NCBI GenBank assembly: GCA_947479815.1
Contig: CANKAT010000029.1
Location: 1-34,418 of the forward strand
From: Sphingobacteriaceae bacterium
GTDB taxonomy: Bacteria > Bacteroidota > Bacteroidia > Sphingobacteriales > Sphingobacteriaceae
Direction of reading: 5' to 3'
Length of the DNA: 34,418 nt
This document shows positions 1 to 34,418 of the stretch, in pieces. Under the pieces are notes generated by a model. It had not been told where the DNA came from and searched no databases. It saw nothing but the letters and a program-made list of their open reading frames with translations. Every line of letters begins with the position of its first letter. Within the stretch, counting starts at the first letter, position 1. Made by a program: the position numbers and the translations under genes.

Positions 1-266
1 ATCGATTATTATCAATAAAATAATGGTTTAATAAATAGGTCTGATCTGTCAGATATTTTGTTCAAATTCTATTAGAAAAAATATCAATTCAATCACTAAA
101 TATAAAAAATTAGATCAAAATTAAACTCATCTATTTAAGATTAAACAGTCCTATTCGTTACTATTAAGTATTCATGCGAATATTTGATAGATGAATTATT
201 ATAAACGAATTTAATTATAAATGAGAATTACCTAGTATTCATTGAAAACTACATTCAAATAAACAA
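1..266. other. AT-rich intergenic stretch, no gene seen
   Basis: Very AT-rich sequence with stop codons in all frames. No coding region, RNA gene or clear promoter was recognised. It lies beyond the terminator of the first SusC/SusD operon. Confidence 0.5.
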
Positions 267-302
267 AAAAAGCCTTCCCGATAAACATCGGGAAGGCTTT
301 TT
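267..302 (-). terminator. Intrinsic terminator of the first SusC/SusD operon
   Basis: A perfect 16-bp stem (267-282 with 287-302) has a 4-nt loop and the GC-rich core AGCCTTCCCGAT/ATCGGGAAGGCT. Read on the minus strand, the stem is followed by a run of T. It starts 19 nt beyond the SusD stop codon, the expected place for the operon terminator. The A run on the other side could let it work in both directions. Confidence 0.9.
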
Positions 303-320
303 AAAGATATAAGTATCTGA

Positions 321-1868
321 TTATTTATTCCACCATAAACGGGTAGCCTCATTATCAGCACCACCAAGTTTTGCAACACCAGTAGCAAGACCTGCAGCAT
401 TTGTTTGAGTTTCTCCAATTACGTATGGTACACGACGAACAACCTGATCTTTAGTTACGAATAAACTCTCAGAGTTCATTCTTGGATAAAGTTTAGGGAA
501 TCCAGTACGACGGTATTCAGCCCAAGCTTCAACACCATTTGGCCATAATGCAATCCACTTTTGAGTGATAACCTGCTCTAATTGCTTAGTAGCATCTGCA
601 GAAAACGCAACCGGAATATCAGTTAATGCAGGTGAAACTACAGCGCCTGTTACAGCTATTGGAGTTTTTGCACTTGCAGTATAAGCAGCAATTGCAGCAG
701 CATCAGAAATACCCCACTGCTTCATTGATGTTTCGATACCTTTCTCATAATACGTTTTTGCAGTACCACCACCCATGTTCCATCCTAATAATACGCCTTC
801 TGCTCTTAAGAACCAAGCTTCAGCTGACATAATAATTTCAAAAGGATTTGTGTTTTGATTGGCTGGAGTAAAGCGATCATTCACATTAGAAAGTTTGGTG
901 TTCTCATTAGCAGGTAAACCTAATTCAACCTGAGTATATCCATTACGGATACCTTTATAGGTTGCAGTTGTACCTGCAATTGGAGCATACATCTTAGTAA
1001 TACGAGGATCCTCGTAACCAGTTAATACTGACTCCATTGCAGCACTCATACGGAACTCGTTCCAAGCTGTTGCTTGGTTCATGCTATTGATGTTGTTAGC
1101 AGTAGTTTTGATGTAAGCATCATGAGCGTTTAATTCCATTACTCCACCAGCTACTGCAGCTTCTGCATTTGATTTAGCTAATGCTGCATCAACACGAGAT
1201 ATACGAATAGCCATACGTAAACGTAACGTATTTGCAAATCTGATCCACTGATCAACATCACCACCATAAATAAGGTCATTGTTACCAAGAACATTTTTTC
1301 CTTTATAAGCTTGAAGATCAGCAGTTGATTTTGCTAATGTAGTCAAGAAGTCTTTGTAAATAACATCCTGAGCATCATAATCAACTGTTTTTTTACCATT
1401 ACCAACAGCAGAATAAGGAATTGCTCCCCAATAATCAGTTATTGGCTGATACATACGAACTTTCCAAATATTTGCAATAGCAAATACAGCTGGATTGGCC
1501 GCTTTACCACCTGGTGCGGTATTTTCTAATACACCTAATAATGCTGGAGTTTGGTTATAAAAACCATTCCAAGCACCATTTAACCAGTTACCCACCATCA
1601 CGTTACGATCTGATGGAAAGTTTTGTGCGATATTACCAAAGTATTGTGCCTGTAAGTCAGCGAACAAACTTTGAAACGTCTGCCAAGAGAACGTCACACC
1701 TCTATACTGAGAGGCTGCGAATGCATTACCTACAGCTGATGCATCAAGCTCAGTTAATCTACTGGTATCAGTATTATACTCCTCAAACTTGTCGGTACAA
1801 GAAGAAATACCAACTGCTGTAAACAAGGCTAAACTTGCGGCAATGATATATAATTTATATTTTTTCAT
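321..1868 (-). CDS. SusD/RagB-family surface glycan-binding lipoprotein (SusD1)
   Basis: Predicted 515-aa outer-membrane lipoprotein that binds ligand over the SusC channel. The N-terminus is a lipoprotein signal with lipobox ISSC (Cys24). It is followed by a SusD-like body with the family's features: an early FEEYNTD segment, a LRLRMAIR helix near residue 215, EAWFLRAEG near 350 and a late QKWIALWPNGVEAWAEYRR segment. The length is normal for the SusD-like_2 group. It lies 18 nt after the SusC gene in the same operon, the standard SusC-SusD order, and is followed by a strong terminator. The ligand cannot be read from the sequence. The family call is firm. Confidence 0.95.
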   Translation of the reverse strand: MKKYKLYIIAASLALFTAVGISSCTDKFEEYNTDTSRLTELDASAVGNAFAASQYRGVTFSWQTFQSLFADLQAQYFGNIAQNFPSDRNVMVGNWLNGAWNGFYNQTPALLGVLENTAPGGKAANPAVFAIANIWKVRMYQPITDYWGAIPYSAVGNGKKTVDYDAQDVIYKDFLTTLAKSTADLQAYKGKNVLGNNDLIYGGDVDQWIRFANTLRLRMAIRISRVDAALAKSNAEAAVAGGVMELNAHDAYIKTTANNINSMNQATAWNEFRMSAAMESVLTGYEDPRITKMYAPIAGTTATYKGIRNGYTQVELGLPANENTKLSNVNDRFTPANQNTNPFEIIMSAEAWFLRAEGVLLGWNMGGGTAKTYYEKGIETSMKQWGISDAAAIAAYTASAKTPIAVTGAVVSPALTDIPVAFSADATKQLEQVITQKWIALWPNGVEAWAEYRRTGFPKLYPRMNSESLFVTKDQVVRRVPYVIGETQTNAAGLATGVAKLGGADNEATRLWWNK

Positions 1869-1886
1869 AATTGTTAATTTTATTAA

Positions 1887-4800
1887 TTAAAACGATAAAT
1901 TCAAGTTCAAACCAATCTGACGAGTTGTAGGTAAAGAAAATCCTTCCTGACCTACAGAAGTGTTAGTAGAACCTGCAGTAGACTCAGGATCGAAACCTTT
2001 AGCTTTATTTACAATAAAGAATAAGTTACGACCAACTAAAGCTACAGATCCAGCCTGGAATGGTGCTTTCTTAAATAAATTCTTTGGCAATGCATAGCTT
2101 ATAGATGCTTCACGTAAACGAACGTTTGTAGCAGAATAAGACCAAACCTCACCAACTGGAGTATTACGACCACCTACAAATTTCCAGTAGTTTTCTGCAG
2201 TTGTAGATACTGTATTAGTACCACCTGTAGCTGTAACACCTGGGAACGTAAATAATTGTCTTCCTGCTAATGTTTCTTCAACTTGACCATCAGAATAGAT
2301 AATCGCATTAGTGAATGAAGTTACATTACCACCTACACGAGCAGTAATTAAAGCACTGATACTGAAGTTTTTGTAGTTAATAGTGTTGTTTAAACCACCA
2401 GTCCAGTCAGGACGAGAGTTACCAATATCTACAGTAGTTCCAGCAGTAATTAACGGTAAACCGTTAGCTCCAACTATAACATTACCGCTAGCATCACGCT
2501 GATAACCTCTACTGTACATTTGACCTAATGGCTCACCTTCAACTGCACGCTGGAATACCATGAAATCTTGAGTTAAAGCTAAAGTTTTCAAAGTTGGAGA
2601 TAATTCAACCAATTTGTTAACATTTCTAGCAAAGTTCAAGTCAACATTCCAACGGAAAGCTCCTTTAGCAATTGGAGATCCATTTAAAGTTAATTCAACA
2701 CCTTTGTTATTTACTAAACCGGCGTTCACATATTCAGAACTCCATCCAGAAGCTGGAGGAAGAGAAACTGTGAATAACTGGTTTTTAGAATCAGAAGTAT
2801 AAACGCCTAAATCAAAACCAAAACGATCGTTAAAGAATTTAGCTTCTAAACCTAATTCTTTTGCAGTTGTTAACTCTGGCTTAAGATCAGGGAAAGGCTT
2901 AACACCATTTCTAGCAATAAAACCAGCAGCACCACCAGCAGCAAAATTATAAAACTGAGTAGTCAAATATGGACTCGCATCGTTACCAGTAGTAGCATAA
3001 GATCCTCTAAATTTAGCGAATGAAACTGCACTAGGTAAAGTAAAGATGTTTGAAAGGATTGCAGAGAAACCTCCTGAACCAAATAAGTAAGACTGATTTG
3101 CTTTTGGTAAGGTAGATGACCAGTCATTACGAACTGATCCAGAAATAGTGATAGCATTTTTGTAAGTGAAATCTGCTGTAGCAAATACACCTTGCTTTTC
3201 TGTATCAACGATAGAACGAGCATCTGTTGGACCACGACCATTTGAAGGAATAAATAGGTTATCTCTGTTTAATCCACCAGCATTGGTTGATTGAGAATAT
3301 CTATTTAAGTGCTGAAGTGAAGCACCAAAGGTTGCATCAACAGTTAATTCTTTTAAAATGTTCTTTTTGAAAATACCAATGAAGTCGAAGTTAGTTTCTA
3401 ATACATCTCTATTTTCAGTTGTGTAGTTACCAAAATCAGCAATAGTATAGGTATCATTATACCATTTACCTTCAAATCTATCAAGAGTTTTGTCCATACC
3501 TGCACGAGCCATTAAGCTTAATGCTGGAGTAACTTGATAAGTTAGGGAACCAAATCCCATAACGCGATCTCTGATATCATCTGAAATTACACGATTTTTA
3601 GTCCAGAATGGATTTTCACCACCGTTAGATCCAGGATTCCAGTAGTTCTGGCGTAATTTACCAGTAGATGGATCGATGTAATCGTATTTTCCAGCTTGTT
3701 CCAAAGAAATGTTACGAGGAATACGAAGGATGTGACGTTGGTTATTCTGATAAGCCTCACCAGTGTATTGTCTGTTATCGATATCTTGTTTCAAGTAAGT
3801 AACCTTTGAATCATAAGATAACTTAGGGCTTACTTTACCAGTAAGACGTAAGTTAAGGTTATTTCTTTTCATTTTGTTGTTATCAATAATACCAGTTGCA
3901 TCTACTCTAGTATATGCGAAATAGGTTTGAGCCTTTTCAGTACCACCAGAAAATGCAACAGTATTAGACAACTGATTTCCTACAGAATAGAAATCTCTGT
4001 AGTTGTTTGGCTGTGGAGTCATGTTATAAACTTTTGCAGCATCAGCAGGGTCATTACCCCATAAAGCAACTGATTGACCAGTCATTTTAGGGCCCCATGA
4101 ACCTTCTTGTGCTCTGTTATAAACACCACCAGCACCTTGTCCATACTCATTTTGGAAATTGTAAAGTTCCATCATAGACTCTAATTGAGAAGAGCTATTC
4201 AAAGAAACACCAGATCCTTTTTGAGCACTACCTTTTTTGGTATTAATCAATAACGCACCGTTTGCAGCACGTGAACCGTAAAGAGCAGTTGCAGAAGCAC
4301 CTCTTAGAACAGTCATTGATTCGATGTTATCAGGGTTAATACTTGATAAACCATCACCACCGTCACGACCACCGTTACCAGTACCCGGGCTATAGTTTGA
4401 GTTATCCATTGGCACACCGTCAACAACGATCAAAGCACCATTGTTACCAGTGATTGAACGGTCACCTCTAAGTACAACACGAGTTGAACCACCTAAACCA
4501 GAAGAAGTTCCTGCAACATCAAGACCTGCAACACGACCGATCAAAGATTTACCAATGTTTAATTCTCTGGCTTTTTGAAAATTGTCAGTGTTGACTTTTT
4601 GAGTTGCATAACTTAAGACCTTCTGGTCTTTTGTAATACCCAAAGCAGTAACAATTACTCCTTCAAGTTGTTTTGCATCAGTTTCAAGACGAACATTTAA
4701 GGTAGTTCTTCCATTTACTGAAACTGTTTGGCTTGCGAATCCAATGTAGCTGAATACCAGCGATCCATTAGACGGAACCGAGATTGTAAAACTACCATTA

Positions 4801-4967
4801 GCATCTGTGCTTGTTCCCTGAGTTGAACCACTAACCTTAATGCTTACAGCAGGTAGAGGTAAATTGTCAGAGTCGGTAACCTTACCGGTAACACTAATAT
4901 TCTGCGCAAACACATAGGTTTGGCATAATACTAGTAGTACGACTAGTTTGTAAATTTTTCTCATCAT
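1887..4967 (-). CDS. SusC/RagA-family TonB-dependent outer-membrane transporter (SusC1)
   Basis: Predicted 1026-aa TonB-dependent receptor that imports oligomers together with its SusD partner. In order it shows a signal peptide (residues 1-21), a carboxypeptidase-regulatory-like beta-sandwich starting at VTGKVTDSDNLPLPAVSIKV (about 25-100), a plug domain with LRGDRSITGNNGALIVVDGV and LRGASATALYGSRAANGALL (about 115-245), and a long beta-barrel ending in the typical aromatic C-terminus (NLNLSF). There is no STN domain, so sigma/anti-sigma transduction through it is not expected. The start ATG follows an A-rich leader and the next codon is also ATG, so the start could be one residue later. SusD1 lies 18 nt downstream. 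The substrate is unknown. Confidence 0.96.
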   Translation of the reverse strand: MMRKIYKLVVLLVLCQTYVFAQNISVTGKVTDSDNLPLPAVSIKVSGSTQGTSTDANGSFTISVPSNGSLVFSYIGFASQTVSVNGRTTLNVRLETDAKQLEGVIVTALGITKDQKVLSYATQKVNTDNFQKARELNIGKSLIGRVAGLDVAGTSSGLGGSTRVVLRGDRSITGNNGALIVVDGVPMDNSNYSPGTGNGGRDGGDGLSSINPDNIESMTVLRGASATALYGSRAANGALLINTKKGSAQKGSGVSLNSSSQLESMMELYNFQNEYGQGAGGVYNRAQEGSWGPKMTGQSVALWGNDPADAAKVYNMTPQPNNYRDFYSVGNQLSNTVAFSGGTEKAQTYFAYTRVDATGIIDNNKMKRNNLNLRLTGKVSPKLSYDSKVTYLKQDIDNRQYTGEAYQNNQRHILRIPRNISLEQAGKYDYIDPSTGKLRQNYWNPGSNGGENPFWTKNRVISDDIRDRVMGFGSLTYQVTPALSLMARAGMDKTLDRFEGKWYNDTYTIADFGNYTTENRDVLETNFDFIGIFKKNILKELTVDATFGASLQHLNRYSQSTNAGGLNRDNLFIPSNGRGPTDARSIVDTEKQGVFATADFTYKNAITISGSVRNDWSSTLPKANQSYLFGSGGFSAILSNIFTLPSAVSFAKFRGSYATTGNDASPYLTTQFYNFAAGGAAGFIARNGVKPFPDLKPELTTAKELGLEAKFFNDRFGFDLGVYTSDSKNQLFTVSLPPASGWSSEYVNAGLVNNKGVELTLNGSPIAKGAFRWNVDLNFARNVNKLVELSPTLKTLALTQDFMVFQRAVEGEPLGQMYSRGYQRDASGNVIVGANGLPLITAGTTVDIGNSRPDWTGGLNNTINYKNFSISALITARVGGNVTSFTNAIIYSDGQVEETLAGRQLFTFPGVTATGGTNTVSTTAENYWKFVGGRNTPVGEVWSYSATNVRLREASISYALPKNLFKKAPFQAGSVALVGRNLFFIVNKAKGFDPESTAGSTNTSVGQEGFSLPTTRQIGLNLNLSF

Positions 4968-5621
4968 AATTCTTTTTTTTTAAATGAATTTTAAGTTATA
5001 AGAATAAACTCATCATGATTGAAAATACTACATAGCAAATCCAATCAATCAGACCTTCTAAAATAAATAATTTATTTAGTTTACTAAACTTTTATAAAAT
5101 ATAATTCTATCAATAATATTACAATGAGTCAAATATGTAACTTATTGATTTACAATAATTTAATTTTAAGATATTTTTTAAAAAACTGACTTCTTAATAA
5201 ATGTTGAAAAGTTTTTTTCTCTCAATACAGCCAAAAAACGGCAGAAAATTCATAATTCTTAAAAAAAATCGATTTTAAACTCGATCAGTTAGGCGCATAC
5301 TAGCCTTTGTAGATTATATATTCAGATCACTATTAAAAAAGAATTTATACCTTATAGTATAGGATAACAATGTTTGGTATTGAATAAGTAAAATCGGGAA
5401 TTTTATAGCGAGGTTTTTAGATTAGCTATGCTCATTCCATTGCTATTTAAAAAAAGCTTCCTGAAGGTGAACAATATCAAAAACATGATAGGAAAAGAAT
5501 TTCAAACAGCTTGTTTGAATTGACCACCCTACTAGGTATTCAATAAAAATCAACTAATTGAAATGATTGTAAATTGGAAATTGATTTTTTTTTTATTTGT
5601 GAAAAAGAATTCAAATTGATT
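4968..5621. other. 654-bp intergenic region upstream of SusC1; possible decayed reading frame
   Basis: AT-rich spacer between the SusC1 start and the TMEM220-like gene. It must hold the SusC1 promoter, but I could not identify a convincing Bacteroidota TTTG/TAnnTTTG pair. A small dyad, TTTAGT-TT-ACTAAA, is at 5075-5088. A plus-strand frame from 5370 to 5546 reads like protein but holds TAA or TAG codons at 5385, 5406, 5418 and 5448. It may be a gene relic, but I do not recognise it. Confidence 0.4.
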
Positions 5622-5999
5622 CTATTTAACATTAGATCTTTTGGACACCAAATAATTGATCATCAAAACAATGATTAAGATTAGTAGTCCAAAAAACTCT
5701 CTAGTTTCTTCAATCCAGGGCGCAGATGCTTTCATACTTGCGGCAATATTCTCAGCATTATGTTCATTCAACCAGCTCAGCACACCAAACTTATCAAAGA
5801 ATAAGTACAGGTCATAGATTATAAACAAAGTAGAAAGCAGTAATGTAAATACTGGATAATACTTCTCTCTAAAAGCCTGAAAACAAATTACAGCACCCAT
5901 CAAATAAATTGGTATCCATATATATGGATCAGGGTCATTGTACTGTAATGCTGCAGAAACAATAAAAAGAATACAAAAAATGAAATTAAAGACCTTCAT
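5622..5999 (-). CDS. TMEM220-family small membrane protein
   Basis: A 125-aa integral membrane protein with about four hydrophobic segments (about 1-20, 27-43, 49-68 and 102-119). The N-terminal segment ending LQYNDPDPYIWIPIY and the C-terminal WIEETREFFGLLI pattern match the TMEM220 family as I remember it. Members are found in bacteria and animals and have no assigned biochemical role. The gene is 48 nt downstream of the RraA-like gene on the same strand, so co-transcription is plausible. Nothing in its sequence ties it to sugar catabolism, so it may be a neighbour by chance. Confidence 0.75.
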   Translation of the reverse strand: MKVFNFIFCILFIVSAALQYNDPDPYIWIPIYLMGAVICFQAFREKYYPVFTLLLSTLFIIYDLYLFFDKFGVLSWLNEHNAENIAASMKASAPWIEETREFFGLLILIIVLMINYLVSKRSNVK

Positions 6000-6047
6000 A
6001 TTTTAGTACAAGAAAGCATTTTGAATGATAAAAAATAGAACTGCTAT

Positions 6048-6977
6048 TTATTTAGGTAACAATTTGGAATCGCCTGTTGTAAGATAATCTTCAAACTGTT
6101 TCAATAATTTAGGGTCCTTTGGGCGACCATAGATATCACTGGATTTATATTTACCCAAGTCAAATGCTTTTTTCATCCACACATCACGACGTCGATCTTT
6201 AACAACATTTGCGATAAGATTTGGCACAAATTGTGGTGGAATGGCTAAAATGCCATCCTGATCACCAATAACCAGATCGCCAGGCATAATAACCGCTTTT
6301 CCTATACGAATAGGCACGTTTATGCCCGATACTGTTGCATTGCTTAAGGCTCCGGGATAAGTACCCCGATAAAAAGCCTGCATTCCGCTTTGCGCAATAT
6401 TCTCGGTTAAATAGATTCCACCGTCTACAATTAAACCTGTTCCTGTTGTTTTCCAGATGTAGTAAGAAAGTTTATCTCCAACATAGGTACCACCCTGTAT
6501 CTTTCCATATAAATCGACAATCACCAAGTCGTCTTTTTGAAGCATGTCAATGGTGGTCCTGTTGTTTAGTCCGGTAAAATTATTTTTATCAGCTTCACTT
6601 TGCATTCCTGCAACCAAGTCAGGACGAGAAGGCATAAACTGGACAGTGAATGCACGACCAATGAGCTTCTTTCCTGGAACAATTGATTTCCATCCATCTT
6701 CATACTGATTGGCATATTCCTTAGGTATTGAACCAATTGCTTCAACAACCTGAATATCCATTTTACGTATGGTATCCAAAATAGCAGCTGGAATCATTGG
6801 CCTACCACCTGGGAATCTAGAATAAGGATTTTTTGCAGTAAAACTGATCATTTGCTCTTCAGTAAAATTATAGAGCTGTGCTTTTGCCTGAGGTGTGAAA
6901 AATGGTGCGATAAACAATCCGAAAAGGATCATCATAAATTTGTAGTCTGTTTTAAATGATTTTCTCATGATATTCAT
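6048..6977 (-). CDS. Exported RraA-family protein (divergent HMG-aldolase-like fold)
   Basis: A 309-aa protein with an N-terminal signal peptide (about 1-33, cleavage near AKA-QLYNF), so it should act in the periplasm. The body matches the RraA/HMG-CHA aldolase fold: LIGRAFTVQF (about 105-114), DDLVIVDLYG (149-158), GTGLIVDGGI (179-188) and MPGDLVIGDQDGILAIPP near 232-249. Family aldolases and RraA usually carry DG-x-(V/I)-R-D, where the Arg and Asp line the metal site. Here the matching residues read DGGIYL, so both are lost (Tyr189, Leu190). It is therefore unlikely to be a standard metal-dependent aldolase, and its activity is open. It lies between the TMEM220 gene and a repeat-filled gap. 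Confidence 0.85.
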   Translation of the reverse strand: MNIMRKSFKTDYKFMMILFGLFIAPFFTPQAKAQLYNFTEEQMISFTAKNPYSRFPGGRPMIPAAILDTIRKMDIQVVEAIGSIPKEYANQYEDGWKSIVPGKKLIGRAFTVQFMPSRPDLVAGMQSEADKNNFTGLNNRTTIDMLQKDDLVIVDLYGKIQGGTYVGDKLSYYIWKTTGTGLIVDGGIYLTENIAQSGMQAFYRGTYPGALSNATVSGINVPIRIGKAVIMPGDLVIGDQDGILAIPPQFVPNLIANVVKDRRRDVWMKKAFDLGKYKSSDIYGRPKDPKLLKQFEDYLTTGDSKLLPK

Positions 6978-7039
6978 TTAGTTTATATTTGATAAGTTAG
7001 ACAATTATCTGTTCATGTTAATATTCAGTATTAATTTTG

Positions 7040-7067
7040 AATCAAGAACCAAGAGCCAGGAATCAAG
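7040..7067. repeat. Heptamer tandem array, AAYCAAG type (4 units)
   Basis: Four consecutive 7-bp units: AATCAAG, AACCAAG, AGCCAGG, AATCAAG. The exact 7-bp phase is kept although the units differ. A related array occurs at 7234-7261. It lies between the MFS and RraA genes, with no coding potential seen. Confidence 0.8.
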
Positions 7068-7195
7068 ACTAAATCCCAGTTCGTTTGAAATTTGATTATT
7101 TAAATAAAAATCAAGCAATAAAGACATTGACTAGACATTATTTTATTATATCCTATTCTCCCAATTTTAATTCCAACACCTAAAAACTTAAACCC

Positions 7196-7261
7196 AATAC
7201 CTCAGACTTCAGACCTCATACCTCAGATAACTGAACCAAGAACCAAGAGCAAAGATCAAAG
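7196..7261. repeat. Two adjoining heptamer arrays (CAGACYT type, then AACCAAG type)
   Basis: Positions 7196-7230 hold about five units of the CAGACTT/CAGACCT/CATACCT type. After 3 nt, 7234-7261 holds AACCAAG, AACCAAG, AGCAAAG, ATCAAAG. Both keep an exact 7-bp period. The two heptamer types side by side, each repeated elsewhere in the gap, suggest a mosaic of short repeat families. Confidence 0.8.
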
Positions 7262-7296
7262 ACTGTGTGGTGCTAATTGAGATTTTCTGCTTTTTT

Positions 7297-7408
7297 CAAA
7301 CCTCAAACCTCATACTTCAGACCTCATACATCAGACCTCATACCTCAGACTTCAGACTTCAGACCTCAGACCTCAGACCTCAGACTTCAGACTTCAGACC
7401 TCATACCT
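7297..7408. repeat. Heptamer tandem array, 16 units of CAKACYT, abutting the MFS stop codon
   Basis: Sixteen uninterrupted 7-bp units, all variants of CAGACCT (CAAACCT, CATACTT, CAGACTT, CATACCT and one CATACAT), run from 7297 to 7408 with no change of phase. The array ends 2 nt short of the TAA stop of the MFS gene, so on the coding strand the repeat starts right after the stop as TGAGGTATGAGGTCTG. Units vary by transitions and transversions but not in length. It resembles in form the heptanucleotide STRR repeats described in cyanobacteria. Confidence 0.9.
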
Positions 7409-7410
7409 CA

Positions 7411-8712
7411 TTAAACAACAACAACTTTCTGAGATTTTCTGGTTAACAGATGTATAATGGTCCATGCTACTAAATACGTAATGCCGCAAATAGTGAATAT
7501 TAAATTATAGCCTCCTGTTAGGTTATTAGCCGTTTTATATACATCCAGTAAATAACCTACAAATATGGGGAATAGGATTCCACCTATTGCTCCGGTCATT
7601 CCACCGATTCCTACCACTGAGCTCACCACTTCTTTTGGAAACATATCTGAAGCCAATGTAAAAATATTAGTTGCCCATGCCTGATGAACAGCTACAGCCA
7701 AACTTATCAATCCTACAGCCACCCACTTATCGGTCACAAACTGCGCTATGGCTATCATAATTCCAAGTTCAAGAATTGCAAACAGGAGTAAAACTCCTTT
7801 TCTTGCTTTTAATGTAGGCCAACCTCTGTTGATCAGTTGAGAAGAGAAATATCCTCCAGCAATACTTCCAATGGTTGTAGCACCATAAATCAGCATCAAT
7901 TCAGGGCTGATCACTTTTAAGTCTAGATTAAATGTTGCAGAAAAATAAGAAGGCAACCAGAAGAGAAAAAACCAAAAAATTGGATCGATCAGGAATTTGC
8001 CAGTTACAAAGGCCCATGTTTGAGGAAACGTAAATAATTTAGCCCATGAAATTTTTGTGGTACTCTGAACCTGGTCAACATTATCATCATGATCACTTTC
8101 AATATATGCAAGTTCTTCAGCACTCAGCCTTTTTTGCCTGCTTGGAATTTCATAAAGCCATAGCCAGAATATCAACCAAATAAAGCCCATTGCTCCGGTT
8201 ATCCAAAAAACTTCATGCCAGCCATAATTCTGCATGATAATTGGAACAATAATTAATGCTACAACCACTCCAATTGCTGTACCTGAGTTAAAAATGCCCG
8301 TTGCAAGTGCTCTTTCCTTTTTTGGAAACCATTCTGAAACAGCTTTCATTGCTGCAGGAAAATTACCTGCTTCCCCTATCCCTAATGACAATCTTGCAAT
8401 TCCAAAACCTGCAACTGATTTTGCCAGTGCATGCCCCATACCGGCTACACTCCAAACTACTACTGCGACAGAATACCCAAGCTTGGTTCCAACTTTATCG
8501 ATAAACCTTCCAGAAACTAATAATCCAATTGCATAAGCAAATGAAAATGCAGACATGATCTTACCAAAATCAGTTTCTGTCCAATTAAATTCCAATTCAA
8601 GCGTTGGTTTTAATAAACCAATGATCTGCCGATCCAGATAATTAATTACTGTACCCAGAAATAATAGCGTTACTATTAACCAGCGATAATTTTTTCCTTT
8701 GGGAGATATCAT
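7411..8712 (-). CDS. MFS transporter, anion:cation symporter family (ExuT-like sugar-acid importer)
   Basis: A 433-aa inner-membrane carrier with about 12 transmembrane segments. The N-terminal NYLDRQIIGLLKPTLELEF, the RFIDKVGTKLGY loop (the MFS motif between segments 2 and 3) and GIGEAGNFPAAMKAVSEWFP mark the ACS group that includes hexuronate (ExuT) and galactonate (DgoT) carriers. It is the last gene of the run and lies 32 nt after the aldolase gene, next to the KDG-type kinase. That fits import of an aldonate, a hexuronate or a 2-keto-3-deoxy acid. The exact substrate is inferred from context only. Its stop codon runs straight into a heptamer repeat array. Confidence 0.92.
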   Translation of the reverse strand: MISPKGKNYRWLIVTLLFLGTVINYLDRQIIGLLKPTLELEFNWTETDFGKIMSAFSFAYAIGLLVSGRFIDKVGTKLGYSVAVVVWSVAGMGHALAKSVAGFGIARLSLGIGEAGNFPAAMKAVSEWFPKKERALATGIFNSGTAIGVVVALIIVPIIMQNYGWHEVFWITGAMGFIWLIFWLWLYEIPSRQKRLSAEELAYIESDHDDNVDQVQSTTKISWAKLFTFPQTWAFVTGKFLIDPIFWFFLFWLPSYFSATFNLDLKVISPELMLIYGATTIGSIAGGYFSSQLINRGWPTLKARKGVLLLFAILELGIMIAIAQFVTDKWVAVGLISLAVAVHQAWATNIFTLASDMFPKEVVSSVVGIGGMTGAIGGILFPIFVGYLLDVYKTANNLTGGYNLIFTICGITYLVAWTIIHLLTRKSQKVVVV

Positions 8713-8744
8713 TTTATTAAGAGTTATGAGATTCGTTTTTTGAT

Positions 8745-9383
8745 TTATGAATTAAGTTTAGATACATATTGCTTAAAATGCAATTCCAACCCTTCCCAGT
8801 TTTGATCTTTGATGAGTGTTTTATCAAAAAGCTGACTTCCAATACCTAGCCCATCAGCACCAGCTTTAATAAATGTTTGAATATTATCTAGATTAATTCC
8901 GCCAGTAGGCATTAGCTTTATCTTATTTAAAGGTGCTTTCACATCCTTTATGTATTCTGGCCCGAGGCTTGTTGCAGGATAAACCTTAACCATGCTTGCT
9001 CCTAGTTTCCATGCCTGATAAATTTCTGTGGGAGTATATGCTCCAGGAAATACGGGTATATTTTTACTGACACAGGTTCGAACAACATCAGGATCAAGGA
9101 TTGGGGTAACAATAAACTGAGAACCCGCACGGATAGCCAGATCCAATTCATCTGTATTACAAACCGTACCTGCTCCAACATTTAGCTGCCCCATATATTT
9201 ATCAGCAGCAAAACGAATAATTTCTTCTGCTGCCTGAGTATTCATTGTAATTTCAATGGTTGTGAGGCCTGCAGAAAGATAGATTGGAAGAATTTTTTCG
9301 ATAGTATCAAAACTTAAATTCCTGATAATTCCAACAATGGGAACTTTTGAAAATCCGTTCCATGAAAACTCTTGATTATTCAT
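8745..9383 (-). CDS. 2-keto-3-deoxy-6-phosphogluconate/galactonate aldolase (KDPG/KDPGal aldolase)
   Basis: A 212-aa cytosolic class I aldolase that splits 2-keto-3-deoxy-6-phospho sugar acids into pyruvate and glyceraldehyde-3-phosphate. Catalytic Glu44 lies in TTIEITMNT and the Schiff-base lysine is Lys133 in MVKVYPA. The phosphate-binding PTGGI is at 159-163. The Asn of MNT sits where Eda has Arg and DgoA has Asn, which favours KDPGal over KDPG, though only weakly. I chose the ATG at 9383 because MNNQEFSWNGF fits the family N-terminus. An ATG at 9404 would add 7 residues. The chosen start overlaps the end of the kinase gene (ATGAATAA), which suggests translational coupling. Confidence 0.93.
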   Translation of the reverse strand: MNNQEFSWNGFSKVPIVGIIRNLSFDTIEKILPIYLSAGLTTIEITMNTQAAEEIIRFAADKYMGQLNVGAGTVCNTDELDLAIRAGSQFIVTPILDPDVVRTCVSKNIPVFPGAYTPTEIYQAWKLGASMVKVYPATSLGPEYIKDVKAPLNKIKLMPTGGINLDNIQTFIKAGADGLGIGSQLFDKTLIKDQNWEGLELHFKQYVSKLNS

Positions 9384-10380
9384 TTGAAGTAGTTTGAGTG
9401 GCATTAAAAATTTGTACCTGACCAGCTATTGTTGCTTTATCTATTAGTTCGGGCTGAATATAAGTTGTATTGAATTTCAAGGAAATAGCTTCAGCTGCAA
9501 GTTTATAATGTTCATAAAGATGCTTTCCACTGCATATTATCAAACGGTCATAATTTCCATCTTTTAGCTGCCTAAGTTCTGAACCAATTAATAAACCACT
9601 TAAGTAAAATGAATTCTGCTCCTTTGTGAATTGGCCAAATAACTGCCCGGTTCGGACGGTAAACAAGCTATGTAAAAGTGCCGATGTGCCAGAAATCTCC
9701 ACTCCCTTTAAAAAGGCTTTACTTGATTCCTGATTTTTTAAATCAGAGTCAGAGCTGCTATTAACAGAATCTTTTAAGATGCTGTGTTCAGTCATAATAT
9801 TAAAAATCTCACCAGTCATATAGGTGTGAAAATCAGTTACAAATCGATCTTGAACAACAATATGCTTAGAATGTGTGCCAGGGAACACAAAAACAATTTT
9901 CTCTGAGCCCTGAATTGTAATCTCATTTAATTTTAGAAGTCCTATTAGTTGTGCTTCTTCTCCACGCATCACATCTTCATGACTTTTAAGTCCAGAAACT
10001 AATAGCAAGGGAGCGTCCATGCCATTAAAATCTTTGAAAACCCTAACAGAAGCTTGACTTCCATTACTCTCAAACGGAAGTTCTGCGTAAGGAAGTTCTT
10101 CCATACCAATTGAAGAAGATGCCATTCCGGATACAATGAGAGGAATAGTATCCAGCATAAATGATGTCTTTTTTGCTAATTCTTTGATGCTATTTTTTAA
10201 GATTGCGGCATAAAAATCAAAACGACTAAGCTCATCCTGTTCTTTCCAGTTTCTGTAGGTACCTGCAACCCCGTCTTTAGTTAAATATTCAGCAAGAACC
10301 TCATAATTCTGTTTTTCAACAAGCCTTAATCTGAATGAAGTTGTGCCCCAATCACAACATAAAATATGTTTATCCATCAA
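9376..10380 (-). CDS. dgoK: 2-dehydro-3-deoxygalactonokinase (DgoK family)
   Basis: A 334-aa cytosolic sugar-acid kinase that phosphorylates 2-keto-3-deoxy-galactonate (or a related KDG acid) at C6. The N-terminal phosphate-binding segment CCDWGTTSFRLRLV and the substrate-side motif GMASSSIGMEELPYAELPF are typical of DgoK. FVFPGTHSKHIVV near residue 165 matches the conserved GTHsKwv region. There is no signal peptide. It comes 24 nt after the BNR gene and overlaps the aldolase gene, forming a kinase-aldolase pair that defines the lower De Ley-Doudoroff route. The substrate epimer (gluco or galacto) is not certain. Confidence 0.92.
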   Translation of the reverse strand: MMDKHILCCDWGTTSFRLRLVEKQNYEVLAEYLTKDGVAGTYRNWKEQDELSRFDFYAAILKNSIKELAKKTSFMLDTIPLIVSGMASSSIGMEELPYAELPFESNGSQASVRVFKDFNGMDAPLLLVSGLKSHEDVMRGEEAQLIGLLKLNEITIQGSEKIVFVFPGTHSKHIVVQDRFVTDFHTYMTGEIFNIMTEHSILKDSVNSSSDSDLKNQESSKAFLKGVEISGTSALLHSLFTVRTGQLFGQFTKEQNSFYLSGLLIGSELRQLKDGNYDRLIICSGKHLYEHYKLAAEAISLKFNTTYIQPELIDKATIAGQVQIFNATQTTSNE

Positions 10381-10404
10381 AATTTCAATTCTCCATTCAA
10401 AATT

Positions 10405-11598
10405 TTACTTATTAACTCTGTTTTTAAAGACAACTGATGCATTGCCATTCAGAATATCATTTTCTGTAAATCTGCAATACAAAATATCTTTAGCACCCGT
10501 TCTTTCACGATCAAAAACAACATGAATAGTACCATCACTTGTTTGATCTGCATCAGGATAAGATACATTTTCGCGTTCATCAAGTACTAATTTATGAGGC
10601 CACGTTTTTCCGCCATCTTTTGAAAGAAAGGCAGACATTTTATTTCGTGTAGTGCTATTATTACTGACCAGCAATAAATTACCGGAAGAAAGTTTACCTA
10701 AATAAAATCTACTGGAGGTTGTTGGGCCAGAAGCTGTAAAAGGCTCAATTTTAGCCCAGGTTTTCCCAAAGTCATTACTTTTTGTAAAATATATCCCTTT
10801 GGTTGTTCTCAACATTGCAAGACATTCGCCCATTTCAGAAATTTCAACCACCTGTGGTTCGTCATGTATCCTTAAATTTTCTTCAATTTGGATAGAAGCA
10901 TATGGACTGAGTTGAAGCTTGTGTTCTGACCTAGAATAAGCATTAGAATAAATAAATACCCCATTCTGAGGAAATGATTTTTCAGATTTTGTTCCAAGAA
11001 TTGGCTTATCAATGTAAACTGGGAAAAGTGTCTGCTTTATTGACGATAAATTAACAGGTTTATTACTCATTACCCCATCACTTATTCGGATAGGAATAGA
11101 ATTAGAGATTCTCTTTCCATCCCATTTAATTTCTAAGGCATTAACACCGCCAAAACCGTCCCAAAGTAAATTATTCTTAGCACTGCCATAGAATAAATGT
11201 ATTTTACCCTTATTATCTCTCCATAGTGCAGGATCAAATAATCGGTAGGCCTTATCTGTTGGATAAATAGCAAGCTGATCATTCAACCAAGATTTTCCTA
11301 AATCCTGACTAACTGATAATGTTACATAATTACCTGGTCCAGGCGCAGCTCCACCTGAATACCAGGCTACAAAAACCTGCTTTCCATCAGCAGTTGCAAC
11401 AACTGCAGGTACCTGTTCAAATTTTCTGTCTTTTAATCTTGAATCTGCAGGATTATAAATAAACTCTGCCATAGCAGATGGATCTTTGTCGCCGGTAATA
11501 GCAAGAGCAGTTATTTTACTTAAACTGCATCCTGACCATAGAAATCCACAGCTAAAAGTCAGGAAAATCACAGAAAATAGTATTGATTTGGTTTTCAA
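10405..11598 (-). CDS. Exported sialidase-like beta-propeller protein with Asp boxes (BNR family)
   Basis: A 397-aa exported protein, possibly a lipoprotein (Cys24 in LWSGCS is an imperfect lipobox). Three clear Asp boxes, SQDLGKSW (97-104), SNDFGKTW (274-281) and SKDGGKTW (326-333), mark a six-bladed sialidase-like propeller. The segment TTSSRFYLGKLSSGNLLLVS resembles BNR proteins found in sugar-utilisation loci. I could not identify the complete arginine triad and Tyr/Glu pair of true sialidases, so sialidase activity is not claimed; a glycan lyase, a hydrolase or a binding protein are all possible. It lies between the dehydratase and the kinase genes. A 130-nt gap precedes it and contains an ATGTGA/TCACAT dyad. 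Confidence 0.8.
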   Translation of the reverse strand: MKTKSILFSVIFLTFSCGFLWSGCSLSKITALAITGDKDPSAMAEFIYNPADSRLKDRKFEQVPAVVATADGKQVFVAWYSGGAAPGPGNYVTLSVSQDLGKSWLNDQLAIYPTDKAYRLFDPALWRDNKGKIHLFYGSAKNNLLWDGFGGVNALEIKWDGKRISNSIPIRISDGVMSNKPVNLSSIKQTLFPVYIDKPILGTKSEKSFPQNGVFIYSNAYSRSEHKLQLSPYASIQIEENLRIHDEPQVVEISEMGECLAMLRTTKGIYFTKSNDFGKTWAKIEPFTASGPTTSSRFYLGKLSSGNLLLVSNNSTTRNKMSAFLSKDGGKTWPHKLVLDERENVSYPDADQTSDGTIHVVFDRERTGAKDILYCRFTENDILNGNASVVFKNRVNK

Positions 11599-11728
11599 AT
11601 TATGATGTTTTAAAAATAAATTATAGTTCTCAATATGAACCGGATTTAAATAAGTTCCGGAATCCTAAAAATGTGATTTTTTATGGAAATATTCACATGA
11701 ACATCCTAAATAAATGAATTTTATAAAA

Positions 11729-12970
11729 TTACCAATTGTGAATGGCCCCATCTGGACTCTTCAAAACTGGATGTGGGAACTTAGTTTTTTCGGTAATCTC
11801 CATGATAAAATTTGCCTTTTTGGGATTAAATTTCACACCTAATCCAGGTTCCGGATTTAAATACAATTTACCATTAGAAAAATTCAGGTAATCATCATTG
11901 AAATACGCTGGTCTTTCTACCTCACCGCCAGCTAATTCCATCATTACTCTTGAAGGGCTACTTGAACCCAAAACATGTACTAAAGCTGCTGTTGATAAAG
12001 GGCCAGTAAAGTGTGGAATCATACCTATATAATGGGTCTCACATAATGCTGCTATCTTCTTCAATTCTATTATTCCACCACTATTAGGCAATGTTACCCT
12101 AGAATAATCTATGAGATGTTGTTCAATTAATTCATTAATATCCCAGCGATCACCAAATTGCTCACCTACCGCTATAGGGACTTTGGTAGCCTGCCTGAAC
12201 GTTCTGTAAACACCTGGATTTTCAGACCTAATCGCATCTTCCACAAAATATGGGCTTAATTCTTGTAATGCTGAACAGATTTTCACAGCTTCGGGAGTAT
12301 CAAAACGGGTATGAAGATCAATTGCCCAATTGCCCTTACCTCCTACTGCTTGATCAATTCTCTTACTGAATTCAATGGTCTTATCGGCATTTTCAAAGAA
12401 ATCAAAAGGAAGATCGCCATTGCCACCCGTTGGCCCAATTCGATATGACCTAAAGCCAGCTTTAAGACAATCGGTGGCTCTTTCTTCTTCAGTTTTTGCT
12501 TTAGATGGTCTGAAACCAGTGGCGTAACATTCTACAAATTCTCTGGTTGATCCACCGAGGAGCTCATAAACAGGAACATTTAAAACTTTTCCCTTGATAT
12601 CCCAGAGCGCCATCTCAAGGGCTCCTAATGCATGTAATTTCTCTCTTCCAGGAGGATAAAACATACCTCTGTATAGATATTGCCAGATATGCTCGATACG
12701 AAAAGGATCTTCGCCGATCATCATCTGAGCACATTGTTCGATCATATCTTTTGAACCACCCTCACCGATACCGATTATCCCTGTATTAGTTTCAATTTCA
12801 ACAATACCTCGAGCCTGATTAAAAAGAGGTTTATTATACCCAGGGGCGGCATAATATCTAATTTTAGTGATCTTAATATTAGATGATGCCTGTGCATTTA
12901 GAATTGGGAAACCAATTAGCATGGCTGCCGATCCGAAAAATGCAGATTCTAGAAATCGTCTTCTTTGCAT
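11729..12970 (-). CDS. Tat-exported enolase-superfamily sugar-acid dehydratase (mandelate racemase/MLE family)
   Basis: A 413-aa enzyme of the mandelate racemase/muconate-lactonizing group. The leader MQRRRFLESAFFGSAAMLIG is a good twin-arginine signal. In the barrel, likely metal ligands are Asp218 (in AIDLH), Glu244 (YFVEDAI) and Glu270 (AVGEQF). His220 of the DxH motif and His320 (MIPHFTGP) match the acid/base histidines of mannonate and galactonate dehydratases. The usual Asp near GGI is replaced by PNSGGI. It probably dehydrates an aldonate to a 2-keto-3-deoxy acid, the substrate class of the downstream kinase. Known relatives are mostly cytosolic, so export is unusual. The sulfatase gene ends 28 nt upstream. 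Confidence 0.9.
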   Translation of the reverse strand: MQRRRFLESAFFGSAAMLIGFPILNAQASSNIKITKIRYYAAPGYNKPLFNQARGIVEIETNTGIIGIGEGGSKDMIEQCAQMMIGEDPFRIEHIWQYLYRGMFYPPGREKLHALGALEMALWDIKGKVLNVPVYELLGGSTREFVECYATGFRPSKAKTEEERATDCLKAGFRSYRIGPTGGNGDLPFDFFENADKTIEFSKRIDQAVGGKGNWAIDLHTRFDTPEAVKICSALQELSPYFVEDAIRSENPGVYRTFRQATKVPIAVGEQFGDRWDINELIEQHLIDYSRVTLPNSGGIIELKKIAALCETHYIGMIPHFTGPLSTAALVHVLGSSSPSRVMMELAGGEVERPAYFNDDYLNFSNGKLYLNPEPGLGVKFNPKKANFIMEITEKTKFPHPVLKSPDGAIHNW

Positions 12971-12998
12971 ATAATGATTTAATAAAAAATAACAAAAA

Positions 12999-14768
12999 TT
13001 AGTTTATTCGTTCCACATCAACATACTGTACACCAATATCCTGATTATCTGACTTGATAAATGCCTCAAATCTACCTGGGCCTTCAGGTAATTCTATAGA
13101 ATCAAACCTAGAAACCGTATCACCTACCTTAGTTGCAATTTTCTTTTCTATACCACGATATTTTAAATATGCAAAACCTGATTTTGTTGCTTTTTGATAA
13201 CGTAGAATGACATTATATTTACCAGGGCTGCTAAACACTTCCCAAAAGCCAATTCGTCTGGATTGCTCTCCTATTGAACCCTGACCACCCCAATCAAACC
13301 TTGATAATTGTACAATGGGCTGAAACTTAGTACCTATATATATTCGCTGGGGCCATTCACTACCGCGATCTTTCATAGCCTGATCAAACCAGGTTTCATA
13401 ATGAGAAAGCATATTTTTAACAATATCGGGGTGTTGTTTAGCTATATTTTCAATTTCACTAGGGTCTTTCTCAATATCATATAACTCTAGAGAGGCTAAA
13501 AGTTTTTTCATATCTGCATCTGCAATGCCAGGCCGGATAATATTGCCATAAGGATCATCATTTGGAGAAATGAGTTTATAGCGCTGACCTCGCACCGTAA
13601 AATGAAAATACTTGTAGGGTTCAGAACCAGCATGACCCTGAATGAATATTTCACGTTCAGGAATACTCTTCAATTTATTAGTAAGTAAAGGCAATAGTGA
13701 TATTCCATCCAATTTCAAAGATTGGGGTATCGGTACATTACATGCTTCTAAAAGTGTAGGCATTACATCAATATGTGCTGCCAGATTGGTGTATTTAACT
13801 CCTTTAGGTATCTTTCCGGGCCATTTAATAAAAAATGGAGCACGTATTCCATTTTCATAAACACTCGTTTTTGTACCCCGAAGATTCATCACAAAACGAT
13901 CTGGATAGAGGTCATTTTTTGTTCGTTTAGTTCTCGGTCCATTATCTGACATAAAGATTACGATGGTATTATCTTCTATGCCTAATTCTTTTAGTTTAGC
14001 TAGTAAACGACCAATATTAGCATCCACGTTGGCAATCATGCCATAGGTTAGTGCATTGAGTTCATGAAGACCCATCTTGCGATAAGGATCTGCCCATTTA
14101 TCGCTAACAATTAATGGAAAATGAGGCAGGTTAGTTGCATAAAAGGCAAAAAATGGCTTGTCCTTATTCTTATCAATGAAGTTAATCGTAGCATCTGCAA
14201 AAATATCATCACAATAGCCTTTAAAAACCTTTTTGACATTATTATGCTCCAAAATTGGATTGAAATACGAGTTTCCTGGAGGATCGGATGCCTGTCCAAT
14301 TCCTCCGCCTTTATGAATCAAGGTTTCCTGAAAGCCCTTATCGGAGGGCCTCATAGGATAGGAATCGCCGAGATGCCATTTTCCGAAAATTCCGGTACTA
14401 TAACCCGCATCTGAGAGTACTTTTGCAAGGGTAACCTCTGTAGACTTCATAAGATGCGAGGTCTCTGTAACGCCTACTACACCTGTTCTGTAATTATCTC
14501 TTCCTGTAAGCATACTAGCTCTAGTAGGAGAACAATTAAAATTCACAATAAACTGACGCATCTCAGCACCTTGATTTGCAATTGCATCCATATTAGGCGT
14601 TTTCAGAATATCGTTATTATGAAGTCCAACATCGCCAATACCCTGATCATCAGTCATGATCAAAAGAATATTAGGCCGCTTTTGAGCAAAGGAGCACTCT
14701 GGATAAATAAAGCTGAATGAAGAAAGCGATATTAAAAGAATTTTGAAATTGAGACGAATCAGATTCAT
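12999..14768 (-). CDS. Exported arylsulfatase-family sulfatase
   Basis: A 589-aa type I sulfatase that removes sulfate esters from sugars or related compounds in the periplasm. I start it at the ATG at 14768, which gives a clean signal peptide (MNLIRLNFKILLISLSSF... cleaved near SFAQ). An ATG 36 nt upstream would add a poor N-terminus. The metal-binding NILLIMTDDQG follows at once. The formylglycine signature CSPTRASMLTGR has its modified Cys at residue 79. HFPL, MSDNGPRTK and the GKWHLGD histidine region are also present. The C-terminal ~110 residues look like an added beta-rich domain. Formylglycine maturation genes are not in this window. The position between deacetylases and dehydratase suggests a sulfated substrate. 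Confidence 0.94.
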   Translation of the reverse strand: MNLIRLNFKILLISLSSFSFIYPECSFAQKRPNILLIMTDDQGIGDVGLHNNDILKTPNMDAIANQGAEMRQFIVNFNCSPTRASMLTGRDNYRTGVVGVTETSHLMKSTEVTLAKVLSDAGYSTGIFGKWHLGDSYPMRPSDKGFQETLIHKGGGIGQASDPPGNSYFNPILEHNNVKKVFKGYCDDIFADATINFIDKNKDKPFFAFYATNLPHFPLIVSDKWADPYRKMGLHELNALTYGMIANVDANIGRLLAKLKELGIEDNTIVIFMSDNGPRTKRTKNDLYPDRFVMNLRGTKTSVYENGIRAPFFIKWPGKIPKGVKYTNLAAHIDVMPTLLEACNVPIPQSLKLDGISLLPLLTNKLKSIPEREIFIQGHAGSEPYKYFHFTVRGQRYKLISPNDDPYGNIIRPGIADADMKKLLASLELYDIEKDPSEIENIAKQHPDIVKNMLSHYETWFDQAMKDRGSEWPQRIYIGTKFQPIVQLSRFDWGGQGSIGEQSRRIGFWEVFSSPGKYNVILRYQKATKSGFAYLKYRGIEKKIATKVGDTVSRFDSIELPEGPGRFEAFIKSDNQDIGVQYVDVERIN

Positions 14769-14786
14769 ATATAAAAAATCAAAAGT

Positions 14787-14838
14787 ATACCTATAATTAA
14801 TCATATCAGAATAGGTAAATTATGATATTTATAGGTAT
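14787..14838. promoter_or_regulatory. Long imperfect inverted repeat in the sulfatase leader
   Basis: Arms at 14787-14805 and 14821-14838 share ATACCTATA/TATAGGTAT at the outside and TCATA/TATGA inside, around a 15-nt loop that holds a third partial copy (AATAGGTAA). It lies 19-70 nt upstream of the preferred sulfatase start and downstream of the preceding amidohydrolase stop. It could be an operator, an RNA processing hairpin or an attenuator. It lacks a GC-rich stem, so a strong terminator is unlikely. Confidence 0.45.
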
Positions 14839-14868
14839 GCCAAATTTAAAAAAAAAACAGATTCAAAT

Positions 14869-16158
14869 CTATTTTCCTTTTACTCGATTGGACGCAATGG
14901 CATTTAAATCATACACGATCTTACCACCCTTAATAGTCATTTCGCACTCAAATTTTTGTGTTCCGGATTTTTTGTTTCCAGCAACGTCCCTAAAACCAAA
15001 ATCGCCTTTGCGCATACTCAAAATAGCGATATCAGCTATTCCACCCACAGAAAGATTGCCAAGCTCTTCCCGTTTAATTGCTTGAGCAGGCGACCAACTT
15101 GCAGCCTTGACGATTGAAGGGATATCCATTCCAAGAAAAAGAAATATTGACATCACATTCAATTGATCTTTCATTGCACGAATAATACTTTCTGAGTGAA
15201 GATCAGTACCCATTGTATTTGGATAAAATCCAGATTTAATTGCTGGAACTGCTTGTTTGAAATTAAAGCTACCGCTTCCAAAACCAACATCAAAGATAAT
15301 TCCTCGCTGTTGTGCAGCTTTAACAAATGGTCTTAACTGGTGATTTTCAAAATCAACGATGGGATCTTTACTTTTAGGCGCTTCAATAAACGTATGAGTG
15401 TAAATATCTCCTGGTCGTAAATATTTAAATAAAAGTTCTTCGAGCGACTGATTACCTGTACCAAAATCTATCATCACCGGCATATTGGCTATTTTACCTG
15501 CCTGTGTAATTCGCTCTACCGGAGTCCAGTCGGCCTTGCCGAAATGAGCAAGTTTGAAACCAACTACGTATTCCTTGTTTTCAATGGCAAAAGCGGCAGT
15601 TTTTTCAGCTTCCATATCCCCAAGATCCTGTTCATATGCACCTCCTCTCATGCCTTGGCCAACAATATTAAGCATCGAGAGTACTCTAGTTTCTGAAAGG
15701 TCAATAATGTTTTTCTTAAACATCGCAAATGACTTCCACCCAGCACCTCCTGCATCAACCACAGTGGTTACCCCAGCCTTAAAAGTATGACCATCAGGAA
15801 TTACAGCTATTGAACCATTGCTCAGATAATTAGATTTGGATGGGCCATAAAATACATGCGTATGAATATCAATAAGGCCAGGAGTAACAAACATTCCTTT
15901 AGCATTCACCACTTGAATAGCAAGCGCTGTATCAATATTTTTAGCTACCAATGCAATCTTTGCTGCCTGAGCGGCATTCCCATCTCTAGCTGGCCGGGCA
16001 GAGTATATAGCAACATCCATCAATTGATTAATATTGTTTTTAGGATCAATTACATGCCCTCCCTTAATTACAATATCATAAACAGCAGTATTCTGTGCCT
16101 GAGCAAAACCTGCCGAAAATATTGCCAAAGCAATAAATATGAAAAAATATTTATTCAT
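14869..16158 (-). CDS. Exported amidohydrolase/deacetylase-family metallohydrolase (paralog A)
   Basis: A 429-aa protein with a signal peptide (1-22), so probably periplasmic. It shows the amidohydrolase TIM-barrel pattern of the EF_0837/Atu3266 deacetylase group: His99/His101 in LIDIHTHVF, the likely carboxylated Lys202 in VVGFKLAHF, His255 in GDIYTHTF and Asp319 in GTDLH. The second barrel histidine, which I recall as GHG in this family, is Phe293 here (DVGFGSGSF). Unlike its three paralogs it has an insertion of about 10 residues around 52-66 (SARPARDGNAAQAAK). It is the third of three tandem copies on the minus strand, 28 nt after paralog B. It probably hydrolyses an N-acyl or ester bond; the substrate is unknown. 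Confidence 0.9.
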   Translation of the reverse strand: MNKYFFIFIALAIFSAGFAQAQNTAVYDIVIKGGHVIDPKNNINQLMDVAIYSARPARDGNAAQAAKIALVAKNIDTALAIQVVNAKGMFVTPGLIDIHTHVFYGPSKSNYLSNGSIAVIPDGHTFKAGVTTVVDAGGAGWKSFAMFKKNIIDLSETRVLSMLNIVGQGMRGGAYEQDLGDMEAEKTAAFAIENKEYVVGFKLAHFGKADWTPVERITQAGKIANMPVMIDFGTGNQSLEELLFKYLRPGDIYTHTFIEAPKSKDPIVDFENHQLRPFVKAAQQRGIIFDVGFGSGSFNFKQAVPAIKSGFYPNTMGTDLHSESIIRAMKDQLNVMSIFLFLGMDIPSIVKAASWSPAQAIKREELGNLSVGGIADIAILSMRKGDFGFRDVAGNKKSGTQKFECEMTIKGGKIVYDLNAIASNRVKGK

Positions 16159-16186
16159 TTACTCGATAATTAGAACGCCTCTATAT

Positions 16187-17437
16187 TTATTTTTTAGCAT
16201 TAGATTGAGCAATGGCATTAAGATCATACATAACCTTTCCATCTTTAATCGTCATTTCACACTCTAATTTTTGTGTGCCTTCCTGTCTGTTTCCAGCAAT
16301 ATCTCTGAATCCAAATTTTCCCTGCCGAACGCTTAAGATTGCAATATCAGCGATTGCTCCTTCAGAAAGATGTCCAAGTTCTAGGCGTTTTATAGCTTTT
16401 GCGGGAGCCCAGGTACTGCGAGCAATCACAGAGGGAATATCCATCCCCATAGCCAAATGAATAGATAAAACATTTAATTGATCTTTCATTGCTCCATTCA
16501 TACTTCCAGTGTGAAGGTCAGTACCCAATAGGTCTGGAAGAAATCCTGCTTTAATTGCCGGGATAGCCTGATTAAAATTAAAGCTTCCGCCACCAAATCC
16601 AACATCAAAAACAATTCCTCTTTTTTGTGCCGGGAGTACAAAGGGCCTGAGTTTTCTAGTTTGAAGATCTACGATTGGATCTCTTCTTTCCAATTCAGTG
16701 AAAACATGGGTGTAAATATCACCTGGCCTAAGGTATTTTAGAAAAAGATCTTCAATTGGGAGTTTACCTCCACCAAAATCAATGATTACTGGCATATTGG
16801 CAAGATTACCAGCAGCTACGATCTTTTCAACTGGAGTCCAATCAGGATTGTTAAAATGTGCCAGCTTAAACCCTACCACATATTCTTTATTATCGATTGC
16901 AGCTTTTGCTGCAAGCTTTACATCCATATCACTTACATCTTGTTCATATTCACCACCTCTCATTCCTTCGCCAACAATATTCAAGAAAGATAAAACCCGG
17001 GTTTGAGATTTATCAATAATATTTCTTTTAAACGTGGGAAACGACTTATATCCAGCTCCACCACAATCTACAAGAGTGGTTACGCCGGAGCGAAAACTAA
17101 ATCCATCTGCAGTGACACCCACATTTCCATTACTGAGATAGTGATCAGGTTGAACTCCCCAAAAAACATGCGCATGAACATCAATCAAACCGGGAGTAAC
17201 ATACATTCCTGTTGCATTTACTATCTGTACTGCAAGTGAAGGATCAATATTTTTACCAACCTTGGCAATTTTGCCATTTTTTATGGCAACATCTAGAAGG
17301 TCATTGATATTGTTTTTTGCATCGATCACTCTGCCACCTTTGATAATAGTACTGTACAATGGAGCTGTACCCTGTGCTTTTGCATTAGCAAGTATCAGGA
17401 ATAGCATAGATAAAAATAAAATTGAGATTTTTCTCAT
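16187..17437 (-). CDS. Exported amidohydrolase/deacetylase-family metallohydrolase (paralog B)
   Basis: A 416-aa protein starting at the ATG at 17437, which gives the signal peptide MRKISILFLSMLFLILANAKAQ. An upstream ATG at 17476 adds 13 residues before it. Expected ligands are present: His88/His90 (LIDVHAHVF), Lys191 (VVGFKLAHF), His244 (GDIYTHVF) and Asp307 (GTDLHTGSM). Phe281 replaces the second barrel histidine (DVGFGGGSF). It is very similar to paralog C over the catalytic half (for example KLPIEDLFLKYLRPGDI is shared), which points to recent tandem duplication. It is co-directional with C (60 nt upstream) and A (28 nt downstream). The function should match the family: periplasmic deacylation of a hydroxy- or amino-acid-like substrate. 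Confidence 0.9.
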   Translation of the reverse strand: MRKISILFLSMLFLILANAKAQGTAPLYSTIIKGGRVIDAKNNINDLLDVAIKNGKIAKVGKNIDPSLAVQIVNATGMYVTPGLIDVHAHVFWGVQPDHYLSNGNVGVTADGFSFRSGVTTLVDCGGAGYKSFPTFKRNIIDKSQTRVLSFLNIVGEGMRGGEYEQDVSDMDVKLAAKAAIDNKEYVVGFKLAHFNNPDWTPVEKIVAAGNLANMPVIIDFGGGKLPIEDLFLKYLRPGDIYTHVFTELERRDPIVDLQTRKLRPFVLPAQKRGIVFDVGFGGGSFNFNQAIPAIKAGFLPDLLGTDLHTGSMNGAMKDQLNVLSIHLAMGMDIPSVIARSTWAPAKAIKRLELGHLSEGAIADIAILSVRQGKFGFRDIAGNRQEGTQKLECEMTIKDGKVMYDLNAIAQSNAKK

Positions 17438-17497
17438 CGCTTTTTTTCTAAGAATCTTAAAATAATAACCAAACAATGGTTAGGGTTGAATTAAAAA

Positions 17498-18742
17498 TTA
17501 TCTGCTTTTTTCAGGATTACTGGCTATAGCATTGAGGTCATAAACTATTTTTCCTGCACGAAGAGTCATTTCACATTCGAACTTCTGTTTACCTTCATTT
17601 CTATTTCCTGCGATATCTCTAAACCCAAATTTGCCATTACGTACACTCAGGATTGCTACATCAGCACCTGCACCTACAGAAAGGTTCCCAAGATCTTCAC
17701 GTTTAATGGCTTGTGCTGGCGCCCAAGTACTGCGAGAAATAACTGAAGGAATATCCATGCCCATAGAAAGAAATATGGATAGCACATTCAGCTGATCTTT
17801 CATTGCCCCGTTCATACTTCCTGTATGAAGATCGGTACCCATGGTGTTTGGTAAAAATCCTGCTTTGATTGCGGGAATAGCCTGATTAAAGTTAAAACTT
17901 CCACCACCAAAACCAACATCAAAGATGATTCCTCTTTTTTGTGCAGGAATAACAAAGGGTCTGAGTTTTCTACTTTGAAGATCTACTATCGGGTCTCTTA
18001 TTTCAAGTTCAGTAAACACATGCGTAAAAATATCACCTGGCCTAAGGTATTTCAAGAACAGATCTTCAATTGGTAATTTTCCAGCACCAAAATCAATAAT
18101 AACAGGCATATTAGCTAATTTACCTGCAGCAACTACCCTTTCAACAGGTACCCAACTTGCTGCTCCAAAATGTGCAAGTTTAAACCCAACAACAATATCT
18201 TTATTAGCTAAAGCTTTTTCAGCTGTTTTTTGAGCATTCATATCATTGACATCCTGTTCATAAGGATCGCCTCTCATACCCTCGCCAACAATGTTTAAAA
18301 AGGAAAGTACTCTGGTACGGGATTTATCAATAATTGTGGATTTAAACTTATCAAAAGAAGCCCATCCAGCACCACCACAATCAACCACAGTGGTTACACC
18401 TGCACGGAAAGTATATGGATCAGGAGCTAAGGCAGAGAAACCACCACTCAGTCCGCGGTCATCTGTTCCGGCAAAAACGTGAGCATGCAAATCAATCAAA
18501 CCCGGAGTAACATACATCCCATCTGCAGTCACAATTTGTGAAGCAAGAGCAGGATCAATATTTTTAGCTAAAGCAGCAATTTTGCCATCCTTAATAGCTA
18601 CATCCATTTTTTCATTAATATTGTTTTTGGCATCGATTACATGCCCGCCTTTAATCAGGATACTGTATGTTTTTGTCTGAGCCTGAATAAATGAACTAAG
18701 AAATAAAAGGCTGTAAAGAAGCAGAAAGGATATTCTTTTCAT
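17498..18742 (-). CDS. Exported amidohydrolase/deacetylase-family metallohydrolase (paralog C)
   Basis: A 414-aa protein. The start at 18742 gives a normal signal peptide (MKRISFLLLYSLLFLSSFIQAQ); an ATG at 18820 would add 26 hydrophobic residues and is less likely. Ligand positions are His86/His88 (LIDLHAHVF), Lys188 (VVGFKLAHF), His241 (GDIFTHVF) and Asp304 (GTDLHTGSM). Phe278 replaces the second barrel histidine. The loop after HAHVF (AGTDDRGLSGGFSALAP) differs from that of A and B and could change substrate choice. It is the first of the tandem trio and is separated from the PLP enzyme gene by a repeat-bearing gap of about 150 nt. Confidence 0.9.
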   Translation of the reverse strand: MKRISFLLLYSLLFLSSFIQAQTKTYSILIKGGHVIDAKNNINEKMDVAIKDGKIAALAKNIDPALASQIVTADGMYVTPGLIDLHAHVFAGTDDRGLSGGFSALAPDPYTFRAGVTTVVDCGGAGWASFDKFKSTIIDKSRTRVLSFLNIVGEGMRGDPYEQDVNDMNAQKTAEKALANKDIVVGFKLAHFGAASWVPVERVVAAGKLANMPVIIDFGAGKLPIEDLFLKYLRPGDIFTHVFTELEIRDPIVDLQSRKLRPFVIPAQKRGIIFDVGFGGGSFNFNQAIPAIKAGFLPNTMGTDLHTGSMNGAMKDQLNVLSIFLSMGMDIPSVISRSTWAPAQAIKREDLGNLSVGAGADVAILSVRNGKFGFRDIAGNRNEGKQKFECEMTLRAGKIVYDLNAIASNPEKSR

Positions 18743-18793
18743 AATCAGAATAATGTTTACAATAAAAATTGGTATTAGGTTTGGGCGAAAAAT

Positions 18794-18893
18794 AAGATAT
18801 GAGAAACAAGATATGAGCACGAATTCAGTAATAAACTGATTTCTTGACCTTCTCAGGTCTCATATCTCATATCTCATCTCACATCTCACATCA
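18794..18893. repeat. Heptamer repeats in inverted arrangement, running into a stop codon
   Basis: Units AGATATG, AGAAACA, AGATATG (18794-18814) face CAGGTCT, CATATCT, CATATCT, a 5-bp unit, CACATCT, CACATCA (18854-18893). AGATATG is the reverse complement of CATATCT, so the two parts can pair around a 39-nt loop. The last unit includes the TGA stop of the PLP enzyme gene. The period is 7 bp, as in the arrays at 7040-7408, and the placement at a gene end is also the same. Confidence 0.75.
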
Positions 18894-20111
18894 ACTAACA
18901 GCTGCCTTAGCAAGCTCTTCCTGAACACGTTTTGCAACAATTTTATCTTCACCATTTTTGAGCATAAAAACTGTTAAATTGATTGCATTTGGCTCAATCA
19001 TTACTTCGATTGACGGGCTTCCATCCTGTAGATTTTTACGCAAATCTTTAGAAGAAATTTTTAATTTACTTGGATCCCATGAAATAGTGATTTTTGGAGT
19101 ATGATTGGCAATTGGAGGTACGCTGACTTTAACATTAACTCCATCAACTTTTTTTACTGCATTTTCAATCACTGCAACTCTTGCTTCCCACATTTTCCAT
19201 TCAGCATCATGATCTTGATTAACATATTTATCAAGAGCCACGTACATTCCAAGAATTTCTTCTTTATTCACCTTTTGTCCACGACCAATGTTGCCTCCAT
19301 TTGGTGGACCATTTAAACGTGCAGCAGCAATAAGGTCTTTACGGCCAATAAGCATTCCAGCACTCTGAGGGCCACGAATACCTTTACCACCAGATATACA
19401 AACTAGGTCAAAACCAAGGTCGGTGTATTTCCATAAATTTTCAACCGGTGGAATATCAGCAGCGATATCTATTAATGTAGGAATTTTGTGCTTTTTTGCT
19501 ATTGCAACAAACTCTTTATGAAGTATCTTGCCTGCATCAGTTTCATGATTCAAGAAATACATCATTGCTGTTTTATTAGTAATTGCTTTTTCAAGTTCCT
19601 CTGCTGTTTCAACAACTACAGGAATAATACCTGTATTCATCAATGCATGAACATACCCTACCATGTGGCTTTTCTGAACGATTACCTCATTCTTTTCAAG
19701 TTTTGATACATTTGGCAATGCACTTATTTTTTTCTGATCAGTTCCTGTAAGTACACCTGCAGTTCCTAATACAAGGGCCGACCAACATCCAGCAGTTACC
19801 ATTGCAGACTCTGCATGGCAAATAGCTGCAATTTTTTCACCTACTTTATCTTGCACTTCATTAATCATTACAAAATGTTTCGCTGATTCCGCAATAGTAT
19901 CCACAACCTCATCGTGCATTAAAGATGCAGTCATTGTGGTATAAGTACCCGCTGCATTTATAAAGGTTCGCAAACCAAGCTCTTTAATAACATCTCGTTT
20001 TGCAGTTGTTGCTGCAGTTCCGGCTAATGCTTGAAAAGGAACACCGGCACCAATCGCTGCACCTGCAATAGGAGCTGCAGAAAGGTATTTAATAAGATCT
20101 CTACGTTTCAT
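18891..20111 (-). CDS. Tat-exported SelA/DgaE-like PLP-dependent enzyme (paralog 1)
   Basis: A 406-aa fold-type I PLP protein of the SelA-like group that includes D-glucosaminate-6-phosphate ammonia-lyase (DgaE). The Schiff-base lysine is Lys243 in LVCISGGKGIRGPQS; the cofactor-binding Asp is in LIDIAADIPP (about 213-222). The leader MKRRDLIKYLSAAPIAGAAI has twin arginines and a hydrophobic stretch. I start at 20111; an ATG 36 nt upstream would put 12 residues before the leader. Tat export fits an enzyme that must bind PLP before crossing the membrane. The gene follows SusD2 after a hairpin and precedes three amidohydrolases, the pairing known from EF_0837-type loci. Likely chemistry is alpha,beta-elimination of ammonia from an amino sugar acid; this is inferred. 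Confidence 0.9.
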   Translation of the reverse strand: MKRRDLIKYLSAAPIAGAAIGAGVPFQALAGTAATTAKRDVIKELGLRTFINAAGTYTTMTASLMHDEVVDTIAESAKHFVMINEVQDKVGEKIAAICHAESAMVTAGCWSALVLGTAGVLTGTDQKKISALPNVSKLEKNEVIVQKSHMVGYVHALMNTGIIPVVVETAEELEKAITNKTAMMYFLNHETDAGKILHKEFVAIAKKHKIPTLIDIAADIPPVENLWKYTDLGFDLVCISGGKGIRGPQSAGMLIGRKDLIAAARLNGPPNGGNIGRGQKVNKEEILGMYVALDKYVNQDHDAEWKMWEARVAVIENAVKKVDGVNVKVSVPPIANHTPKITISWDPSKLKISSKDLRKNLQDGSPSIEVMIEPNAINLTVFMLKNGEDKIVAKRVQEELAKAAVS

Positions 20112-20141
20112 GATATAATTATTTAATTTGTTTTTGAGTTG

Positions 20142-20180
20142 AAACAATAAGAGGAGATTAAAAATCTCCTCTTATTGTTT
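20142..20180 (-). terminator. Perfect 18-bp hairpin between SusD2 and the PLP enzyme gene
   Basis: Arms 20142-20159 and 20163-20180 are perfectly complementary around a 3-nt AAA loop (core AAGAGGAGATT/AATCTCCTCTT). The minus-strand transcript has only a short U tract (GUUU) after it, so termination may be partial. It lies 30 nt before the preferred PLP-gene start and 60 nt after the SusD2 stop. It probably sets high SusC/SusD expression against lower expression of the downstream enzymes, or protects the SusCD message 3' end. Confidence 0.8.
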
Positions 20181-20240
20181 ATAAATCTAATGTACTGAAT
20201 GAATTACGTTATTCAAACACATATTCATAAGTATAGCATA

Positions 20241-21842
20241 TTAGTTACTTTGGCCTGTACCAGGACCAACATCCCACCACATTCTGCCTTGTAAAAGGTC
20301 TAACTCTTGTTCAGAGTAATTTTGACGCTTGATGGCTTCAAAGTAGTTATCAGCATTTACGTTACGTTCTGCAATAGGTAAAGAGAATCTTCTCCACATT
20401 TTACCTGCAGTTACGTTACCTGGATAGCTAACTTTCTGACCAGCAGTGTTAGTCCAGTTAGCATAGTTAAATACAGGGTATTTTGTACGACGCCAGTTAG
20501 AATAAACCTCATAATCATCACCAAGAAGTGAAACCCATTTTTGAGTAGAGATAACCTCTAATTGTTGGGCAAAGGTACCTGCAGCAGGATAAGGATTTGC
20601 AAGCAAATAAGCATCAACCTGTGCTGTAGTGATTACCCCTGAATGAGGAGCAACACTAGGCCATAAAGCCCATTGAGCCATTGCTGCACGAACACCATTA
20701 TCATAGGCAGCCTGTGCAGTTGTTCCAACGCTCCATCCTCTTGCAGCAGCTTCAGCTATTATTAAATAAGCTTCAGCAGGACCCATGGTTATGATTGGAG
20801 AACCTCTGTCAATATAAAGCAAAGATGGCTCGGAATAGGTATCAAAATCACTTGGTCTTGTATTGATACTTCCATTAACCATTCCACGCTGAGTAGCAGG
20901 AGTATTATTTGGAGTATAGGTAGCTCCGGCAGGAACCCAAACCACAGATAGTACAGGTAAGCGGGGATCACTCGTATTTTTCAAATGATCAATAAATTTA
21001 CCTGACCACTTACTTCCTTCTACGTTATCACCACCCGGGCTTGTAAAGTCACCTGCAATGTATCCATTAACTCTTGGATTCATTTGACCAGTAACATTTG
21101 CATATTTCAGGTAAGCAATATCAGCAAAAGCTGTCATTACCCCACCTGCAACAGCTTTTTCAACCCAAGCCTTTGCAGTGGCAGGCTCAATATCAGATAA
21201 ACGCATGCCTAAACGAAGCATTAAGGTATATCCGAATTTTTTCCATTTAGCTACATCTCCTTTGAAATAGGGATCCGCATTACCAAATACATTTGGCTTT
21301 GTAGCATCCATAGATTTCAAAGCTGTTTCAAGTTCGGTTAGCATCGCAGCATAGATACTTTTTTGAGTATCATATTTCGGCTTTAATATATCCAAACCTT
21401 TCATCGCTTCTGAATAGGGCATATCTCCCATCACATCTGTTTGCTGATGAAAAGCCAAGATTCTAAGAATCTCAACAGCAGCACGCTTATTCACGTTTTC
21501 TGGGCCAGGGATTTCCTTAGTAAGTTGTAATAAACGGTTCCATTGCCCGGTATAAATATTAAAGCTACCGGCTGTTCCACTGAAATTGTAGAATTTATCT
21601 CCAGTTGCAGGAACTTCTTTATAAGAAGAAAAATACTGCAAACCTTGACCTAATGGTCTGTAATTCTCGCCTGGACCGCTAGCTAATACTGCTGCAGTAA
21701 AGGAATAATCCGGAATTACGTATTCAATTGCGTTTGGATTCTTGTTCAGGTCAGTTAGCTTCTCGGTATTACACGATTGCATCGTTGAAAATACAAGAAC
21801 AGCTCCGGCCGCATATATCATTTTTATGAATGTCTTTTTCAT
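20241..21842 (-). CDS. SusD/RagB-family surface lipoprotein (SusD2)
   Basis: A 533-aa outer-membrane lipoprotein with the signal ending TMQSC (Cys24) and the family start NTEKLTDLNKNPNA. Family features follow: RLLQLTKEI, LRILAFHQQTDVMGDMPYSE near residue 125, FGYTLMLRLGMRLSD near 205, a PAEAYLIIAEAAARGW segment near 355 and QKWVSLLGDDYEVYSNWRR near 435. It lies 17 nt after SusC2 in the same operon and is not closely similar to SusD1, so the two systems probably take up different ligands. Its position at the head of the enzyme gene run makes it the likely binding protein for the substrate of those enzymes. Confidence 0.95.
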   Translation of the reverse strand: MKKTFIKMIYAAGAVLVFSTMQSCNTEKLTDLNKNPNAIEYVIPDYSFTAAVLASGPGENYRPLGQGLQYFSSYKEVPATGDKFYNFSGTAGSFNIYTGQWNRLLQLTKEIPGPENVNKRAAVEILRILAFHQQTDVMGDMPYSEAMKGLDILKPKYDTQKSIYAAMLTELETALKSMDATKPNVFGNADPYFKGDVAKWKKFGYTLMLRLGMRLSDIEPATAKAWVEKAVAGGVMTAFADIAYLKYANVTGQMNPRVNGYIAGDFTSPGGDNVEGSKWSGKFIDHLKNTSDPRLPVLSVVWVPAGATYTPNNTPATQRGMVNGSINTRPSDFDTYSEPSLLYIDRGSPIITMGPAEAYLIIAEAAARGWSVGTTAQAAYDNGVRAAMAQWALWPSVAPHSGVITTAQVDAYLLANPYPAAGTFAQQLEVISTQKWVSLLGDDYEVYSNWRRTKYPVFNYANWTNTAGQKVSYPGNVTAGKMWRRFSLPIAERNVNADNYFEAIKRQNYSEQELDLLQGRMWWDVGPGTGQSN

Positions 21843-21859
21843 GTTCTTAGATTTAAATA

Positions 21860-24800
21860 TTAGAATCTTAAATTCAGGTTAAAGCCAATGTTTCTAGTTC
21901 TAGGCATTGCAACACCCTGACTTCCCTGAGCATTACCTACTGTTTCCTGCATTTCAGGATCTAGCCCAGCAGCTTTGGTTTTTTTATCCTGATAAAGGAT
22001 AGCCAAATTTAAACCAGTAATACCGATTGATGCAGACTGAACTTTCATAAATTTAAGTGTACTTACAGGAAGGTTATACTTTAGTACTGCACGACGTAAT
22101 TTAACAAAGTCTGTACTGTAAACCCAATGTCCTGGATAAGCATTTCCAAAATTATTATAGTATGTATCAAGATCTACAACATTCCACACTTTCGTATATG
22201 GAGCACCAGTAGCACTAACACCGCTAACTGTTAAACCTGCATCTCTTCCTGGAAGAGTTTGAGGAGTAAGACCGAAACGTGTAGCATATTGAATTAAGTT
22301 ACTGTAACCAACAGCTCCAAACTTAGAATCGATATCGATTGTTAAACTAAAGCGTTTGTAACGGAAATTATTACCCAATCCCATTAAGTAAGGAGGATTA
22401 CCTACACCAAGGTCACGTAATTCCTGAACTTCATAGCCTGTAGCAGTGTTATAAACCTTGTTACCATTGGCATCTAATTTCATCACGTTGGCTCTAACTG
22501 TAGAATAAGGTAAACCAACTGCATTAATCATTTGAGGACCACCAATACCAGAACCTAATGAAAGGATATCAATTCCAGGGGCTAATTCAACAATCTTACT
22601 TTGGTTGTAACCAAAATTGTAGTTCACATCCCAAGAGAATTTATCTAATTTAACTGGGGTACCTGTTAAGCTGATCTCCCATCCTTTGTTTGTAACCAAT
22701 CCAAGATTTCTTCTTCCTGCAGCAAATCCAGTAGCTCCAGAAATTGGAGGAGATAGGATATCGTTTCTAGTTTTTCTTGAATAATAGTTTACATCTAATC
22801 CAAGTCGACTATTTAACATTTGAACTTCAAAACCACCTTCAATAGTTTCAACTGTTACCGGACGAATATTTGGATTATTCAAAACATTCGGATTAGTTAA
22901 TGTTGGAAGACCATAAGCGTTTACAGTACTAACTGCATACGTTTGATTGATACTACCTGCATTTACGGTTGCACTACCAACTTCAGCCCATGATGAACGT
23001 AATTTTGCATAATCAATGAACTTTGGCATTTTAACCACTTCAGAAAGGATAAAACTTGTACCAACTGATGGATAGAAAATGGAGTTAAATCCTGGATTCA
23101 ATACAGAGAACCAATCTTGACGACCTGTAACTGTTAAGTAAAACAAGTTTTTAAAATCAATATTAGCTTCTCCAAAAACTGAGTTAGTTCCAACTGAACC
23201 TTGACCAACATTTACAAGGTCTCTGTTAACTAAGTTAGAAACGCTGTAAAAATCAGGAACAACCCATTGAGTTCCATTGGCAGTTGTACTTTCATTAAAA
23301 TCTCTTTCACTTTGTACACCTCCAAGAACATTTAATCCAATTTTATCTTTTAGGAATCTCTGGTTATAGTTAACTATACCTTGGAAGTTTGTTTTATCAT
23401 CCTGTTGTTTAGCTGAATTATAATATCCTAGTGGAGTAAAGGCGTTTGTACTAGGGACATAAAAAGATTCCGTATAATAATTGAAATCTCTTGCAACAGT
23501 ACCTTTAACAAAAAGGTTTGGCAAAATATTTGCCTGAACACTTGCGCGACCTATTAAACGCTGACGATCATCCTGATTACCAATCTGATAAGCAGCATAA
23601 TACGGGTTAACAGCAGCAGGTACTGGATTCCAGTCAAGCTCTCTTCCAGTAGCTACATTGATACCAGGTTTGCTAGGATCAGTTCCACGCATGTTGCGAA
23701 CATCAACCACGTTTGCTGCCAAATATACTGGCCATGCAGCATTAATCTCAGCATAACCAACGTTTGGTCTATTTACACCTTCAACTAGGTTGTACTGAAC
23801 ACTTGATTCAATAGTTAAGAAATCATTCTTACCCATTTTACCAGATACGTTTAGGTTAGCCGTTTTTCGTTTATAATCCGAATTAGGCTGCTGATCTTTT
23901 GCACGTAGATCACTAACAGATAATCTCATTTTTAGATTTTGATTACCTGCGTTAAATGCTACGGTATTGGTAATATTCTGACTTGTTTGATAGAAATTTT
24001 TGATATTGTCTTTTACATTGAATGCAGAATAAGGACGCATTACGCCATCGAATTGCATTACCATTGAACCGTCCAATTTTGCGCCATAAGACAAACGACC
24101 TGAGCTTAATGCTGCAGCAGCAGTAGCTGGCTTAACACCATCATTACCTTGCCCATATTCATACTGGTAATTAGGAAAAACTGAAGGATTCCCAAAATTA
24201 GCATCAGAAGTTACTTCGATACCTACACCTTTTTGAGAAGATCCTTTTTTGGTAGTGATCAAAATAACACCATTTGCAGCCTGGCTACCATAAAGAGCGG
24301 CAGCAGCACCACCTTTCAATACTGAAATTGTAGCAATATCATCAGGGTTCATACTAGAGATACCATCTCCACGGTCAACATTCAAACCACCAGAACTAGT
24401 TACCGGACCTCTGTTTGTGTTGTTAATTGGCATACCATCCACCACATATAGTGGTTGTTGGTTACCATTCAAAGATGTATTACCACGAATAATTACACGA
24501 CTTGAACCACCAGCACCAGAATTGGCTTGCGTTGCATCCACACCGGCAATTTTACCAGTTAATGAATTTGCAATGTTATTTTGACGTGATTCTGTAAAGG
24601 CTTCACCTCGTACTTCTTGCACGGCATAACCTAAACCTCTTTTAGCTTTTGTTACACCAAAAGCGGTTACTACAACCTCACTTAAAGCCTGACGGTCTTC
24701 AACTAGTGTCACATTGATACTAGTTCTTCCGTTTACTGCAACTTCTTGTGTTACATAACCAATGTAAGTAAATATAAGAATTGCATTATCAGGTGCATTT

Positions 24801-25186
24801 AAGGAGAAGTTTCCATTTACATCTGTAGATGCTCCAGTTTCAGAACCTTTAACTCGAACACTTACACCAATTAAAGCTTCGCCTTTAGCATCAATTACTT
24901 TACCACGAACGTCAGCTCTTTGCTGTTCGATGTTAAATTTTGAAACAAGACCTGTTGTTAGTGCATTATTAATATTAGCAACCTCACGATTTGAGTTAAC
25001 TTTCGTTTCATTTAACTTCACATTTTTTGAGTATCCATTTGCACTTACCTGCATAATGGCTACTAAAATGAAAATGGTAGTTAGTTTCATAATTCGTAAC
25101 ATGTGATTAGATAGTCTCTTTTTAGGATAGTTCCTAAAATTGTTTATGCAGGAGACGCTGCAATTACTTAGTAAAACATTTTTCAT
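21860..25186 (-). CDS. SusC/RagA-family TonB-dependent transporter lacking its STN domain (SusC2)
   Basis: A 1108-aa outer-membrane transporter. The long N-region followed by MKLTTIFILVAIMQVSANGYS (about 33-53) is the kind of leader I associate with SusC proteins that carry an STN domain for FecR/ECF-sigma signalling. Here only about 40 residues separate it from the carboxypeptidase-like domain (RGKVIDAKGEALIGVSVRVK, from about 94), too few for an STN domain. The plug (IIRGNTSLNGNQQPLYVVDG and VLKGGAAAALYGSQAANGVI) and the barrel ending in NLNLRF are normal. The start at 25186 is kept; ATGs at 25102 and 25090 are possible. A broken FecR gene lies just upstream, which fits loss of the signalling circuit. 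SusD2 follows after 17 nt. Confidence 0.94.
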   Translation of the reverse strand: MKNVLLSNCSVSCINNFRNYPKKRLSNHMLRIMKLTTIFILVAIMQVSANGYSKNVKLNETKVNSNREVANINNALTTGLVSKFNIEQQRADVRGKVIDAKGEALIGVSVRVKGSETGASTDVNGNFSLNAPDNAILIFTYIGYVTQEVAVNGRTSINVTLVEDRQALSEVVVTAFGVTKAKRGLGYAVQEVRGEAFTESRQNNIANSLTGKIAGVDATQANSGAGGSSRVIIRGNTSLNGNQQPLYVVDGMPINNTNRGPVTSSGGLNVDRGDGISSMNPDDIATISVLKGGAAAALYGSQAANGVILITTKKGSSQKGVGIEVTSDANFGNPSVFPNYQYEYGQGNDGVKPATAAAALSSGRLSYGAKLDGSMVMQFDGVMRPYSAFNVKDNIKNFYQTSQNITNTVAFNAGNQNLKMRLSVSDLRAKDQQPNSDYKRKTANLNVSGKMGKNDFLTIESSVQYNLVEGVNRPNVGYAEINAAWPVYLAANVVDVRNMRGTDPSKPGINVATGRELDWNPVPAAVNPYYAAYQIGNQDDRQRLIGRASVQANILPNLFVKGTVARDFNYYTESFYVPSTNAFTPLGYYNSAKQQDDKTNFQGIVNYNQRFLKDKIGLNVLGGVQSERDFNESTTANGTQWVVPDFYSVSNLVNRDLVNVGQGSVGTNSVFGEANIDFKNLFYLTVTGRQDWFSVLNPGFNSIFYPSVGTSFILSEVVKMPKFIDYAKLRSSWAEVGSATVNAGSINQTYAVSTVNAYGLPTLTNPNVLNNPNIRPVTVETIEGGFEVQMLNSRLGLDVNYYSRKTRNDILSPPISGATGFAAGRRNLGLVTNKGWEISLTGTPVKLDKFSWDVNYNFGYNQSKIVELAPGIDILSLGSGIGGPQMINAVGLPYSTVRANVMKLDANGNKVYNTATGYEVQELRDLGVGNPPYLMGLGNNFRYKRFSLTIDIDSKFGAVGYSNLIQYATRFGLTPQTLPGRDAGLTVSGVSATGAPYTKVWNVVDLDTYYNNFGNAYPGHWVYSTDFVKLRRAVLKYNLPVSTLKFMKVQSASIGITGLNLAILYQDKKTKAAGLDPEMQETVGNAQGSQGVAMPRTRNIGFNLNLRF

Positions 25187-25224
25187 ACTTCTACATTTTT
25201 AAAATTTGTTTTGGTTAATTAATT

Positions 25225-25248
25225 AAAATTTCGCGCTTACGAAATTTT
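25225..25248. promoter_or_regulatory. Inverted repeat upstream of SusC2
   Basis: Perfect 9-bp arms AAAATTTCG (25225-25233) and CGAAATTTT (25240-25248) are spaced by 6 nt, 38 nt before the SusC2 start codon. Its symmetry and position would suit a repressor or activator site, or a 5'-leader hairpin. No flanking promoter could be identified with confidence. Confidence 0.4.
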
Positions 25249-25384
25249 ATACTGGGATTAATCTATTATTATTCCGTCTTGGGGCGCAATCCGAGGTGGT
25301 TTTTTTTATTTTAATCCCTTTACATAATAATTAGCTAGTATCGGTTTTTATCATAATTTAGTTTATAGATTTAGTTTGTCATTT

Positions 25385-25690
25385 TTACTTTATATTTTTT
25401 TCATTCACGCTGAATTTCACCTCTCCGCTTTGCTCAAGAATTTTGAGGAGTCCTGAGATATTTACATCGTTAGAGATAAAACGGGTAAACTGATCAGTTG
25501 GCATAGTACCTACGTAAGCAAGCTCAAGATCATACCAACGTTCAACTTAATGCATGATATGATGTATAGGCGCATTATTTAATTTAAAATAACCATTTTT
25601 CTAAGCTACCGCTTTTTCAGTATCTGCATTTTCAATTCGAATACCTAATAGAGATATATTGGCTATTGATTATTCTCCGAGTTTAAACAT
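25385..25690 (-). pseudogene. FecR-family anti-sigma factor, 3' remnant with three in-frame stops
   Basis: Read on the minus strand from the ATG at 25690, one frame gives the C-terminal part of a FecR protein. Recognisable parts are KNGYFKLNNAPI, VERWYDLELAY and the end domain (DUF4974) NISGLLKILEQSGEVKFSV, closing at a natural TAA at 25385-25387. The frame is broken by TAA (25670-25672), TAG (25601-25603) and TAA (25547-25549). These sit where the family has Gln in KxGEQ, Trp in AWKNG and Gln before VERWYD, so each can be explained by a single C-to-T or G-to-A change. No frameshift is needed. The N-terminal anti-sigma and membrane parts are gone, and no ECF sigma gene is present. The FecR call rests on motif memory but is strong. 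Confidence 0.85.
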
Positions 25691-25941
25691 TTAAAAATTT
25701 AAACTTATTAAATTCAAAATGAAATTCAAAATATCTCGATAAAATTTAGCTAAAACCAGCAGAAATTAAATTCTTTACTAAAAAAATATAATTTGTCTTT
25801 GATTTAATTTAATATTACGAATAAATTATATTTATAGACGCTAGAGTTTGAAGGAATTTTTAACTCTTAATATCAAACTATTTTAACATTTTTAATTCAG
25901 TAAAATTTTAACAATTATAAGTACACCTAAAACCGATTAAA
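25691..25941. other. AT-rich spacer between the FecR relic and the plus-strand amidohydrolase gene
   Basis: About 250 bp of very AT-rich DNA that must hold the promoter for the plus-strand group. I looked for the Bacteroidota TAnnTTTG element and found only near matches (for example around TAGAGTTTG near 25842), none with good spacing. No further FecR coding remains were seen here. Confidence 0.4.
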
Positions 25942-27273
25942 ATGAAGCACAAACATTTTTATTTATTCACGCTGCTTATTTTCATAAGCTTAAGCATGAA
26001 TGCACAACAAAATCAGCAGTCTGAATCTGAAAAGCCTTATAATATTGTCATTAAAGGTGGGCATGTTATAGATCCTAAGAACAATATCAACACGTTAATG
26101 GATGTTGCTATAAAGAATGGAAAAATTGTATTAATCGCAAAAAATATTGATGCCTCTAAAGGTACACAGGTAGTAAGTGCTAATGGAATGTATGTTACAC
26201 CTGGATTGATTGATATACATGTTCATTTTTTTTGGGGTCATGATGGTGATGCCTACATGAATGCTCCTGCAAGCTTGCCGGCAGATGGTTTTACCTTCCC
26301 TGCTGGTGTTACTACAGTTGTAGATGCCGGTAGCCCGGGATGGAAAACTTTTGAACTTTATAAAAAACAAACTATTCAAGGTTCACAAACTCGCGTTCTT
26401 GCATTTTTAAATATTGTTGGACAAGGAATGGCAGGTGGTAAGTATGAAAATGATATCAATGAGATGGATCCTCAGAAAGCAGCAGAAATGGCAAAAAAAT
26501 ACCCAAATGATATCGTTGGTTTTAAGCTTGCGCACTTCAATGGCCGTACTTGGGTACCTACTGACCGATTGATGGAAGCCGGTCGGCTTGCAAACCTCCC
26601 GGTAATTGTTGATTTTGGTGGAGCTTCTCCATTCTTGCCATTAGATTCACTTTTCAATGTTAAATTTCGCCCTGGCGATATTTATACTCATGCTTTTGGA
26701 GGAAATGGAAGTACCAGTCCGAATGGCCGCGAATCTATTGTTGATGTAACCACTAATAAAGTAAAACCATATGTGATCAAAGCGCAAAATAGAGGAATCA
26801 TATTTGACGTAGGATTTGGCGGCTCAAGCTTCCTTTTCAATCAGGGGACTCCTGCTATCAAAAGTGGTTTTTATCCGAATTCAATCAGTACAGATTTACA
26901 TACGGGCAGTATGAATAATGCCATGAAGAATATGCCAAACATCATGTCATTATTTATGGCTATGGGAATGGACCTTCAAAGTGTAATCAAGGCTAGTACT
27001 TGGAACCCGGCTCAGCAAATCAAGAGACCAGAATTGGGTAATCTTTCAATTGGGGCAGATGCAGATATTGCCATTTTTACAGTTCGAAATGGAAATTTTG
27101 GTTATTATGCAAGAGATGGTAAAATTGCGGGAAAGCAAAGACTTGAAACAGAAATGACAATCAGAGCCGGAAAAATTGTTTACAATCTAAATGCAATCGC
27201 AGAACCTAATATATTGCCAAATCCACCTAGACAAAGGCCTGCGAATGCTACACCAAGACCTGCAAGTAATTAA
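25942..27273 (+). CDS. Exported amidohydrolase/deacetylase-family metallohydrolase (paralog D)
   Basis: A 443-aa protein with a signal peptide (1-21, ending SMNAQ). Ligands are His93/His95 (LIDIHVHFF), Lys195 (IVGFKLAHF), His250 (GDIYTHAF) and Asp318 (STDLHTGSM). Phe292 stands at the second barrel histidine (DVGFGGSSF), the same change as in A-C. It differs from the tandem trio by a loop FGGNGSTSPNGRES after His250, an altered DAGSPG for D(A/C)GGAG, and a proline-rich C-terminal tail (about 425-443). It leads a plus-strand group with the beta-propeller dehydrogenase-like gene 25 nt downstream and a permease gene. Its product may therefore enter a different branch from that of paralogs A-C. 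Confidence 0.9.
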   Translation: MKHKHFYLFTLLIFISLSMNAQQNQQSESEKPYNIVIKGGHVIDPKNNINTLMDVAIKNGKIVLIAKNIDASKGTQVVSANGMYVTPGLIDIHVHFFWGHDGDAYMNAPASLPADGFTFPAGVTTVVDAGSPGWKTFELYKKQTIQGSQTRVLAFLNIVGQGMAGGKYENDINEMDPQKAAEMAKKYPNDIVGFKLAHFNGRTWVPTDRLMEAGRLANLPVIVDFGGASPFLPLDSLFNVKFRPGDIYTHAFGGNGSTSPNGRESIVDVTTNKVKPYVIKAQNRGIIFDVGFGGSSFLFNQGTPAIKSGFYPNSISTDLHTGSMNNAMKNMPNIMSLFMAMGMDLQSVIKASTWNPAQQIKRPELGNLSIGADADIAIFTVRNGNFGYYARDGKIAGKQRLETEMTIRAGKIVYNLNAIAEPNILPNPPRQRPANATPRPASN

Positions 27274-27298
27274 TATACTCTAAAATATCTTTTTTATT

Positions 27299-28753
27299 AT
27301 GGGCACAATCAGTTGCACATTAAAAAAAACAGGGCTTATAGCCCTGTTTTTTTCTTATTCCAGTTTAAGTTTTGGACAACAGACAAGTAGTTCTGGCACA
27401 GGCCAAAGGCCCCTTGCTCCTATAAAGACACCTGTATCTTTACGACCAGATATCCAAGTTGAGAAAGTAATGGATATTGGAAAACTAGGTGTCAGATTAT
27501 TAAAAAATGAAAAAACAGGCGAATTTTGGTATTCAACTTTTGATGGAAATATATTTAAAATATCAGACTTTGACACACCTAATGCAACAGAGCATCAGAT
27601 ATTTTCAGCAGAAGATCACGGGATTACCAGACTTCAGGGTGCAGCATTCTTAAACAATACACTTTTTTTATGCGGGAATATTAGTGCTAACGGCGGTAAA
27701 GGAACCAAGGGAAGAATGGTTAAATATGATCTTTCAAAGCATAAGCCTAAATTGACTGAAGTTTTCAATACTGTTGAATATGGAACAAATGCTACAACTT
27801 TTGACCATGGCTGGAATGCCCTTGTTATTAGCAAGGATAAAAAATACATTTATGTAAATTCTGGAGCCCGTACCGATCATGGAGAAGTACAAGATAATAA
27901 TGGGGCCTATCCAAATGCTCGGGATAATGCATTAACTTCTAATGTATTTAGGTTTCCAGTAAATGCAGAAAATATTTTATTGACCACTGATGAAGCAAAA
28001 CTTAAAGCAGATGGTTATTTGTATGCTCAGGGGATAAGAAATGCCTATGACATGACATTTGATGGCAAAGGCAATCTATTCGGTGTTGTAAATTCAGGCG
28101 ATTATGATCAATCGGAAGAAATGTTTTGGATCAGGCAGGGTCATCATTATGGATTCCCATGGCAAATGTCTGGGATTGAAAATCCGCAGCAATTTCCAAC
28201 ATGGATACCTGATCCGGCAAAAGATCCGTTTATAAGTCCCGGAGCACATGCCTGGGTTGTAAAATATTTTCGTAATGATCCAAATTTTCCAAAAATACCA
28301 GATGGAGTAAAATTCTCTGCTGGTGTTCAAAATTTAGGGCCTGACGCAAATGAATATAGAGATATTGCGACCGGAAAAATAGTTGATGGAGACATTACAG
28401 GAAAAGCTGTTAGCACATTCAATGCCCATTCTGTGCCCTTAGGTTTAGTTTTTGACACAAAAAATGCGCTTTCCAGTGAATTCAGTGGCGATGGTTTTGT
28501 TTTTAGATATGGTGGAGGTTCAGATCGACCCGGCACTAACCTATTAAGAAAAAGCGGAAAAGATTTGATGCATTTAGACATGAGTTATAATGCCGCTGCA
28601 GATAATTATTACATGAAAACAACTACAATTGTTAACAATTTCAATGCTCCTGTTGATGCTATAATGGTTAATAATATTATTTATGTAATGGAACATGGCA
28701 CTGCAAATTCGGAGGGTGGAAGAATATGGAAAATAACACTTCCTGAAAAATAA
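27299..28753 (+). CDS. Exported sugar-dehydrogenase-like beta-propeller protein
   Basis: A 484-aa protein with a signal peptide (1-26, ending SLSFGQ). The sequence is consistent with the PQQ-dependent glucose/sorbosone dehydrogenase propeller: LRPDIQVEKVMDIGKLGVRL at the start, YAQGIRNAYDMTFDGKGNLF near residue 240, then MFWIRQGHHYGFPWQM near 275, which parallels the family's GlRNp...G.nYGwP pattern, and VMEHGTANSEGGRIWKI near the end. Conserved PQQ and calcium ligands could not be confirmed by eye, so enzyme activity is open; it could oxidise a sugar to an aldonate in the periplasm or only bind ligand. It lies 25 nt after amidohydrolase D and 107 nt before the permease gene. Confidence 0.75.
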   Translation: MGTISCTLKKTGLIALFFSYSSLSFGQQTSSSGTGQRPLAPIKTPVSLRPDIQVEKVMDIGKLGVRLLKNEKTGEFWYSTFDGNIFKISDFDTPNATEHQIFSAEDHGITRLQGAAFLNNTLFLCGNISANGGKGTKGRMVKYDLSKHKPKLTEVFNTVEYGTNATTFDHGWNALVISKDKKYIYVNSGARTDHGEVQDNNGAYPNARDNALTSNVFRFPVNAENILLTTDEAKLKADGYLYAQGIRNAYDMTFDGKGNLFGVVNSGDYDQSEEMFWIRQGHHYGFPWQMSGIENPQQFPTWIPDPAKDPFISPGAHAWVVKYFRNDPNFPKIPDGVKFSAGVQNLGPDANEYRDIATGKIVDGDITGKAVSTFNAHSVPLGLVFDTKNALSSEFSGDGFVFRYGGGSDRPGTNLLRKSGKDLMHLDMSYNAAADNYYMKTTTIVNNFNAPVDAIMVNNIIYVMEHGTANSEGGRIWKITLPEK

Positions 28754-28860
28754 TTTATGTAAGACATTTAAATCCCGGCATTGATTTAATCTATTTCGGG
28801 TATTTTCTAGTCAACATTATTTCTAAATTGTAATCCGATAATTAATAAAAAATCTTAAAA

Positions 28861-30528
28861 ATGGAACAAATCTGGCCGCAAAATTACGACCCATTTAATA
28901 ATGCGCTTTTATCAACAGTGCTTGCAGCATTTCCCATCCTAGTATTACTTGGATCAATTGCTATTTTTCATATCCGAATTCATCTAGCAGCAGTATTCGG
29001 ATTAATTGTTGCAATTGGAGTTGCGCTATTCGCATTCAATATGCCAGTTACTGCAGTTGCTGCAACCACCTTGTATGGTGGTGCTTATGGTTTGTTTCCT
29101 ATTGGTTGGATCGTATTGAATCTGATCTTTCTTTATCAGTTAACGGTAAACAAAGGACTTTTTACCTTGATCAGAATGCACCTTTCTACTATTGCACCTG
29201 ACCCTAGGATACAGGTAATACTTATTGCCTTTGCATTTGGAGCATTTTTTGAAGGTGCAGCTGGATTTGGAACTCCAGTAGCCATTACTGCGGCTATCCT
29301 CATTCAGCTGGGTTTTAGACCCCTTGCGGCCTGCGGACTATCACTTATAGCCAATACGGCCCCTGTAGCATTCGGAGCTCTTGGAACTCCTGTGATTGCA
29401 TTAGCAGCAGTTACAGACATTGACGTGCTCAAACTATCGGCGATGGTTGGAAGGCAATTGCCCTTATTCTCTTTTATAGTTCCTTTTTGGGTGATCTGGG
29501 CAATGGCGGGCTTCCGTGGAATGATCAGTGTTTGGCCAGCCGCATTAACTGCAGGTTTATCATTTGCTATCACTCAGTTTTTGGTTTCAAATTTCCATGG
29601 TCCATGGTTGGTTGATATTTTTGCTTCAATTGCTTCAATTATTTCAATTATTGTTCTTTTGAAGTTCTGGCAGCCAAAAACAATTTGGCAACTTCCAAAA
29701 GATAAGGATACTATTCCATTGCAGGCCGATCCTGAAAGTGTCAGTACAAAAGACATGGTTCGTGCTTGGACGCCATGGGTTATTCTTACAATTTTCATTT
29801 TTGCATGGGGAGTACCTACTGTTAAAAGTACCCTGAACTCTGTTTCTGCCCCTGCATATCATGTTGCATACCTCCATAATCTTGTCAAACGCTCTCCCCC
29901 TATTGCCCCTGCACCAACTTTAGATAAACCTGCAAAAACTGAAGAAGCTGTATTTAAATTAAACTGGATTTCAGCAACAGGAACAGGAATTTTACTTTCG
30001 GCAATAATTGCAGGATTTGCCATAGGCTATTCTATAAAAGAAATGTTTAAAGTGTATATCCAAACCCTTTGGAAAGTTCGGTTTTCATTGATCACCATTG
30101 CGGCGATGCTTGCCCTGGGTTATGTTACCAAATACTCTGGAGCTGACGCTACTCTAGGGCTCGCATTAGCTAAAACAGGCGTATTATATCCATTTTTTGG
30201 AACTATGCTTGGCTGGTTAGGTGTTGCACTCACAGGTTCGGATACTGCTTCCAATGTGTTATTTGGAAGTCTGCAGACTATTACAGCAAAACAAACCGGC
30301 GTAAGCCCAATTTTAATGGCAGCTGCTAACAGTTCAGGTGGTGTAATGGGTAAAATGGTAGATGCTCAGAGTATTGTAGTTGCAAGTACAGCTACCAACT
30401 GGTACGGTCACGAGGGTCAAATTTTAAGATATGTATTCTTCCACAGTATAGCCCTAGCAGCACTGGTAGGATTATTCGTTTTCCTTCAGGCCTATGTCAT
30501 ACCGTTCTCGGACATGGTAGTAAAGTAA
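28861..30528 (+). CDS. lctP: L-lactate permease family transporter (LctP)
   Basis: A 555-aa inner-membrane carrier with about 13-14 hydrophobic segments. Family motifs include AFFEGAAGFGTPVAITAAIL (about 124-143), LIANTAPVAFGALGTPVIAL (about 162-181) and LTGSDTASNVLFGSLQTIT (about 458-476). Known members import lactate or glycolate with protons. Here the gene follows an exported amidohydrolase and a sugar-dehydrogenase-like protein, so the cargo may be another 2-hydroxy acid released in the periplasm; that is an inference. A weak CCCG/CGGG dyad lies in the gap before the gene. The stop codon overlaps the first copy of a 25-bp direct repeat. Confidence 0.93.
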   Translation: MEQIWPQNYDPFNNALLSTVLAAFPILVLLGSIAIFHIRIHLAAVFGLIVAIGVALFAFNMPVTAVAATTLYGGAYGLFPIGWIVLNLIFLYQLTVNKGLFTLIRMHLSTIAPDPRIQVILIAFAFGAFFEGAAGFGTPVAITAAILIQLGFRPLAACGLSLIANTAPVAFGALGTPVIALAAVTDIDVLKLSAMVGRQLPLFSFIVPFWVIWAMAGFRGMISVWPAALTAGLSFAITQFLVSNFHGPWLVDIFASIASIISIIVLLKFWQPKTIWQLPKDKDTIPLQADPESVSTKDMVRAWTPWVILTIFIFAWGVPTVKSTLNSVSAPAYHVAYLHNLVKRSPPIAPAPTLDKPAKTEEAVFKLNWISATGTGILLSAIIAGFAIGYSIKEMFKVYIQTLWKVRFSLITIAAMLALGYVTKYSGADATLGLALAKTGVLYPFFGTMLGWLGVALTGSDTASNVLFGSLQTITAKQTGVSPILMAAANSSGGVMGKMVDAQSIVVASTATNWYGHEGQILRYVFFHSIALAALVGLFVFLQAYVIPFSDMVVK

Positions 30529-30840
30529 TAAAAAAAGGCTGACAGGGTTTTAGAATAGGATCTCGCAGAGACGCAAAGACGCAAAATATACCACCTGAAA
30601 TAAGTTATTTTAAATCATCTGTAACCTTGCGTCTTTGCGTCTTTGCGAGAAAAATATAAAAACTTTAATCTGAGTACTTGATTTGCTACCTATTGATAAT
30701 CAGTATCTTAAAAGGAGATCGTGGCTTTAGCCAAGATGACAAAGCAATAGTAAAAGAACAGGAGATTCCGGTTCGGAGACCAAAATCGGATTGCATTATG
30801 GCCTTAGCCATCATTTAATAAAAAAGGCTGACAGGGTTTT
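30526..30840. repeat. 25-bp direct repeats flanking a repeat-rich intergenic insert
   Basis: TAATAAAAAA(A)GGCTGACAGGGTTTT occurs at 30526-30551 (7-A version) and 30816-30840 (6-A version). The second copy is the left half of the terminator shared with the convergent PLP gene; the first copy starts at the lctP stop codon and lacks the matching right arm. The 264 bp between the copies hold an inverted repeat and GGCTTTAGCC/GGCCTTAGCC segments but no gene. The arrangement looks like an insertion with target duplication, or a recombination product. Confidence 0.75.
30561..30650. repeat. 24-bp inverted repeat (dispersed REP-like element)
   Basis: Arms 30561-30584 (TCTCGCAGAGACGCAAAGAC...) and 30627-30650 are reverse complements with one mismatch, around a 42-nt spacer. 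Each arm holds a tandem ACGCAAAG pair. Similar CTCGCAGAGACGCAAAG palindromes are, in my memory, common between genes in Bacteroidota genomes. It lies between two convergent genes, where such repeats usually collect. Confidence 0.75.
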
Positions 30841-30856
30841 GAAAACTGTCAGCCTT
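30824..30856 (-). terminator. Terminator after PLP paralog 2, possibly bidirectional
   Basis: Stem AAGGCTGACAG (30824-30834) pairs with CTGTCAGCCTT (30846-30856) around an 11-nt loop. T runs follow in both directions (TTTTTTA at about 30860 on the plus strand; the A run at 30820-30825 gives U on the minus strand). It starts 20 nt beyond the stop of the minus-strand PLP gene and can also stop lctP transcription. Confidence 0.85.
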
Positions 30857-30876
30857 AGCTTTTTTATTATCTTGGA

Positions 30877-32091
30877 TTAGACCTTTAATAGCTCCTCTTT
30901 AATACGGGCTGCGACAATTTTTTCTTCGCCAGGAACCATAATAAAAGTAACTAAGGAAATATTGTTTTTACCTGCATTCAATTCGATACCAGGTTCACCT
31001 TTACTTAATCTTTCCTGAATTTCCTTTCCTGTAACAGCTAAAATAGCCGGATCCCATGAAATCTCAAGGTTAGGAGTTGAATTTGCAATTTCAGGAACAA
31101 AGATACGAGTTTTAACACTCTTAATGTTCTTAACGGTGTTTTCAATATGCGCAATCTGCTTTAACCAAAACTTCCATTCTTCATCACCAGTACGGATAAA
31201 TTTCTCAATAGCAACGTAAAGGCCAAGTATTTCTTCTTTATTAACTTTATGACCTCTACCAATTGTACTACCTCTAGGAGCAGCACTGATACGGGCTGCA
31301 GCAATCAAATCTTTTCTTCCCATCAATACTCCTGAACTTTGCGGACCACGAATTGCTTTACCACCAGATAAACAAACCAAATCAAATCCCATATCGTTGA
31401 ATTTCCAGAAATTTTCAATTGGCGGCACATCGGCAGCAATATCAATTAATGCTGGAATATTGTTTTTCTTGGCCACTTCAAGCCATTCTTTATGTTTGAT
31501 CTGCCCAGCATTCGTATTACAGTTCATAAAGGCCATCATGGCTGTTTTACTATTAATCGCACGATCTAAATCCTCGCGAGTTTCAACCCAAACCATAGTA
31601 ACACCACAGTTTTTCATAGCCTGATAATAACCAATATTATGTCCTTTTTGAATGATTACTTCAGTTTTCATACCGCTGCCTTCTAAATGAGGAATCATGG
31701 CAGCTTTAGCAGGATCATTTCCTGAAAGTACACCTGCAGTTCCAAGCATAATCGCAGAAAATGCACCTGAGGTTACTGTTGCAGCTTCAGCATGACATAA
31801 TTCAGCAATTTTTGCACCTACTTTATCTTGAAGCTCATCGAGCATACAATATCTTCTGGAAGAATTATTAATTGCTTCAATTACTTCATCCTGCATCAAA
31901 GAACCGGTCATCATGGTAAGAGTAGCTCTAGCATTAATGAAGGTACGAATACCTAATTCTTTGAATAAGTCTCTTTTTACCCCATTTGTTACAACTGCTT
32001 TTACTTCAGCACCAGTTGCACTTTCACCTGACAAAATTCCCCCGGCAAGCGGAAGAACTGATAAACCCTTAAGTAGGTCTCTACGTTTCAT
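30877..32091 (-). CDS. Tat-exported SelA/DgaE-like PLP-dependent enzyme (paralog 2)
   Basis: A 404-aa paralog of the PLP enzyme at 18891-20111, with the same layout: twin-arginine leader MKRRDLLKGLSVLPLAGGIL, FKELGIRTFINARATLTMMT, CHAEAATVTSGAFSAIMLGT, LIDIAADVPP (about 215-224) and the Schiff-base Lys245 in LSGGKAIRGPQS. It differs in substrate-side positions, for example INARATLTM against INAAGTYTT and MNCNTNAG against LNHETDAG, so it may act on a related but different amino acid or amino sugar acid. It lies apart from the enzyme run, downstream of the ActP gene and its terminator; only 26 nt separate that hairpin from its start codon. It ends in a strong terminator. Confidence 0.9.
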   Translation of the reverse strand: MKRRDLLKGLSVLPLAGGILSGESATGAEVKAVVTNGVKRDLFKELGIRTFINARATLTMMTGSLMQDEVIEAINNSSRRYCMLDELQDKVGAKIAELCHAEAATVTSGAFSAIMLGTAGVLSGNDPAKAAMIPHLEGSGMKTEVIIQKGHNIGYYQAMKNCGVTMVWVETREDLDRAINSKTAMMAFMNCNTNAGQIKHKEWLEVAKKNNIPALIDIAADVPPIENFWKFNDMGFDLVCLSGGKAIRGPQSSGVLMGRKDLIAAARISAAPRGSTIGRGHKVNKEEILGLYVAIEKFIRTGDEEWKFWLKQIAHIENTVKNIKSVKTRIFVPEIANSTPNLEISWDPAILAVTGKEIQERLSKGEPGIELNAGKNNISLVTFIMVPGEEKIVAARIKEELLKV

Positions 32092-32117
32092 AATTTTATA
32101 TTATATATTAAAAAAAA

Positions 32118-32140
32118 CTGATCTGCCTTAAGCAGATCAG
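32118..32140 (-). terminator. Intrinsic terminator after actP, just upstream of PLP paralog 2
   Basis: Perfect 9-bp stem CTGATCTGC (32118-32126) / GCAGATCAG (32132-32140), 5-nt loop, followed on the minus strand by a run of T (A run at 32110-32117). It starts 7 nt after the actP stop codon. The PLP gene starts only 26 nt later, too close for a separate promoter downstream of the hairpin, so read-through or an overlapping promoter is implied. Confidence 0.88.
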
Positions 32141-32147
32141 CAATAGA

Positions 32148-33728
32148 TTATTTTTCAGATCCGTGACCAAGGTATGTTCTTAATTTTTCGCTTTCAAATA
32201 AATCAGCGGCTTCCTTCTCAGGTTTTGCAAGTGAAACAATAATACCTACAATAAATGCAGAGGTCATTGAGACAATAGTTGGATTTTTTAGTGGAAATAT
32301 TGCCTCAGTATTTCCAAGAATATCAACCCATACCGTAGGACTGAAAACGATTAAAACCAATGATAAAACGGCCCCAGTTACCATGCAGCAAACAGCTCCT
32401 CTTGTAGTGAAACCTTTCCATATAATTGACATGAGTAATGCCGGGAAATTAGCACTCGCTGCAATTGAAAATGCAAGACCAACCATAAATGCAACATTTT
32501 GACCTTTAAATAACAAGCCTAAAGCAACTGCAAGAATACCAAGGAAAATAGTTGCTCTTTTTGCTACTTTCATTTCTCCTTTTTCATCAGAAACGCCTTT
32601 TTTAATAACATGCACATAAAGATCATGTGAAATAGTTGAAGCACCTGAAAGAGTTAATCCAGCTACAACAGCTAATATGGTAGCAAAGGCTACTGAGGCA
32701 ATAAAGCCAAGGAATGCGCTACCACCTGTATTTTCGGCTAGAAGAAGCGCTGCCATATTACCCCCTTTATCTAAACTGATGATTGCATCTTTACCAACAA
32801 GTGCTAAAGCTGCAAAACCAATAAAGAATGTAAGAATGTAGAAATAACCGATAAATCCGGTTGCTACGAAAACAGATTTTCTTGCTGCTTTATCATCAGG
32901 AACTGTGTAAAAACGCATTAAAATATGGGGCAAGCCAGCAGTACCCAACATCAATGCTAAGCCAAGTGACAAGGCATCTAATGGATTAGTAATGAAGCCA
33001 CCTGGTGCTAGCATATCTGAACCATACTGAGTTTTTACAGACATGAAAAGCTCAGAAGGACTGAAATTAAATTTAGAAAGTGCTAATAAAACTAGAATAG
33101 TAGCACCCGACAACAGCAAAACTGCCTTGATAATCTGTACCCATGTGGTTGCAAGCATACCTCCAAAGAGTACATACATGGTCATAACTACACCCACAAC
33201 CACCACTGCAATTTCATAATTTAATCCAAAAAGAGTTTTGATCAAACTACCTGCTCCCACCATTTGTGCGATCAGATAAAAAGAAATGGTTAATAATGAC
33301 CCAACTGAAGCAGCGATGCGAATTGGTCTTTGTTTAAGACGAAAAGCAACTACATCGGCAAAAGTATATTTCCCAAGATTCCTTAATGGCTCTGCAACAA
33401 GAAACATAATCAAAGGCCATCCAACAAGGAAACCAATAGAATAAATAAGACCATCATACCCTTTTGTTGCAACCATACCTGCTATTCCAAGAAAAGAAGC
33501 TGCACTCATATAGTCGCCAGCTAGGGCTAAACCGTTTTGAAAACCGGAGATATTTCGACCGGCAGCATAAAATTCTGAACCGGTTTTAGTTTTTTTAGCC
33601 GCCCAATACGTTATGTAAAGGGTAACAGCCACAAACAGGAAGAATATTGCTATTGATACCGGATTTGCAGTACCCAAAGTGGAAGCTGGACCAGAAGGGC
33701 TAATTTGAAGAAGTAAATTCAAAGACAT
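32148..33728 (-). CDS. actP: Sodium:solute symporter, ActP-like cation/acetate symporter
   Basis: A 526-aa SSS-family inner-membrane carrier with about 13 transmembrane segments. Typical ActP parts are AAKKTKTGSEFYAAGRNISG (about 44-63) followed by GLALAGDYMSAASFLGIAG, GTAGLPHILMRFYTVPDDKA near 260, and GLTLSGASTISHDLYVHVIK near 355. Known members take up acetate and other short-chain monocarboxylates with Na+. The DUF485 gene 27 nt upstream is the usual partner (yjcH-actP). Its placement next to a PLP enzyme and in the same locus as four deacetylase-type enzymes suggests recovery of acetate freed in the periplasm. That link is inferred. Confidence 0.92.
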   Translation of the reverse strand: MSLNLLLQISPSGPASTLGTANPVSIAIFFLFVAVTLYITYWAAKKTKTGSEFYAAGRNISGFQNGLALAGDYMSAASFLGIAGMVATKGYDGLIYSIGFLVGWPLIMFLVAEPLRNLGKYTFADVVAFRLKQRPIRIAASVGSLLTISFYLIAQMVGAGSLIKTLFGLNYEIAVVVVGVVMTMYVLFGGMLATTWVQIIKAVLLLSGATILVLLALSKFNFSPSELFMSVKTQYGSDMLAPGGFITNPLDALSLGLALMLGTAGLPHILMRFYTVPDDKAARKSVFVATGFIGYFYILTFFIGFAALALVGKDAIISLDKGGNMAALLLAENTGGSAFLGFIASVAFATILAVVAGLTLSGASTISHDLYVHVIKKGVSDEKGEMKVAKRATIFLGILAVALGLLFKGQNVAFMVGLAFSIAASANFPALLMSIIWKGFTTRGAVCCMVTGAVLSLVLIVFSPTVWVDILGNTEAIFPLKNPTIVSMTSAFIVGIIVSLAKPEKEAADLFESEKLRTYLGHGSEK

Positions 33729-33755
33729 AAGAATATTGTGTAGAGTTAAAATATG

Positions 33756-34055
33756 TTATAATTTTTTTTTGATTTCATGAACATCAGAATCATAGTAATT
33801 ATTTGCCCAGTAAACATAGAGGCCAGTAATTAGCCATGAAAAGAATATAATCCCTAATCCTACAACAATAGCAAGATTTATTGAATCGCCTAATGGCATT
33901 TTCAGAAAGTCTTTATTGTATGCTATTACAAGCAAAAAACCGATGTAAACAAATAACATAACAAATGTGAATGAAAGAGAAATATTCCATCTTGTTTTTA
34001 CCAGCTTTTTAAACTCGGCACTTTGAAGAATTTCATGTGTTTTTGCACTATCCAT
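33756..34055 (-). CDS. DUF485 membrane protein (YjcH-like, partner of ActP)
   Basis: A 99-aa protein with two transmembrane helices (about 27-48 and 62-84). SAEFKKLVKTRWNISLSFT at the N-terminus is the DUF485 signature. I start it at the ATG at 34055 (MDSAKTHEIL), which matches the family length; an ATG at 34133 would add 26 residues with no family support. The gene directly precedes the ActP-like symporter, the order found in many bacteria. Its role is unknown; it is assumed to assist the symporter. Confidence 0.9.
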   Translation of the reverse strand: MDSAKTHEILQSAEFKKLVKTRWNISLSFTFVMLFVYIGFLLVIAYNKDFLKMPLGDSINLAIVVGLGIIFFSWLITGLYVYWANNYYDSDVHEIKKKL

Positions 34056-34133
34056 AATTAGTATAAATTGTTTTAGAGGGTTGTGATAAATATTTAATAA
34101 ACTATCTAGTATTTGATAGAAAAAACTAAGCAC

Positions 34134-34362
34134 AATACTGAATTTAACAGTTCATAATTTTATGAAAAAAAAATGAATTATTACACTATCCTGATTAATC
34201 TTTTAAAAAAAACATAAAATCGTTACGTTTTACAGGCACTATATTTTATAAAAACATTAAAATAAATAGAATAGATTAAATATTCAATCTTATTCTTATT
34301 TATAAGATATAGTTACATTTATTGAAAATCATTAAAGCTTACCAAGAAGAATCTTTATACCT
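34134..34362. other. AT-rich intergenic region with divergent starts
   Basis: About 230-300 bp of very AT-rich sequence between the start of the DUF485 gene (minus) and the partial gene at 34363 (plus). It must contain promoters for both directions. I could not assign specific elements and saw no RNA gene. Confidence 0.4.
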
Positions 34363-34418
34363 ATGAAAATCAATTTAAAATTAATTTGCCTTTGCGGAAT
34401 AGTATTGTTTAGCGGGCC
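34363..34418 (+). CDS. Partial gene: first 18 codons of an exported protein
   Basis: An ATG at 34363 opens a frame that stays open to the window edge and encodes MKINLKLICLCGIVLFSG. Two lysines followed by a hydrophobic stretch look like the start of a signal peptide. The rest lies outside the window, so the product cannot be named. The start is plausible but short. Confidence 0.5.
   Translation, partial: MKINLKLICLCGIVLFSG

Follow-up and report, generated by a model that had tools for sequence, protein, structure and literature searches.

A candidate periplasmic route for N-acylated amino sugar acids encoded in a Daejeonella genome

Can N-acylated amino sugar acids be broken down in the periplasm, ahead of any phosphorylation? 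The window analysed here, a stretch of 34,418 nucleotides from a 3.2-Mb genome of the genus Daejeonella, raises this question because the original prediction had read one of its gene runs as such a route, ending in a cytosolic kinase and aldolase. On balance, we lean towards a similar reading, in which the genes specify a route that is periplasmic and unphosphorylated and takes N-acylated 2-amino-aldonic acids as substrates, for example N-acetyl-glucosaminate or N-acetyl-mannosaminate. The gene content, predicted leaders, conserved linkage and conserved active-site residues are observed, and from these we infer the reactions, the substrate, their order and the roles in transport.

Gene content and predicted export

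Every gene named in the original prediction was recovered on the minus strand between positions 7411 and 25186, with small gaps between genes. A SusC-like TonB-dependent transporter (21860..25186) and a SusD-like lipoprotein (20241..21842), both identified by family search, are followed by the genes for a PLP enzyme, three amidohydrolases, an exported sulfatase with a CSPTR motif and an SGSH_C domain (12999..14804), a sugar-acid dehydratase, a kinase, an aldolase and an MFS carrier, all on the minus strand. The next gene after the carrier encodes an exported RraA-like (aldolase/RraA) protein (6048..6977, minus strand). A gene for a BNR_2 lipoprotein (10405..11598, minus strand, family match), located between the dehydratase and the kinase, was missing from the earlier gene list. 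The sulfatase and the BNR protein stay without an account in the preferred reading, which weakens it. Neither an SMP-30 nor a Rid gene was found in the window, and searches for Rfam families and tRNAs gave no match.

An RR motif ahead of a hydrophobic stretch was identified in the PLP enzyme and the dehydratase, and TatC is encoded in the host genome. Sec-type leaders were predicted for the amidohydrolases and the sulfatase, and a leader was absent from the kinase and the aldolase. These calls were made with our own heuristic and by eye, not with SignalP, and the heuristic is imperfect, as it also reported the RR motif in two of six epimerase rows expected to be cytosolic.

A DgaE-like PLP enzyme with a Tat leader

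PLP1 (18891..20111, minus strand) belongs to the DgaE/SelA family and is a proposed 2-amino-aldonate ammonia-lyase, based on TIGR01437, on alignment to K213 of DgaE and on its RR leader. Its start is most likely the ATG at 20111, rather than the TTG at 20147 of the listed open reading frame. TIGR01437 was the best family at 173.8 bits, below its cut-off of 385.3, and the score against the DgaE equivalog (139.2 bits) was far under the cut-off of 600, which weakens the preferred reading. The PLP lysine aligned to DgaE K213 was present in 48/48 short and 13/13 long PLP enzymes, and our heuristic detected an RR motif followed by a hydrophobic segment in 55 of the 58 short PLP proteins. Several DgaE residues, R297 among them, are kept in few or none of the exported forms in the alignment. 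DgaE is a cytosolic enzyme with a phosphorylated substrate; PLP1 has the fold, the PLP lysine and a number of conserved residues in common with it, but differs in its Tat leader and in scoring below the equivalog cut-off.

The structural model of PLP1 (mean pLDDT 74) matched the fold of 7lc0 with an E-value of 1.8e-23. In the fold search, Cap15 (8t7j), a PLP-dependent enzyme that is O2-dependent according to its structure title and that we take to belong to capuramycin synthesis, ranked first (TM 0.69 by query length) and DgaE second, which also weakens the preferred reading. PLP1 might resemble Cap15 in its chemistry too, using O2 for an oxidative degradation of beta-hydroxy-alpha-amino acids instead of acting as a lyase, so that its product would not be a 2-keto-3-deoxy acid. 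We regard this as distinctly unlikely, because DgaE is the nearer of the two sequence matches (107 versus 87 bits), TIGR01437 is the best family, and a kinase and an aldolase for 2-keto-3-deoxy acids are encoded further along the same gene run.

Exported amidohydrolases

The three signal-peptide amidohydrolases/deacetylases, all on the minus strand, scored 413.7 (AMH3, 17498..18742, start taken at ATG 18742), 407.7 (AMH2, 16187..17440, start taken at ATG 17440) and 389.1 bits (AMH1, 14869..16158) against NF006689, above its curated cut-off of 371, as did an amidohydrolase from locus L060 (442.1 bits). Among 76 sequences, conservation was high for the HxH motif (76 and 75), a Lys (74), the strand-6 His (76) and the strand-8 Asp (76). 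The strand-5 His of amidohydrolases is a metal ligand, and its position, as in 2ogj (presumably Atu3266, an acetyl-(R)-mandelate esterase) and 8je0, is occupied by Asp in 73 of the 76 sequences and by Glu in three, a replacement that weakens the preferred reading. The window proteins resemble the EF_0837/NF006689 amidohydrolases, which we assume correspond to COG3964, in keeping HxH, Lys, strand-6 His and Asp, but differ in being exported, in the strand-5 Asp and in scoring under the TIGR03583 (EF_0837) cut-off. They are not OngB-type deacetylases: the match between PpOngB (9kb1) and AMH3 is limited to 60 residues (E 8.9e-4). Further amidohydrolase matches on Salmonella and Mesorhizobium plasmids were left out; no partner of the PLP1 family was present among their annotated neighbours.

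Dehydratase, kinase, aldolase and carrier

The Tat-leader dehydratase (11729..12970, minus strand) is a ManD/DgoD-like member of the MR/enolase superfamily. The residues D, H, E, E, H, E are catalytic in ManD/DgoD dehydratases, and all were matched when the protein was aligned by eye to the ManD-type structures 3thu and 4il2, although it scored under the cut-offs of the equivalogs that it matched. The leaderless kinase (9376..10380, minus strand) is of the 2-keto-3-deoxy-galactonokinase (DgoK) family, with 200 bits against PF05035 (cut-off 25) and no NCBIfam match at an E-value of 0.001. It is the sole PF05035 match in the host genome, whose 3.2 Mb contain 14 genes for PLP enzymes of this kind and 18 for amidohydrolases; the 13 other host PLP genes would share this one DgoK, which again weakens the preferred reading.

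The leaderless aldolase (8745..9404, minus strand) is of the KDPG/KHG family (PF01081) and scored 173.9 bits against TIGR01182 (cut-off 156.05) and 150.9 against NF006600 (KDPGal), below the cut-off of 207. These scores place the aldolase with the KDPG and not the KDPGal type, which favours gluco or manno substrates over galacto ones and takes weight from a galacto substrate as suggested by DgoK alone. A literature search for the deciding residue yielded nothing useful. The MFS carrier (7411..8712, minus strand) is closest to D-galactonate transporters (TIGR00893, 237.8 bits, not reaching the cut-off of 395). The window therefore contains the kinase and aldolase families of the known DgoK/KDPG aldolase branch of sugar-acid catabolism, with the differences that the branch is apparently fed by exported enzymes and that DgoK is teamed with a KDPG-type aldolase.

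A second gene set

Another such set occupies positions 25942-34133. On the plus strand, it encodes AMH4, an exported amidohydrolase found by family search (25942..27273), an exported GSDH-like beta-propeller (27299..28753; GSDH 25.1 bits, cut-off 25), proposed to be a sugar dehydrogenase, and an LctP-family permease (28861..30528; TIGR00795 527 bits, cut-off 341.15). On the minus strand follow PLP2, a second Tat-leader PLP enzyme with 53% identity to PLP1 (30877..32091), an ActP-like sodium:solute symporter (32148..33728; NF006903 740.3 bits, slightly below the cut-off of 750) and a DUF485 protein (33756..34133, family match), presumably the customary partner of ActP. For the GSDH-like protein, whose model is of low confidence (mean pLDDT 57), the first four fold matches were aldose dehydrogenases and an AA12 enzyme, and later matches included paraoxonases and WD40 propellers; these lend weak support to a putative sugar dehydrogenase.

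Linkage of the exported pair in relatives

The stretches used for the linkage survey contained 68 PLP genes of at least 350 aa. After removal of five near-identical rows (at least 97%) and of genes with less than 5 kb on either side, 22 short PLP genes in 21 stretches (two in L104, one in the window) and six long ones remained. Family labels were single-sequence phmmer matches (E 1e-5), and most counted loci came from a scan with PLP1 itself and do not represent a random sample. A leader-bearing amidohydrolase was located within 8 kb of all 22 short PLP genes, compared with 1 of 20 control windows drawn from two genomes only, and an amidohydrolase lay equally close to four of the six long PLP genes. 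Furthermore, all seven other genomes with a strong match in a phylum survey that made no use of neighbours carry an amidohydrolase in the stretch fetched.

The original prediction had called for such a co-occurrence survey and had named as evidence against itself a set found mainly without kinase, aldolase and MFS genes. Its exported deacylase and DgaE-like lyase are indeed a conserved pair; as to the cytosolic end, DGOK was found within 8 kb in 4/22 cases and in 7/22 when the whole stretch was read (adding the window, L044 and L046; the L045 stretch ends before DGOK could appear), so that most pair loci are without the kinase, which goes part of the way to refuting the original prediction. 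Instead, genes for Rid proteins, a lactonase, a dehydrogenase, RraA or SBF are present at many of these loci. The kinase, aldolase and carrier are a local add-on to the PLP/amidohydrolase core. The order PLP-AMH-DGOK-ALDO-MFS is conserved in the window's own clade and recurs in loci L050-L057, named Chitinophagaceae, Chitinophagia and Sediminibacterium; by record names, two families share it. A named relative with the operon is Daejeonella lutea DSM 22385 (L047).

The presence of SusC/SusD and a sulfatase, together with sulfatase-like genes within 8 kb of 10 of the 22 PLP genes, is also consistent with an ordinary locus for the use of sulfated glycans. Aldonates would then be handled by the MR dehydratase together with DgoK and the aldolase, the PLP enzyme and amidohydrolases would have side functions and the periplasmic location would be of little weight. 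As the PLP enzyme and amidohydrolase are the constant members and the sulfatase and MR dehydratase the variable ones, with neither of the latter in the L050-L057 stretches examined, we consider this highly unlikely.

Elsewhere the pair often lies beside genes for exported Rid-fold proteins, gluconolactonase (SMP-30), sugar dehydrogenase-cytochrome c (GSDH-cytochrome c), RraA-like proteins and SBF symporters, in many loci with predicted leaders on the first four kinds of partner. A single plasmid from another phylum (Granulicella) has the order RraA-PLP-Rid-long PLP-AMH-lactonase-BBE oxidase, with leaders seen by eye on six of the seven proteins. Amino-sugar families also occur near the pair, namely GlcNAc 2-epimerase and ROK in L072 (by Pfam) and L077 (by likeness), Glucosamine_iso on host contig C34, and HGSNAT_cat at one locus by Pfam and five more by eye.

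Alternative candidate substrates of the exported amidohydrolase and PLP enzyme are N-acyl-D-amino acids or N-acyl-homoserine derivatives, with a simple 2-keto acid and ammonia as products. The kinase and aldolase of the window would then belong to a distinct sugar-acid branch that receives its substrate from the MR dehydratase. The absence of DgoK and aldolase from most pair loci would suit such substrates, the lactonases can be read as openers of acyl-homoserine lactones, and the LctP and ActP-like permeases suit small monocarboxylates. We nevertheless find it unlikely, as the sugar dehydrogenase with SMP-30, and the BBE oxidase with lactonase in the other phylum, point to aldoses, the five-gene run is adjacent and ordered in two families even where the MR gene is missing, and amino-sugar families are located near the pair.

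Several observations weaken the preferred route via amino-aldonates. The active-site Arg is the hallmark of RidA enamine/imine deaminases; in the Tat-leader Rid proteins, Leu or Ile occupies this site in 31 of the 32 rows called RidA, the exception being a lipoprotein Rid of the host genome (L012:8446), and none of 12 Rid2 rows has the Arg, so that a classical RidA role for the exported proteins has lost ground. Four Bryobacter stretches with a PLP gene have neither amidohydrolase nor Rid nearby, and L113, a Daejeonella operon with kinase, aldolase and MFS genes, lacks an amidohydrolase within the operon (L111-L114 lie outside the linkage count); the lack of SMP-30 and Rid genes in the window counts in the same direction. 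At L108, the second PLP gene of one genome, no amidohydrolase was found in 10.7 kb near a contig end, and the locus was excluded by the flank rule.

Proposed route and known precedents

In the route that we favour, the sugar would enter the periplasm through SusC/SusD, sulfate groups may be removed by the sulfatase, and the GSDH-like dehydrogenase of the second set would convert the sugar to a lactone or aldonate. The exported amidohydrolase would take the acyl group off the N-acyl-aldonate to leave a 2-amino-aldonate, from which the Tat-exported PLP enzyme would eliminate water and ammonia to give a 2-keto-3-deoxy acid (KDG), and the MR dehydratase may form the same acid from non-amino aldonates. 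After import by the MFS carrier, DgoK would phosphorylate it and the aldolase would release pyruvate and glyceraldehyde-3-phosphate. Where relatives lack the kinase and aldolase, an exported RraA-like aldolase and an SBF (PanS-like) symporter may carry out the last steps.

This route is supported by the gene families and leaders, the linkage of the pair, the conserved five-gene run, the exported partners in many loci, the Granulicella plasmid and the nearby amino-sugar families, as well as by DgaE as best sequence match and second fold match and by the Ong pathway as a cytosolic precedent for unphosphorylated N-acetyl-glucosaminate (GlcNAc1A). The Ong pathway is reported to operate in the cytosol of Pseudoalteromonas (PMC9537276, PMC12017989), where GlcNAc1A is deacetylated, deaminated to KDG and then phosphorylated; a Rid-family gene in the cluster is required for growth, and the whole set is described from Gammaproteobacteria and one Betaproteobacterium (PMC9537276). 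The gene families of the window would fit the same sequence of deacetylation, deamination without phosphorylation and kinase. In contrast, the window enzymes carry predicted leaders, whereas Ong catabolism is cytosolic and OngD, as far as described, is not exported, and the window route would use other enzyme families. The original prediction knew of no periplasmic version of such a route, and our literature search likewise found none.

A more far-reaching version is possible but doubtful, namely that the whole oxidative amino-sugar pathway lies in the periplasm. A dehydrogenase with cytochrome c would oxidise the free N-acetyl-aldose and a lactonase would open the product, after which an amidohydrolase and a Tat-exported PLP lyase would convert it to a 2-keto-3-deoxy acid. 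An exported RraA-like aldolase might split this acid while it is still in the periplasm, and the cell would take up nothing but acetate, ammonia and keto acids. Different paralogues would be tuned to different amino sugars, and the set on the LctP side may act on the aldonate of N-acetylmuramic acid, losing lactate instead of water at C3. 

If the periplasmic reading as such is true, exported PLP enzymes would deaminate amino sugars outside the cytoplasm without early phosphorylation, energy would be gained as electrons are passed to cytochrome c, and Bacteroidota would be able to use oxidised sugars from chitin, glycosaminoglycans or peptidoglycan, beyond the bacteria with the described Ong pathway. 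It would also account for the size of the exported SelA-like family, with 14 members in this one 3.2-Mb genome; some relatives carry the exported PLP/amidohydrolase pair as well, and a few of them have it in many copies.

Gene content of the operon and of a second gene set

A run of closely spaced minus-strand genes with small gaps between them extends from SusC to an MFS carrier (7411-25186) and encodes SusC, SusD, a DgaE/SelA-family PLP enzyme with a Tat leader (PLP1, 18891-20111), three amidohydrolases, a sulfatase and an MR/enolase dehydratase, as well as a BNR_2 lipoprotein, DgoK (2-keto-3-deoxy-galactonokinase family), a KDPG-type aldolase and the MFS carrier. Gene calling and family scans recovered every family that the original prediction had listed for this run. 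An exported RraA-like gene (6048-6977) lies beyond its end, and tRNA and Rfam searches of the window gave no match.

A second set starts at 25942 with plus-strand genes for an amidohydrolase (25942-27273), a GSDH-like beta-propeller and an LctP permease, and continues on the minus strand with a second Tat PLP enzyme (30877-32091), an ActP-like symporter and DUF485. This arrangement, with the amidohydrolase, GSDH and LctP genes facing those for the PLP enzyme and ActP-like symporter, is kept in six of the seven Daejeonella-genus genomes fetched for this comparison and was not seen in the single stretch examined of the seventh; three of the six add a Rid2-type gene. In the only member scanned, the gene beyond the set belongs to HGSNAT_cat, and five other members carry at this position a gene of comparable length and opening sequence. 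A borderline GSDH Pfam score (25.1 vs. a cut-off of 25) and fold matches of a low-confidence model suggest that the beta-propeller may be read as a dehydrogenase. The LctP permease (28861-30528), which adjoins the amidohydrolase and GSDH-like genes, is kept in six relatives; with this neighbour, the second set possibly releases lactate or another monocarboxylate.

Expansion and distribution of the PLP enzymes and amidohydrolases

The source genome (3.2 Mb, 100% complete by computation), in which the window is C29:1-34418, encodes 14 PLP paralogues with Tat leaders, divided into a short (~410 aa, six members) and a long (~550 aa, eight members) subfamily, and 18 exported-type amidohydrolases (out of 24 matches), which is a large lineage-specific expansion. 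A fifteenth PLP match is the 39-residue leader of another Tat protein; the remaining six amidohydrolase matches are short or weak, one of which is the truncated end of what is probably another gene on contig C86. The paralogues are spread over contigs C9, C16, C19, C29, C34, C35 and C86, with amidohydrolases on C17 too. Long PLP proteins (e.g. L011:10614-12257) share 34-38% identity with PLP1 within the genome, and no separate Pfam domain was recognised in their extra length. The large C9 cluster also contains a 432-aa Tat protein (L009:14385-15683) with no Pfam match. Elsewhere, the genome harbors two GH20 genes, three KDPG-type aldolase genes and five SMP-30 places above the cut-off, one of which adjoins a long PLP gene on C35; DgoK is present only once.

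The nearest named loci to PLP1 (75-79% identity) are five Daejeonella records and one 'Sphingobacteriales bacterium'. Match numbers vary strongly among 20 genomes of the genus, including this one (none in five, only a weak match in one, 14-19 in ten). Of 40 genomes from outside the genus, a strong match occurred in one and a weak one in seven. Matches of E 1e-80 or better occurred in 8 of 395 Bacteroidota genomes (own genome included) and 7 of 170 genera.

Conserved gene neighbourhood

The window's gene order recurs in Daejeonella loci (L044-L049) with lower or higher numbers of amidohydrolases and, in some, without the MR or sulfatase gene; locus L113 has no amidohydrolase inside the operon. 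Records labelled Chitinophagaceae, Chitinophagia, Sediminibacterium or simply Bacteroidetes (L050-L057) show PLP enzyme, amidohydrolase, DgoK, aldolase and MFS genes in this order where the stretch is long enough, often with a long PLP gene after them; SusC-SusD or SusD directly precede this run in L050, L051, L055 and L056, and not in L054 and L057. The BNR_2 lipoprotein (10405-11598) is kept in the Daejeonella operon, and none was seen in L050-L057. Many loci from Saprospiraceae, Lewinella, Cytophagales and others (L058-L077) contain the PLP-amidohydrolase pair with alternative partners, some per locus, including a Tat Rid protein (PF01042), a second exported Rid (Rid2, PF14588), SMP-30/gluconolactonase (PF08450), a GSDH domain with cytochrome c, and RraA-like and SBF genes. 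SBF symporters accompany the pair at L058:7455-8534 and L010:4765-5895; the nearest relative of the one scanned (L058) is the ketopantoate transporter PanS, and SBF symporters are therefore candidate keto-acid importers.

Among 22 short PLP genes with at least 5 kb of flank on either side and near-identical rows dropped, all had an amidohydrolase within 8 kb; found within the same distance were Rid (12), SusC (11), SMP-30, SusD and sulfatase (10 each), GSDH-cytochrome c (9), Rid2 and RraA (7 each) and SBF genes (5). The co-occurrence that the original prediction had suggested surveying stands for the exported pair and extends to the cytosolic branch in a minority of loci: DgoK and the aldolase were each found near four of these genes and the MFS carrier near three; MR was near four. 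Of twenty control windows of 20 kb, drawn from two genomes only, one contained an amidohydrolase, one GSDH-cytochrome c, one a sulfatase, one ROK and four SusC, and none contained PLP, Rid, SMP-30, SBF or RraA; the PLP-amidohydrolase linkage far exceeds these controls. An amidohydrolase was also present in 7/7 stretches around short PLP genes from the phylum survey (G178, G186, G223, G255, G301, G338 and G352). In the PLP tree, the eight rows with DgoK within 8 kb fall in one group of 12 that includes PLP1, with support that is not firm (96/74), surrounded by mostly Rid-linked rows. From this placement, the kinase branch appears to have been added locally.

Predicted localisation

Leaders were predicted with our own heuristic (Kyte-Doolittle window plus RR motif within the first 60 residues), on rows that include near-copies. 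An RR motif precedes the hydrophobic stretch in 55/58 short and 17/18 long PLP enzymes, 28/32 Rid and 6/6 MR proteins, and also in 2/6 epimerases, so that the heuristic has false positives. The hydrophobic threshold was passed by amidohydrolases (84/92), RraA (15/15), Rid2 (12/13), SMP-30 (14/17) and GSDH-cytochrome c (20/22), and by none of 14 DgoK and 12 aldolases. Alignments to solved homologues begin 48 (PLP1) and 49 (AMH3, an amidohydrolase adjoining PLP1) residues into the listed ORFs, or 36 and 23 residues from the preferred ATG starts. TatC is present in the genome.

A cytoplasmic pathway is described in Pseudoalteromonas, in which OngB deacetylates N-acetyl-glucosaminate (GlcNAc1A), OngC deaminates the product to the 2-keto-3-deoxy acid KDG and KdgK phosphorylates KDG; the Rid-family protein OngD is required for growth (PMC9537276). 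OngB is a sister group of D-aminoacylases (PMC12017989), and for haloarchaea a DgaE homologue has been proposed to take part in a route that is only partial (PMC12343721). Searches of the open literature yielded no periplasmic DgaE-type route, which is weak evidence of absence because subscription papers were mostly outside its scope. An exported deacylase acting with a PLP lyase is the best reading, held with slightly better than even confidence, and a full oxidative pathway in the periplasm is plausible, if less likely than not.

Active sites and putative substrates

The PLP lysine is kept in all short (48/48) and long (13/13) rows. In an alignment to DgaE, H112, D189, S210, R242, K245, K248 and E249 (DgaE numbering) are kept in 48/48 short rows, and other DgaE residues are replaced, for example R297 by Asn (48/48) and Y330 by Glu (46/48). 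In the amidohydrolases, HxH, Lys, His and Asp are retained, and the strand-5 His is Asp in 73/76. The catalytic residues of the MR dehydratase align with those of ManD-type structures; the Schiff-base region of the aldolase aligns too, and the family score of the aldolase favours KDPG over KDPGal.

The main uncertainty is the substrate. Lactonase, sugar dehydrogenase and amino-sugar families neighbouring the PLP-amidohydrolase pair favour oxidised amino sugars. Several features are compatible with a different chemistry of the exported set: the Asp at strand 5 of the amidohydrolases; the PLP1 model (mean pLDDT 74), which matches Cap15 first and DgaE second; the lack of the canonical Arg in the Tat Rid proteins; and the kinase-free state of most loci. 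Tat-exported Rid-fold proteins (L009:3332-3880 and 30 similar rows) have Leu or Ile in place of this Arg, and most carry an SLVE(M/I)DCIA motif; judged from their sequences, they form an exported Rid group that lacks this Arg.

Homologs outside Bacteroidota

A Bryobacter genome contains six PLP matches, and in the four stretches examined around such matches the same search identified no amidohydrolase and no Rid. PLP1 matches 139 Rhizobium plasmid records, and the one plasmid examined encodes an ABC transporter together with paired Rid and PLP proteins that lack leaders. One Granulicella plasmid encodes RraA, PLP, Rid, long PLP, amidohydrolase, lactonase and BBE oxidase in succession; leaders were recognised by eye in six of these seven proteins, the BBE protein being leaderless as annotated.
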